Source: Paracyclopina nana (Eukaryota > Arthropoda > Copepoda > Cyclopoida > Cyclopettidae). From it: 64,000 bases of DNA. Below are positions 1 through 64,000 of the stretch, one piece after another. The stretch lies in NCBI GenBank assembly GCA_019096065.1, contig JAGUCH010000006.1, positions 6,468,001 to 6,532,000 on the forward strand, read 5' to 3'. Every line of letters begins with the position of its first letter. The first letter of the stretch is position 1. Position numbers and translations under genes: made by a program. Below the pieces are notes generated by a model. The model had not been told where the DNA came from, searched no databases, and worked only from the letters and a program-made list of their open reading frames with translations.

Positions 1-2692
1 TAGGCTCATTTGCCCATAAGCGAAAGTTTCTCGGATCCTCACTTAGGATATCTGAGTACTCAAATAACACCTTTCTGTATTCAGACCGTATTTCCTCTGG
101 TATATGGTCCAAATCGAACTCATTCAATGTCTTTTCCCTAATTGGGATAACATATCCATTGATTCCATTCATAACCTTGGATGAGCTAAACTCGCTTGGA
201 TAGCTCAACAAAAGGTTGTAAACTTCATCATATAATTCCTGATTATTTGCTTCATCTTGGGTATATTCAAGATGAGCAGAAACAAGGTCCAAATCAGAAG
301 TATCACGTAATATTGTTTGTCGATATCGGTGATCTTCTATCTGGCCTTCAAATACATTTGTGTGCGACTTAGGAGGAACATACTCATCATTCAATTTCCC
401 CAAGCACACTGCACAACCACAAAGCTCAGGATTGTACCTGAAGCTTTTGAAAGTATACTGTGTTTTAATATCATTAGAAACACTAGGATGGGGATAAAAA
501 GCCAGTGCTGAGAGGAGAGTAAGCGCAGCTGAGACTGCAAAACAAACCGGCTCTGTAGCACAGGGCTCTGCGTCCATTATTGTTTTAATCAAAACTTTAC
601 TACCACTACCCTTGAACCTCAGTTGGCCAAGTATGGTATATACTAATGTAGCAATATACCCCCAATGGGTACGCCGGTTTACATCAACATGTACAATAAT
701 ATTGATATTATTGGCTAATTTATACATTATCAAAGGTGATCCATTTAAATTCAATTCATAAAATGGAGCATCAATATTTCGTTTATACACAAAGCCAAAG
801 TTCTCATACTTTTCATGCATGATTATTAGCTCAATATATTCATACCCTTCCAGATATGTGTCTATTGGGCACAACCCAATGCTAAGACACTCTGGACAGG
901 TGTTATTAAACTTCATCCATGCAATAGTTAGCTGTTTTACTAATTTATTGCAGTGGCGTAAAATACGTTTTTGTTCTCCAGCTAACATAACTCCAAATGG
1001 AAGTAAGAAAACCCACTTCTTAGTTTGGAGGTTATGCTTAGTAAGAAATTCACCAATATAGTTATCAGTTACCTCTTTAAATGAATCAGATTGATTAGAG
1101 GCAACAAACACAAAATTATCAATGCATGACATTTTTGGCCTTGTTTGCCCAGTCATTGGTTTATACTCACCAAATACATGGTGATTAGAAAATGTAAGCC
1201 CATTTATGTCGGTAAATTGGGCTATAATGTTATTCTTGTCATTTACATAATTACAATAGCACTGCGAGTCATCAGCCTTTATTGACCTGATGCTAAAATT
1301 CAACTCATGAACTTTTGAAGTGCTACGATAATTCGTTTTAGAAACTACCTTAGCAGTTCCTACCACAGTAATGGCATCAAGCCTAAACGGCATATCGGAT
1401 TTATTTCCAATCATGATGGGAAAGGATCCATGCCTATCAATTAAGCTAACATTTCCCATAGATGACACACCTTCAAAGTCATCAGAAGGAACAAATTCTA
1501 CACATTTGCCATGGAAGTTTGTATAAACATTTCCTTCGCTGTCTAAGTTGTCAGGAGTATCATCTTCCTCATCAGAAGAATCCAATTCAGGGATTAGAGG
1601 CGCTTCATGCACAAAATGTGCATTAACAACCTTTTCTTCACCTGGTAATAATGAAATACTAGCAGTTATTGCCACAGGGTAAAAATCCTCTCCAGATAAG
1701 GTTAAGGGTATCTTTTTGTACTTAGGTTTTCCAGGAAAGTCAAGAAAATATTTTCCTTGTCTGCTGGTTAACCTTACATCATTATCGACAAAAAGTGCAT
1801 TGCCAATTAACATTAAAGGTTCACAATTAGTCAAAATAAATGTTGCCTTCCTAACAAGCATATTTGACCCAATTATCAATTGTATGTCAACTGCTTCTGT
1901 GGAAGGTACATTTTCTCCACTAAAATTCTTTATAATATAATTTTGATGAACCCTAGGTAGTTTGTGCCCTAGTTTTCTCTCAATTATATTCAACAAAGTA
2001 TATGACATGACTTGGATCATTGACCCAGAATCAAACAGAGCATGAAGTCTAACTGGTCCTGGAGTTTTAACTGGTATGAAAAATCTCTCTTGCAGACCCG
2101 TTAGTCTCATCGAATGAACACTCATGGTATCGTCGTCACATGTGGTTTCAAGCTGTGAAGTTTCACTTTGTTTTTCCACAAGCAATTCTGAAACATATGC
2201 CACATTTTCCTGGCAGCTAGCTTCAGATTTTAAAGCACCGTCATGGTGGGAAAGTAATTTGGCTTCACAATCATTATCTGTCGTAATTTCATGTGAACCA
2301 TCCATTTCAACTTCCTTTGTTGGAGGTTGATCGAGCATAGTAATAATTCCTACAGCAATACTTGCTAACGCTAGTTTATTTGGTAGCGACAACATAAATA
2401 TAGCTGGCAGTGCTGCTGCGCCCAAAGCACCATAAAATAGATATTTATTTATTTGTATGGTGTCACATTTTTCAGGTTGAACCTTTACCTCATCACATTT
2501 AACTGTAATGGGTTCACTTTTTTCATCAACATAATGACATAGTGCATTAACTTTACCATCATTATTCAAATGGGCTTTGGCTAATTGTCTCAATTTTGCC
2601 TTATGCTCCAAAACACTGAAGCTGGCTTTGCCAACTTCTTTATTACAAATACCCCTCATAAATGAGGGAAGTTCATAGCTTTTTTCCGCCAT
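1..2692 (-). CDS. pol: Pol polyprotein, N-terminal 897 codons (protease, linker), partial
   Basis: This frame starts with ATG directly after the gag stop codon (TAA then ATG, same frame) and stays open to position 1. I translated it by eye from the minus strand. It has a hydrophobic stretch at about residues 84-118, an acidic linker, then a retropepsin domain with the catalytic motif LFDSGS near residue 221 and a flap-like hydrophobic segment. A conserved pre-RT beta-rich segment follows, then about 290 residues rich in Cys and aromatic residues that I do not recognise. The frame ends in a short acidic helix like those just before Ty3/gypsy reverse transcriptase. It presumably makes PR, RT, RNase H and IN by readthrough of, or reinitiation after, the gag stop. 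The long PR-RT spacer is unusual. Confidence 0.78.
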   Translation of the reverse strand, partial: MAEKSYELPSFMRGICNKEVGKASFSVLEHKAKLRQLAKAHLNNDGKVNALCHYVDEKSEPITVKCDEVKVQPEKCDTIQINKYLFYGALGAAALPAIFMLSLPNKLALASIAVGIITMLDQPPTKEVEMDGSHEITTDNDCEAKLLSHHDGALKSEASCQENVAYVSELLVEKQSETSQLETTCDDDTMSVHSMRLTGLQERFFIPVKTPGPVRLHALFDSGSMIQVMSYTLLNIIERKLGHKLPRVHQNYIIKNFSGENVPSTEAVDIQLIIGSNMLVRKATFILTNCEPLMLIGNALFVDNDVRLTSRQGKYFLDFPGKPKYKKIPLTLSGEDFYPVAITASISLLPGEEKVVNAHFVHEAPLIPELDSSDEEDDTPDNLDSEGNVYTNFHGKCVEFVPSDDFEGVSSMGNVSLIDRHGSFPIMIGNKSDMPFRLDAITVVGTAKVVSKTNYRSTSKVHELNFSIRSIKADDSQCYCNYVNDKNNIIAQFTDINGLTFSNHHVFGEYKPMTGQTRPKMSCIDNFVFVASNQSDSFKEVTDNYIGEFLTKHNLQTKKWVFLLPFGVMLAGEQKRILRHCNKLVKQLTIAWMKFNNTCPECLSIGLCPIDTYLEGYEYIELIIMHEKYENFGFVYKRNIDAPFYELNLNGSPLIMYKLANNINIIVHVDVNRRTHWGYIATLVYTILGQLRFKGSGSKVLIKTIMDAEPCATEPVCFAVSAALTLLSALAFYPHPSVSNDIKTQYTFKSFRYNPELCGCAVCLGKLNDEYVPPKSHTNVFEGQIEDHRYRQTILRDTSDLDLVSAHLEYTQDEANNQELYDEVYNLLLSYPSEFSSSKVMNGINGYVIPIREKTLNEFDLDHIPEEIRSEYRKVLFEYSDILSEDPRNFRLWANEP

Positions 2693-5236
2693 TTATTTCT
2701 TAATAGATGGTTCTTTACGTCCTGGTTTATTTTTCCAGCAATCCAAACCATCCATGGCCTTATGCAGGCCACCACAAATATCACAACAAGTTCCATCAGC
2801 TCTTGCTGCGCTAAAGGGCATATTCACATAGTGAGGACAATCCTTGGCAATATGTGAAGCCTCATTGCAAAATATACAAGTGCCCGTTATCCAGGGGCCA
2901 TATTTCTTACCAGCTGCTCCAACAGCATTAACTACATTTTTCCCAGCTTTTTGCCGGTCATTTGCTACTTGCATAGCAGCAATTTTTGCATTTTGTAACT
3001 CATGTGTCTGTTTTAATATGGTCTCAACCATTTCCGCAGACACACTCACCTTGGAGCTATTTGAAGCTCTAGATGAACTAGAAATAACACTGCCAACCTG
3101 ACTGACTGAGTCTTCAGGATAGACATCAATGGCAGCAATTTTTGCTTTACCTCCAATATCAGGTAGAACAGGAAGCCTATGATCACGAGCTCCTCTTTGA
3201 TCCTTTTCTTTTTCAGGATCCTTTCTCGAGGAGCGCACATGGGACTGAACCACAAGTTTATTAACAACATTAATAAATGCGTTGTAAGCCTCAGCACTTC
3301 CTGCTGAGATGCCCTTTTCAAAGCATAATGTGTCAAACTCACGTAAGACCGCAGTGTACACATATGGATAGTGCATCTGGATGAATGCCATTCCATTATT
3401 AATGGTGTTAGCAAAACATGTGTCGTCAGATCCCAAGGAACCCTTAGCTTCAAACAACTTGGTTTCAAGTTCCATAAGAGTACCCATGACTGAATAGAAG
3501 TTTTTAGTCTTATCAGCAATGGTTTCATGAATTTTGCGTTGGACAGCTCCAACATCAATGACCATTTGATGTCCCATTTGAATGTAGTCCCAAATGGTTG
3601 ATAACCTTTGGTTTTGAGACCACATTAAACGGAGACGATCAGCAGTCCTTTCAGTAGATAAAGAACAAAGCACATGCATAGTAGCTTGATGTGCCCAGTT
3701 GTTTGTCACAGCTGCATTGTAAATTGCAGTCAAAAAGATATTAACAAATGTAGCACTGTGTGACTGATCGACATTGAAATAATTATTTCTTTGTGATTTG
3801 AGCACATTCCTTATATCACTGTGGGAAGGTTGTAAAACTGACCCATCAGGAGGAAGGCTCACATACAGTGCATGCAATGAAATGTCCATTGAGGACCTAT
3901 TTGCATCTTGAGCAGACTCATTTAAGGCTTTCAAGCCATAATTGGTCTCTGCTAAAATGACACGCAATTTTGCATCTAAACCAGGATCCCCTTGGAGATA
4001 TCCAAGGATACCTTTCATTTCATTAACTTGCTCAGCATGAGTGAGTCGAGGGTTAATCACCTGAGATATAGCCCTCTTGGCTGACTCAATGCTGGTAATT
4101 TCCTCTGTATTCACTCGAGCAACTTTTTCACTAAATGACAGGTTGTGGGCTGGAGCCACATCCTGTTTCTTTGTACGATCACGAAAACCAGACACAATAG
4201 CCATAATTTTTGACTCAATGTGTTTTCGTCTCATATCAAGCATATCTCCTGGAAATATGTCATGTAATTCATTTATCTGAGTAATAATGCGTTCAGCGGT
4301 TTTGCTATCAAAACGTTTTGCAAAATAAGCAAATACCCGCTGTTCCTCATCAGCGTTCAGATCATCTCCATTGTACAACTTTTTTATTATGATGGAATCA
4401 TTAAGTGATGCAGCTTTTGATCCTGTGGTGGTATCAAAACCTCCTGCATTACTCCTTTTATTCTCATCAATCATAGTACTAGCAAGCATGCCACCGATTT
4501 GCGGTGGTCCCAAAATAGAAGACATATTACCAAAGTGGACAGATTTGGAGGCATTCTGCGATTGTTCCAAATTGTCAGGCTCACTAACAGATTCATTTCC
4601 TGTGGAATCTAAACCAAGGTTGGCTGCATTTGTTCCAAATAATGCAGCAACACTTGTCAAACTTTGGCTTCCAGGGCTCCATTGTGCCTCAGAATTGTTA
4701 AAACCATCAGCAATTGCTTTATACAGCTCCTCAAATTCAAACTCTGCACGTTTTGCAATACTTATCATGCCTGCAAAACGGTGGAGTCCAAAAGTCCCCA
4801 GAATCAATCCAGCAAGTATCAACAAGGGATTACTTTGCCGTGTTTTTTGAACCAGCTTAGTAATATACTTGAGTACCAGAATTACCATAAGATATGGATT
4901 TGCAATATATTTCATCATGTTGGTGAAGATGACATCAATGTGTTTTGTCACACTCACAGAAATCTCAGTAGAGACAGTGGAATCTCTAGATAATTGCACA
5001 TCAAGGACTCTCATCCAAAGACCACCGACTGTGTCAGCATCAATTGAGGCCTTGACAATCGTTTCAGTCCAATTTAGAGCTGCAAGTCCTGCCTTGGTTT
5101 GGCTTGACAGCTCACTCACATCAAAAGTAAGAGTCTGGACTACAGCATCAATAGCTGCCTCCTCCAATCCAGTCACAGCAGACAAAATCACATACAAGGG
5201 GTTAACCTTGGCTTGCATATTTGTCGCCATTGCCAT
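2693..5236 (-). CDS. gag: Gag polyprotein with internal hydrophobic segments and C-terminal zinc knuckle
   Basis: An 847-residue protein, starting at the first of two near-adjacent ATGs. The C-terminus carries a CCHC zinc knuckle (CIFCNEASHIAKDC, from about residue 787) followed by a second Cys-rich cluster (CCDICGGLHK), as in nucleocapsids. Residues about 113-160 contain two hydrophobic stretches separated by a short basic loop, which is unusual for Gag and could be membrane-embedded. The central 300 residues are helical and polar and are the likely capsid. At 847 residues it is about twice the usual Ty3/gypsy Gag length. It abuts pol with no spacing and in the same frame. Identification rests on the zinc knuckle and on the protease that follows; I see no clear similarity to a named Gag family. 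Confidence 0.75.
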   Translation of the reverse strand: MAMATNMQAKVNPLYVILSAVTGLEEAAIDAVVQTLTFDVSELSSQTKAGLAALNWTETIVKASIDADTVGGLWMRVLDVQLSRDSTVSTEISVSVTKHIDVIFTNMMKYIANPYLMVILVLKYITKLVQKTRQSNPLLILAGLILGTFGLHRFAGMISIAKRAEFEFEELYKAIADGFNNSEAQWSPGSQSLTSVAALFGTNAANLGLDSTGNESVSEPDNLEQSQNASKSVHFGNMSSILGPPQIGGMLASTMIDENKRSNAGGFDTTTGSKAASLNDSIIIKKLYNGDDLNADEEQRVFAYFAKRFDSKTAERIITQINELHDIFPGDMLDMRRKHIESKIMAIVSGFRDRTKKQDVAPAHNLSFSEKVARVNTEEITSIESAKRAISQVINPRLTHAEQVNEMKGILGYLQGDPGLDAKLRVILAETNYGLKALNESAQDANRSSMDISLHALYVSLPPDGSVLQPSHSDIRNVLKSQRNNYFNVDQSHSATFVNIFLTAIYNAAVTNNWAHQATMHVLCSLSTERTADRLRLMWSQNQRLSTIWDYIQMGHQMVIDVGAVQRKIHETIADKTKNFYSVMGTLMELETKLFEAKGSLGSDDTCFANTINNGMAFIQMHYPYVYTAVLREFDTLCFEKGISAGSAEAYNAFINVVNKLVVQSHVRSSRKDPEKEKDQRGARDHRLPVLPDIGGKAKIAAIDVYPEDSVSQVGSVISSSSRASNSSKVSVSAEMVETILKQTHELQNAKIAAMQVANDRQKAGKNVVNAVGAAGKKYGPWITGTCIFCNEASHIAKDCPHYVNMPFSAARADGTCCDICGGLHKAMDGLDCWKNKPGRKEPSIKK

Positions 5237-6504
5237 TTTTTAATTTCCAGAACGAGTTCTTAGCAGTGCTCAAACTAGAAGATAAATTAAAATTCAAAGA
5301 TTATCACTAGGATAAACCTTTTTAATAGAAAAGGCTGTAGAACAGCACTAATACCAAACTGGTAAACCAGTTATCAATACAAAACTAGAGAACTAGTTTT
5401 TCAATGAGAGGTTCAACAACAGAACCTCCTCCTGTTTAGTACAGGGAAACTTGGAAAGCAATTGGTTCTTAGGTTATGCAGACAGGCACAACCCAGATGC
5501 TCTCCCCAACACGCTCACAACACGCTCACACAATCTCAAGCACACAAAGAACAGGGTTGCTGGCTCCCTTGGGAGCCTGTTTTGTTTAACCAGGCGGACC
5601 TCTTGATGCTCCTGTCGACTAGTGCACCAAGGTAATCCAGATGTTGCGTGGGGGTTTTGAACAGAAACAGTTTTTGGAACCTCGTTCCCACCAAACTACC
5701 AGCTGTTGTAGCAAGGTGAAAGATAAAAAACACTTATTGCGACCTGTACATGGACCAGTCTGATTACCAGTCCAAGGCCCTTCACTAACACTTGTTAAAA
5801 TTGGTTCGCACTAAATTCACTAGCACACTATCACCTCTCTAATAGGTGATCTTCTCTTCCCAGTCCAGAAGCACAATGGTCGTAGCACTTCCTTCAAACT
5901 TTTGGCCCACTGACTTTCTTTTCGCATCTGTGGCCTCCCAGATTAGCGTAAGGGTCGTCGTGCGATTGTCCAAGCCCTGATTAACTTTTAAATCCACTCG
6001 CCAAAGAGTCAGTGTTTGGTATAGCAAGAAGAGGGGGGAGGGCACCACTGCTCCGGAGCTACTAGACGTCCAAACGCTGGGATATGCGTTCTTTGTCTCT
6101 AATTTCGCCTCCTTGGACTTATGTGGTCTTCAAATATGTGCGCCAGTACCTGGTACCTTAAATTGCACACACACTTGGCAACGAGACGCTTTCTTCAGGT
6201 CGACCAAAAGGCGATGGTGTGCTGTCTCGAGGGGTGATCGAAGTTCTGACAACAATCGTCGCCATTTTATTTTCTCTTAACCGTACCACTTGCCTCTACC
6301 CAACTCCACCTCTACTCCTCAAGTTCGCCCTGAATTGCTCTTCTCCGATCACTGTCCGATGGGCTGTAGGACTCACGTTACCTTTGCCAATCACCCAACA
6401 AACCACGCACCGTCTTGTGCCAGACAATGATATCTTGAAATGATAGTCCTCTCACTTCTCACTCAATTGCCGATCGAGGGTGGGATCCCCGGATGCTTCT
6501 GCAG
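5237..6504 (-). other. Retroelement 5' leader, non-coding
   Basis: About 1.27 kb between the primer-binding site and the gag start. Only short chance frames are present on both strands. It presumably holds the packaging signal and the untranslated leader. I see no tRNA, promoter or repeat in it. Confidence 0.5.
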
Positions 6505-6525
6505 GGATCCCGGTTGAGCCCCCAA
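6505..6525 (-). promoter_or_regulatory. Primer-binding site
   Basis: Read on the minus strand, TGGGGGCTCAACCGGGAT follows the putative LTR end (…GCAGAGCA) after 3-4 bases. It closely resembles the 18-base site complementary to the 3' end of tRNA-Pro used by many retroviruses, with a two-base difference in the middle. This is the main evidence for where the LTR ends. Confidence 0.6.
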
Positions 6526-6527
6526 AA

Positions 6528-8082
6528 TGCTCTGCGACACTGTGCCTTTACTCTGCACCTAAAGCCAGGGCCAACTCCAACTCTAAGCGGAGGCACTCGA
6601 GTCTAGCAAATATCTCAATCCTCTGTAGAATCACTCTGGTTGGGACTGAGCCTGATGGCATATATACAATGTTTTTGGGTAGACAGAGTACCAATCCTCC
6701 AAATCAGCACCACCATAAGGAGGAAGTGGCAGTGCCCAGCACTTGTCCTCCCACCAATGTGTTCCAAATCACTCCAACTGAGAAAGCCCTAGGCTTAACC
6801 CAGCTTCCTACATTCACTAAGGAGCTCTGCAGGTTCTACCTCTTAGAATATAGTATAGCTAGTCTCAGTACATAATCCATTTATTCAAGCAGAGCCAGGA
6901 ATAAAGTTGTCACAGAAAGAGCCCCTCTATTGCAGGAGGGTACGTTGACTGTCTGACACCCTCTTCGTGACTCCTCCAGTCTCGCTCCTCTCCTCCGCGC
7001 GTCCCATCGCTCGTCTCCGTCAGCCGCGGCCCCATACCAGCCTTCCATAGGTAAACTTGTGTGCGCCGCCAGTTTAAGCTCTAGCCATATGCTGTCTTCT
7101 TTCTTGCGGTTTTTTAGGGAGGGCAAGTAAGCGTCCTCCAACTGTTCAAAGCACAGGGAAGCTTGTCCTAATTACTACGCCGCGTCAAGTGACACAGAGA
7201 AAAAGGTTGCAATTACTAAGCTCGTTTGTTTTATTTTTTGTCAAGGCTATGAGCGGCCAAGACAAAACACACACACACACACGCACAGGTACACTCACTT
7301 ATTATATTATAGAAAAGGTTAGGGGTTTAGCACTACTGGTGCCACAGATGGTAGGTTCTTCTTAAGTCTCTGAAACAAAGGTGCATCAACTTTTTACGCA
7401 AAAAAGGTATGACACTTCGCCAACCAGTGTCGACTCAGTGAATGAAGATTTAAAGTTTGCCCACTCCTCCTCGAGTTGCGGGCCGGCCAACCTTCCCTGT
7501 GCCCTCGGCAACTTGTCCAAGGTTAGCCAGTTTTTTGGGCCCCAAACACGCATTTTCCTTTGTGGCTCCCACTTTGGCTCCATGCATGGCCTATTTGGGG
7601 TTCGTTGACTCACAGCGGGGTCATGGATTACATCATCTTCTTCCATCTGTGTGGCCATACCCACGGACGAGACCCACTAGTGGCGCACCACTCTTGTGCT
7701 CACTCGCCCCATGATGGATAGGCAACAGAGGCTCAGGTCGCAACCTGCACCTTGGCTGGCTTTCCGGCTGCCATGGCACCCATACTCCAAGCTATGCCAT
7801 GCGGAGCCTGCACGCATGCATTCACCTCCGGGAAAGACAGTGTCATTGTTACTTTGTGTAGGCACATCATCATAACAATAGTCCATGGAACGGCCTGTAC
7901 CTTCTTGCACTCCCCGCGTGCCAGTTCCAACCCGCCAACGGCATCGATGCGCACTTTAGGCCTAAGGGAATATAAAGCACGAGCACCTCAAAGGCCCAAA
8001 ATGCCATCGGAGTGACCCCCATCGGCTCGTCAGCCTTCGGGATTTTTTACTGTATTTGCCGCCCAACCTGCGCCGCAGAGCA
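6528..8082 (-). repeat. Putative 5' LTR
   Basis: The segment next to the primer site is bounded by perfect 9-bp inverted ends, TGCTCTGCG at 6,528 and CGCAGAGCA at 8,074-8,082, giving a 1,555-bp LTR. A TATATA sequence (about 6,660) and AATAAA signals lie inside on the minus strand. The low-coordinate end is well supported by the primer site. The far end rests only on the inverted 9-mer, because the second LTR lies outside the window. Confidence 0.4.
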
Positions 8083-8549
8083 GGAATCCTGATACACACC
8101 AAGACATTTTCCGGGATGGGTTTTTGGTCATCAAACCTTTAGAGAGAAAGTGGCCTTCAATCCCTCCGGGGCCTCCAAAATGGTGTGCGACGGTCACACC
8201 CTCTAAAGCCTAGGATGGTTAGCATCGGCTTCATGGTCGCGGTACCGTTTGCAGCCTCCGGGTGCTGGCCGGATGTCTACCCGCCTTGGACCCAAAGCCG
8301 CAGCTTCAGAGCTCCAACTCTGGCGAGATACATCACATGGCAAGCTTCAGTGCTGTAGACCAGTGATTGGGCCTCCTACCCAAGTCCTCAACGGCCTCAA
8401 CAGCCTCAGACTAGGATGCATAACTGCCCAGGAAACCACTATACAAGTCATGGTCAAACAAAGTTCAACAGAGTTGTCTTATTCACTCAGCTTTTAACAC
8501 CACACAAATTAATGGCTACTAACACAAAGCAATAAATACTGCAGTAAAT
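8083..8549. other. Spacer without recognisable features
   Basis: I see no coherent frame, repeat or RNA gene between the putative LTR and the repeat copy that follows. Confidence 0.4.
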
Positions 8550-9118
8550 ATTCTTGTGGCCATCTTCTTCATGCCTCAGCACAATATGGAGAACTTCGGT
8601 GGGACAATAGCAAGGCAGAGCTCACTCAATGGGCCTTGTGCACTAGGTCCATGTCTTGCTTCTCTGAAGTCCCCCTTCGAACTCCCCGAGTCTTCTCCTT
8701 CTTCTCCACTCGATGCATGGCAGCAAGTTCCATCAGCTTCCATCTGCTTCTCTCCCTCATCATGCAGCAGCAGGCCCTCTCTATATAGCAGCTAGCAACT
8801 CCTCCACACAATGGCTAGCAACTTCTCCACTCAAGGTCAGGTGAATTGCCATAGGTTAGGCTCAACGTATAGGCAGTAGCAGCAGCAGCAGCAATAATCA
8901 GAGAGTTGGAGGAGATGAAAAGGTGTTTTTAAGAAAGGAGGTTTTGTGATTTTGAGGTGGTGATGTAGCGGTGAATAGGCAACCTTCCGGACACCTGGTG
9001 ACTCCACGGGCTCCACGGTTTCCACAGGTTCCACTGGAGGGGTCCAATCAAGTCCTATTCTGGTCGTAACGTGCACCAGAGACATGATGTACTTATTGCC
9101 CATCATAACTGAGTACAC
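8550..9118 (-). repeat. Diverged third copy of the palindrome's inner segment
   Basis: Read on the minus strand, this stretch aligns in patches with the inner segments at 48,900-49,430 (plus) and 50,583-50,031 (minus). It shares a GTNATGATGGNCAAnA start, a following YS..HH block, and the motif GGGAGTTC…GGGGACYTCAGAGAA further on (about 8,690-8,660). A TATATAG box lies at about 8,785. A (CAG)n microsatellite is at about 8,878-8,893. It abuts the outer end of the left arm, where a complete module would instead have gene 1. Confidence 0.5.
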
Positions 9119-9124
9119 TGTGAT

Positions 9125-10916
9125 AAAAATTCATGCCCTTTGATGGACTAGAACCTGTGGTCCAGTTCACACTAAAGTTTATGACCGTATAATATCAGTA
9201 ATAAGCTTAGTAAAAGGGGCTAGAACCACTGGACCTAACGTAAAAAGGGGTTCTTATGAAGTTAAGTTGAAAAAGTTCATGTGCATGTTGAAAACGTTAT
9301 AACGTTGCGACAACCAAGGCCGTAGTTCCCGCCAGATGGCGCCCTGTAATTCACAAATTATAATCTACCCAGAAGGTTTGGCCTGCTGAAAATGAAGGTC
9401 GAAATAATGGGTTGGCAGTTGCTTGGTTATAGGTCAAGCCGTAGCCAAAATGTACTATCACCTCTTGTAACTTGTGTAGAAGAATTGTCGGGCTGTGTAC
9501 ATGAAAATGTTCAAAGAGAATGAAAAGATGTAATGATAATACATCGTGTGGTTAAGCATAATTTTTGTTCTCTGCCTGCTTTTGGGGTTCTGTCCCTGGG
9601 AGTAGACACTGCAGTAGCAGTCTGCGGGCTCTCGAATACCAGTATACTGGAATCCCCACTGAGAAGCCTCAGTTAAGCGCTTAATATTACCTTATGGCCC
9701 ATAACCCGCAGACTACGTAAGCCATGTAATTTTTATAGGGTGCTTAGCCCATTTAAATATGTGAGCTAAATGATGCATGCCTTGACCCTGGTTTTATGGC
9801 AGGATATTAAGGATACATAGAATGTCTCGTGCAATGTGAAGGGACAAAATATGTGAGTAAAACTGACTTGTCAAAGAAATTTGATCAGGGCTCGGTCATG
9901 AATGATTTTGCAAACTGCTGCCGGAAATTTGATATGGAAGCATAAAAAGCTGTGCAAAATTGGGCGCTTATATTTGGAGAGTCTGACATAGTCATGAATG
10001 CTCCAAAGCTAGCTGAAATTACTTTCCCAGAGAAAGAAGTAAGCTGCCCGCATGTGAAAGGGTCATTACAATGATGAATAGGGTGGTGAATAAAGCTGAG
10101 TAGTTACGAATGTTCTGAGAAAACGTAATTAAACTCTGCTTTTCCCACTAGGTGGTGCTGGCAACTGAAAACTGCTAGCGATAACTAAATATGAGGCGAA
10201 AATATCAACGCATAGGCTTCATGAACCTGACTTGCTACTAATGGAGCAGGAAATGTAAAAAAAACACATGATTGTACGGGTTATGGAGCGACATAGTAAA
10301 ACTAGTGATCCGCCCGCCTGTACATTTGTGCAAAAGAAAGAAAAAAGGTGTGGCAATGCAATACTGAACTTAATTATTACTTTGCCATATACCTTTTTGT
10401 GGCTCTTCTGTGTCTGGGGTTCTGCCCCCTGAGACAGAATGAGTGGCTGCCGTAATTGGGGCCATAAAATGAGTAGTTGCCTCTACACTTTGAGATTAGG
10501 TTAGGTTCGTAAAATGAGCCTAGTATACTGGTTACCCAATTACACTAAGGCACTTAATTTTTATGGGACTCGCTTTGAGCCCTATTGAAAGACGGAGAAC
10601 AATAACGCAACTGTAATTAGCAAAAATTATTGTCGTAGACGTTGCGAGGATGAGATTTACATCACGACGTTTGTTGCCACAATTGCTTCCGCCAGGTGGA
10701 AGTACAAGTGTCGGTGCTATGGGTTCAAGTTACTTATTATTCTGACATTTCAATGTCAGCAAAATAAATTGCTGCCTTATAGCCTATAGCCACTATAGTA
10801 AGAAGGATCTTAGTAAACCCATGCGCTGGGGTCAACCTACGTGAGTCACGCAATTTCTGGTGGACAATTGTGTCCTTTGATATGAATGATGAAATGATGA
10901 GATGACTGAGTTAAGC
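9125..10916. repeat. Left arm of the palindrome, outermost block
   Basis: This non-coding stretch is the inverted counterpart of about 57,000-58,640. Diagnostic matches are the hairpin-bearing block TGGGGTTCTG.CCC at 9,585 and 10,415 with its right-arm partners near 58,075 and 57,365, the adjoining CTGCAGTAGCAGTC block, and ATGCCCTTTGAT at the outer end (about 9,135 and 58,620). It ends at the 4-bp target site (AAGC, 10,913-10,916) of the retroelement insertion and resumes at 32,960. No protein gene is visible. Confidence 0.75.
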
Positions 10917-11152
10917 TAATGGATCCTGGACTTCCCAAGATCCTAACAACTATGGCGAGCCGGAATGAGCACAACTTGCTAGCTCAAAGTCAGTATCAAA
11001 TCTGTCTCTTTATTGCAGTACTCGCGCTTATATATCTGTCGCACAAGGTTACAGCACTATACTAAGAGTGTGTGTTGTTAGGCGGAAGGAGGAAAAGGGT
11101 TAGTCGCGTAGTTATGTAAAAGAGTAATTTTCAGGAAGTCAAAAGTACAATA
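10917..11152 (-). repeat. 3' LTR of the env-bearing retroelement
   Basis: It matches 32,732-32,959 almost base for base, apart from an extra 8 bp near 10,945. It begins TAATGGATCC and ends GTACAATA on the plus strand. The polypurine tract adjoins it. Confidence 0.92.
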
Positions 11153-11161
11153 TCCCTCCCC
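11153..11161 (-). promoter_or_regulatory. Polypurine tract
   Basis: Minus-strand GGGGAGGGA lies directly upstream of the 3' LTR, the expected plus-strand primer site for reverse transcription. It orients the element. Confidence 0.8.
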
Positions 11162-11249
11162 ATGGTAAAAAGATTTAGGTGGTTACGTTATTGGGAATGA
11201 GGTCATGGTCCTGATTTTTAGTCTGTCGGAAGAAGGTCATTATGCGAAA

Positions 11250-11592
11250 AGAGTCTGAGCATATCAGCGCTATTGGGGTTATTTGTGATTAATTTAGAGG
11301 TGGGTGAGCCGATTGACCTGAAATTTGGCACATGCACTCATCTCTCGATTGCGCACAATGTTTATTAGCGGCATTTTTTGATTTTCCGTCAAATGACAGA
11401 CTTCAATTTTTCTCCGCTCCCAGACGACCAAATGAGCTGAATTTTTGTGTGTGGCTCTCATTTGACCATGGCTACAACTTTTATTAATAACTTTTTTCCG
11501 AATTCGGACTCCCTGGGGTACTTGTTTATGAACGCTATTGGTTTTTCAGCCGTAACTCTGTTATCCGTGGTCAGAATGCGCTCAATTTTGGG
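11250..11592 (+). repeat. Left terminal inverted repeat of the DNA transposon
   Basis: It is the reverse complement of 25,388-25,724 with only scattered differences. Identity breaks after CTCAATTTTGGG. Confidence 0.93.
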
Positions 11593-11775
11593 ATGCAGCC
11601 TTTATTTTACAAGGGCTATAACTTTTATTAATGACTTTATCTCGTATGAGAACTTTCAAGGGTACTTGTTTATGAATGCTTTTTGTTTTACAGTAGTACC
11701 TTCATTATTTGAGGTCAAAATGTGCTCAATTTTTAGTTGCAGACCTATCTTTACTAGGCCTGTAACTTTTACTTA
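11460..11775 (+). repeat. Subterminal tandem repeats next to the left TIR
   Basis: Imperfect units of about 145 bp recur with TAACTTTTATTAATGACTT-like starts near 11,470, 11,616 and 11,760, and internal GGGTACTTGTTTATGAA…GTNAGAATG.GCTCAATTTT blocks. Only the first unit is also present at the right end. Arrayed subterminal repeats often bind the transposase. Confidence 0.7.
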
Positions 11776-11943
11776 TACAACTATCCTTTACTGGAACTTT
11801 TTTTGGTTAACGGTCTGCGATTCATTGTTGTGCAATAGTATGTATACAGGCTTCTGAAGTATGTAGTGCTTAATCTATTGTTTTATTTTAACCTTCTTGA
11901 CACAGTCATCAATTTATCTCTAAGAAAGATTTCCTGAAGGATC

Positions 11944-14900
11944 TTATTCTATTTTGGTATAGATGAACACTTGAGCCTTTCCAATGTCCTTTGTTGGCTT
12001 GGGTGGTAAAGCATCATTGACCTCTAGGTAGTGCCTACCACTGTGGATGATAGAAAAATAGTGACCACTGTCAACACTGCCAGTGTGAACTATAGCAGCA
12101 CTGAGCTTGTATGTTGCAAATGATCCACCTCTGATGGCAACAGTGACATTTCCTCCTATCTGGACCAGCCCTTCATTTTTTTGAGTGGTTTGGCTCTCCT
12201 CATTCCATGTTGATCTTTCAATTGAGATGACAATGAGAGGTGTGGCAGCTTCAAAAAATGTGTACCTTTTCTTCTCAAAAGATTGTTGACAGACATCACA
12301 ATCTTGATTTTCTCCTCTTTCTAAATAACTCTCAATTTCATCTTGAAGGCTGATTTCAGGAAATGGAAGAGTGAAGAAGGGTCTTGTTATTGGATCATTT
12401 GGGTTTGACACAGAACCTGGAGAGCAGCCACATGCCCCTCTACTATCCACCTCATAAGTCTTTGGCTGACCAAATTCTGCATTTGAGCACCCTGGGCTTG
12501 TGACTGAAGGGGCCATTGCAGCAAAAAAATCTTCTGCACTTTTGTAGCTATTTAGGTAAGACTGATCTAAGTTTGTGGCTGTTACAAAAGCAGCAAGGGC
12601 AGCACTCCCATTTAGAATGTAGCTTTGCTTCAAGGAGGACCATGACCTTAAAGCCCTGTTGAAACCATGGCTTGGCTCTGGCAAAGTTTCATTTGAGTCT
12701 TCCATCAGGATTCCACTTACTCTGATTGCCCAAAGGAAAGCTGTCAGAGAAGAATTGAACCAACATGTCCTTCCATTTGGGTTAGTCAGTTGAACCATGT
12801 TGAGCTTGGCATATGGGCCACCTTTAATGCAATAGTATAAAATAATTGAATCCAAGAACCTGGGATTCTAGAACTTACTTGACACAGGTTTGTAGCCATA
12901 AGTTGAGTTGACCAAGTTTTCACAGTGACTAGACAAATTAATTGAGTCATCCAATAGAAAAGACCTCCTAGTGGACCTTCTAGAGGAGGTTGATTGATTT
13001 ATTGACTTGTTGGCAAGCACATTTGCCATTGAGGTGGATGGCCAATCTAGAGAGTTGTTTGCACTCTTGCTTCTCCTTTGGCTAGATTGCTGATCAAGAG
13101 AGCTGCTTGCTGACACACTTTCTATTGGGGTTGATTGGTCTTCACAGTCCATAGCACTCTCTTGCTCCTGATTGGCAGTGCAGTCATCAGGATCAGCATC
13201 AGAGAGGTTACCAGGAGGGCCTTGGCTGTCATCACTGTCATCATTGTCATTTGGAGCTTGGTCAGAGCCTTTGAAACCATCCCCACACTGTTTTGGGAAA
13301 GCCTTGAATTGGAAATATAATTCAAAAATAAACCAGACACATCAAACAGTGGCTTTACCTTGGCAAAAGCATATGTTGGCTGGAGATTGGCAGGATTTCT
13401 TGTGTCAGTTAGTGCCATTCTGACAACTTTGTTTGGCTTATACCAATCAGTGCAAGTGGTTAGAATAGTCCCTGCCAATACATGACCACCTGTGCAAAGA
13501 GGTCTAGAGCAGACATCAGGCACTTCACTTTTAGAGCTGCACCTCCAGCCATACAAGAACTTCAGCTCATGCTCCAAATTGAGCAGATTGTTGGGCTCAT
13601 TTGCAAAGCACAACATAGTGTGCTTATCAAATTTCCTGAACCAGGTAACCATGATTTAAAAAGGTGTATTCATTAATTAATCATTCAAATAAACCTTGAG
13701 CTCATGCTTCGATTAGCAGATGGAAAAGTGAAGTAGACACATAGGATGCCCTCTTTTGGCCAAAGACCCATAATGTCTTCTTCCCACTCGTCAGGAGCAA
13801 CAGGCATGTGGCGCACATGTAGAAGCAAGTCCTGAGGAAGCTCCTCTAGAGCATCTAGGAACTTGTTGAAATCTTCAAAAGACTCCTCAATTGACTTCAA
13901 CTCCAGCCTTCTTGCCAATGTCAGATAATATGAGGCCCTTTCCAGACGATATGGCCCCATGGCTATGAAATAACATCAGCATTAATATGAAATATTAAGG
14001 AGACATTCAGTTACCTAGCTGCATTAAAGCATCTTTGTGTTCTTCTGGAAGCTTTGGGATCTTAATGGGAAAAGTGTCACGAAAGTCATCCAACTCTTTC
14101 AAAGGAAAGACTGTCCAATCTGAGTCATTTTTGTCTGGGCACTTGTCAATATCAAATGGAAATTCCAGACCAATGTCAAATCCATTGATCAAGTTGATTC
14201 TCAGAGTTACCAAATTGATCATCTCAGCTTGCTCAGCTTGGTTCAGGTACTTGATCTTAAACTTTGGGTGTCCACTGTTGTAGCTGGCCACACAACAACC
14301 ATAAAGGATTTGAATTTTGCTAATGGTACCAAATTCAGAGCTCAAGCTGAAAGCAGAAAAGTGACAACCTCATTTATTTTACAATTTAATATGCTTGCTT
14401 ACCCAAATTTCTTGACAAAAGTCTTTCCAATGATGCTCATGTATTGGTGGCAGATTTGGTGGGAAAGCAGCTTGTCCAGTTTGAGCCCTAGGTGACATTG
14501 CTCAACTCCATGTCTCATCATACCAACAAAGCCTTTATGGTTCTTGATAAGGATGTTGGCTCCAAGGACATCTTCGATCGGTTGGTACATGAACTTCCTC
14601 GATGACTCTATGAATTAGTATGATAGGGATTCAATACCAAAGGTGACTGATGTCAATCTTAATGTTTCATATGCTCACCATCAAACTGAATAACTTCCTC
14701 TGCATCTCCAACAACTGGGGAAATGAAAACAGAGCCCACAGACTCACAGAATTCCTTGATGTTCACTAAATATGTTGCCTCAATGAAAGGTAACAAAAAT
14801 ATTGCTTATATAAAGCATTTCACCTATATTGTCAGTGACATTCTTTGGATAGTAATTGTAGCCACGATCTGCCACGATCACACAGAAGAATTTGGAAGTT

Positions 14901-17900
14901 CCTCTTATCAGGGTTGCCACTCCACTGTGTAATTGACCTCCAGACTCAGCTCTAGTCACATCATCCTTGATGTAGAATCCTGTAAGAATGGAGTCCCCAT
15001 GGGCTGGACTTATGGAGGCAGCAGCAGTTGTGAAAAGAACCACTGTCCCATCAGGTGTGGAGACATTACTAAAGGTAACATAGTGTCCTAAAAAAGAGAG
15101 CACTCTTTTATAAATAAATAGTTCAGGTTAGCTAAGGTCTTAATGAAATGAGATCAAAGTTTATGTTCTATGCATAGATCTTACCAGATTTTTTGTTATA
15201 ATGGGTAGACTTTTGGAACTCTTGGTCATTGCTCTTTTGCACATCAATCTTGGTTGAGTCAAAAGCAAAAATGACAGCAGATCGACCAAGTCCCAAGGGA
15301 TCAGCAAAGCGAGAAGCAAGCCCCAAAAAGAAGGGATCTGAAATATGCATAACATGTGATTTCTTTGACAACTTTGAAGCTGAAAGAAGTCTCACCTAGT
15401 GATGACAAGACTGACTCAAAGAAGTTGTTGATTCTTTCCTCTGACAAGTTCTCCTCAGTCCACATTCTTGGAATAGAATTGGACAAATCATAGTGGTAAA
15501 TGGCCACATACCTAATTCAATATTCATTTAAAGTATCATCAAATGTACTTGAGCATGTAACCCACCAAACTGCATCTGCTACACATCTTTGTGAAGTCAT
15601 GAACAAGATGCTCAACAATCTAGTGCCAACATTGTGTCTCAGTTTCATCCTTTAAAAGAAAATTCAACTCATATTTTCATACTTATTCAGCTACTTCCAA
15701 ATACCTGTAGAGAAGAACAAGTGATGGCAGGCTGAGCTCTCCAGGCCTCTTGCCCATTCCATGATTTTGAAGATCATCACATAGAGTCCAGAAATATTTT
15801 GGCCTATAGCCACAGAGAAGAAAAAGCCACTCCTCTGTTAGCTTCCAGGGTTGCAGGAACAGGTTTTCGGTGCAGATAACTGATTTAGGATACCTATGGG
15901 CCAAAGAAAAATTATCAACTATTTCTAACATTGGGACATCAGCTCATATTTCACCTATGAGGCTCAAAGGGGTAGCCTTTGCTCTTGGCATACTTGCTTA
16001 GCTCCTTCAGGGAGTTGTCAGAAACCATGGTCTGCTCTACAAAACTGATGCTCTTTTGTGGAGGATTGACAAGGGACACTTCAACAGTTTTGTCATCAAC
16101 TTGAATGACAATCAAGTCTTTGCCCTTAGGAATCAGAACTTCATTGCTGAGGTTGTGCAGTACTTCATCAGCTTCATTTAAGATCTTTATGGAGGAATCA
16201 ATAAAAATCTTGTTGGGCAAGCCACAGGTCACTTTTTCAGTTAGAATGTCCTTCAACAGTTTGGTGCCTTGGGTGCAGCCAAATTCATCATAGCCAACCT
16301 TCCTCAAGCCAAGTGGCGCAGATATTGCTGGGTACAATCCAGCAATTGCCATTTTTTCTTGGAAGCAAATTTCATATTGCTTAAAAAAGCTCTGAGCCTG
16401 AATTAGCTTTCCAAGATGACTACTAGCACTTTTCAAGTGGTATTTTGTGGGCTCAACTTGACCAATTGCAGCTTTTGTACAGGGATGTTTGACCAACTTT
16501 TCTTTTTGGGCAAACTTCTTACCACAAACTGGACACTCCAAGCTGGATTTTTCATGCTTGGCATGCCTAACATGCCTTGCAAAATTGTGAATGAGCTTAG
16601 GGTTCAAGTCTTGAACACATTCTCCACGTGGACAAAGGTGACAATATCCTACAATCCTGGTTGGCTCTGGAATCTGAAATAAAAAGTATTTTTGAAAAAG
16701 CTAATCTTTATAGATTCTATTGTGGGATATTTTTGCAGCCTTGCGCAAATTGATTTTTTTAGTTCTGCATAGTAACTAGCTGAACTTATTTTTTCTTCAA
16801 AAATATTAAAAATCTCTATATTGCCGTGCATTTGCTACTATAGGCTGCAATGCAACTGATGTTATTGTTTTTTACTAAATGAGTGACGTCACACAGTGCG
16901 AGTGCTACGTAAACACAAGCCAATTTATACCTACAATTACATTTACAATAAATTGGACACATATTTTGAACCTACGAGTTGAGAAGAATGTGTAAAACCA
17001 AAGAAAGGCCTTGCCTTGGCAAGAAACCAATTAAAAATAGATGCTTTTCCAATTTTTCATTTTTGCTTGGAACAAAGACTGCTTGCCTTTAATTAACTTA
17101 ATATCCATAAGAAGCTCATCATGCCAATAAATTCGGGGCTGGCAAAGTTGTGGCTAGCAATGTGCATGAGTGAGGCATTGCTTTTTTGACTATAGGCCAA
17201 CCCGATTTTTTTGCTCAGCTCTAGAGGGGTCCCATGGGATCGCCAAAACACCCACTGGGTGTTAACTTACAGAGTTATCAACGGTTTTCCCTTATCCCTT
17301 GAAAAAGCAACAGCCAAATTCTGCCGTCAAAATACATCGAAAAATCGTTGGGTCTAGAGATGAATCGGGCTCAGACCCGAGCCCGAAAGCTCGATGCCAA
17401 TTTATGGCCCAAGCAAAATAAGACCCCAGCCTGAGCCCGACTCGGGCCGATTTTCAGAAAGCCCGAAAAAGCCCGAAGTCATTATCATAAAGCCAGAAGT
17501 GGCCCGAATGACATTTTTTTTAAATTCTAAAACTTGTTCAAGATCAGAAAAACAATTGCTCCAGATAATGAGCTTTAATGTTGAGTTTGATTGTTAAGTA
17601 TCCCTTCATTTGCATAACCTTCAGTAATTGAGGTGACTTTCTTAACAAAAAAGTGACAGTGGCTCGTAAACATCAGGGATCACTGCTCAGGACAAGTACT
17701 TGGCCAAGAAAAGCCGGCTGTTGTCGTATTGCAGGCTGGCAATCACGAGCTCTGGGTGACCAGGGCCGGCCTGGGGACGGTGTCGCGTGGTACTTCGTGG
17801 ACGACGATGACGAGAGGCCGGTGGAGGTCGATTGATATGATGTGTGAATCACTAATAAAAGTAGAACTCAAAATGCTTTCACTAAGAAATCTAAATAACA

Positions 17901-19146
17901 ACTGGCATCAGTTTTGTTATGATTTTTACAGTTTTGTTTACAATCGGAACTTTAAGTGTGGTAAAACGCAACCTCCATGTCTTCTTTCTACACCGGCCGG
18001 CCTCGAAAAACGTCAGGGATCACTCCTCAGGACAAGTACTTTGCCAAAACAAACTCGACGACCTTGGAAATATCAAAAATCACTGGTAAGGACAAGTATT
18101 TGTCCAAGACAAGCTGGACAGCCTAGGAAACGCCAGGGATCATGGCTTTTGACAAGTACTGGACCAAGACAAGCTAGACGGCCTTGGAAACGTGAAAGAT
18201 CACGGCCTATGACAAGTACTCGACCAAGACAAGCTGGACAGCCTCGTAAACGCTAGGGATCACTGCTCAGGACAAGTACTTGGCAAAGACAAGCTAGACG
18301 GCCTCGGAAACATCAAGGATCACTGCTGAGTACAAGCAATTGGCCAAGAAAACCTGTCCAGCCTTGAAAAACGTCAGGGATCACTGCTCAGGAAAAATAC
18401 TTGGCCAAGACAAGCTAGATGGCCTCTGAAACGTGAGGGATCACAGCCTATGACAAGTACTGGACCAAGAAAAGCTAGACGGCCTCTGAAACGTGAGGGA
18501 TCACAGCCTATGACAAGTACTGGACCAAGAAAAGCTAGACGGCCTCTGAAACATGAGGGATCACGGCCTATGACAAGTACTGGACCAAGACAAGCTAGAC
18601 GGTCTCGGAAACATGAAAGATCACGGCCTATGACAAGTACTGGACCAAGACAAGCTAGACAGCCTCGAAAAACGTCAGGGATCACCTCTCAGGACAAATA
18701 CTTGGCCAAGAAAAGCGCGACGGCCTGGGGAACGTCAGGGATATAAGCTAAACACAAGTACCTGACCACAAAAAGCCAGGCGGCCTTGGAAAAAAACGGG
18801 GATCAGTGCTTAGGACAAGTACTTAGGCTACTTATTTTGACTCAAGAAAGGGCTTTTGAAACAAAAAGTATCTCACCTTTACAGATGGATCAAGGAAGTC
18901 TCTTTCGTCACTTTTGTCCCTTTTCACAACAATAAAGTCCAAAACCTTTCCTTGATTCTTGAATGTGGCTTCACTAAGTTCGTCATATGGGACATCTCTT
19001 GGATCCTTGTTTCCATATTTGACAAGGATATCACCATTGCACACTATGGGCACCTCTGATTGGCTAATGATAAATGTGCCTCGATGCAGTGATAGAATAA
19101 AATGATTTTTTTGGACATAGAAAAAAACTTGAACTATCTCTGTCAT
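11944..19146 (-). CDS. Zinc-finger / DDE transposase / ubiquitin-specific protease fusion, 14 exons
   Basis: Exons (minus strand): 19146-18877, 16673-15955, 15893-15705, 15649-15566, 15511-15396, 15337-15185, 15087-14824, 14765-14679, 14607-14403, 14346-14015, 13962-13695, 13635-13359, 13302-12879, 12821-11944. All junctions keep frame and sum to 4,266 bp (1,421 residues). Residues about 91-150 hold Cys/His zinc-finger motifs (CHLCPRGEC; CPVCGKKF…H). A DDE core follows: Asp in FAFDSTKI (about 487), HGD (about 541), Asp in VADRGY (about 584) and Glu in RHGVEQCHLGLK (about 662). An acidic Ser-rich linker leads to a USP domain from about 1,130 with Cys box GRTCWFNSS, a CDVC motif and His box HTGSVDSGHYFS, so it looks catalytically complete. 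Intron 1 (2.2 kb) contains a minisatellite. The superfamily is uncertain; the spacing resembles the DDE_Tnp_4/PIF-ISL2EU type. The role of the USP is inferred (deubiquitination to protect or regulate the transposase). Confidence 0.8.
16674..18876 (-). other. Large first intron of the transposase gene
   Basis: It has a GT donor at 18,876 and an AG acceptor after a T-rich tract at 16,674. Its low-coordinate part is AT-rich and featureless; its upper part is the 60-bp minisatellite. All other introns of this gene are 40-75 bp, so this one has probably grown by insertion. Confidence 0.6.
17990..18835. repeat. 60-bp minisatellite, about 14 units
   Basis: Units recur every 60 bp, marked by GACAAGTACTNGGCCAAGA and GATCAC, with GCTAGACGGCCTCGGAAACG between them. 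The four units between 18,400 and 18,660 are nearly identical. A single detached unit lies at about 17,660-17,720, and an inverted fragment lies at about 22,456-22,510. The period is a multiple of three, which creates long spurious frames on both strands. Confidence 0.9.
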
Positions 19147-19914
19147 TGTGAAACTGACTGCTTTCTATATGCATTAGGGCTGGCTTCAACGATCAAATTG
19201 CAGCCACTATATGACTCATACATTCTCAGAGTGTTAAAATGTCCATTTAATAATTGTCATACTGTTTAAATATTACCAGGATATTCATTCCAGCACCCAA
19301 TGAGAAAAAGCTTAATTTGGTGGAAAAAATGTTAGCCAATAAGAATGCAACCTTCTCTTTAGGCTCCTCCTTTTACTACCTTGTTTAAAATTAGTAGGTA
19401 TGCATATCATTGGCTTACTCTTGTGACCCACATGAAATAAAGAAGGAAATGCAGTACAGCAATCATTCTAAGTTGGTCATTAAATGAGAATTCACACGAT
19501 TTGGCATATTTTTGTTCTCGTGAAAATGGCTTATTGACCCACTGTGGTGTGGTGCAGTAAAAGGGAAATCACATCAATTCTATTATGATGAATCAAAAAT
19601 CAGCCTTTACTCAAAAACTTTTCATAAGCTGGCCAAATAAAAGAAGCAATTTAAGAATATCCAAATTCATGATTTTGGAAAAGCTTTCTTTGAACAATTT
19701 GAATAAAATCTCTCCACTTACTGTGGCTAAAAAACAGCATTCCTTTCTGTGCAGCTTTAACATAAGACCTAATACAGTTTGGAAGTATTTTCCTCCATGT
19801 GCAATTTGAAGAAAAAATACAGAAATTCCTAGTGTGAAAAATGTAAAAAATGCTTATGCTGCACTTTGATTCACACTCCCAGATCAGATTTGTCAATACA
19901 AAGTCACAACAACA

Positions 19915-21295
19915 ATGGCTTTGCTTTTGAGACTCATCATTTTGACTTCCTGCTCAGCTGCAGTTTCACAGGTAAGATTTATCAAATACAAATTGAAAAA
20001 GAGGCTGAAACTGCAATTTTTAAGCAGAATTTGGAGGATCAATTCTTCATTGTGCATCGATTTTTGCATACCAAAAATGTGACAAAAGTTGGCTCAGACT
20101 TGTCTGGAGATCTCCGTTCAAGGATTCAAGCATTGGAAACCCTACCTGAGCTTGGACTTCCTACAGAAAAGGTTATACTGATATATTTTATTGGGAGCTA
20201 TTTTCTAGTTTTTTTTGCAGAGCTTGAGGTACAACTCCTTGGTTGATTTCCAAAGAGCAGTTGGAAACACAGATGGCTATGTGCATTCAATGGCTTATGA
20301 CACTCTGCTGTCTGTTGAAAGAATCCACAATGCATCAATGCATAAGTGGCTTTCCAATCTTGAAAAATCCAATGACTTTTTTTCATGGCCAAGTGGATTT
20401 GCCCAAGACCAAGGACAAGCTAGAGCCTTCAATGCCACTAATAGGCAAAGGTGAAATGAAAAAATTAGGTTTTAGAGGTAATACTTTCATTTTTTAAATT
20501 GCAGAACATACGTCCACAAAATTGAGGATTTTTCGTGGAGGGGATTTGCTGCCAATCTTGCCACAATTGTAGTTGTCCCATCTTCATACAAGGCCAAAAA
20601 AATGAAGAAGCAATTGCAACAACTGGATAGGCAGTCAAGTAAACCTTAGCAAAATTGAGTACTTTTGATATTATCTCAAGAAAACTTACTTTTAGGCTAC
20701 ACTTTTGCTGCATCAGTCATTAATTCTCAAGTAATGATGGTGATGGCAAAAGCTGTTGAGGTGGATCATTCACTGCAAGCTTTTGCTGATGGAATTCTTG
20801 ACAGCAAAAATGATCACTTGAATCAGGACATCATGCCTACGGACGAGTTGGCTGCAATAATTGCAAAAATCGACCAATACCTGGAGAAGAAGGATATGGA
20901 ATGTTCCACCTCTGTCAATGATGGATACAAAGGGTACTTCTTAGATTCAGCTATGCTAGTTAAATATTATTAAGGTCTCTATTAGAGCTATCAAAGTTAA
21001 AAAGTCTTGGGCAGTGCTTGATGAGATCCTTGACATCAGCATTATGCTACCTGTGAGGAACAAGACTTCATCGAAGGAGACCACAGCTTCTAAGGTTCCA
21101 GAAGCTCAGCCTAGTGGCAACATGGATCTCATGGAAGTTGTCCTCTTTGCCTCCATTGGTGGAATTCAAATCATGTTCACCATTTTCCTTTTTGTTGCTT
21201 TAAGAAAGATTCATAACCTCAGTGCCAGTTTCAAGAAGAACTCATTTAACTTGAAGCTAGAGCTTGCCAACCTTCAAAATCAGGATCATGTTTAA
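19915..21295 (+). CDS. Secreted/type I membrane protein of the transposon, 6 exons
   Basis: Exons 19915-19971, 20028-20171, 20221-20450, 20505-20638, 20696-20933 and 20986-21295 have GT..AG borders and total 912 bp (303 residues). The first exon is a complete signal peptide (MALLLRLIILTSCSAAV). The ectodomain has an N-glycosylation-type NATN site, then helical segments with leucine/isoleucine heptads. Near the C-terminus is one membrane span (VVLFASIGGIQIMFTIFLFV) and a basic tail. The topology and the helix-rich stalk resemble envelope fusion proteins of errantiviruses, but I see no furin site or fusion peptide, so that link is speculative. It is divergent from the transposase gene, about 770 bp away, inside the same inverted repeats. 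Confidence 0.7.
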
Positions 21296-24196
21296 GTGCT
21301 CTTCAAAGCAAAAGCTGAAGTATTTTGTATGAGAAACTTTTATTAAAACAGGAAAAAAGTGAACAAAATTGATTGGAAATTTCAAACATGAAATCACTGA
21401 GACAATGATCTTATTTTTTGTTATAATCTTTTTCTTGAGGAATAAATGACTGATTGGGGGAAAATTTGCCATCACAAATATATGCTCCGTTTGCCATGAA
21501 AAGCCATAAGGAAATTTGGCTCCATTGAGGAAAAATTCGTTGGTATTTTCCCTTGGGATAAATAGGCTTTAATACAATCTACTGGGGATTTTGGGGGGAA
21601 ATTAGCCACCACAAAACTTCGCCATCAAGAAAATCCGCTCCATATGGGTTAACTTTATCTTCATGCTGCTTTGGGAGAAAATTGCCTCTCACATGATTCA
21701 CTCTTATGCCAAACACGACACACGACTAGAAGACGCCCTCCGAAGCTCTGGGAAGAGTTTTCTTTTCTGGATAAGCCGCTGAGGCCCTGGAATTGCCTCG
21801 CACGACGAACGAACGGGTTTTGGCTTGGCGAAGAGCCTCGCAGTTCTCGCGAGGTCCACGAGTGTTCGGCGGGACGTTGAAAATTCTAGGGAGGTCCAAA
21901 AATGTGTCCAAAATATCAGCTCCAAATTTGCTGTCACGAAAATCCCAGTCACAAAATCCACATCTCAAAATCCGCTCTATTGGTGAAAATCCGCTCCTTT
22001 GATGACAATATTCACCATTGCAAAAGTCCTGTTCGAGTCACGAGAACCCACTGCAAAATGTTATTGTTTTGAAAAAAACAATTGTTGTTGTTTTTTTAGT
22101 GGCGGGAAAATTCAAACTGTTATGACTAATCACACTTTCATTTGACGGAAAATTCAAGATGTTATGATCCTTCCATTTGACGGAAAATTCAAAATGTTAG
22201 GATACTTCAATTTAACGGAAAATTCAAACATAAAATTAAAAGAAACTAGGTGACCGTTTTCCAAAAAAGAAGACAAGAAATAAGATGGCCACTTTCATCT
22301 GCTATGTAAGCTCAAAAATTAAACATTATTTAATGAACAGATAGTTGAATTGGTGCAACCAGATAGTTGCTGCTATGCTCAGATGATAAATAGTAGCTCA
22401 GTTCTCAAATTATACTCGACCTTTAAGGGATTATTGCAAGGCTTAACTTTCGCTGATGGTGGTCTAGCTTGTCTTGGTCAAGTACTTATCTTAAGAAGTA
22501 ATCCCAGACATTTTAGAGTCTGCCATGCTTTTCATGATCTCGTTTCAAGTCTGCCATGCTTGACTTGACCTTAGCAATCATTCCTGACAAAACTCATCAA
22601 AAGTCTTTGAAGTGCGATCGACCCCTAGGCTGATAGTCTTTTTCAGTCATTATCATACTCCACTAAAAATGACTTTTTCAGTCATTCAACAATTACTACA
22701 AAGGAGTAGTTGACACTCCTTATTTGTGCGGTGCTGTCTGCAACGGATCTTCAACCTTGTGGGCCGGAGCTATTGAAGATGAAGGAAGCCGTATGCTTGT
22801 GCCTGGAATGCTTGTGTGCTCAGGAAAATTGTAAGTTTTTTGAAATTCTCAAGCAAACACTTTGTTGCAATGGGCAACTGAAATTCCTTGCTAGCTGAAA
22901 TGGCCACGGCCGGTGCACCTAGTACCTAAATATCAGAACTCATTTCACATTCCCCATACTTGAGACATCCGGATTGGAGAGCTAAGGCCCCTAACTGAAA
23001 GTGAGGCAAATAATAAAGCAAGAAGAAACATCAGCCACCTCCTTAGAGATCTCTGAGCCTTTGTAATGGCAGCCAAGACAAATGAGACTTTGAATGAATG
23101 TTTCATGGGCTTTAATCAAGGCCAGTGCTGATTAGCTTTGACGATCTGCAAATGCAGTAGGCTGAAAGGATCAAAGTATTTTTTCTTCTTTGTTTTCTTC
23201 ACTTTCATGGCTGTTTAGGCCTTTGCCAAGCCCACCTGACCTTTCCAATGGCAGCCAAGACCAATGAGACTTTGAATGAATGTTTCATGGGCTTTAATCA
23301 AGGCCAGAGCAGATTAGCTCTGAGGCTGTGTAATTGCAGCAGACAATTGGAGTCCAAATGTTTTGCTGAAAGTCTACAAGTCTATAAATAGACTTTCAGT
23401 TAGAAATGTTTTTAAAAAGTAACTTTAAAGAAATAGAATGTAATCAATAATGCATTTTGAGCTCTTAGCTTAAATGCCTGGCTACACTGGAACACAGGTG
23501 ATCTCACCAAACACGGACAGACGATCACACTGAACATGGGCCATCTAGCCGGTAGCTTTGCCCAGTATATTTGACATGGCTACACTACATAGGCAATCAC
23601 TAATGCACAGTGGGTCAAAAAGCCAACTTCACGCGCATAAGAAAATCCGCCAAATCGCCCGAATTCTCATTTAATCACCAATTTACAACTTCTAATTGGG
23701 TTGACTTCTAGGCAATGAAAAGAGCCAAAAATGGTTGGAATTGACAGATACATATTCAAATTTGACTTCAAAATCAAACTTTGCTTGAAAAAGTGATTAG
23801 CAAGAAAAATGGTAGAATAGCCCTTTTTTGCCCCTTTTTTGGGCATCCATAACTTTTGATTGGAATCGAATTGAATCGTTCCTTTATGACTGAGAGGTCA
23901 ATCAGACCCCATTTAATGATTATTCATCAAAATTGGCTGCGGAAATTTGCGGACTTGGGAGCACAGAATGGTAGTTTTTAGCTTACGGCCCCATAAAAAT
24001 TGACTCCTACTATTTCGCGAGTTTTTTTCCCGTGCACGTCCAGAAGGCTTTTTGAGCCACTGTGTAATGGGCTATTTTTTGGTGTTTGGTGCACTAATTC
24101 TAAAAACCTCATTAGTATAACATAATCTACGGATAAAATGGTGCCCTTTCAAGCTATAAATCCATATGCAAATCAGACAAATTTCCAAGCCTTTCA
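21296..24196. other. Non-coding interior of the transposon with several small repeats
   Basis: No coherent frame is visible. It contains AAATTCAAAATGTTATGAT-type short repeats (about 22,110-22,230), an inverted minisatellite fragment (about 22,456-22,510) and a roughly 190-bp spaced duplication (23,056/23,245). It may be a large intron or spacer. Confidence 0.45.
23050..23345 (+). repeat. Direct duplication of a ~100-bp segment
   Basis: The block AATGGCAGCCAAGACNAATG…ATCAAGGCCAG occurs at about 23,064-23,130 and again at about 23,248-23,315, with few differences. Confidence 0.8.
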
Positions 24197-25072
24197 TTGC
24201 TGAAACCAAATTTTTCTAACCTGGCTCCCTTGATTAGCCAAATTGCCACTAGTGATCGCATCACAAGTTTTGCAAGTGACATTGCTTCCCAATATTCTTG
24301 CCCAAAAAGCATCATCTTGCAGTTTTTCCCTCCATTGCATTGGCTTATAGCACTACTTGTTGGGCAAAATGTAATAGTTCCAGATTAAAGTTATTTTTGC
24401 TGCTGTGAGCACCATGTCGTAGCTTTGTAGTGAATATTTAATTTTCCTAACAGGTGCAACAAGTACTTGTGCAGTACGGAAAACATTGAAGCAATAGCCA
24501 TTGGTGTGGTGTCAGCCATTTTGTTGGTTGTTTCCATAGTAAGCATGGCGTTCAAAGGGAAGAAGGTGATTAGGTAAGTAACTCCTATTTAGTCCTCTGT
24601 TCATCTACACACTCCTTAAGGAATCTGAATTTGAAATTCCTTAGAATACCTTAAGGTATGGAAAAAATTGTTGCAATGAAAAGTGAATCTGTTGCTGACT
24701 GCCACTCTACGAGTTCAGCTTGGGGCCAAGCAGCATTTTTCATGGCAATTTTTGCTATTTTGTCTCATGGCTTTCAGCAGTTCAACATGCTAAAATTGAG
24801 CTACTTTTGAAGCTATATAATCTTTCAATTTAAATTATAAATGCAGAATGTTCAAAAAGCATATCGGTGCAGCGGATGCAGAGGCTCCTGTGGCTTTACC
24901 TTCTGTGGAGGCAAGGATGGCAGAGGTGGCAGGAACAGCAGTGGATGCAACGGCTTTGGAGGCAACGCCAGTAGAGGCTACACCTCATTTTGAGGCTGAT
25001 GACCTCAGTCATCAGGGTGAAGTGCATGACAATATTTCATTTTATTCGCTTAAAGATATCCAAATTCAAAAT
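24197..25072 (+). CDS. 3' exons of a second transposon-encoded membrane protein, 5' end unclear
   Basis: A frame from about 24,197 ends at a donor-like site before 24,380. Clear exons follow: after the acceptor at about 24,453 a Cys-containing segment leads into a single membrane span (AIGVVSAILLVVSIVSMAF), a donor at about 24,573, then a last exon from 24,847 to the stop at 25,070-25,072. The tail is rich in Ala, Glu and Thr with repeated VEA/TAVDAT-like motifs. There is no visible signal peptide or start, so this is a partial gene, a truncated paralogue of the upstream gene, or one whose first exons I missed. The last exon and the span are the firm parts. Confidence 0.5.
24605..24735 (+). 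repeat. Dispersed ~100-bp repeat shared with 37,735-37,820
   Basis: CCTTAAGGTATGGAAAAAAT and GTGAATCTGNTGCTGACTGC occur in the same order and spacing here, in an intron, and inside the foldback insertion of the other retroelement. This suggests a small mobile element. Confidence 0.75.
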
Positions 25073-25387
25073 TGAACTTTGCATTTTTTTAGACAATTCT
25101 TCTTTCAAATTATACAGTGAAAACAAATCTTCAAAAAATCAACAATAAAAAACAAAATTCAGATGTCCAGTGCTGCCAAAAAGTATATCTAATATGTTTC
25201 GTGAAGAAACAATTCAGTTGAGGGTTAAATGGAAAAATATCTCATTAATTGAATCAATTAGCTCCTCTATTTTTTTTTTTTGCTTTCAGGAACCTTAATG
25301 TGGTGTTCATCTATGTCATATTTATTTTTATGAGGTAGCTTATAATAACAAGACAACATCATTTTCATGCTTAGGAGTATTATTTGA

Positions 25388-25724
25388 CCCAAAATTGAGC
25401 GCATTCTGACCACGGATAGCAGAGTTACGGCTGAAAAACCAATATCGTTCATAAACAAGTACCCCAGAGAGTCCGAATTCGGAAAAAAGTCATTAATAAA
25501 AGTTGTAGTCAAATGAGAGCCACACGCAAAAATTCAGCTCATTTGGTCGTCTGGGAGCGGAGAAAAATGGAAGTCTGTCATTTGGCGGAAAATCGAAAAA
25601 TGCCGCTAATAAACATTGTGTGCAATCGAGAGATGAGTGCATGTGCCAAATTTCAGGTCAATCGGCTCACCCACCTCCAAATAAATCACAAATAACCCCA
25701 ATAGCGCTGATATGCTCAGACTCT
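25388..25724 (-). repeat. Right terminal inverted repeat of the DNA transposon
   Basis: It is the inverted match of 11,250-11,592. The retroelement env frame reads into this repeat and stops at 25,606, giving a spurious extended tail. Confidence 0.93.
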
Positions 25725-27411
25725 TTTTGAAGGCATAGGAGTAGACCAAGAGAACCAAGACTAGGGAGATGATGGCAACAATGGCGATGATGATTAATGT
25801 CTCATTCCAAGTTGTGACTGGTTCAAAATGGCTCTTGAGGAAAGCCAGAGAATGTGGGTCGGTTGGAGGTAAAGTGGAGTTGATTTGGTTGAGAGTTTTG
25901 AGAATGTCGTCAGGTGACATATTGTGACCGAGTTGGAGAATTGGGACATTCCATTTGTAGGTTTCCATAGTCTTCTCCACTCTGATTTCAATGCCCCCAA
26001 ACAGTGTGAAATGTGGAAGTTCAACATTGCAACCCTCTTCTAACTTGAAATGATGGAAGTGAAGCAGTTGGCTAGCCTTCGTGGTGCCATTGCTGCATGA
26101 CAGTTGATAGTAGGTCGGATCCTGGGTGAAGGCAGAAAACTCGTTGTTCCCAAATGGGAGAATACAATCGGTAGCCTGTCGTATTGCCAGTTTACAAGTT
26201 TTTAAGGCTTGATTGTGGTCTGCAAGATAGAGGGACATTACGCAGGAAGGATGATTTCTTTTGGCCAGATATGATATATGTGGACAGATATAGTAGTCGT
26301 GCACCTTTTCACACATAGAGATGTCCGTGTGGGATAGCTCAAAGTGTGATCCGGATTCTTCGTGTAGGGCCAACATGTCATGTTCTGGGTGAACTTCTAC
26401 AGTTAGACCTGGTGTGATTTCAATGGGGAAAGGCAAGTAGCGATAGAGTGTCAAAACCTGATCTTCGTTGGTAAGTGGCACATGGACAAGTAGGTTAAAT
26501 CCGTCCACGTCAAAAACTATGGAGGTCTCAAACTGGTAAAGGTAATGGGGGTCGGTAACAATTGGTTGTAAGCCCTTGTTGCGTGCCATCTTAGCGACAA
26601 CTTTTAATGAGCTGGAGGCTTCCTCGTAAGAGAGTAAGCCGTGGGCAAGTCTGTGTCGGGCACCGGCAGCTGCTGCAGCAACATATAGGTCAAGCTTATT
26701 TTCAATCAAGCTAAGGATGTGATCAGATTGCATGGCTAGTACGGCGACTTCTATTTCTAGCTGGTTCTTGCTTACCAGGTTAGAAACAGCAGACAAGGCT
26801 TCCTTCAGTTTAGCAATGTCTACCCGGTTTAAGCGGACGTTTTCGTTAGTCTTGCCCAGGAGGTGTATTATCTTGTCCTGGCGGAAACCCAGTTTGTTGA
26901 TGTTTCTGGCAAGGTTGTCCATCTTCCCCTGGTCTAGTAACCCAAATAAGGTTGATCAAATGCCCAGACCAGCGAGGCCTGCTAAGAGGACACCAAGGAA
27001 ACGTTTCTGTCTGGGGCCTTGGTTGTTCTCTGCATAAAGGGTATAGAAGCTAACAACATCATTGTACTTCAATTCCATTCGGCGAGTGCGTTCATTGACA
27101 AGATCTCTGAGAGTTTGGAGAACTGAGTCATTTGCTTTAGAAGTGGCGGCGCTTGAAATGAGGAGCTGGAGGTTCAGAGCTACTGAAAAGTATTCCTTGA
27201 GGTTATGAAGATTGACATTTATGTAGATATGGCCATAATGGACGGAGACCATGGCTTTGCCAGCCCTTTGGAATCCATAGTGGGACCAGTCTGTATTGGA
27301 AGTTTTGATTAAAAGCTGAGTTGTGGGGTTCTGCGTTTCAGCCAATCCCCTCCCTGTGGCCACAAAGTCTGCGACAAGTTGCAGAGCGATAAAGTATAGG
27401 TGCAGGTTCAT
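25725..27411 (-). pseudogene. env: Retroviral-type envelope gene, broken
   Basis: It starts with an ATG that overlaps the pol stop. The first part carries a signal-peptide-like N-terminus, then a surface subunit ending in a furin-type site (RQKR), followed by a Gly/Ala/Leu-rich fusion-peptide-like stretch. The second part has heptad-rich helices, several Cys and N-glycosylation sites, and a long membrane span (residues about 570-595 of the whole) near the C-terminus. Two breaks are visible: an in-frame TGA at 26,956-26,958 within the fusion-peptide region, and the transposon insertion at 25,724 in the cytoplasmic tail. The organisation is that of errantivirus-like Env (class I or baculovirus F-like). 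The copy cannot make a full-length protein without readthrough. Confidence 0.82.
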
Positions 27412-30400
27412 TTTCTCTTCGCGTATTTCTTGTATTCAACTGGTCTGGAAGGTAAAACTGGATCTTGTACCTCGATATTCTTTGCAGCCGCAGCTCTACG
27501 TGTGGTAGCGGGTTGTTCGGTGGGAGCAGGAGCCTTCTTATAGGAACGGGTTTGGCGTTGTGCTTCAGGGTCGAGGGAAACAACCAGGTTGCCTAGCTCA
27601 GTACCAAAATCAGATAATGGTGAAATACCTTGCCGTAACCGCTGAAACAGCCCCGTGGGTTGACTCTCAGGAATAGATTCCGGGCTCGGCGGTTCTTCTT
27701 TAATGTTAGGCCGAGTAAAGTCAGATGTAGAGGGCTGATCAGTATTATCAGTTTTGATTGGGATGGGTTGTGGAGGAGGTGCCAGCGGGTTAAGAATGGT
27801 GATGTCGTCGTCTTCAATCCTTATATAGCCAGACTTTGTCTCTGAGGCGTGCGTTTCTTTTTCTTCTGCACGAGTTGCGACGTCTGGGCTTGGGTTGTCG
27901 GGCAAGGCACTTGAGTGAGTAGGCCCAGGCATGTTGGCTGCAGATTTGCAAATTCGCAATCTGTCTTTGTGCACATATCTCGTTTTCTTGGTCTGCATGT
28001 GCTGGATGAGCGCATTCTCATTTTGCAGACCCACAATAACATACATGCCTTCCCAAGGTGAATTAATTTTAGGGTTAATCTTGCGTAATTCAGGTCTGTG
28101 TAGCCACACTAGCATACCTTCCCTAAAGTCTTCTTGTTTTACCTTGGCATTGTGCTGTGCAGTGTACAACTCCTTGTAGTGAATGTTGTTTTCTGCGGCC
28201 ACTCGTCGCGCAATTTGGAGACGTTTTCCAATTTCGTCTTTGTAGCTATCACCGTAATACTTGTGGTCTACCACATTTGGATCCATGTATGGGGTCCTGG
28301 GGTGTACCCCAAACAGAAGGAAGAACGGGCTCATTTTCGTTGCTTTACTAACGCCCACATTGTAGCTCAGTTGCAATGCTGGTAACATTTCTTCCCAGTC
28401 AAGCGTCGAATCCAAGTCTAGCATTTTCTGCAAATAGCTAATGATATGCTTATTAATTACTTCAGCCGCGGCGTTAGTTTGGGGGTGTCTGGGGCTAGTT
28501 TTCTTCTTATCAATTTGCAGTAGCGAGAACAGTTCATCATTGACCTTTGCTGTAAATTCCTTACCACCTTCGGTTACCAAAACGCATGGTGATCCATAGC
28601 GCGAAATCCACCTGTTGAAAATGCCTCGGCTAACTGTCTCTGGAGTCTTGTCTGGCAATGCCACAAATTCGGCATATTTTGTGAAAGCATCCGTGATGAC
28701 TAGGATAAACTTCTTTTGTCTACCTGATGTTCGTAGTGGTCCGAAGAGATCACAGTGCACTCGTTCAAACGGCCCTCTAGGTTGTGATAGCGGGTTTAAG
28801 GGAGTGTTGAGGTGTTGTGACTTTAGCTTGCTTTTGTCACATTTCCAGCATGAGCCAATGTATTCTTCCACGTCGGCCACCATCTTTGGCCAGAAATATT
28901 GTTCTCGTATTCGTTCACACGTTTTGTAAACTCCTTTATGGCCAACGGCAGCATGAGCAGCACTAATGATGTCAGCCTGGCATATAGCAGGTGCACAAAT
29001 AACCCGGCGGCCTAGTTGTCCAATTGTTATCAGCAAGATGTCATCTTTGAGTTCACAATGTCTGGCATATCTATTCACAATTCGCTTCAGTTTGGGAGTA
29101 GATGGCATCAAATTGGTCTTGATCTTGGCGATCAGAGCGGAAAGCACCGTGTCTGAATTCTGCAGCTGCTTCATGACTTCCAAATCCTCTAAGGCTTCTG
29201 TAGAGACCCCATACACACAGGCGTTGATTTGGCGCAAGGCCTTGGGCACATTTCTAGAACAAAAGTCAGCAGGATTTTTGTCACCTGGACAATATTGGAC
29301 CGTAAATGAATGCTGTATCATGAGGTCCTGGAGGCGAGAAAGCGTGCGAGTATGGGTCTTGTTGAGCTTCTCCAAGGGTTTGTGATCACTGTACAATGTG
29401 AACTTGGTTCCAGTAAGGTAGACAGCATAGTGTTCAATTGCCCAGGTGCAAGCCAATAGTTCGAGTAGATAAGGTGTGTAGTTCTTCTCGGGCTTTAGGA
29501 GACTCCTTGATGCATACTTGATTACTCTTGGCTCGTTGGTTGGGTACTGGATCAACACATCACCCAGTCCACCATCCAAACTTTTTTCCACAGTGCCTTG
29601 GGAAGCAGCCACATATAAATGGTAGTCGAGCTCGGGCTTGGGGTAAGCCAACACAGGCTCACTACACAAAAGCTCCTTCAATTTCTGAAAAGATTGTAAG
29701 GCTTGAGGGGGCAGAGGGCCAGAGCGCCAGCTTGAGTCCTTGCAGGTTAACTGTGATAACGCATGTGAGTGCTTGCTAAACCTTGGAATGCAGGACCGAA
29801 AGAAATTGCATAGTCCCAGAAATTGCCTTATCTCACGGACAGTGGTAGGTGGAGGAGCATCTTCTATGGCTTGTAATTTCCTCTTATTGGGTTGGTAACC
29901 CGTAGGTGTTAAGGTGAAGCCTAGATAAGTGCACTCAGTAGTTCCAAAGGAGCACTTGGGGAGGTTGATTTTCAGATTTGCTCTCCGAAGCTGCGCAAAG
30001 CATTCCTCCAAACCTGCAATCATGTCGTTGTGATCAGTTCCCTTGACTAAAATATCATCCAAATAAAGCAAAACTCGCTTGGGAGTCAGGTGTTCAAACA
30101 CTTTCATCATCATACGCTGAAATGATAGGGGCATGTTGCAAAGTCCAAACGGTGCCCTGCAGTATTGAAATTGGCCTCTTCCAGGGATAGTAAAAGCAGT
30201 CAAATGTTTGGACGATTCATCCATTTGCATTTGGTGAAAACCATTGTGGAGGTCTAATTGTGAGAAAAGTTGGGTTCCTGACCTTCCAATGTCATCGATG
30301 CATTCGGAGATGAGTGGGAGGCGATAGCTTGATGGCTCTGTTTTGGCATTCAGGCCTCTATAATCAATCACTGGTCTCCAGCCTGTCTGTCCATCTGGTA

Positions 30401-31121
30401 GTTTTCTTGGGACACAGAATATTGAGGAATTCCATTCGGAGTCAGATGGCTCAATGATTCCCATTTTAAGCCATTCGTCAACACTTTCACTGATGTGCTC
30501 CAAATGTTTCTGAGGGATCGGAAATTGTTTGTTGAACACTGGGTTCTTGTTAGTCAGATTGATCTTGTGCTTCATTAGTGTACATTTACCCAAGTCATAT
30601 TCTGAAATGGAAATAACGTCAGAATTGTTTAAGAGCAGTTTTAAATAATTCTGATGCTCATTAGGAGTCAAGTGGTCAAGTCTGGCATGCTTGTTAATAT
30701 ACTCCTTCACCATGGGATCATGCCTAGGTGGCTGTCCCGAAGTAGAAATGCTGGAAACACAAGCAAATGCATCATTAAACGGTACAAAATCGGATAAATC
30801 AATGTTGACGAGTTCACCAATTTTTAGCCCCTTCTTCAGTGTAGCGGGCTCCAATCCAGGGTTGGTGATTTTCACAGTAGCGATTCCAAAGTCGTCTGTT
30901 CGAAGAAGGCAATCGTCTGCGCACACCATGGAATCCTCGTAATTTCTGAGTTTGAAACATCCTTCAAAATTAGGTTGTCGTTTGCGTTCTTCATCAGTAA
31001 TTAACAGTTGCAACGCTTCTGGCAGGCAAAAAAGTGTCATTGTGGACGACAGCAGCAGTTGGCAAGGTTTTCTTGTAGTGAATGGCCATAGAGATGGGGT
31101 CGTAGTGTAAACCAGCAGCAT
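27408..31121 (-). CDS. pol: Pol: reverse transcriptase, RNase H, integrase
   Basis: RT motifs are complete: FSQLDLHNGFHQ with the first Asp, and YLDDILV at the active site. The RNase H domain follows, but the usual first acidic residue region reads YVAAS instead of a TDAS-type motif, with a short insertion. Integrase has the HHCC zinc domain (VGHKGVYKTC…C..C), first Asp in VHCDLFGPL, a VTEGGKEF motif where the family normally has Asp, and Glu in AAAEVINKH. So the second integrase catalytic residue is Glu here and activity is doubtful. A Pro/Ser-rich acidic tail of about 170 residues ends at the env start. The N-terminal part is joined to the protease frame by a frameshift near 31,000-31,120. 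Confidence 0.88.
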   Translation of the reverse strand: MLLVYTTTPSLWPFTTRKPCQLLLSSTMTLFCLPEALQLLITDEERKRQPNFEGCFKLRNYEDSMVCADDCLLRTDDFGIATVKITNPGLEPATLKKGLKIGELVNIDLSDFVPFNDAFACVSSISTSGQPPRHDPMVKEYINKHARLDHLTPNEHQNYLKLLLNNSDVISISEYDLGKCTLMKHKINLTNKNPVFNKQFPIPQKHLEHISESVDEWLKMGIIEPSDSEWNSSIFCVPRKLPDGQTGWRPVIDYRGLNAKTEPSSYRLPLISECIDDIGRSGTQLFSQLDLHNGFHQMQMDESSKHLTAFTIPGRGQFQYCRAPFGLCNMPLSFQRMMMKVFEHLTPKRVLLYLDDILVKGTDHNDMIAGLEECFAQLRRANLKINLPKCSFGTTECTYLGFTLTPTGYQPNKRKLQAIEDAPPPTTVREIRQFLGLCNFFRSCIPRFSKHSHALSQLTCKDSSWRSGPLPPQALQSFQKLKELLCSEPVLAYPKPELDYHLYVAASQGTVEKSLDGGLGDVLIQYPTNEPRVIKYASRSLLKPEKNYTPYLLELLACTWAIEHYAVYLTGTKFTLYSDHKPLEKLNKTHTRTLSRLQDLMIQHSFTVQYCPGDKNPADFCSRNVPKALRQINACVYGVSTEALEDLEVMKQLQNSDTVLSALIAKIKTNLMPSTPKLKRIVNRYARHCELKDDILLITIGQLGRRVICAPAICQADIISAAHAAVGHKGVYKTCERIREQYFWPKMVADVEEYIGSCWKCDKSKLKSQHLNTPLNPLSQPRGPFERVHCDLFGPLRTSGRQKKFILVITDAFTKYAEFVALPDKTPETVSRGIFNRWISRYGSPCVLVTEGGKEFTAKVNDELFSLLQIDKKKTSPRHPQTNAAAEVINKHIISYLQKMLDLDSTLDWEEMLPALQLSYNVGVSKATKMSPFFLLFGVHPRTPYMDPNVVDHKYYGDSYKDEIGKRLQIARRVAAENNIHYKELYTAQHNAKVKQEDFREGMLVWLHRPELRKINPKINSPWEGMYVIVGLQNENALIQHMQTKKTRYVHKDRLRICKSAANMPGPTHSSALPDNPSPDVATRAEEKETHASETKSGYIRIEDDDITILNPLAPPPQPIPIKTDNTDQPSTSDFTRPNIKEEPPSPESIPESQPTGLFQRLRQGISPLSDFGTELGNLVVSLDPEAQRQTRSYKKAPAPTEQPATTRRAAAAKNIEVQDPVLPSRPVEYKKYAKRK

Positions 31122-31515
31122 GGATAATGTCTACCCCCAGGATACCTTCTACATTTAAGGAGTCACAAACATAAAAGTCGCACAGAGTTTGTTTTCCTTT
31201 GATGTCACATGGCAGCTGATAAAGTCCAAGTATTCGCAGCGGCGTACCGGACGCACAGGTAGCTCTTAGCGGGGATGCAGTGAGCACTTTTTGAGGCCTT
31301 TTGTCAAGGGGAATCTTTCTAAAGGCAGTGCGTGACAACAAGCTGATATTAGCACCGGTATCGTAAAGGCAGTTGAAGTTAGCTCCGTGGCAAGTTACAG
31401 TCAAAAATGGCCGTTTATTGGTATTAGGTCGACTTACAGTCATGGTTGTGAAGTATGAGAGTAGCATCGAGAATGTTGAAGCGACCAGACCAGGGCGGCG
31501 TGTCGGCTGGAGCAC
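30994..31515 (-). CDS. Retropepsin (protease) frame of pol
   Basis: A 173-codon frame with the aspartic protease motif LYDTGANISLL and a second conserved LGVDII segment. It is in a different frame from both gag (ends 31,527) and the RT frame (starts within 31,121). The gag-to-protease step could be programmed. The protease-to-RT shift lies inside the conserved linker, so it may be a degenerative indel. Confidence 0.8.
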   Translation of the reverse strand: MLQPTRRPGLVASTFSMLLSYFTTMTVSRPNTNKRPFLTVTCHGANFNCLYDTGANISLLSRTAFRKIPLDKRPQKVLTASPLRATCASGTPLRILGLYQLPCDIKGKQTLCDFYVCDSLNVEGILGVDIIHAAGLHYDPISMAIHYKKTLPTAAVVHNDTFLPARSVATVNY

Positions 31516-31526
31516 GGGACGGCCGC

Positions 31527-32615
31527 CTACCAGTTTAAATCACCTTGAACTTCATGAGCTTGCTTCCCTTCACTGGCCCTCTTGCTTCCAGGCTTGGGTT
31601 TATATATATTGTTCTTCTGATCTCTCTTTCTGCTGAAACACTCTGTCTCTCGGTGGCCTGGAATGTCGCAGTACCAGCACTTGAGGCGATTAGCCTGGGA
31701 GGTCCTAGGTGGTCGGCGTTCCCCAAGGCGACCTTTGACAAGGTCAATGAATTTCTCCACTGTATTTTCGAGGCTCTCTTGATTCTTGGGTTGGGCCGGT
31801 TGATCTTCTTTCTCTTGAACGTTGATGGCATTAACCTCTGGTGGTGGTACTGAAGCCTTCTTGTCATTGGAAAATGAAGCTTCCACTCTTGATGCGAAGC
31901 CAACTATATCTTCCAATTTGGTGTATTCTTGGACCACAACCTGCGACTTAATGGTCTTGATGAGCCCGTGTACAAATCGGCGCTTCACCATAAATTGGTA
32001 GGCCTCATTCTTGGCCAATTCCTGGACCTTTGGCAGTTTTCCCGCGGCAACCAGAGTGGTGGGGGCGTTCTCCAAAGGTGAGAAGTTCTCCATTAAGGTC
32101 AGGGTCCCAGTTTTGACCCTATCAAAGAAGTCCTTGACTGTCTCATTAGGCTCCTGTACCAAGGAGTCTTCAATTGCAGATTCTTCAGCCAAGGTGCACA
32201 CATGGTGGAAACGAGCAAGAAAAATCTTCTTCAATCCATCGGGCCCCTCCCAATTGGAGGGCGTCCGCTTCTCCTCTGCCAAAATATTATACCACTGACC
32301 TGATTTGCCTTTCAAGGCCAAAGCTGCATAACTTGCAGTGGCTTCATCACTCCAGCGGGGTTGTTCAGCAGCAGCAGCCCCCTGGTTGACAATTGTACAC
32401 AGGTGATCTATGCGTGTCACCCAGGCTCGAGGTCCAAGCTTGTCTGTTGCTCGATCTCCAGAAAACTCAGGCAAATCAATTGCCTTAATTGCCCTGTTGG
32501 CCATGGCAGTAGTCCTGTGACTGCCCAAACAATCCAAATTGCCCGCAGGCTCCTCTTGATTACCAGGTACCTCTGGTACGTCTTCTTCACCTGCAACTCG
32601 TCCTGAGGCAGGCAT
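31527..32615 (-). CDS. gag: Gag of the env-bearing retroelement
   Basis: A 362-residue protein. The capsid-like part has the Ty3/gypsy pattern (Phe-Ser-Gly-Asp near the start, then Trp-containing helices and a VKDFFDRV segment). The C-terminus has one CCHC knuckle (CWYCDIPGHRETEC) in a basic context. The start is the first ATG after the LTR and primer region. It is intact. Confidence 0.85.
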   Translation of the reverse strand: MPASGRVAGEEDVPEVPGNQEEPAGNLDCLGSHRTTAMANRAIKAIDLPEFSGDRATDKLGPRAWVTRIDHLCTIVNQGAAAAEQPRWSDEATASYAALALKGKSGQWYNILAEEKRTPSNWEGPDGLKKIFLARFHHVCTLAEESAIEDSLVQEPNETVKDFFDRVKTGTLTLMENFSPLENAPTTLVAAGKLPKVQELAKNEAYQFMVKRRFVHGLIKTIKSQVVVQEYTKLEDIVGFASRVEASFSNDKKASVPPPEVNAINVQEKEDQPAQPKNQESLENTVEKFIDLVKGRLGERRPPRTSQANRLKCWYCDIPGHRETECFSRKRDQKNNIYKPKPGSKRASEGKQAHEVQGDLNW

Positions 32616-32731
32616 AAAAACTGACTATATTCCGGCACAAATTCTGCTCTTTTGCAAGCAAGCAAAAAGGGCAGAGTCCCTCCCCCAGGTTAAAAACGAG
32701 GACGTGAGGTCGAAAAACCAGATGCCACCAA

Positions 32732-32959
32732 TAATGGATCCTGGACTTCCCAAGATCCTAGGCGAGCCGGAATGAGCACAACTTGCTAGCTCAAAGTCAG
32801 TATCAAATCTGTCTCTTTATTGCAGTACTCGCGCTTATATATCTGTCGCACAAGGTTACGGCACTATACTAAGAGTGTGTGTTGTTAGGCGGAAGGAGGA
32901 AAAGGGTTAGTCGCGTAGTTATGTAAAAGAGTAATTTTCAGAAAGTCAAAAGTACAATA
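32732..32959 (-). repeat. 5' LTR of the env-bearing retroelement
   Basis: It pairs with 10,917-11,152. On the minus strand the LTR ends …GGATCCATTA and is followed by TTGGTGGCATCTGG, the likely primer-binding site (about 32,715-32,731). I could not assign the primer tRNA. Confidence 0.9.
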
Positions 32960-34428
32960 AAGCTACTCAGTGCATTCGAGGATCGCGAAAAGAATTGCGA
33001 TGAAACAGTGCAAGACAAGTAAGGTGGCACTAGTTTTATTTCCCCATAAGGGAGGTGGAGCCGGGGGCTACATGGGGAGGGCCGGGTGCCGCCGCGCCGC
33101 TCCCCATTTGAATTTGGACGGCCCTGCAAAGTACAAAAGTGATGTTAGAGTGGTAATGATGGACATTAAGATCAACACACTTACTAAACCATGCCCTCAA
33201 GGGGGTCCTCAGTCTCGGGGATCCCGAGAAGGCTGAGGATCCATCGGGTGACCCTGGGGAGCTCGTCAGGCTCGGCCCAAAACCGGCTGACAAGCCGATA
33301 CAGCCCCCGGGGCTTGGCCCTGGTTACCCAGACCAACCCCGGGAGCACCACCCCGTAATAGGTGGCCGCTGCTGCCACGTTTATGGCGACGCCCTAGAGG
33401 ATCTCTTTGACCTAAAATTGGAGCGTAAATAGCCACAATAATTGCTGGCTGATTTATTGTTCACTTACGACGCCATCCCCCTGGCAGGGAAGGCTTTGGG
33501 GCCCCGCTGGCTGGTCCACGGGGTTCTGGGGCAGCAGAACCGCGGGCTCGGCCGCGGCCTGCTCCCCGTTGAGGGGCAGGAGGACGGGGGCGTCCGTGGT
33601 TGCTGCCACTGCTGCTGTTGTAAGTCTATTGGACTGTGAAACAAGAAAGTCTCGTAAATTTAATCACGATTGCACTGGAATCCAAGGATTTGTTGCTGAC
33701 TTACGAAAAAGTTGTCCATAAATGGAGCCATTTTTGGACTAATGATGAAAAACAATCAACATTTTGGTGTGGTTACGCCCGTTGTGGACAAAAGCGATTC
33801 GAAATAGCCAGATTCCTGGTGGTCAAGGCCACTGCAAGGAAGTAACGCTAAAGATTGTAGCCAATCTACTAGACTGCTGCCACTAATGTACCTGACGTGG
33901 AGAAATTTTTCGTTATAAAAACAAGATATCAAGAGCATGAGTGCTTTTATTAGAATATTGATTTTCTGACACTGTGAAATACAATAACAATAACACAGCG
34001 TTTTGAAAAATAAGCTCATTTTGATGCTTATTGAGGCGGACTAAGCAATGAACACTAGTTCGTGGTCTAGACATCAGTGCCAGCGTTGGCCCCTGAATCC
34101 AGAATCTTGTGGACCACGGCCCTCGAAGTCATGGGAGTGTCCACGATTAAGTGGCTCAAGGTTCGCTGCCTTTGGGCGCGTCTGCGCTGGGCACGTCGCC
34201 TGCCCTCAGGCTCATCCTGCAAAAGTAAGAGTCAGGATTAAAAAACTGCGTGGCGTACTTGAGTGGAATTAATTGCTACTTGTTATGCTATTAGACTCCA
34301 GAAAGGACTTACACTTCGTGGAGGTCGAGGCAGCTCGTAAATATGATCCAAGTCTGACATGATCGAGGGGTGACGAGGCAGAGTGGTGACCCGAAAGGGT
34401 TGGACTGCGCCGCAAACAACGTACAGAC
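32960..34428. repeat. Left arm of the palindrome, middle block (gene 4 and the 3' part of gene 3)
   Basis: It is the inverted match of about 55,300-56,960 in the right arm, exon for exon. It is bounded by the target duplications of two retroelements (AAGC at 32,960-32,963 and CAGAC at 34,424-34,428). Confidence 0.85.
33184..33731 (-). CDS. Gene 4, left copy: small membrane-associated protein, 3 exons, intact
   Basis: Exons 33731-33705 (MAPFMDNFF), 33633-33469 and 33393-33184 keep frame and give 133 residues. Exon 2 is Ala/Thr/Pro/Gln-rich. Exon 3 starts with a hydrophobic stretch (INVAAAATYYGVVLPGLVWV) that could span or line a membrane, then a basic and acidic tail. Splice sites and the reading frame are conserved in the right copy, which argues for real coding. 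A GTAAGT-like site follows the stop codon, so an intron in the 3' untranslated region is likely. AATAAA lies at about 33,040. The family is unknown to me. The high GC content differs from the AT-rich surroundings. Confidence 0.72.
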
Positions 34429-34723
34429 TGTTGTATCACATTGAAGCATACTTCCCTATATTGACTCTCACGTGTATTTTAGCTATAGTAGATACTCCCT
34501 CTTGTTACCCCAGCGCGCGCTGCATTCATTCTTTCTGTCTCGCTTACAGCTTACACGTAAAATACACTCAGTACACATCTCGTATCACGAGGATACGTTC
34601 GCCTCGATCTGGTAAATCTCGGCGTAGTAGTGCTCACGGTTTCCTGGTACAAGACCAGGGATCCAACCGACGTAGCTCGAGTAGTAGTGCCTTAAGTGTC
34701 ACCCACGAGGTCGGGATCCACCA
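34429..34723 (+). repeat. 5' LTR
   Basis: It begins TGTTGTATCA and ends GGATCCACCA, with TG..CA borders, and matches the 3' LTR almost perfectly. Confidence 0.95.
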
Positions 34724-34741
34724 TGGCGTCGATTCTCAGTC
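34724..34741 (+). promoter_or_regulatory. Primer-binding site
   Basis: TGGCGTCGATTCTCAGTC directly follows the LTR, where the tRNA primer anneals. The tRNA is not identified. Confidence 0.6.
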
Positions 34742-34939
34742 TCTTTGCATAAGAGGCCCTTTCCTGTGAAGAGGGAAGGTTTGAGAAGCAGCCGAAGAAG
34801 GTTGTGAGTGGAATTTTCCACCACCCTTGGCAGCATCACGACAAAAGTGTGAGCAGCTGGAGAAGGTTTCGTGAGTGGAACAGTGAAAGTTCCGCCACCC
34901 TTGGCAGCATCACAACAAAAAAGTGTCAACAAAGTGTCC

Positions 34940-37457
34940 ATGAGCCAGGACTCAATTAAAAGTGCTGGCGAAGAAGAGTGGCACACTGCAGATCAGAACG
35001 TATTTGCAGCACTTCAAAGGCAAGTGAAAGCCTTAGAAGAAGCCAAAGAAGAAGCGGAGGGCCCCGAAGATACGCTTTTGGCAGCCACAAATAGTGACGA
35101 GGACACATTTGACACAAGCACGGTCAGAGCAAAGTTAGCGATGACCGAGAAGGAGATTCCAACAGACTTGCAATTGGCAATCGGAAAGCTTTCTGAAGCC
35201 AGAGGTGCAAGAGCACTCGAGGACCTCACCAAACAAATACATAGTCTCAATGGACACAAGAGTTGGTTGTCCAGGCACATGAATGCCGGAGAGAAGCTAT
35301 GCGAGGCCCTGGAAAGGCAGAAGGATATTTCAGTTTCAGAGGCAAAAGAGCTCCAGAAGCTGAAACAAAAGTTGGTCGACCAGGAGAACAGCATCATGCA
35401 GATTTTAAATAACCTGCCGGACGAGACCCGAGTCACTCAAGCTGACAAGGTCAAGGAGATGTTCGAGAGAAAGGATGCCCTGGACTTGAAAGCACTGGCA
35501 ATTACAGGCCGGTACGAAAAGGCCAACCCAACTGCCATATTGGCATCAAGCGCCCCGGCATTAGAGGACAGAAAAATTGTCAAGCCGGATGCAAATTTGA
35601 AGCCGAAAACGCTGAAGACTGGTGCAACAGCTATTGAGCTGCAGGTCTTCTTGAGGACTCGGAAGACTTATGTGCAAGAGTCGGAGATCCAAAAGAAGTC
35701 CCTTGATGCCCAGCACACTTACAGTCTGGTATTGTTTGATGCCAATCTATCAGCCAAGATTTCAGCAAAGTTGAGTGCGGAATCGCCCCTATTCATACAA
35801 GATGAAAATGCGGGCACTCCTTGGATCCTTTCAATGGAGAGGATCGTAGTAAACGAGTTCCAGCTGGCGTTTCCATTGTCTAAGAGAAGACTGGAGTGCT
35901 TTTGTCACAAAAGTACAAACCCAAGCGAGCTGCATGGAACGAGTTGGGCTGCATTTGAGCTGAAATGCAAAGCAGCCGAGTTCGAGAGCATGGACATAGA
36001 GACGGTAAACGGAGGACACATTTGACACAAGCACGGTCAGAGCAAAGTTAGCGATGACCGAGAAGGAGATTCCAACAGACTTGCAATTGGCAATCGGAAA
36101 GCTTTCTGAAGCCAGAGGTGCAAGAGCACTCGAGGACCTCACCAAACAAATACATAGTCTCAATGGACACAAGAGTTGGTTGTCCAGGCACATGAATGCC
36201 GGAGAGAAGCTATGCGAGGCCCTGGAAAGGCAGAAGGATATTTCAGTTTCAGAGGCAAAAGAGCTCCAGAAGCTGAAACAAAAGTTGGTCGACCAGGAGA
36301 ACAGCATCATGCAGATTTTAAATAACCTGCCGGACGAGACCCGAGTCACTCAAGCTGACAAGGTCAAGGAGATGTTCGAGAGAAAGGATGCCCTGGACTT
36401 GAAAGCACTGGCAATTACAGGCCGGTACGAAAAGGCCAACCCAACTGCCATATTGGCATCAAGCGCCCCGGCATTAGAGGACAGAAAAATTGTCAAGCCG
36501 GATGCAAATTTGAAGCCGAAAACGCTGAAGACTGGTGCAACAGCTATTGAGCTGCAGGTCTTCTTGAGGACTCGGAAGACTTATGTGCAAGAGTCGGAGA
36601 TCCAAAAGAAGTCCCTTGATGCCCAGCACACTTACAGTCTGGTATTGTTTGATGCCAATCTATCAGCCAAGATTTCAGCAAAGTTGAGTGCGGAATCGCC
36701 CCTATTCATACAAGATGAAAATGCGGGCACTCCTTGGATCCTTTCAATGGAGAGGATCGTAGTAAACGAGTTCCAGCTGGCGTTTCCATTGTCTAAGAGA
36801 AGACTGGAGTGCTTTCGTCACAAAAGTACAAACCCAAGCGAGCTGCATGGAACGAGTTGGGCTGCATTTGAGCTGAAATGCAAAGCAGCCGAGTTCGAGA
36901 GCATGGACATAGAGACGGTAATGAAGTACCTCTATATGAGCTCTCTAGCTAATAAAGCCTTACGGAAAGAGCTTATCAAGGCCGACAACTTAGCGGGCGG
37001 CAAAGCAACGATGGAAGAGCTCAAATCGGCTGGCAATATGTATGATGTTAATACAGCCACCGAAGAGGGTTACGAGAACCCTACCGTGAAGAAGGCTGGG
37101 CCTACTGCTTATCGCAAGAAAAAGGCCATGGGCTTGAATGCTGGGGTTGCGGCCGCAGGTTCAAGCCAGAAGAAGAAGCATGGAGGTTGCTTTGAATGCG
37201 GAAGTAAAGAGCATCTCCGACCAAATTGTCCGAAGGCACCAACCTGTCAATTTTGCAAGAAGAAGGGTCATGGGGCGGACAAATGCTTCAAGAAGAAAGG
37301 CAAGGGCAAGGGTTATCAAGATGGCGAAGACCAAGAGCAGAGAAAAGATGGAGATGCAGCAGAAGATCTCCAAGGCAGTGAGCGGGCTGCGGCCCTCATG
37401 CCTACCCAATGCTACCAGGGTCACGTCATCAAGGCCAACTCCGGGTGCCGGTATTAA
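34940..37457 (+). pseudogene. gag: Gag with a frame-breaking internal 913-bp duplication
   Basis: The start is the ATG at 34,940. The first frame runs to 36,025; the second, open from 36,054, ends at 37,457 inside the foldback insertion. 35,100-36,012 is repeated at 36,013-36,925, and since 913 is not a multiple of three the frame shifts at the junction. The C-terminal part has two CCHC knuckles (CFECGSKEHLRPNC and CQFCKKKGHGADKC) in a Lys-rich context, typical of nucleocapsid. The N-terminal part is a long alpha-helical region without other recognisable motifs. A single-copy Gag would be about 540 residues and would continue in frame into the protease. Confidence 0.85.
35100..36925 (+). repeat. 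Tandem duplication, 2 x 913 bp
   Basis: Both units carry the same sequence over their whole length; the only difference I noticed is T/C at 35,900/36,813. It begins AGGACACATTTGACAC and ends GAGACGGTAA. Confidence 0.95.
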
Positions 37458-38258
37458 GATCAAATTTAGGGGGGATTTTAAAGCCGAATTGATAAGGGAT
37501 TTTAAAGTCGAATCACCTGGATTTTAAGATCGAACTGAAATTGATACTGGGTAATAAGATCGAACGGGAAAACAAAAAATGAACCTCCACCTGGATTTTA
37601 AAGTCGAAACATCTTGATTTTAGTGTCGAAGTTATGAAGTAAAACTTTGGACCCCTCTCATAGCCATATGAAGCAACTTTTATTTACCCATTTTTTTGGC
37701 CATTGTTAGGCCCCCTAATGCCCTGTTCATGTATCAAGAATGCCTTAAGGTATGGAAAAAATTGTCATAAGGAATAGTGAATCTGCTGCTGACTGCTACT
37801 CTACGAGTTCAGCTTTTTTTTAGTATCAGCTGGCGCTTGTCATAAGACAATTTTTCTCCTTTCCTTGAGGTGATTTTCGTGCATTTTCCTAAGGAGTTTG
37901 GGGCGTACATGAACAGGACATATAAGGGTGTCTTTGGAAATGGGATAGTTTTTATGCTACATAATTCATTTTTCACCTCTGAAAATTATACTATTATAAT
38001 TATTGGCTGTGGCAAGCAACTTTTATTTTTACTTAGATGAGGTTTGACTACTTTCTGGTGATTCGATCTTAAAATCCAGGTAATGTTTGGTGTTATAATT
38101 CACAGTTCGATCTTATTACCCTGAGACTTAAAATCCATCGGACTTAATACCCTACTCTTTCGACTTTAATACCCAGTCTCTAAAAAGCTTCGACTTTGTA
38201 ATCCCATGTTGATTTCGATCTTAAAATTTCGATCTTATTACCGTTCCCCCCAACTCCC
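37439..38258. mobile_element. 820-bp foldback insertion between gag and protease
   Basis: It is flanked by AAGGCCAA (37,431-37,438 and 38,259-38,266), an 8-bp duplication. Both ends are built of short units such as GGATTTTAAAGTCGAA and GGGTAATAAGATCGAA, direct on the left and inverted on the right, so the two ends can fold together. The interior holds the 100-bp repeat shared with 24,605-24,735. With the insertion and one target copy set aside, the gag frame runs into the protease frame. Confidence 0.8.
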
Positions 38259-41200
38259 AAGGCCAAACTATTATTTTGCCCTGAGATAGGGTCTGCTTTC
38301 TCTACGTATTGCCTGCCAGATACTGGAGCAACCATTACTGTGGTTGATGAGAAAGTGGCAGCAGACATGGGGATGCCAATATATCCCAATCCGGAGACCG
38401 TCAGGAGCGTTGATGGCACCGAAGTGAAGACGAGCAGAACATGTGAGATTGCAATATCACGTGGCATGAAAGTGGTTGTAGTAACCAATGCAGTGGTCGC
38501 TTCACTTGGTGATGATGAAGAGGTGATTGTCGACTGGCAGACACTGGAGATATTAGGCGTGGTTGGCCTAAACATTAACTCCACGGCAATCGCAGCAACC
38601 ACAATGGATATGACTCTGGAGAGCTTGAAGCTCAAGTATGCAGAGGTCTTTGCAGACAAGCTTGACAAAACCAGGTTTATGAAGGGTGAACCCATGAAGA
38701 TCCACCTAGTGGATGGGGACATAAAACCTATGAGGATCTCTTCAACCAATGCCATACCGGTGCATCTCAAAGCAGCGGCGGATAAGTGCATTAAGGATTT
38801 GGAGGATGCCGACATTGTCAAGAAGCTGAAGCCAGGGGAGATGACAGATTGGACCTCTAGAGGTTTCTTTGTCATCAAGTCTGATGGGAAATCAGTCCGG
38901 TTTGTTACGGACTTTGTTCAGCTGAACAAGTACGTGAAGAGACCAACCCACCCCTTTACGTCTGCATTCCATTTGTTGAAGAGCATCCCTGCAAAGGCTC
39001 AGTGGTTTGTGGTCGGAGACTGTGCGCAGGGATACCACCAGATCAAGTTGGAAGAAAAGTCATCCTACTTGACTACATTTTTGCTACCACAGGGAAGATT
39101 CCGTTATGTGAGAGCTCCCATAGGGCTCACACCTTCCAGTGATGAGTGGTGCTGCAGGAGTGACATGATCATGACTGGCCTGAATGGAAAGGGAGTCAAA
39201 TTGGTCAATGATGTCCTCATTTGGGGGGGGAAACAGAGCAGGAAGCCCTGCACAATCTGGATGTCCTCCTCAGCAACTGCAAAACCTATGGTGTCAGCTT
39301 ATGACCCAAAAAGCTGCACATGGGTGAACGTGTCAAGTTTGCTGGATTCATGGTCAGCAAGAATGGTGTAGAACCACATGATGACAACTTGAAAGCAATC
39401 AGTGAGTACCCAAGGCCAGCCAACTAGTCGGATGTGCGAAGCTTTTTGGGATTGGCTTAAACTTTAGGAAGTTTCTTGCCTGATTTGGCCCACATGTCAG
39501 CTTCATTGAGGGAGCTAACCAAGGCCAAAGTTCAGTTTCAGTGGTTACCAAGACACGAAGAAGACTTCAACCAGCTGAAGAAGATCCTGACCGGACCTTT
39601 GTTGGTGAAGCATTTCGATGTCAACAAGACCACAGTGTTGACAACGGATGCCAGCAGGTTATATGGCATCGGCTACATTCTAACTCAGTATGACCCAAAA
39701 GACCTGGACAGGAGCTATCTGATTACCTGTGGGTCCAAGGTCAACTCCGCTGCTGAGAAGAATTATGCAACTATTGAGCTGGAGTTGCTGGGAATAGTCT
39801 ATGGATGTGAGAAGAGCTCACATTTTCTGCATGGCTGCCCAAAATTTTTGGTGAAGACTGACCATAAACCTTTACTTGGTATTATGAAAAAGGACATGGC
39901 AGAGATCACAAACTCCAGGCTCCTGAGGCTTAGGGAGAGGCTACTACCGTTCAACTTCGATTTGGTCTACCTTGAGGGGAAGTTAAACTTCATTGCAGAT
40001 GCCTTGTCAAGACATCCCATTAACTTCTCAGATGACCACCCAGACGCTGAAGAAACAGAAACTTTGAAGAACTCAGCACAAGAAGATCCGGCATTCCAAG
40101 AAATCCATGATGCAGCAAAAGCTGACAAGGAGTATCAGGATCTGATTGAGGCCATCCAGGAAGACCTTCATCATCATAAGAAGAAGGGTATGGCCATTCA
40201 TGCATTAAAGCTGGTGCCCCAAAACCTTTGGGGGCAGCTTTCGGTCCAAGATGGAATGGTTGTCATTGATGGGAAACGTGTCTTTGTACCAAAGGAAGCA
40301 CGTCCATTCATCTTGAGGACTCTTCATATTGCGCATCCTGGGCAAACAAAGAGCCTGGCTACGGCTAGACAATTCTACTATTGGAGTGGTATGACCAAGG
40401 ATATCAGACAATCAGTAGAAGAGTGCGAAATGTGCCAAAAGTACATGGCCTCTTTACCGCATGATGAAGAAGGCAAAGACATGGTACCAACGGCCCCAAT
40501 GCAGAGTATTGCAATGGATTTGGGCCATCATGAAGGGGCAGACTATTTGATAGTTGTGGACACCTTCAGTGGTTGGCCTTGGATTTTCAAGATGGTAAAC
40601 CACACTAGCGAGGAAATCATCGAGAAGTTGGCGATCATTTTTGCCACATTTGGGTACCCGACCGTGATGAGATCCGACAACGCTGGATGCTTCATCTCTC
40701 ATGAAATAATTGAGTTTTGTAAAGAGCATGGCATTATCGCCACCACCAGCAGCCCCTATCACCACGAGTCCAATGGGACCGAGGAAGCTAGTGTGAAAAA
40801 CATGCAAAGGCTGGTTATGAAAACCAAGACCCTAAGGGAGATGAATGCCGCTGTGCTGGAATTTCGAAATCTGGCACGAGCAGACGGCAAATCCCCCGCG
40901 AAGATGTTTTTGGGCCGTCATTTAAGGACGAAATTACCAATCTTGCATGAGATGACAAAGCTTGAGATGCCAGAACCCAGAGCTGAAAAGAAGCAATTGC
41001 CTAAGGAGATCATTCCAGATTTCAAGGTGGGGGAAAAAGTGCGCATGCAAAATGCGGTCACTAAGCTATGGGAGGATGTTGTAGTAATCCTCGAAGTTCG
41101 GCATTCCAGTAGAAGCTATGTCATCAAAAATGATGATGGCGTGATAATTGTGAGGAATAAGCGCTTCTTACGCAAGCATAATGCGCAGGTGGCTGACCTC

Positions 41201-41896
41201 GATGCAAATGCATCTTTATGGCTAGAAATTGAAGCACCTCACTCAACGCCCAGCATCAAAAAAAATTGTCCCCCTGTAAATTGCACGGTTATTATGGGTT
41301 CAGGTCAAAGTACAACCAACAGCGCTGACAAAGCAAAGACTCAGGTTGTCGATGAGACCAGCCACACTGGTATTAGACTTGCGGATATTGACATTATGGT
41401 CCCGCAAGGCTCCAGTGAAGAGGACAAGTCAGCTGCCGAGACAACTGGCAGAGATGTCACGCATTGGATCTTCTATGGAGTGGCCTTTTGCGCTCTTATG
41501 GCTTTGCTATGGATTGGGCTTCGGCTCAGGAAATGGCGGAAGAAGGCCAGCGCGAGGAAAAGGGCCAGAGACTCGCTGTTGATCATGCACTCTCAAGCGG
41601 CCGCAAATGTGCAGCCACAGGTCTACCCCCAACAAGCCCCTGCCCCATATGGCTGTCCAGGCTATGCGTCACCCTATGTCACGCCCTTCGCCTCGACAAT
41701 GTCTATCGCCCCGACCCCTCATCCGATGGTTTACCAACCGTTCCCAGGAGTTGTACAGAGCTTGCCAAACATGGCTTATGGAGCCTCCCCGCTGGGAAGT
41801 TCACCAACGGTTTCGCATCCTGACTCACCCCCCTTGCCGGAGGAGGAGCAGAGACGGCGAAATCGTCTCTTTGCCATCTCTTACAACAATATCTAA
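38259..41896 (+). pseudogene. pol: Pol (protease, RT, RNase H, integrase) plus C-terminal membrane ORF, frame-broken
   Basis: The protease motif LPDTGATITVV lies at about 38,310. RT motifs follow: VVGDCAQGYHQIKL with the first Asp. The expected YxDD box reads LVNDVLIWG, so the first of the paired Asp residues is Asn and the enzyme should be dead. A frameshift lies at the G run near 39,220, and in-frame stops near 39,425-39,465 break the frame before 39,476, where it reopens. RNase H (VLTTDAS, ELELLGIVYG, TDHKPL), integrase HHCC (HPGQTKS…CEMCQ) and D,D,E (IAMDLGHHEG, MRSDNAGCF, HHESNGTEE) are intact. The frame then runs past integrase into a 200-residue region with a membrane span. Confidence 0.87.
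41294..41896 (+). CDS. Post-integrase ORF with myristoylation signal, membrane span and Pro-rich tail
   Basis: It is in frame with integrase, but an internal ATG opens MGSGQSTTNS, a good N-myristoylation signal, about 600 codons into the pol frame. A hydrophobic span follows (HWIFYGVAFCALMALLWIGL), then a strongly basic stretch (RLRKWRKKASARKR) and a Pro/Tyr/Ser-rich tail of about 100 residues. It could be made as a separate protein from a spliced RNA or be a pol C-terminal extension. It resembles no Env I know: no signal peptide, no cysteines of a folded ectodomain, no cleavage site. The membrane-plus-basic design would suit an assembly or anchoring factor (inference). Confidence 0.55.
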   Translation: MGSGQSTTNSADKAKTQVVDETSHTGIRLADIDIMVPQGSSEEDKSAAETTGRDVTHWIFYGVAFCALMALLWIGLRLRKWRKKASARKRARDSLLIMHSQAAANVQPQVYPQQAPAPYGCPGYASPYVTPFASTMSIAPTPHPMVYQPFPGVVQSLPNMAYGASPLGSSPTVSHPDSPPLPEEEQRRRNRLFAISYNNI

Positions 41897-41920
41897 AGTG
41901 TTTTTCTCTATGTTGCAGGC

Positions 41921-42669
41921 ATGTCGAAAGGCCAAGCTAACCGTCCCCCCGTAGATTGGGATCATCCGGATTGGGACTCGCACATGTCGACGAGGGCCTA
42001 ATCGCACCAGCGCCACTCGATGTAGCCACTCTTGATGAGTTGGACGATGTAGCCAAGCTCAAAGCTGAATTGGCGAAGGCCAAAGATGAAATCTACAATG
42101 CCCAGTACAGGATCACCGAACTGGAGCATAATCTGGCCGAGGCCAACGGGGAGGTCAGGGACCTCATTTGGACCAAGGATGTGCTGCGTGCGGATTTGAA
42201 GCACCAGTACAATGGCTACAGGCGGATGCTGGACAAGATCTTTGACAATATCCACAAGGCCATGAACTCGCATAGCAAGAAATGGAAGCGGACTCGGATC
42301 GTCCCCATGACACCTCTGAGGGTGGTGGTTGACGCCGAAGGGGTCCGCAGAATCTCCAGACCGTGTTATGAGAATGCGGAATCTGCTAAGCATGATGGGT
42401 ACGCGGCCAGGGCTGGCAAGGCATACACCCGTCAAGGCATAATGCTGGAGGCCGAGCTTATTGGATTTGGCCAACTGGGCAAGGCATCCCACTTGGATGA
42501 TGGCTCTGATGTTGAAGCCCCTGTCACGAAGTCCGAGGTTGCCAAGATCATGGACTTGAAGCGTGACGAGTTGGCCAGAGTAGTCAAAGATGATCGCCAG
42601 AAGTACGGCATGTTTGTAGCTGCAATGGTAGCTATTGGTGTTGGAATGTTCATATGGTGCTCAAAATGA
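41921..42669 (+). CDS. Coiled-coil, tail-anchored membrane protein (ORF after integrase)
   Basis: A splice-acceptor-like TTGCAG lies directly before the ATG at 41,921. That start is out of frame with the main open frame, which begins before 41,956, so there is either a one-base shift or a start further on. The protein has an acidic N-terminus, a heptad-rich coiled coil (about residues 30-85), a basic middle and a C-terminal span (YGMFVAAMVAIGVGMFIW) ending in CSK. A single C-terminal anchor with a cytosolic coiled coil is the likely topology. The function is unknown; it is presumably expressed from a spliced retroelement RNA. Confidence 0.55.
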
Positions 42670-42936
42670 TGACCAATGGAGGGGAGGTTGCTTTGACGAC
42701 ATCGCCTTGAAGAGCAACATAGAGAAATGAAGACACTGGATCGGATGATGGAACTGAATTTTGATACGCTATGCATTTTTCCTATTTTTCTATTTTCATT
42801 AGGTTTTTTATGCTCTTATCGAAATTCTCGCTTGCTAGGTATGTCATAAATCCTAGGCCCCAAAATTAGTGTAGTTTGAGGTCAATTGATAGGCTAATAT
42901 GTTAGTGATTACAGCTACCCAGGGGTATCCGTACCC

Positions 42937-42948
42937 ACTTGGGGGAGG
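42937..42948 (+). promoter_or_regulatory. Polypurine tract
   Basis: The purine-rich run TTGGGGGAGG directly precedes the 3' LTR. Confidence 0.8.
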
Positions 42949-43243
42949 TGTTGTATCACGTTGAAGCATACTTCCCTATATTGACTCTCACGTGTATTAT
43001 AGCTATAGTAGATACTCCCTCTTGTTACCCCAGCGCGCGCTGCATTCATTCTTTCTGTCTCGCTTACAGCTTACACGTAAAATACACTCAGTACACATCT
43101 CGTATCACGAGGATACGTTCGCCTCGATCTGGTAAATCTCGGCATAGTAGTGCTCACGGTTTCCTGGTACAAGACCAGGGATCCAACCGACGTAGCTCGA
43201 GTAGTAGTGCCTTAAGTGTCACCCACGAGGTCGGGATCCACCA
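42949..43243 (+). repeat. 3' LTR
   Basis: It matches 34,429-34,723 with about three substitutions (for example CACG for CACA near the start and GGCATAG for GGCGTAG). Confidence 0.95.
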
Positions 43244-43925
43244 CAGACTGTCTGATTGAGCCAAAGGCAATGGAGGCAAGGGCTTCCTAGATAGAGTCTC
43301 GTATAGCTCCGGATACGACAGGGGCAGAGCCAGAGGCTCCATTTCAACGGTGTCCGCTTGACTGGCCTTTCGGTCAATGCATGCCTGGCACAAACAGCAA
43401 GCCGTGCACACCTTGTACAGCTTGTACAAGAGCAAGCTGGCTGCGATCAGAAGTGCCTGCAAAAAGCCTTCATTTTAATGGCTAGCTGCGACCGATCAAT
43501 GGATGCTTGCTTATGTGGAGAGAAAGTACACTTACGGTGATCACCACGATGACAGCCACTAACTCAACCCAGTCTTGGGGGGAGTAGAGGCCAAAGTCGA
43601 AAAAGCCGCGTTGAGGTTGCCCAAATTCGGGTGGGCCCTCAGTCGCATGCAAAACCGTAGTGGTGTCCACAGGAACCACAGCATGCGTGGAAGATTCCTC
43701 TGGCAACTGGCCTGTAGTCACAGTGGATGTGAATACTGTACTTGTTGTGGTGGAAGTACGGACCCATGATTCTGGCAAAGTCCACCTGGTAGTGGCAGTC
43801 AGAAGTCTTTGGGTGGTCTGAGTAGAGGATGGTGTAGTAGTGGCCAATGAGGCAATGCCTGTAGTTGTCATCATTGGAGCTGAAGTTGTACTAACTGTAC
43901 TAGTGGGAAGTCTTAAGAATCCCAT

Positions 43926-44273
43926 GATCAAAGACAACTTTTCAACAAAAAGTTGGGCTATTAAATGTGACGGGAGCAAGGAAGCTTCACAGACTGAGGT
44001 GAAAGCCGATCGGGGCATTGCCTTTTAATCTGGAGAGCAATGCTTGTGTCATTGGACCAGAGCATGAGCCTTGGAATGTGTTGATTCAGCGTTCTGAAGA
44101 CAAGAGAGACCAACGCTGACAAGAATGAAAAAGCGACAGCACAGGTGCTCGTCATAATAATATGAGGGTAGTGCTGGAGAAATTCAGGTATTAATAACGC
44201 CGGAAGGCGCTAATTGCTACCCTCTTAGAACATATAAAAGAAGTGGTGAAGACGAGTTAGTTATCAGTCCATG
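43926..44273. promoter_or_regulatory. Divergent promoter of genes 2 and 3, left arm
   Basis: A TATAAAAG box at about 44,233-44,240 precedes gene 2 by about 35 bp, and ATTAAAAGG (minus strand, 44,021-44,029) precedes gene 3 by about 95 bp. Both sit at the same distances as their right-arm equivalents. Confidence 0.65.
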
Positions 44274-46693
44274 ATGAACTCTGCTACTGACGCCACCTTG
44301 CCGTGTCTTGCTAAACTTGGCGAAGCTCAAACCTAGAATGTGCCACTGCAATCCACGAAAGGCAAGAAAAAACGAGTTAAGGCCAACTTAGGTGAAGCTC
44401 TTAAGCATGGGCCTAATGTATTGGTGATGATCCCGCAAATGAGTGAAGAGGAGCGGGATGCACTGCTAATGGAAGAAGTGCCAGGGGAGGAAGTCGAAGT
44501 CCAGGTCACTATGGATCAGGATGCCTACCAAGCTGCTGCTCGTTTTTGGGATGATGAAAGCGCTGGGCTAGATCGAATGGCTCTCTTTACGGAAACTCAA
44601 GTTATAGAGGAATCGAAAGAGGCTATTGAAGCTGAGCCAACTAAGGAGGGCGTGGAGGCTGCAGCCTCTATGCCGGAAAAAGAACTGGAAGCCACGGAAC
44701 ACGAAATTGCTAGTGGTGCCGAGCATGAAGTTGGGGGAAACTTACTAATCACTATTGTACTGACACACTAATCCCGAATTTTTATCACTACTGTACTGAC
44801 ATACCAACAGCTACACTTTATGAACAGTCTTACTAAGAACTACTGAACTGACACACTTACCGCTACACTCTTTGAACAAGTAGCATTTTGACATACTCAC
44901 TAGCCACTACACTTTTTGAACATGTAGATTAGTAACTACTAGTCAGACATTAACATTGTACAATAAATCAAAAAGCAAAAGCAAAATAAAAAAAGGACAC
45001 TCCCAATTCTTAAGTATTACCTGAAAAGCCTAACCTATAAAGCCTTCCTTTATAAGCCTAACTTGCAAATCATAATTTCAAAAGCCAAACATTGAAAGCC
45101 TAGCCTGAATTACCTAACCTTAAATATGTCATACTTCAAAAGCTCTAGTGGAAAAGCCTAACTTTAAAAACATAAACTCACAAGCCAAACCTTAAATGCC
45201 TAACCTTAACTACCTAACTTTTAACATGTCTTACCTTAAAAGCTTTACTGTAAAAGCCAAACCTTGAAAGCCTGGCCTTAAAATAATATATACCAACAGT
45301 ATACCAATGTGTAATCTGAGTACTCCTAATGTGACAGGAGTAGTGACTAAAGTGTCAGTGGTAGTGTAGTGCTTAGTATGTCAGTACAAAATGAGTATAT
45401 TTAATTCTGTATTGGTTACTACATCAGTATATGGACAGTAGTTCTTAGTGTGTCAGTAGCGTAGTGCTTATTATATATGTTCAAAAACAGTAGTGACTAA
45501 TGCGTAGAGGTAAAAACAGTAGTGTTTATTAATGGCACCCTGAAGTTGCCTGTGTTGCACCAGCAACCCACGGGGCGGAGCAGGAAGCTCGCAATGAGGT
45601 AGTAATCCAAGCACTGCCAGGGCCAAGGCCGCGTATAATTGAACTCCCACTTGGGGATGAGGCTGCAAGGCTTAGATACCCTGTACAGTACCGCGACCTG
45701 ATTCGGCCTCCCTTTCCGGATACAATATTGAACTATAATAGAAAAGCAACCGCTGTCAGAGCTGCAATCCAACAGGAATACTCTGAGGCGATGCTGAAAG
45801 TGGCAGTTGACAGCTCCCAAGCGACTTCTAGTCGTGAGAGAGCCTTTGATGTCACTGTGAGGTGTAATGGAGAGGTGTTGGAGCAACCAGAACCTCGACG
45901 TCCGCTGAAGGTATGTAACTTCGAGTCTTTCGAGTTACTCATAAAACCTGTTAGCAAGGGAGGGCCATTGCCAGACTTTATCGTGGTCTTCCTGATGATG
46001 GAATTTCTACCAGTCTTTAACTTGCCCAAGGAGGTATTGTACAATGACAAGTATCACCAGTGAGCAAACGTGAGGAACTGGGCAGCTATCCAAAGCCCCT
46101 CAGCACTTAGCTATGCGGTGTACAACGTACAAGGGAGAAATGGAACCAGGGTGCCAGTTGTGGTATCCAAACATGTGGCGAAGCACGGTGTTGTCCAGCT
46201 TAAACCTACATTGGATTCGTCTTTTGCCGACAATAGGCTATTATTGGATGTGAGCTCCCCCTACTTCCAGTTGTATGTGGGGACTCCGTCCTGTTTGATG
46301 CATGGAGTAGCGCAAGCACCCAGGAAGATTGACCTCAAGGTAGATATGACTGCATTGTTGCCTTTGGAAATGAGCCGATTTGTGGAAAGAGTCGAGCGCT
46401 CTAACCCTCAAGCAATGAGATTCATTAGTGGGGCTCGCTCTTTGCGCTTAGCTGAGATCCAAGACCGGAATCCTAAGACTCGGCGAGGCACCCGCACTTA
46501 TTTGGAGGCTGCAACTCAGCAATCGGCTGGGTCAGCTATGATCAAACAAGGGGCTCCAATGGCTAAGCGCACCAAGAATGACAAGGAAAAGGCTCGTTTG
46601 GGACAATTAATTGTGGCCAAAATGGAATCACTGTCTTCGAATGATTTGAAGTCATTTGGTGCAGCGATGAATGAATTTGTTGATCAATTTTGA
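44274..46693 (+). pseudogene. Gene 2, left copy: basic soluble protein, three breaks
   Basis: It is homologous along its length to the intact right copy (54,416-52,809). The breaks are an in-frame TAG at 44,334-44,336, the 807-bp insertion at 44,734-45,540, and an in-frame TGA at 46,061-46,063. Outside these the same frame is open, and the two copies share long identical stretches such as PLKVCNFESFELL and GQLIVAKMESLSSND, with roughly four in five residues the same. AATAAA lies at about 46,838. The insertion plus its target duplication keeps the downstream frame consistent with an originally continuous gene. Confidence 0.85.
44734..45540. mobile_element. 807-bp foldback/MITE-like insertion
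   Basis: It is flanked by TGAAGTTG (44,726-44,733; 45,541-45,548). The ends carry repeated ACTACTGTACTGACACACTAA-like units in inverted orientation. The middle (about 45,010-45,290) is an array of AAAGCCTAACCTTAAA-like units of 15-20 bp. There are no coding frames. The 8-bp duplication and GGG-initiated ends suggest a non-autonomous element mobilised by a hAT-like transposase, but this is a guess. Confidence 0.8.
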
Positions 46694-46961
46694 GCATAAT
46701 TGTATGTTTTTGACCTATGGAAATGACCTGTGGATTATGTCCATGAAAGATTACGGACACTTAAGCTTCGAGTTGGTCGAGCTTGAGAAATAATGTAATG
46801 TACTGTATAACATGGTCTTGTGCGCACCAGACTTTAATAAAATAAATGTTTGTAAGGCAAGCGGGCCCAGCCTGCGTGCCTGAAAGACAAAGGAAGAACT
46901 CATAACGGGGGGCTAGGCATTAGGCCTAGGCAGTAGTGCCTCAGACATCGCTGTGTTCGCT

Positions 46962-48836
46962 ATGCTTATTCTTGTGATTTTTACTCTATGTTTGCCAATC
47001 GGTAAAAGCCGTGTTGACAGACTTTTATTGGACGGGCCCATATGCCACAAAGGGCATGCATTGGTCCCGATTAGAGCATTGTATCATCCGAAACCTGATA
47101 AAAAGGCAGTGGTCATTGATACCAGCAACTTTCGCCAACTTCTAGATACCACTTTTGAATCGATCCATATATTGGAAAAGAGAGTAGGGCAGATAAAGGA
47201 AGAAATCCCAGTGCCCATTAATGATGTTGAGACCCACCATGACCTGCAATTCGTGGGCCTGCCAGCAGAACCTACTAAGTTGGACGAAAAATGCCAAACT
47301 CTAGGGGTGGACTTTAAGGCTTTTAGTCCTGAAACCCAGTTGGACATGGACAAGGCCCAGGAGCTATTGACAAATGCTGCTGATACCAATAATGTGAATC
47401 AGTTCACGATTTGCATAAAATTCCGATTCATTGGCGACTTCCCAGTGTCATTATCTGGCAGTGTGCCTTTCGCCAGAATACCTTACAAGGAAGTAGCAAA
47501 AGTTTCAGTAAAACCAGGCTTCCCTTGCATAACGGGGACGTTTGCTGAAAAGAAACTAGTAACAGCTCATTCCCATTTGTATGATGGGACTGCGACCTTG
47601 GGTACCTTATGTGTTCGTAACACATTTGCTACTACCCACAAAAACCAGATTGATAATAAGCTGTCTGGTGCTAAGGCTATAATAAATAGAGCCTTGTCCG
47701 CCTTGAAAAACCTTGCTGAGTCTGGCAGGACAACAAAATTTACTGAAAAAATGATAGAAAAGGTCAAACAATTGACTATTCCGGACAGTATAAGTGTAAG
47801 ACTGAATTTATTTAACAAATTTAGTGAGACATGTGTAAGTCTGGGATTCTTGCCTAAGGATTACAGGGAGGTTATTATAAACCTGGAACGCATACTCGCT
47901 TTTGCAAGGACCATTCGACAAGTAGACAAGCGCTTTAGTCTACCACAAGTGAATGTGGCCAGTGATCTAGAAAATAAGGCTATGACTAACAGTGTATACG
48001 ACCCTTTAACTAACACCGAAGTTGTGGGGGACAGTGTATCACAAGGAATGTTAAAATATCACACCCTGGATCCTGAGCCTGAGGTGACGTACAAAATAGT
48101 AGCTCGTAGTGTAAATGGACATGTCTTAGTCGACAAATTCTTGACTAAGGTCAAGGACTCAGTTTATGTCACGAAAGACTTGCCCATATACGGGGACTGT
48201 TATATACATGATGCTAATATCACAGTGTGCGGCAACAAGCATGTTATAGTGTCTCCAGAATCGCAGCAATGTGCCAAAATGTTGCTGGGTTCCGCCTTGG
48301 GGGACCCTTTTGAGCAGTGTGCCAAAACTCCCTTGACTACAAACGTGCTTGAGGAAGTGGCGTGTCCGGATTACCGTGGATTCTTGAATCTTGTCACTGA
48401 GGCATCTATAAATAGAACTTGTCTTAATGACTATAAGAACTCCGTGAATCTGGTGCCAGGTTCTTACCTGGTATTGAGCCAATGTCTAGTTACTATGGGA
48501 AATTCTAACACAGGCTATGACGACTCCCCTTGGGAGAGTGACATGCTGAAGTTCTTTACGAAGTTTCCTGAGGGGGAACCTCTTGATCTGTTTGATAATT
48601 GGAAGATCATCCTCATCATTAGCTCACTGTCAGGACTTATCCTGGTCCTGATAGTTAGTATTTTGATATGGAAACGAAGGGCTCTACTAAGACGGTGCTG
48701 CAGTGAGCCTGACTATGTTCAACCTCGTGCCCAACGTAGGACTAACGGAAGGGGTACTCGTGGTGAAGGAAAAGACCCTACTGAGATGGGGCTGATGACA
48801 GGGAGAAGCAAGCTTGGCGCTGCCACGTTAGTATAA
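46962..48836 (+). CDS. Gene 1, left copy: envelope-like type I glycoprotein, intact
   Basis: From the ATG at 46,962 it encodes 624 residues. It has a hydrophobic signal peptide (about 1-18), an ectodomain of about 515 residues with about 14 cysteines, several N-x-S/T sites in its C-terminal half (for example NRTC and NITV) and leucine/isoleucine heptads. One span (IILIISSLSGLILVLIVSILIW, near residue 545) is followed by a basic dicysteine start of the tail (KRRALLRRCC) and about 55 residues of cytoplasmic tail. This topology fits a viral envelope spike, but I see no furin site or fusion peptide and recognise no family. It follows gene 2 by about 270 bp with its own start. The right-arm copy has a stop codon. 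Confidence 0.82.
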   Translation: MLILVIFTLCLPIGKSRVDRLLLDGPICHKGHALVPIRALYHPKPDKKAVVIDTSNFRQLLDTTFESIHILEKRVGQIKEEIPVPINDVETHHDLQFVGLPAEPTKLDEKCQTLGVDFKAFSPETQLDMDKAQELLTNAADTNNVNQFTICIKFRFIGDFPVSLSGSVPFARIPYKEVAKVSVKPGFPCITGTFAEKKLVTAHSHLYDGTATLGTLCVRNTFATTHKNQIDNKLSGAKAIINRALSALKNLAESGRTTKFTEKMIEKVKQLTIPDSISVRLNLFNKFSETCVSLGFLPKDYREVIINLERILAFARTIRQVDKRFSLPQVNVASDLENKAMTNSVYDPLTNTEVVGDSVSQGMLKYHTLDPEPEVTYKIVARSVNGHVLVDKFLTKVKDSVYVTKDLPIYGDCYIHDANITVCGNKHVIVSPESQQCAKMLLGSALGDPFEQCAKTPLTTNVLEEVACPDYRGFLNLVTEASINRTCLNDYKNSVNLVPGSYLVLSQCLVTMGNSNTGYDDSPWESDMLKFFTKFPEGEPLDLFDNWKIILIISSLSGLILVLIVSILIWKRRALLRRCCSEPDYVQPRAQRRTNGRGTRGEGKDPTEMGLMTGRSKLGAATLV

Positions 48837-49430
48837 CGCTACAGTTATTTCTTAATTATAGTCGTTACACATTCAACTTTTTTCATATTTTAGTTCTTAA
48901 AATGATGACAAAAGCTGAAAAAGTTAGGCCCGGGGTAATGATGGACAACATGTCCAACCATAAGCCCTGGTGCACCGAGACACATAAGGGAATTGAGGGT
49001 GTCTATTCAGCGCAACAACATCACTGGGCTCACGCAACCTTTACCCTGGCCACCTTGGATACCTTGACTCGCATACCACGAATTGATATACGAAGTAGTA
49101 GTTGTGGGACACTGGGGAGCTACCTGGGCGAGCAGGGCCAACTGCTAGGTGGATTGGACTGCCAACTGACAAGCCGAAAAAGAGAAGAAAGAGAAGGGAG
49201 TTCTTCTGGGGACCTCAGAGAAGTAACATGTCGACCTCACAGCTGGAGGTTGACTGGGACAAACTCTGCCAGCAGCTGAAGCCAGGAGATCCTCACCAAC
49301 ATTTAAGAGTACTGGACAGACAAATCAGCCACAGAGAAGAAGCTTTATTATGTATTGTTTTGAGCTCTGATTGAAGTAGCTGTTGTGATGTGTTGTGCCT
49401 GCTAATGAATAGATAATACCACATAATACC
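48837..49430 (+). repeat. Inner arm segment, left (possible small gene)
   Basis: After gene 1 a T-rich tract ending in TTTTAG precedes ATGATGACAAAAGCTG at 48,903. The sequence matches the right arm (50,583-50,031, inverted) in blocks up to ACCACA at 49,428. Frames shift between the copies, so coding is uncertain. A 57-codon frame from about 49,204 (MSTSQLEVDWDKLC) is the best-conserved stretch but is broken on the right. It may be a spliced 3' exon of gene 1 or an untranslated region. Confidence 0.55.
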
Positions 49431-49692
49431 GCATCACGCAGCCCGCATCACGCAGCCCGCATCACGCAGCCCGCATCACGCAGCCCGCATCACGCAGCCC
49501 GCATCACGCAGCCCGCATCACGCAGCCCGCATCACGCAGCCCGCATCACGCAGCCCGCATCACGCAGCCCGCATCACGCAGCCCGCATCACGCAGCCCGC
49601 ATCACGCAGCCCGCATCACGCAGCCCGCATCACGCAGCCCGCATCACGCAGCCCGCATCACGCAGCCCGCATCACGCAGCCCACATCACGCA
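49431..49692. repeat. 14-bp satellite at the palindrome centre, about 18 copies
   Basis: Near-perfect head-to-tail copies of GCATCACGCAGCCC, with a single A for G change in the last unit. The array starts directly at the end of left-arm homology. Confidence 0.97.
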
Positions 49693-50030
49693 AACTCAAA
49701 TCGTGACGGCGACCTGATCTTTGCCTCATGCAATCACGGGAACCGGATAATGGAAGATGCATTGGTGTGCGACCGGTACGCCTTCTAGAACCTAGGAAGG
49801 TTTCAAAGCATCGGTTCAAGTCTAGTACCAGTCCGCAGCACCGGAGCTGCCAGGTCTCACAAGCCGCAGTGCAGAGGCCGCAGCCTCACGTACTCTGCTC
49901 CTGGCAAGGAACCTCTCGGCACGCTTATGTACAGTTGACCAGTGGTTAAGTCTCGCCCTTTCACCCTGATCATTCCAGGGATCGGGACCTTGCTATGAGT
50001 CTGAGCACTAATATACTTCATTAAGGTCTG
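49693..50030. other. Unique centre of the palindrome
   Basis: It has no counterpart in the left arm. Short stretches such as GACCAGTGGTTAAG and AGGGATCGGGACC hint at the internal promoter boxes of a tRNA-derived SINE, but I could not fold a tRNA. There is no long frame. Confidence 0.4.
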
Positions 50031-50656
50031 GTGGTATTTTCTATTCATTAGCTGGCACAACACAACATAACAGCTGCTTCTAATCAGAGCTCAAAACAAT
50101 ATATATGACAATAAAGTTTCTTCTCTGTGGCTGTTTCTTCAGTACTGTACTCTTCAAACTTGGTGAGGATCTTCAGGCTTCAGCTGCTAGCAGAGTTCAC
50201 CCCAGTCAACCTCCTGCAGTGAGGTTGACATGTTGTTTCTCTGAGGTCCCCTGAAGAACTCCCTTCTCTTTCCTTTTCTCCTTCACTCATTGGCAGTGCA
50301 CTCTCTTCATCTCAAGGCTGGCCCAGCTGGTCCAGGTAGCTTCATAGTATTCACAGCTACTATATAGCAGTATGTAGCATGTGAAGCAGAATTTGGCAAG
50401 GCAACCAGCCACCTGTGAAGCATGATGAAATGAAGGCAAGGTTGTGTGGTCCAAGTTGATACTGTTGCGCTGAATAGTCATCTTCTTCTTCCTTTCTTTT
50501 CCTATCCTTCCTTGCACCAAAGGCTATGATGGAACTCGTTGTCCATCATTACCCCGGCCCTAACTTTTTCAGCTTTTGTCATCATTTTAAGAACTAAAAT
50601 ATGAAAAAAGGTGAGTAAGCACTAATACGGTTAGAGAAAAAAGTGAAACTGTGGCC

Positions 50657-52540
50657 TTATACTAACGTAGCAGCGCCAAGTGCTTTCATTCCAATCAACA
50701 AGCCCACCGAGGCAGGCTCTTCCCTTGTGCCACGACGGCCCACACCGTTTCGTCGACGATGAGCATCCGGCATGACATAGTCGGGCTCACCACAGCATCG
50801 GCGTAGTAAGGCTCGACGTTTCCAGATCAAAATACACACTATGAGGATCAAAATGAGCCCAGAAAGTGTGCTTATGATTAGGATGATCTTCCAATTGTCA
50901 AACAAACCCAGAGGCTCTTCCTCAGGAAACTTTGTGAAGAACTTGAGTATGTCACTTTCCCACGGAGAGTCTTCATAACCAGTACTGGAACTGCCCAAGG
51001 TAACAAGACAGTAACTCAGTACCAAATAGGACCCTGGCACTAATGTAATGGAATTCTTATAATCATTTAGGCAGGTCCTGTTAATGGACACATCCTGAAT
51101 GACATTCAAGAATCCACGGTATTCCGGACTGGCCACTTCCTCCAACACATTAGAGGAAAGAGGAACCATTTCACACTCAGCAAATGGGTCACCCAAGGCT
51201 GAGCCCAGCAACATTTTAGCACAATGTCGAGACTCAGGCTGTACCTCTAAATGCTTGTTTCCACAGACTGTTACATTGGCATCATGCACATAACAGTCAC
51301 CATAAATGGGTAAGTCTCTGATGGCATACCCCAAATCCTTGTACTTTGTCAAGAATCTGTTAGCAAACACTTGTCCACCAATACTTCTTGACACTAATCT
51401 ATAAGTCAATTCAGGTTCAGGATCCAGGCTATGGAACCCCAGCATTCCTTATGACACACTATCGCCCACAACCTCAGTGTTGGCCAAGGGGTCATACACA
51501 CTGTTGGTCATGGCTTGACTTTCCAAATCACTCACTTCATTTACTCTGGGCAAACTGAAGCGTTTGTCCATTTGCCTAATGTTTTTAGCAAATAAGACTA
51601 TTTTCCCCAGTGTGTCTAGTACTTCTTTATAATCTTTAGGCAGGAACCCAAAGCTTACACAAGCATCACTAAACTTTTGCAGTAAACGTACTGCCAAACT
51701 TATATTGTCCGGAATGGTCAATCTTTTGACCTTTTCCATCATTCCATCGGTGAACTTTGATGTTATGCCTGATTCAGTAAGATTCTTCAAGGCAGCTAAA
51801 GCTCTGTTTACAACACCTTTAGCTCCAGATAAGGTACTATTAATCTGAACCTTGTGGGTAACAGCAAACTTATTGCGCACACAGATAGTGCCCACAGGGT
51901 CAGTTCCGTCAAACACATGAGACTTAGCTTCTACAAGCTTTTTGTCAGCAAATGTTCCAGTAATACAAGGAAAGCCTGGTTTAATTGACGCCTTAGCAGT
52001 ATCTTTCCAAGGTATTCTATCAAAAGGCACACTACCCGAAAGTGAAACTGGGGAGTTGCCAATAAATCTAAACTTCATACAAACAGTGAACTTCGCAGCA
52101 GTGTTGGTTTCTGCAGCCTTAGTTAACAGTTCTAAAGCTAAATCCATGTCAGCTTGGCTTTCCGGAACAAAAGCCTTAAAGTCAAATCCTAACGACTGAC
52201 ATTTTTTATCCAACTTAGTCGGTAGAGCACTCACACCTACATATTGTTTGTCATGGTATGTCTCTATATCCGAAGGCACATCTACAGTGGCCACTTTTTC
52301 TTTCAATTGTTCAACCCCATTTTCTAGCTTAATAACAGAGTCCAGGGTGTTTTCAAGAAGCAGGCGAAAATTGCTCGTATCTATCACTACGGCTTTTCTG
52401 TCTGGCTTCGGGTGATAAATTGTCCGTAAAGGGACCAAAGCATGCCCTTTATGGCATATAGGCCCTTCTAACACAAGTTTTGGCTCAACTCGGCCATTGC
52501 CACTCGGCAAGCACACAGTTAAGATGAAAAGTACAAGCAT
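50657..52540 (-). pseudogene. Gene 1, right copy: envelope-like glycoprotein with one stop codon
   Basis: The ATG at 52,540 opens a signal peptide. The frame is continuous to 50,657 except for a TAA at 51,449-51,451, about 363 codons in, where the left copy has a Gln codon. The downstream part carries the same conserved cysteines, the membrane span and the KRRALLRRCC tail start. A single substitution therefore truncates the protein before its anchor; a secreted ectodomain fragment could still be made. The gene otherwise looks under recent constraint. Confidence 0.87.
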
Positions 52541-52808
52541 GGTTCATAGTCGCCTGTAGAAGCACTACTGGCTAGGCCCCATGCCTGACATGCCCAATTT
52601 ATACTATCTAGCTGTACTCCAGGCACGGTGGGCAAGGCCTACCTGCCTGGCAGACATTTATTTTGTATAGCCAGGTGCGCACAAGACCATAACTTACAAT
52701 ACATACAATATGCTCGAGTCTAACCTACTTAGACTCGAGGTCCATTTAGCTTAGAAGACGGAAAAGTTTCCACAAATAAGTCCAAAATCAAGATCAAGGT
52801 CAACATAG

Positions 52809-54416
52809 TTAAAATTGATCAACAAACTCATTTATCGCAGCCCCAAAGGTTCTCAGATCATTGGACGATAGCGATTCCATTTTGGCCACAATTAGCTGTC
52901 CCAATCGGGCTTTTTCTTTGTCACCCCTGGTACGTTTAGCCATAGGGGCTCCTTGCTTAATAGACATGGCCCCCGCAGACTGGCTAGTGGCAGCCTCCAA
53001 ATAAGTGCGAGGTCCACGCCTGTTTTTCTGCGGTCCGTCTTGGGAGACGGCCAACCTCAAAGAGCGGGCACCAGTAATATACCGCATAGCTTGCGGGTTG
53101 GCGCGCTCCACTCGCTCAACAAACCTGCCCATGTCCATTGGCAACATGGCAGTCATGTCAACTTTTAGGTCAATCTTCCGAGGAGCTTGGGCGACCCCGT
53201 GCATCAAGCAGGATGGAGTACCCACATGCAATTGGAAATGGGGCGAGCTCACGTCCAAAAAGAGCCTCGTATCAGCAAAAGAAGCATCCAGCGTGGGTTT
53301 TAACTGGACTACCCCATACTTCGCCACGTGCTTGGACACCACAACCGGGATCCTAGCACCGTTCATTCCGTGGACATTGTACACCGCATAGCTGAGCGCA
53401 GAGGGACTCTGGATCGCAGCCCAAGTCCTAATGTTGGCCCTTCGGTGGTACTTGTCATCATAATCTTTAACTTTGGGCAAGTTAAATACTGGGAGGGCTC
53501 CCAGCATCAAGAAAACCACTATAAAGTCTGGCAGTGGTCCCCCCTCAGATACGGGCTTGAGCATCAATTCAAATGACTCGAAGTTGCACACCTTCAGAGG
53601 CCGACGGAAGTCTGGTTGCTCCAGCACCTCTCCATTGCAGCGGATAGTGACGTCAAACGCCCTCTCACGGTTAGCAGTTTGAGGGTTGTCAGCAGCTACC
53701 TTCAACAAGGCCTCATTATAGCCCCTCTGGGTCACGGCCCTTATGGCACTTGCGCGGCGCGCATAATTCTTGACCGTATCCAGAAAGGGCGGGCGAATCA
53801 AATCCTGGTAAGCCACTGGGTATTGCAGCCTAGCAGCTTCATCCTTCAGAGGGAGCTCGACAATGCGAGGCCTCCCCACATAACCTCCAGCTCGGACTGC
53901 CTCGCCATTGCGAGGAGTGGCTGGTTCTCCATCGTCCTGATCCATCCTTGCCACTTCACCCCCATTACTAGGGGCGCGATCTGTGGTGGCAATTTCAACC
54001 TCATGGTCCACCTGGTCAGGAATAACCAGATCAGCGGCTCTTTCCCCAGTTCTATCCAGAATTGGGGCATCTGCCTTGTTTGCTTCATCCCCAGTTTGGG
54101 TTTCAACAAAGAGGGCCATTCGATCCAGCCCAGCACTTTCTTCATCCCAGTACTGGGCATTGACTTCGTACGCATCCTGATCCATGGCAGAGGCCCCATC
54201 GGTGGGCACCCCGTCCATCAGCAATGCTTCATGGTCGTGGTCATCCATTTGTGGAATCATGACCATAGAGTCAGGTCCAAGCTTAGGAGCATTACTTAAG
54301 TCTCCTTTTCTTTGCTTGCCTTTTCCCTTCTTGGGAAGCTTGCCCGGTTCATCTTTGGCCAAAGCTTCACCAAGTTTGACAAGGGATGGCAGGGTAGAGT
54401 TGGAATCAGCGTTCAT
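52809..54416 (-). CDS. Gene 2, right copy: 535-residue basic/acidic soluble protein, intact
   Basis: It has no signal peptide or membrane span. The N-terminus (1-60) is Lys-rich (KKGKGKQRKG), residues about 60-190 are acidic and low in complexity, and residues about 190-470 form the conserved core with alternating hydrophobics (RAFDVTIRCNGEVLEQP; VGTPSCLMHGVAQAPRKIDL). The C-terminus is basic, then helical (AKRTRGDKEKARLGQLIVAK). Such a layout suits a nucleic-acid-binding or capsid/nucleocapsid-type protein, and its partner is an envelope-like gene directly downstream. I know no family to assign it to. TATAAAA lies about 36 bp before the start; AATAAA lies at about 52,660. Confidence 0.8.
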   Translation of the reverse strand: MNADSNSTLPSLVKLGEALAKDEPGKLPKKGKGKQRKGDLSNAPKLGPDSMVMIPQMDDHDHEALLMDGVPTDGASAMDQDAYEVNAQYWDEESAGLDRMALFVETQTGDEANKADAPILDRTGERAADLVIPDQVDHEVEIATTDRAPSNGGEVARMDQDDGEPATPRNGEAVRAGGYVGRPRIVELPLKDEAARLQYPVAYQDLIRPPFLDTVKNYARRASAIRAVTQRGYNEALLKVAADNPQTANRERAFDVTIRCNGEVLEQPDFRRPLKVCNFESFELMLKPVSEGGPLPDFIVVFLMLGALPVFNLPKVKDYDDKYHRRANIRTWAAIQSPSALSYAVYNVHGMNGARIPVVVSKHVAKYGVVQLKPTLDASFADTRLFLDVSSPHFQLHVGTPSCLMHGVAQAPRKIDLKVDMTAMLPMDMGRFVERVERANPQAMRYITGARSLRLAVSQDGPQKNRRGPRTYLEAATSQSAGAMSIKQGAPMAKRTRGDKEKARLGQLIVAKMESLSSNDLRTFGAAINEFVDQF

Positions 54417-54767
54417 TGTGGACTGTGAGGCAGCCCACCTTTGACGCGTCTTTTATAGCCCAAACAGGTAACCTACAGCGCCTCACAGCGTTATTATTAC
54501 CATAATTTCTCCTGCACATTCATATCAGTATAGTGCGCAATTTTCCTGTTGCTGAGGTGAATCATTTCTCCTCGCAGTGTTTGTCGCTCTTGTCTACAAG
54601 ATGCTGAGTCGACAAATTCTACCGCTCAAGACTCTGCCGAGTGACACCGGCCAAGCTCTCCAAAATATAAGGCAGAGCCCGGCTCAGCTTTCACTTCAGT
54701 CTTTAGCAGCCCATCAGTCCCACTACTTTTTAATAGGCCAACTTTTTCCAGTCGACACTAACAAAAT
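54417..54767. promoter_or_regulatory. Divergent promoter of genes 2 and 3, right arm
   Basis: CTATAAAA (minus, 54,451-54,458) serves gene 2 and AATATAAGG (plus, about 54,664) serves gene 3. Both positions are conserved in the left arm, although the sequence between them is diverged. Confidence 0.7.
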
Positions 54768-55799
54768 ATGGGATTCTTGCAATTACCGGTTACAACACCA
54801 GCAACTACTATTCTTGCAACAATGAGCACCACTAAGCAGCCTCCAGTCACCACTTCTCGGTGGATGCTGCCCGAGTCTAGGACTCGAACCTCGACGTATT
54901 TGACGGTGGCCTCTACTGAGGTTACCACGACTTCAACTACGCTATCACCAGTGACTTCATTGCCACCAGTACAGCGTCCCATGGAGCCAACAGAGGATTC
55001 GGGGCCAGAGACTCCAGCCTCATCCCATGGCTTCTTTGACTTCACTCTTTATAGTGCACAGGACTGGGTCGGTCTGGCCGCAGTCCTCACTATCATTTTG
55101 GTAGGCTATATTTTCGAAGCTCATTGTAATCTGTCCCAAGACTTATTCACAATCACCAATCGGTAATTTGAGCTTGTTTCCTTGCAGATTCTGATCGTCC
55201 TTATAACATGCCTCATGCACCAGTTGTACAAGAAGTGCAGGAGCTGTTGCCTCTGCCGGGCATGCGTGGAAAAGATCAAGACCGATGAACCAGTGGAACT
55301 GGAGCCACTGGCCCTGCCCCTCACTAGCCCCTCGGTCTCAGGTATCTATGAGACATTGACCCGGAGGCCGTTGCCATCACTTCCACCCTTGCCATCGGAC
55401 TTCGAGGGCATGATTGTTGTGCGGGGTGGGGTGCCCACTTTTCAAGTGGCTTCCCTTCCCCGTCAAGCCTATGTATCACCTGTGCACGAGCCCGTGTACG
55501 ATGTGCTGCGGCCAATGATACAAGTAAACCCCATTTTTCGTTTCTATCCTAGTGAAGTTAGAAATCAACATTTACTTTTAGTCCAGGAGAACTTGATTTA
55601 CTTCACATTCTTACTATTTCCATAATTGCAGGAACCTGGGGAGCTAGCCCCCAGCTTGCAGCGTAAACGAAATAAGAGGCGCCAGAATCGGAGCCAATTT
55701 TACGTGAACGCCCCTAGGACTGCTGGAGCAGCAATCCAAGAACTACCAATCGAGGCCACTGGTCCAGCGCCAAGCACTGCCGCGGAGCCCTCCAATTGA
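54768..55799 (+). CDS. Gene 3, right copy: mucin-like type I membrane protein, 3 exons, intact
   Basis: Exons 54768-55100, 55188-55523 and 55632-55799 keep frame and give 278 residues. The first 90 residues are Thr/Pro/Ser-rich (mucin-like, heavy O-glycosylation expected) with no clear cleaved signal peptide. A conserved FFDF.LYS.QDWV motif precedes a span encoded across the first intron (GLAAVLTIIL then ILIVLITCLMHQL). The cytoplasmic part starts with a Cys cluster (CCLCRAC), has the shared EPLALPL and YETL motifs (a Tyr-based sorting or signalling site is possible), and ends Arg-rich in exon 3. AATAAA lies at about 55,966. The left copy shares the exon structure, which shows these are real introns. 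Confidence 0.78.
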
Positions 55800-56191
55800 C
55801 GAACACGGACTCTTTCGTCAGACCTCGCATTGCGAGTTCCAATAGTCTTATTCGTAGTCATCCCACTCTTCAAGTTCAACTTTACTTTCTGGGTGGAATT
55901 CTTTCCCTTTAGCGGTCTGTTTTAGCACAATGTTATTGTTTTTATTTACATAAGCCTCGACAGATCCAATAAACTAATAAAGACACTAATGCCCTCATAG
56001 TCTTATTTTCATAACAAAAAGCCAACACCGCCAAGTGTGGTAGGGGCATTGGTCAAGAATACTGGCCTCGAAACCAGCGTTACTTTCCATTTTGAGCGAA
56101 AAACTCAAGTATTCTCGGCTCTTTCGAATAATCTCTGTACAAATTGTCACCCCATAGTCCGGTAGCGCAGTTTAGTATCATTCAAAACAGA

Positions 56192-56740
56192 ATGGCTCCA
56201 TTTATGGACGACTTTTTCGTAAGTGCATCAAAAATCCGTGAATTCTTCTGCAATCCAGTTCTTAACAGGCTTTTCCTGTGTATTTTCAGGCAAAAGCTTC
56301 AACATCAGCGGCAGCAGCAGCCACAACAGCGGCTCCGGCCCTCACTGCCGTCGACGGGGGGCAGGCCGCGGCCGAGTCCGCGGTCCTGCTGCCCCAGTAC
56401 CCCGCGCACCAGCAAGCGGGTCTCCAAGGCCAAACCTGCCAGGGGGATGGCGTTGTAAGTACTTTTCTAGTGGCAAAGACCCCTTCACAAGACTCAATTC
56501 GTACCTTTCCAGGCCGAAGAGATTCTCTAGGGCATCGCCATAAACGTGGCAGCGGCGGCCACCTATTACGGGTTGGTGCTCCCGGGCTTGGTCTGGGTGG
56601 TCCGGACCAAGCCCCAGGGGCTGTATCGGCTCGTTAGCCGGTTCTGGGCTGAGCCCGATCAGCTCCCCCGGGCTACCCGGTAGGTCCTCAGCCTCTGCGG
56701 GATCCCCGAGACAGAGGACCCCCTCGAGGGCGTGGTTTAG
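56192..56740 (+). pseudogene. Gene 4, right copy: small membrane-associated protein with one stop codon
   Basis: Exons 56192-56218, 56290-56454 and 56531-56740 match the left copy exon for exon (27, 165 and 210 bp). A TAG at 56,681-56,683 replaces the Trp codon of the left copy, removing the last 19 residues. The hydrophobic segment (INVAAAATYYGLVLPGLVWV) precedes the stop, so a truncated protein could still insert. An intron with acceptor TTTTGCAG (about 56,796) and AATAAA at about 56,882 follow in the untranslated region. Confidence 0.72.
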
Positions 56741-56959
56741 TAAGTTTAATTCTACATAGCACGAAGCACTTAACACATACTTTGCTTCTTTTGCAGAACT
56801 GTCCAATTTCCAAAGGGGGTGTGGCAAGGCGCACCTCCGGCCATCCCCATGTCGCACCCGGCCCCACCTCCCTTACGGGAAATAAAGCCAGCGCCACATA
56901 TTCTTAGTCTACTCTTTCTCGCTATTCATTTCGCGATCTTGAGCTGAGCTACTCAGCAC

Positions 56960-58640
56960 TTGGCTGACTCATCCAGCATCGTTAGCTCGCACTTTTTCAA
57001 GCACCTCAGCGAGATGCTGCGTTTTTTAGCTCCACCTCACACGAACAGTTACAGGTTAACCACATGTAGTTTCATGGATGGAGAGCAATAACCATGAATT
57101 CTAGGTTATGACCACATCTCATTATCTAGTAAGAAAGGGCAATAACCTTTTCGCGAGCATCACAGCATCTTCAAACGAGAGTTTGTACAATGCTGCTGCT
57201 CATATTTCGCTTTGATAGGACCCTATTCGGGTCCCACAAAATTACGTGCGTAGTGTAAATTAGGCAACCCAAAAATGCCATCTCTGAATAGAGCACACCT
57301 TTTTCTTAAGGTGGAGAGACAACTACTCATTTGGGCCCCATGTTACGTAGCACCTCAGCCTGGCCATTGGGGGCAGAACCCCAAGTCCAGGTGAGATATA
57401 AAATGGAGTAGTAGCAAATTCTCGCTTGTTTTGGGTTCATATTTCGTGCTTCAGCAGTCATTTTGCCTACTCAGCAGATTTGCGCCTACTGTTCCTTTCT
57501 TTTTCGGAAAAGCGAGTACTTTATTATAAAGTCAGGCCTTTTCCAGCTTCTTACTTAAGCCAGGTATATGCGTTCATATTATTGAATACAAGATACCCTT
57601 TGTATGCCTTAATAACCTAAATGGTAAATCAGCACTACCTGGTGGAATTTTCCCGAGCTATTACATTTTTTTTTAGATGGCGAGCTATCTTTAGCCCACT
57701 AACATGCTCAGTTCTTCCAACACAATCGATTCCAATGCAAGCTTACTTCTTCCGCTGGGAAAGTACTTTCGGCTAAGTTCACAGCCTTGTCTGTAAGCTC
57801 TGAAATAGTGCACGCAAATTTCCATAAAGCAATTTATGGTTTATGGCAATTGTTCATTCATTCGGCAGACTCTAATACACAAATATATTAGGGCTCCAAT
57901 CATGTCATCAGCATCTCATCTTAATGGGCGCATTGCCCTATAAAGATTGCTTGACTTTGTAGCAGCAGTGGTATTGTGGCCATAAGTTAATACTAAGCGC
58001 TTTAACTGAGGCGATCTGGGGATTCCAGTGTACTGCTTCATGAGTAACCACTGACTGCTACTGCACCGCCTGATCCCAGGGGCAGAACCCCAAGATCAGA
58101 CCAGCAATAAAATTATATTTGGACAAGGGCTGCCGCTATTAGCACGCCGAGTCACATTGATATATCTACATTGAGCACACATTCTGTACTCAGTGAGTTC
58201 CAGTATGCAAGATCTAAAAAGTTTTGGTCAAACATGACCACGTCTTCTTTAGCATAATTCAGTGCTTTTTCCCCGGTCATTGCTCTTTTACTTTTAAAAG
58301 TAGGTAGCAATTTCCCTGGGCGCTCAAGAGTTGAAGCTTCGGGGCGCCCCCTGGGGGGACCCACTGCTATTATCGCATCAACGTTTTCGCAGCGTTGAGC
58401 CATTCTCAACTCATTTTGACGTTAATTTGAGCTCTCATTATTGCCATCATCAGCTTATTATCTGTCTCGAACATAAGCTAGATTGGCCATAATATCGCCT
58501 TACCTTATAAGCGAGTCTCAGCATTCGCAAAGAAGTACACCAAAGATATGACGTCATATCTCCATTTGTTATTGTAGCTATGATTAGATTATTTTCCATC
58601 ATGGCTTTTATTTGTATCAAAGGGCATAAGCCCGGCAGAT
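56960..58640. repeat. Right arm outer flank, non-coding
   Basis: It pairs with 9,125-10,916. It contains the hairpins GGGGCAGAACCCC at about 57,369 and 58,079; the first is followed by ATATAAAATGG. No coding frame is conserved between the arms, so function, if any, is at the DNA or RNA level. Confidence 0.65.
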
Positions 58641-60029
58641 ATATCTAGGAGCATAGAGGAATCCGAAATCAGGTGTCATAAGCGACGAAAAGAAGAAAGT
58701 TCAAGCACATAACCAAGGGACTAGCCCATGGACCTTCGTTTTTTCTTCCGATTCCGGATGCTCACGCAGCTTCGCCCGAGTTTAGGGACAAAACCCTAAA
58801 CTCAGACTTAGAACAAAAATGAACAAAAAGATATGTAGCCCAGCACGCACCACTGTACCATCTTTTTCTCATTTAGCTTATCATTGGATATGGAGACCAA
58901 TGCATACTAGTCCCAAAGCACGTTTGGGAGGTAACAAGGTTTCAGACGCCCATTCTCAGTATTTCTACCTCAGTGGGCTATCCACAACTTTTCATGCCAT
59001 GGTACTATTGTAACATGGCATTACCATTTTTTTTTTTATGGGCCATGACCACCATCCGTGGCGCCCTCTAGCACTCCTGTAGCGCTAGCTTAGCGCAACG
59101 TTTTTCGCTTAGCAATTTTCATAACTCAATCTTGACAGTTATTACTAGCGTTCGTTCATGGCGAGCGTAGCCATTATTTTAATAGCACTCTCTTTTAGGT
59201 ACGCCGAGAATTGCGAAACCAAGCTTATACAGGTGGGCTAGGCGATTATACTGCCATTCCACGTAGTCTGTATCCACATAATTATATGCCTCTCATCCTC
59301 ATACTTGTTACACGTTAGCTATGGACTACACGTATATTTTAAGCATGGTAGAAGTCATATTATAAACTCATTTCATCTTATCTTTGGCTCTAGAAAGTGC
59401 CGTACAAAGATTTTGCACCACCTAATAATTTGTGTGCAAATGGCTCGATTGTCTGATGGAATAAGGTATGGATCATATAATTGTATTGATTCATGAATCC
59501 ATCATTTCTCTGTTTGTTGGACACATTTGCTTTTACACAAGTATCATATTCAACATGCGTCTGCAGTGTTATAGCCAGCGTAGCAATGCTATTTTCCTTT
59601 GCTGACATTATCAAAGCTCAGGTCATTGCTGCACCTTTATTCATGACAAAATTGTTCACCAAAGCTTTCTATTGGCCACATAGACCGCTAGCGGCATCTG
59701 GCAATCATTGCTATTTTAAAAACGTTTTTTATGTTTCAACACAGGTTAAAAATAAAACGTTTTTGTCCGCACCTCACCATTATAGTAGCAAGGTGGAGCC
59801 ACCTTCCTTTTTTGTATTCACCCCCAGCCACAGCTAGGTTGTCTACAAAAGATTTAGTGCTCTTTGTTTCCATGCCATTTATTTTGCTTTAGGGCATAGT
59901 TCTCATTACTATTTACAATCAGCCAGTCAGCTTCCCCCATGGTACGGCGAAGGCTTGAATACCGGTTCAAACTAGAAATAGTCGGTTCTGTGTTAAGCAG
60001 GTGAACTTTTTTTCAACTACTTTTTATTA

Positions 60030-61095
60030 CTAGCTCGCGCTCGCTCTATGGCTTGCGCGTGCTCTCTCTGGGTTTCCCCCCCAGCCCAAGATTGTCAGGT
60101 TTTGGGTAGCTCAAGCTTCCTAAAACGTGGCAGTATCCTGGTAAGTATCCTTTTGATTAGTACTTCTAAAATACTTATTTTAAAATAAGTCTTTATTTGA
60201 AGTAACAGTGGTTAGGCTCTAGCAGCTGCCACTATTTAAAGTTGTTATATGAACTAAAAGTGACCCACACTTGGGCACATCTAGTTAATACAGTAATAGC
60301 TCATGCCAGGTTTACTGGCTGGGCACTGAAGAAAGGAGACCCGCTCGTCTCACCTTCTTTTTATTTATTTTTATTCCGCCCATTTAGGGCCCGAATATTT
60401 TAAGCAGGAAGATTCCTACCAAGCATAGCTCCGTTTGCCACCTGTTGCTAGTTTTGCAGAAACGTTTCCGGATGGTTGTGCACACCTTAATTGCAAGGTG
60501 GCGCCACATCCTGTTCTGGGTTACTTTTTGTCTAACAATATCGTGGGTATAACAAAGAACCAGTATTTTTTGCTCCTAGGCGTCATAAGTTAGCTTCGGG
60601 GCAAAAGACTCGCCTTTGATCTTGAAGTCAGCCACTTTCTTATCACGTTGTTTCCAACGGAAGTTCGAAACTGCTTCAAACTAAAAATAGTCGCGTCTTT
60701 TTAGAGCACAGCTATTATAGTTCTAGTGTCATATCTTAAGCTTGCCACATTTAGGCATTATATAAAGCCCAAATTATGGTAGCATCTCAGCTCGGTCTGG
60801 GTGTACGCACATCAGTCCAATGCTTGTAACCGGCATTAGCCAAAAAGGTTACAGCCATCTTTTTGGCTAATTTCGGTTAGCATTTATTAATTTTTGTCAA
60901 CTTGAAAGCCAAAAGTGGTTCAAGTGAAAAATGGCAAATTGCAAAAGTCGCATCAAAATCGCATTTGCAGCTCACGCCCGCTCTACGGCGTGCGCGAGCG
61001 TTCTTCTGTCCAGTATTCCCCCCCCTACCCAACTTTTACAGATTTTGGGCGGCGAACAGCCTCCAAAAACTGTATCAGTTAGCAGGTAATTATGG
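60030..61095 (+). repeat. Two copies of a ~120-bp non-coding unit, ~935 bp apart
   Basis: GCTCGCGCTCGCTCTATGGC (60,033) and GCTCACGCCCGCTCTACGGC (60,969) start parallel stretches. Each contains a C-run, CCCAA, TTTTGGG and a final GGTAANT donor-like site. Confidence 0.6.
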
Positions 61096-61924
61096 GTTTG
61101 AACAGTACTCTAAAAAGTTTATATGTGGCTGACGGAGGCCACTATGTAATAGAGTATGTTATTAATTATTGCCCACCTACATTTGTGCATGAACAAACTT
61201 AGGGTTATTGTGTGCAATGAACACAACTCATGGACCAATCGTTCACAACATAATATAAGTATATTGTGGAGGTGACATCAGCCTTAACAAAATCTCAGTG
61301 GCCTTTATGGAGGCTCACGAGGTAGGCTGTGTCAAGTTTTAACTTTTTAACTATCACCAACGTATGTTTTATGAAATAATAGAGTAATGTATGCACCTAA
61401 TGGCCAACAAAGCGCATGGCCCTAGGGAAATAACTTTATCCTTTGGATTTAACTTGCTCCAGGACGGAGGTGTTAAAAACAATTACTTCATAAGGCATCA
61501 ATCATAACATTGACAGGCCCTTATTGCAAGATTTCATTATCAAGCAGAGTCTTATTTACATAGGCATTTAGCTAGTGTCTAGAACACTAGCTATGCCACA
61601 TCGCGTAACGAGAATGCGTACGTGATGTTTATTTTCGTATAAATCAAGAGCATGTAAACCAGTCAAGCTCGTAGAGATGCCCCTAGTTAAGGAGACCTGT
61701 AATTATAATTACTTTAGACCTTTATCGAGCTTATTACACCTTGCCAGGTGCAATGGTACAGCCAAGGCCATTCTTTTGATGGTGTCTGTTAATATTTAAC
61801 AATCACCATTAGCGCAAACATTGCGGAAAAGTTGCGGCTATTATATGGGTGCAAAATAAAACTCGTAAATTCATTCTTATATAGAATTCGAGACGAGTTG
61901 TGGCCCTCATTTGATTTACATACC

Positions 61925-62035
61925 GATTGAGTCATCAAAACCGGGTAAGCGCTATGGCCAATTCGGCCGGTTTATTTAGTGCAGCAGTGCAGCCAGCGCA
62001 TTGCGTTTCTCATGACTCAATCGGTATGTGTATAT
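61925..62035. repeat. Short inverted-repeat element
   Basis: CATACCGATTGAGTCAT (about 61,929) and ATGACTCAATCGGTATG (about 62,010) are perfect complements enclosing about 65 bp. This resembles a small MITE or a single hairpin. Confidence 0.75.
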
Positions 62036-62108
62036 GGCCGTCAATTCGAGCCATAGCCATTTGAAAATAATTGCTAGCATATTCAAAGTTACTAGACTTA
62101 TAATTTTG

Positions 62109-63980
62109 TTAGAATGCCAATTTAACTTTCATTAATTGGCTCCAACAAATCCTTTTTTTTTTTATGACATCACTTGAATTTTTTTGTGCACGAGCTGGTA
62201 GAGCTCCTGACGGGTTAGGATTCCTAAATGAGTACTTGAGCCTTGTCAATTCCCATTTCTCAGGAGTCAGCGCAGCATCACATGGGAGACCTGGATTATA
62301 ATGGATTGGTAACTTTTTATTATACTTTCGCGTCACCATCACCTTATAATCTATTTTAGGTTTGTCTCGAAGTCCTTCGCAAGGACGTTGGAGAATCCTA
62401 ACAGGCGGTAGCGCAACAGCCCCTTCAGGCGGAGAGCCTTCAGGAGAGCTCGGCACAGCCTCTTTTAATGGCGACAACAATTCATCATCTGGACTATCGC
62501 GACCAGAAGACTTGCTATCATTTGTTACAGTTTTAGTTTCATATATTTGCTCTCTAGTAGGTGCAGAGGGCAATATAAAACTCCTGTTTTCAATGTTTTG
62601 CTCATCAGCTTTGACTAGGTTATCCTTTTTTGGGGACATAGATAGTCTTTTCTTAATTAGCTGAGAAACTCGCCTAAAGGCGTCTAGAAAGCGATTTCTA
62701 GTGTCAGGCGAAAACTTTCTATTCTCAGCCATAACTTTAAACAGTGTTCCTTTAAAATCTTTTTCAGATTCAAGGGTTTCAAGCACATCTGCGATAGTAG
62801 GTTGATACAGAGGTTGACTGTCAGCGTACTCATCGTCTATGAATTCACCCACATTTTCTAATGCAGTAACGAGCGATTCCAGATCTGTATCAAATTTATC
62901 GCGACTAATTAGCGAGGAAGCCTCGCTTAGCACTTTTGATATGTCTGCCTCCTCTTGTTCCGGGCTCTTAGGGCTCATATGTGGCGATCGTCGGCCTCTA
63001 AATGCACGTGAAACTGGGCTAACATATTCTGATAAATGTTCAGTTCCAACAATACTATTGGGTGTAATAATTTGGTCCTGATTTCTTTGCTGAGGCGTAT
63101 TCGGGACTTCAAAGAAGACCTTGCCCTTTTCAGCCAACTCTTTAAACGTGGGGAGGTCCTCAGACTGGAGGGACCTAAGCTCCTCGTAAAGAGTTGTTTC
63201 ATATGTTTTTCGGCCATTGTCAATCAATTGATCAATGACTTTATCAGCTTTCTGTTCTTCTGGAGAAAGGAGCGATCTCTTTTCACCCAAACCAGCCGCT
63301 GAATCTGTACTGTAATTGTCATTAGGCGGCTTGGGCACATATTTGTCCCATTGCTGCTTGACAATTTTGCGATTTTCATCCTGGATGCGACGAACATCTG
63401 ATGGCTTGAAAGGTCGGTGGCTTTCTTTTAGTAAGATAGACCCGGACCTTGACAAGGTTTGGCTTATAGTAGAGGTTCCTAATGAAGACGTGGCGGTTAT
63501 GAGATCCTCAGTTACATTAGAGTCCTATTCTCTTTTCGCATCATCACGAGCTGCAATGCTTTTCGAAACTCTATTTCTCAAAGCATATTCATCCACTTCA
63601 GGCTCGTCTTCCTCTAAGAATTTGAGCATTTCTTTTCTAGCAAGCTGTTGTAGCATCTCAACAGGGGTGTACGGGCGCATGAGCAAATAAGTTATCTTTT
63701 CAGGCAAGAACTTGTATAGCTCATGGAAACGGTATATTTTGATATGGTCCAAACTCACTTCGCGTGTTAAACCATCATGCAAATAAGGCTTAACTGTGAC
63801 AGTCGAGTGGGCACCCACATCAATCACCTCAAATAAATCTTGCATGAACTTGTAGCCGTGCTTATTTATTGGGTGCTTTATGACAAGGACTAATGATCCA
63901 ACCTCAGGCTTAAAAGAAGGCCTTTCGGTAGCTTTCATTAGTTCTAGTCTGCATTGCTCTTCCTCATCATACTTCCTCAT
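62109..63980 (-). pseudogene. 3' end of a retroelement pol: integrase C-terminal region plus long unrecognised tail
   Basis: Residues from about 63,980 to 63,528 resemble the C-terminal beta-barrel region of LTR-retroelement integrases (PSFKPEVGSLVLVIKHP, then LHDGLTREVSLDHIK). An in-frame TAG at 63,525-63,527 interrupts the frame, which then continues to 62,109 for another 470 codons: hydrophilic, acidic, Ser/Pro-rich (RGRRSPHMSPKSPEQEE), with no known domain. An in-frame TAA lies just upstream of 63,980, so the rest of pol is either in another frame or beyond the window. The tail may be a pol C-terminal extension or a separate accessory protein. Confidence 0.55.
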
Positions 63981-64000
63981 GACATCTTACCACTCGGCTT

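What the first reader, a model, noticed from the sequence alone, without database searches (positions are those of the whole stretch)
43244..56960. An unrecognised four-gene virus-like module
A nucleocapsid-like soluble protein, an envelope-like type I glycoprotein, a mucin-like membrane protein and a small hydrophobic protein occur together twice, with conserved introns, TATA boxes and poly(A) signals. No polymerase or integrase is in the module. It could be an endogenised virus domesticated into nuclear-type genes, or cargo of an unknown large element. This is the best candidate for an undescribed system in the window.
Basis: partly seen in the sequence, partly recalled or inferred. Interest (0 to 1): 0.9.

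Follow-up and report, generated by a model that had tools for sequence, protein, structure and literature searches.

The report
Giant retrovirus-like element, ambisense accessory genes
The four "virus-like" genes are the far end of a large retrovirus-like jumping element that carries its own copying enzymes, is present in dozens of copies in this genome, and unusually encodes several of its genes as separate units on both DNA strands.

Summary
The module is real but not free-standing: it is the 3' part of a roughly 24.7-kb LTR retroelement, with four subfamilies seen in this 92-Mb eukaryote. One copy whose ends I read has identical 709-bp TG..CA LTRs, a 4-bp target duplication and an 18-nt primer site complementary to a host tRNA-Thr. 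About 10 kb upstream of N lie reverse transcriptase, RNase H and integrase; a pol tail lies in the window at 62109-63986. G lies downstream of RT on the same strand at 59 of 67 RT places, 0 of 67 with strands flipped. N and G are sense genes; M and H are antisense with predicted introns. N has a conserved TATA box; N, M and H conserved AATAAA signals. G looks like a type I envelope protein. None of the four has a Pfam match above cut-off. Neither window copy is intact. "No polymerase" is wrong for the element; "cargo of an unknown large element" was right. New variant of a known kind; function and splicing are inferred, without RNA data.

The parts
49763..50548 (-). Copy 2: 3' LTR (786 bp), outer end at 49763
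   Evidence: inner end by alignment with the 709-bp LTR of another copy
50549..50569 (-). Copy 2: purine-rich tract directly inside the 3' LTR (imperfect polypurine tract candidate)
   Evidence: read; same place in the copy at C2:93 kb
50657..52543 (-). Copy 2: G, type I glycoprotein-like gene, broken by in-frame stop(s)
52809..54416 (-). Copy 2: N, open frame
54451..54457 (-). Copy 2: TATAAAA box of N, ahead of a CAGTC start-like motif
   Evidence: in 14 of 14 subfamily-1 copies examined
54768..55100 (+). Copy 2: M exon 1 (antisense to pol), Thr/Ser/Pro-rich ectodomain and first half of the membrane helix
55101..55187 (+). Copy 2: predicted 87-nt M intron inside the membrane helix
   Evidence: intron predicted at this place in 8 of 8 copies
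55188..55625 (+). Copy 2: M exon 2, rest of the helix, Cys-rich juxtamembrane part, tail with YETL and YDVL
55968..55981 (+). Copy 2: two AATAAA signals after M
   Evidence: at least one in 14 of 14 copies
56192..56218 (+). Copy 2: H exon a
56290..56454 (+). Copy 2: H exon b (acceptor as in the alignment; the script took an earlier one)
56531..56739 (+). Copy 2: H exon c (hydrophobic segment); meets an earlier stop than in most other copies
56797..56886 (+). Copy 2: H exon d, 3' untranslated, up to AATAAA at 56881
62109..63986 (-). Copy 2: C-terminal part of the integrase-bearing pol frame, with an in-frame stop at 63525-63527; pol continues beyond the window
33123..33731 (-). Copy 1: H gene (exon a 33731-33705, b 33633-33469, c 33393-33185, d from 33123)
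34429..43243 (+). Ty3/gypsy-type element inserted in copy 1's M gene (LTRs 34429-34723 and 42949-43243, 99% identical); not part of the system
43244..43924 (-). Copy 1: M gene (exon 1 43924-43536, intron 43535-43457, exon 2 from 43456, cut off by the insertion)
44233..44239 (+). Copy 1: TATAAAA box of N
44274..46693 (+). Copy 1: N gene, broken by in-frame stops and a dispersed repeat at 44734-45540
46836..46841 (+). Copy 1: AATAAA between N and G
   Evidence: in 15 of 15 copies examined
46962..48836 (+). Copy 1: G gene, open frame
48939..49428 (+). Copy 1: 3' LTR, truncated at the minisatellite
2..2692 (-). Left-edge relative (subfamily 3): start of pol with a DSG protease-like motif (by eye); an RT match lies just outside the window
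2693..5239 (-). Left-edge relative: gag-like frame with CX2CX4HX4C (by eye); ends TAA, then ATG of pol in the same frame
8160..8180 (-). Left-edge relative: TTT spacer plus the 18-nt tRNA-Thr primer-binding site, directly after its 5' LTR

Best explanation
The module is the 3' gene block of a giant (about 24.7 kb) Ty3/gypsy-like LTR retroelement, in effect an endogenous retrovirus of an unidentified eukaryotic host. Shown for the copy at C2:93-117 kb: two identical 709-bp LTRs (TG..CA), a 4-bp target duplication, a primer site that pairs with host tRNA-Thr, a polypurine-like tract, RT, RNase H and integrase. A gag-like frame with a zinc-knuckle motif and a protease-like start of pol were seen in a related subfamily at the window's left edge. 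Shown by comparison: downstream of pol the element carries two antisense genes (H, then M) and two sense genes (N, then G). N has a conserved TATA box, N, M and H have conserved poly(A) signals, and N, G and H evolve as proteins. Inferred: a full-length LTR transcript is the genome and the gag-pol message. N is made from its own promoter, and G either from its own promoter or by splicing. M and H are made from antisense promoters and spliced. Their introns survive reverse transcription because they are not introns on the genomic strand. G is the envelope glycoprotein and M a mucin-like surface partner, with H a small membrane protein. N is a cofactor of unknown biochemical role.
For: Homology between copies ends at the same ...ACACCA in 12 of 13 fetched copies (two of them with a variant of the end; the 13th, c7a, is partial) and extends at least 9.5 kb upstream of the anchor, at 97-99% in the closest pairs. 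The LTR end occurs 28 times at up to 3 mismatches: 12 same-direction pairs, 11 of them 23.1-24.1 kb apart and one 36.5 kb apart, plus 4 singles (paired by eye). LTRs identical, TSD CCAA. Primer site = exact 18-nt complement of a tRNA-Thr(AGT) 3' end plus CCA. RVT_1 1.4e-9 and rve 2.2e-8. G downstream of RT on the same strand at 59 of 67 RT places, 0 of 67 with RT strand flipped; N next to G at 64 of 79 G places, RT upstream at 60 of 79. Distant RT goes with distant G in the groups compared. Low dN/dS: N 0.08, pol tail 0.04 and 0.07, G 0.13. H exon c changes by codon position: 15/4/31 between subfamilies 1 and 2; within subfamily 1 7/5/11, 7/1/15 and 10/5/14. Ten invariant cysteines and one C-terminal membrane segment in 7 of 7 full-length G.
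Against: No transcripts were available, so splicing and promoters are predictions. In 5 of the 8 M copies my script found more than one possible splice pair, and I chose by open frame and alignment. The M intron was not confirmed in the one subfamily-2 copy read: a GTAAGT is at the right place, but the only acceptor found did not give the expected tail. The H search pattern itself requires the donor GTAAGT, so that count is not independent evidence for it; the alignment of 6 sequences is. H was not found in 2 of 16 sources. A G TATA-like box is in 9 of 15 copies only, and that of M in a part. A sense AATAAA between N and G should cut short a full-length genomic RNA; I cannot say how this is avoided. 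G has no detectable relation to any known envelope family. 5.8 kb (gag, protease) of the C2 copy was not read; gag was seen only in subfamily 3, with zf-CCHC at E 0.28. A genome-wide gag search did not complete. The target duplication was read for one copy only. Subfamily-3 G was not scored against subfamily-1 G.
Confidence: 0.82

Rival explanations
1. An endogenised virus whose four genes have been domesticated as ordinary host genes.
For: TATA boxes, poly(A) signals and predicted introns look like host genes; N, G, H and pol are under purifying selection.
Against: 79 places with a G match, LTR-bounded copies, identical LTRs, broken copies, and RT upstream in 60 of 79. Selection between subfamilies is as expected for an active element.
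Confidence: 0.03
2. The N-G-M-H block came as a unit from another virus (unknown RNA or DNA virus) and was captured once by an ordinary LTR retrotransposon before the subfamilies split.
For: Self-contained genes with their own signals on both strands; capture of env genes from RNA viruses by LTR elements is documented (PMC5408684 and PMC6431247, passages read).
Against: No donor was found: no relatives of N or G in viral contigs or the protein database. M and H were not looked for in subfamilies 3 and 4. Compatible with the best explanation; it concerns origin only.
Confidence: 0.3
3. The antisense genes M and H are not expressed; the conserved pattern reflects sense-strand constraints such as RNA structure.
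For: No transcript data. No Rfam match in the window, but structure in the block was not otherwise tested.
Against: Aligned GT..AG sites, H exons more alike than introns within subfamily 1, third-position changes in the H frame (15/4/31), AATAAA after both genes.
Confidence: 0.08
4. Host genes captured by the element (transduction), carried passively.
For: Gene-like signals; LTR elements do capture genes.
Against: N and G are present in divergent subfamilies at about 22-48% protein identity and under purifying selection, so not recent passengers. I did not test whether the 19 of 79 G places without a scored RT upstream all lie in elements.
Confidence: 0.05

Closest known systems
Burro giant gypsy-like LTR retrotransposons of planarians (PMC6431247, passages read)
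   Same: Giant gypsy-like LTR element, internal part above 20 kb, extra genes, an envelope-type gene
   Different: Burro has one huge polyprotein with env in frame between gag and pol and host-like domains; here there are separate genes on both strands downstream of pol, two with predicted introns, and no known domains in them
Retand and Grande plant LTR elements (PMC11963269, abstract and passages read)
   Same: Long pol-to-3'LTR region with antisense genes; Grande's accessory gene has its own promoter according to a title cited there
   Different: Plant elements; Retand has 2.9-6.6 kb in that region and mostly TRP28 proteins, and its sense ORFs there encode no transmembrane regions; here about 12 kb, membrane proteins, two antisense genes with predicted introns
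HTLV-1 HBZ and related antisense retroviral genes (named in PMC11963269; that HBZ is spliced is recalled)
   Same: Antisense gene in an LTR-bounded provirus
   Different: HBZ is a nuclear regulator; M and H look like membrane proteins, and no sequence relation was tested
Bdelloid rotifer LTR elements with extra ORF3 types (PMC5408684, abstract and passages read)
   Same: LTR elements with env or other extra genes after pol
   Different: A single ORF3 per element in the passages read; here four extra genes
Terminons of bdelloid rotifers (PMC6431247, passages read)
   Same: Giant retroelements with many accessory genes
   Different: Penelope-type, telomere-attached; here LTRs, integrase and a target duplication

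Membership tests
LTR retroelement (retrovirus-like) | Direct terminal repeats beginning TG and ending CA | tested here: met
   709-bp identical pair in one copy; 12 same-direction pairs of the LTR end
LTR retroelement (retrovirus-like) | Short target-site duplication | tested here: met
   CCAA on both sides in the one copy read
LTR retroelement (retrovirus-like) | tRNA primer-binding site after the 5' LTR | tested here: met
   18-nt exact complement of tRNA-Thr(AGT)
LTR retroelement (retrovirus-like) | RT, RNase H, integrase | tested here: met
   RVT_1 and rve above their curated cut-offs; RT_RNaseH_2 E 6.4e-5 but below its cut-off
LTR retroelement (retrovirus-like) | gag with zinc knuckle and protease | tested here: inconclusive
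   Seen by eye in the left-edge subfamily-3 element; zf-CCHC only E 0.28; no Pfam match for the pol start; no PDB match for either
Ty3/gypsy superfamily | Domain order PR-RT-RH-IN and RT nearest to Ty3/gypsy | tested here: inconclusive
   Order RT-RH-IN met; two database hits at 21-23% identity, one named transposon 297-like; no tree was made
Errantivirus / baculovirus F-type or other known Env | Homology of G to a known envelope family | tested here: not met
   No Pfam family for window G; other members only LapA_dom and YkuD at E 0.19 or worse; best PDB hits a penton protein at E 0.1 over 54 residues and a lipase, none better with a profile; none in the protein database
Burro | env inside one gag-pol polyprotein | tested here: not met
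   G is a separate frame, median 11 kb downstream of RT
Retand | Antisense TRP28 protein | tested here: not met
   No Transposase_28 among the Pfam hits for M and H at E <= 1
Negative-strand RNA virus nucleocapsid (N) | Nucleocapsid homology or fold | tested here: inconclusive
   No convincing sequence match; fold not tested, structure prediction switched off

The most novel reading that the evidence does not exclude
A separate lineage of giant, complex retroviruses whose accessory genes work like a DNA virus's: independent promoters and poly(A) sites on both strands, spliced antisense membrane proteins, and an N-G pair (possibly from an unknown virus) kept for the whole history of the lineage, so that one provirus mixes retroviral replication with ambisense gene expression.
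Probability: 0.4. Interest if true: 0.82.

Novelty: new variant of a known kind. Interest (0 to 1): 0.64.

Why it matters
Retroelements are expected to be short and to express their genes from one LTR promoter. This one has about 23.3 kb between its LTRs, and four genes downstream of pol of which three carry conserved signals of their own. Introns on the antisense strand are a neat way to keep introns through reverse transcription, and they predict which transcripts must exist. A conserved sense poly(A) signal inside the genome poses a testable question: how is a full-length genomic RNA made? N, G, M and H are protein families without known relatives in the searches made here, and may come from an unknown virus.

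Tried and rejected

Sequence homologues: N and G against PDB, Pfam, the protein database (8000 and 7999 candidates scored, none E<=1) and viral contigs gave nothing convincing; the best were a penton protein for G (E 0.1) and a thioredoxin-type protein for N (E 0.14) in PDB. M had only weak Pfam hits (best DUF3149, E 0.03, below cut-off) and H none. The Pol fragment had no match in phages and two weak hits among 8000 scored in the protein database. Rfam: no match in the window at gathering scores.

Finding integrase by family: the rve search was swamped by other LTR elements (565 candidates, 150 scored), so it could not show this element's integrase.

Leader splice donor: no GTRAG in the first 668 nt of one 5' leader; the remaining leader of that copy was not read. 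The M exon-2 dN/dS was out of frame and is not used.

Papers: searches (for 'giant endogenous retrovirus' and similar terms: 0 papers). I found no description of such an element in these searches, which cover open-licence papers only. The host was not identified.


Full report
What the window holds. The window is C6:6468001-6532000 of an unnamed 92-Mb genome in 10 contigs. The finding covers two tail-to-tail copies of a gene block. Copy 1 (+) runs from the edge of an inserted Ty3/gypsy-type element (34429-43243, LTRs 99% identical) to a minisatellite at 49429. Copy 2 (-) starts at 49763 and runs out of the window.

The block belongs to a larger element. The copy-1 block matches many places in the genome. 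I fetched two 10-kb stretches around each of 13 further matches. In 12 of the 13 the similarity ends on the right at ...ACACCA (two with a variant of this end), followed by unlike flanks; the 13th, c7a, is a partial copy. To the left it continues to the limit of what I held, 9.5 kb, at 97-99% in the closest pairs. The region of M is the most changeable: between some copies that are otherwise about 90-97% alike, nucleotide alignment is lost just there (c2c against c2a, c4b and c3). The 33-base right end occurs 28 times in the genome at up to 3 mismatches: 12 pairs in the same direction, 11 of them 23.1-24.1 kb apart and one 36.5 kb apart, and 4 unpaired (pairing by eye). These are LTRs.

The ends of one copy. 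In the copy at C2:92724-117439 (24.7 kb) the LTRs are identical over 709 bp (711 with two chance bases), begin TG and end CA, and are flanked by CCAA on both sides. Directly inside the left LTR, after TTT, lies TGGAGGCCCCGGAGGGAT. Its complement, extended with a recalled T-arm, finds one exact place and eight with one mismatch, and none for the reversed control. The exact match lies in a tRNA-Thr(AGT) gene by ARAGORN, and the 18 nt pair fully with its 3' end plus CCA. The same primer site follows the LTR of the related element at the window's left edge (8160-8180). A purine-rich tract lies just inside the right LTR.

Polymerase and integrase. The 4 kb upstream of what I held encode RT (RVT_1, E 1.4e-9), RNase H (weaker) and integrase (rve, E 2.2e-8). 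The integrase frame continues as the window's ORFs 63986-63525 and 63524-62109 (78% identical over 403 aa). RT was scored at 67 of 390 candidates, with open frames of up to 2669 aa. G lies 5-26 kb downstream on the same strand at 59 of 67; with RT strands flipped the count is 0 of 67. N lies within 2.5 kb upstream of G at 64 of 79 G places, RT upstream at 60 of 79, both at 52 of 79. Of the 19 G places without RT, 8 belong to the most distant subfamily, for which the RT query is poor (51%); lists are lower bounds because only the best candidates are scored.

Subfamilies. Four groups appear. RT is about 94-99, 75-84, 65-71 and 51% identical to the query. G is 58-72% in the first group and 39-49% in the second, pieces included, and 27% for the one fourth-group G compared; third-group G is 28-29% identical to fourth-group G and was not scored against the first group. 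So distant RT goes with distant G in the groups compared, which suggests long co-inheritance; no tree was made. The left edge of the window holds the 5' part of a third-group copy: primer site, gag-like frame 5239-2693 ending TAA directly before an in-frame ATG, and the start of pol with a DSG motif. An RT match lies just outside the window, and by distance its G is the one at C6:6449014-6450714.

Genes. G: a hydrophobic start in 5 of 7 full-length sequences, ten cysteines invariant in 7 of 7, one conserved NRT site, one membrane segment near the C end, and a tail ending -ATLV in the first- and second-group members that reach it. N: 458-547 aa in the fuller copies, no consistent membrane segment; named N only for continuity. 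M: what look like two small genes are two exons of one antisense gene; the intron, 67-91 nt, lies inside the membrane helix in 8 of 8 copies, 7 of 8 with a TTGCAG-type acceptor; in several copies other splice pairs were possible. H: a second antisense gene with exons of 27, 159-165 and 206-209 nt and an untranslated fourth, found in 14 of 16 sources with a pattern that includes the donor and seen independently in an alignment of 6 sequences. In two copies (window copy 2 and c5) the script took another exon-b acceptor, and H ends early. Between the C2 copy and subfamily 2, H exon c has 15, 4 and 31 changes at codon positions 1, 2 and 3; within subfamily 1 the counts are 7/5/11, 7/1/15 and 10/5/14. 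Exon c is 75% identical against 52-61% for the introns between subfamilies 1 and 2 (exon b, at 48%, is not more alike than the introns there); between window copy 2 and the C2 copy exons are 82-89% and introns 53-69%. An AG 18 nt upstream is also present before exon c in the alignment and would end the protein early, so two H forms are possible.

Signals. N has TATAAAA about 30 nt before CAGTC in 14 of 14 subfamily-1 copies examined. AATAAA follows N in 15 of 15 and M in 14 of 14, and H in the aligned copies. A TATA-like box ahead of G is in 9 of 15 copies, and one ahead of M in part of the copies.

Selection. dN/dS is 0.08 for N, 0.04 and 0.07 for the pol tail and 0.13 for a close G pair; the other N and G comparisons were saturated at silent sites.

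Novelty. Nothing convincing matches N or G in Pfam, PDB, viral contigs or the protein database, nor M or H in Pfam. The viral and protein databases were searched by short patterns or shared words, so remote relatives can be missed. Giant LTR elements (Burro; PMC6431247, passages), antisense genes between pol and 3' LTR (Retand, Grande; PMC11963269, abstract and passages) and captured env genes (PMC5408684, abstract and passages) are known separately. Their combination, with antisense genes predicted to be spliced and to encode membrane proteins, was not found in the searches listed.

How it most likely works. Shown: an LTR element with primer site, integration mark and enzymes, with one recent insertion (identical LTRs). 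Inferred: genomic RNA from LTR to LTR; N, and perhaps G, from internal promoters; M and H from antisense promoters, with their introns protected from loss because the genomic strand does not carry them as introns; G as envelope, M as mucin-like partner, its changeability fitting a surface protein. Open: how the genomic RNA passes the poly(A) signal after N, and what N does.

Noticed in passing
window 44734-45540: An ~800-bp dispersed repeat inside N of copy 1, with 21 other near-full-length matches at 91-100% in the genome and similar inverted ends by eye; probably a non-autonomous DNA transposon.
   Followed up: partly
window 25606-32624, minus strand: A second gypsy-like element with gag-like, pol and an env-like frame pair; pol has RVT_1 and RNase H matches, the two env-like frames no Pfam match. 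The first holds an RQKRF-type cleavage motif (recalled as errantivirus-like).
   Followed up: partly
window 39461-42669: The Ty3/gypsy-type element that cut copy 1 carries, after integrase, a hydrophobic segment and a further 242-aa frame with a C-terminal hydrophobic end (by eye); no Pfam match above cut-off for the latter.
   Followed up: no
window 57000-62100: About 5 kb between pol and H with no long frames but short blocks conserved between subfamily-1 groups, some in a different order.
   Followed up: no
window 49429-49692: A 14-bp minisatellite, 18.9 copies, between the LTRs of the tail-to-tail copies.
   Followed up: no
window 9558-10571: Fragments of the same element in copy 1's orientation, probably its displaced upstream part.
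   Followed up: partly
window 11944-12867, minus strand: A ubiquitin carboxyl-terminal hydrolase-like frame (UCH, E 8.5e-8), perhaps a host gene.
   Followed up: no
window 55188-55625 and L016:7868-8446: M tails keep YETL/YGTL and YDVL/YDVP motifs between subfamilies; possible sorting or SH2-type motifs (recalled).
   Followed up: no
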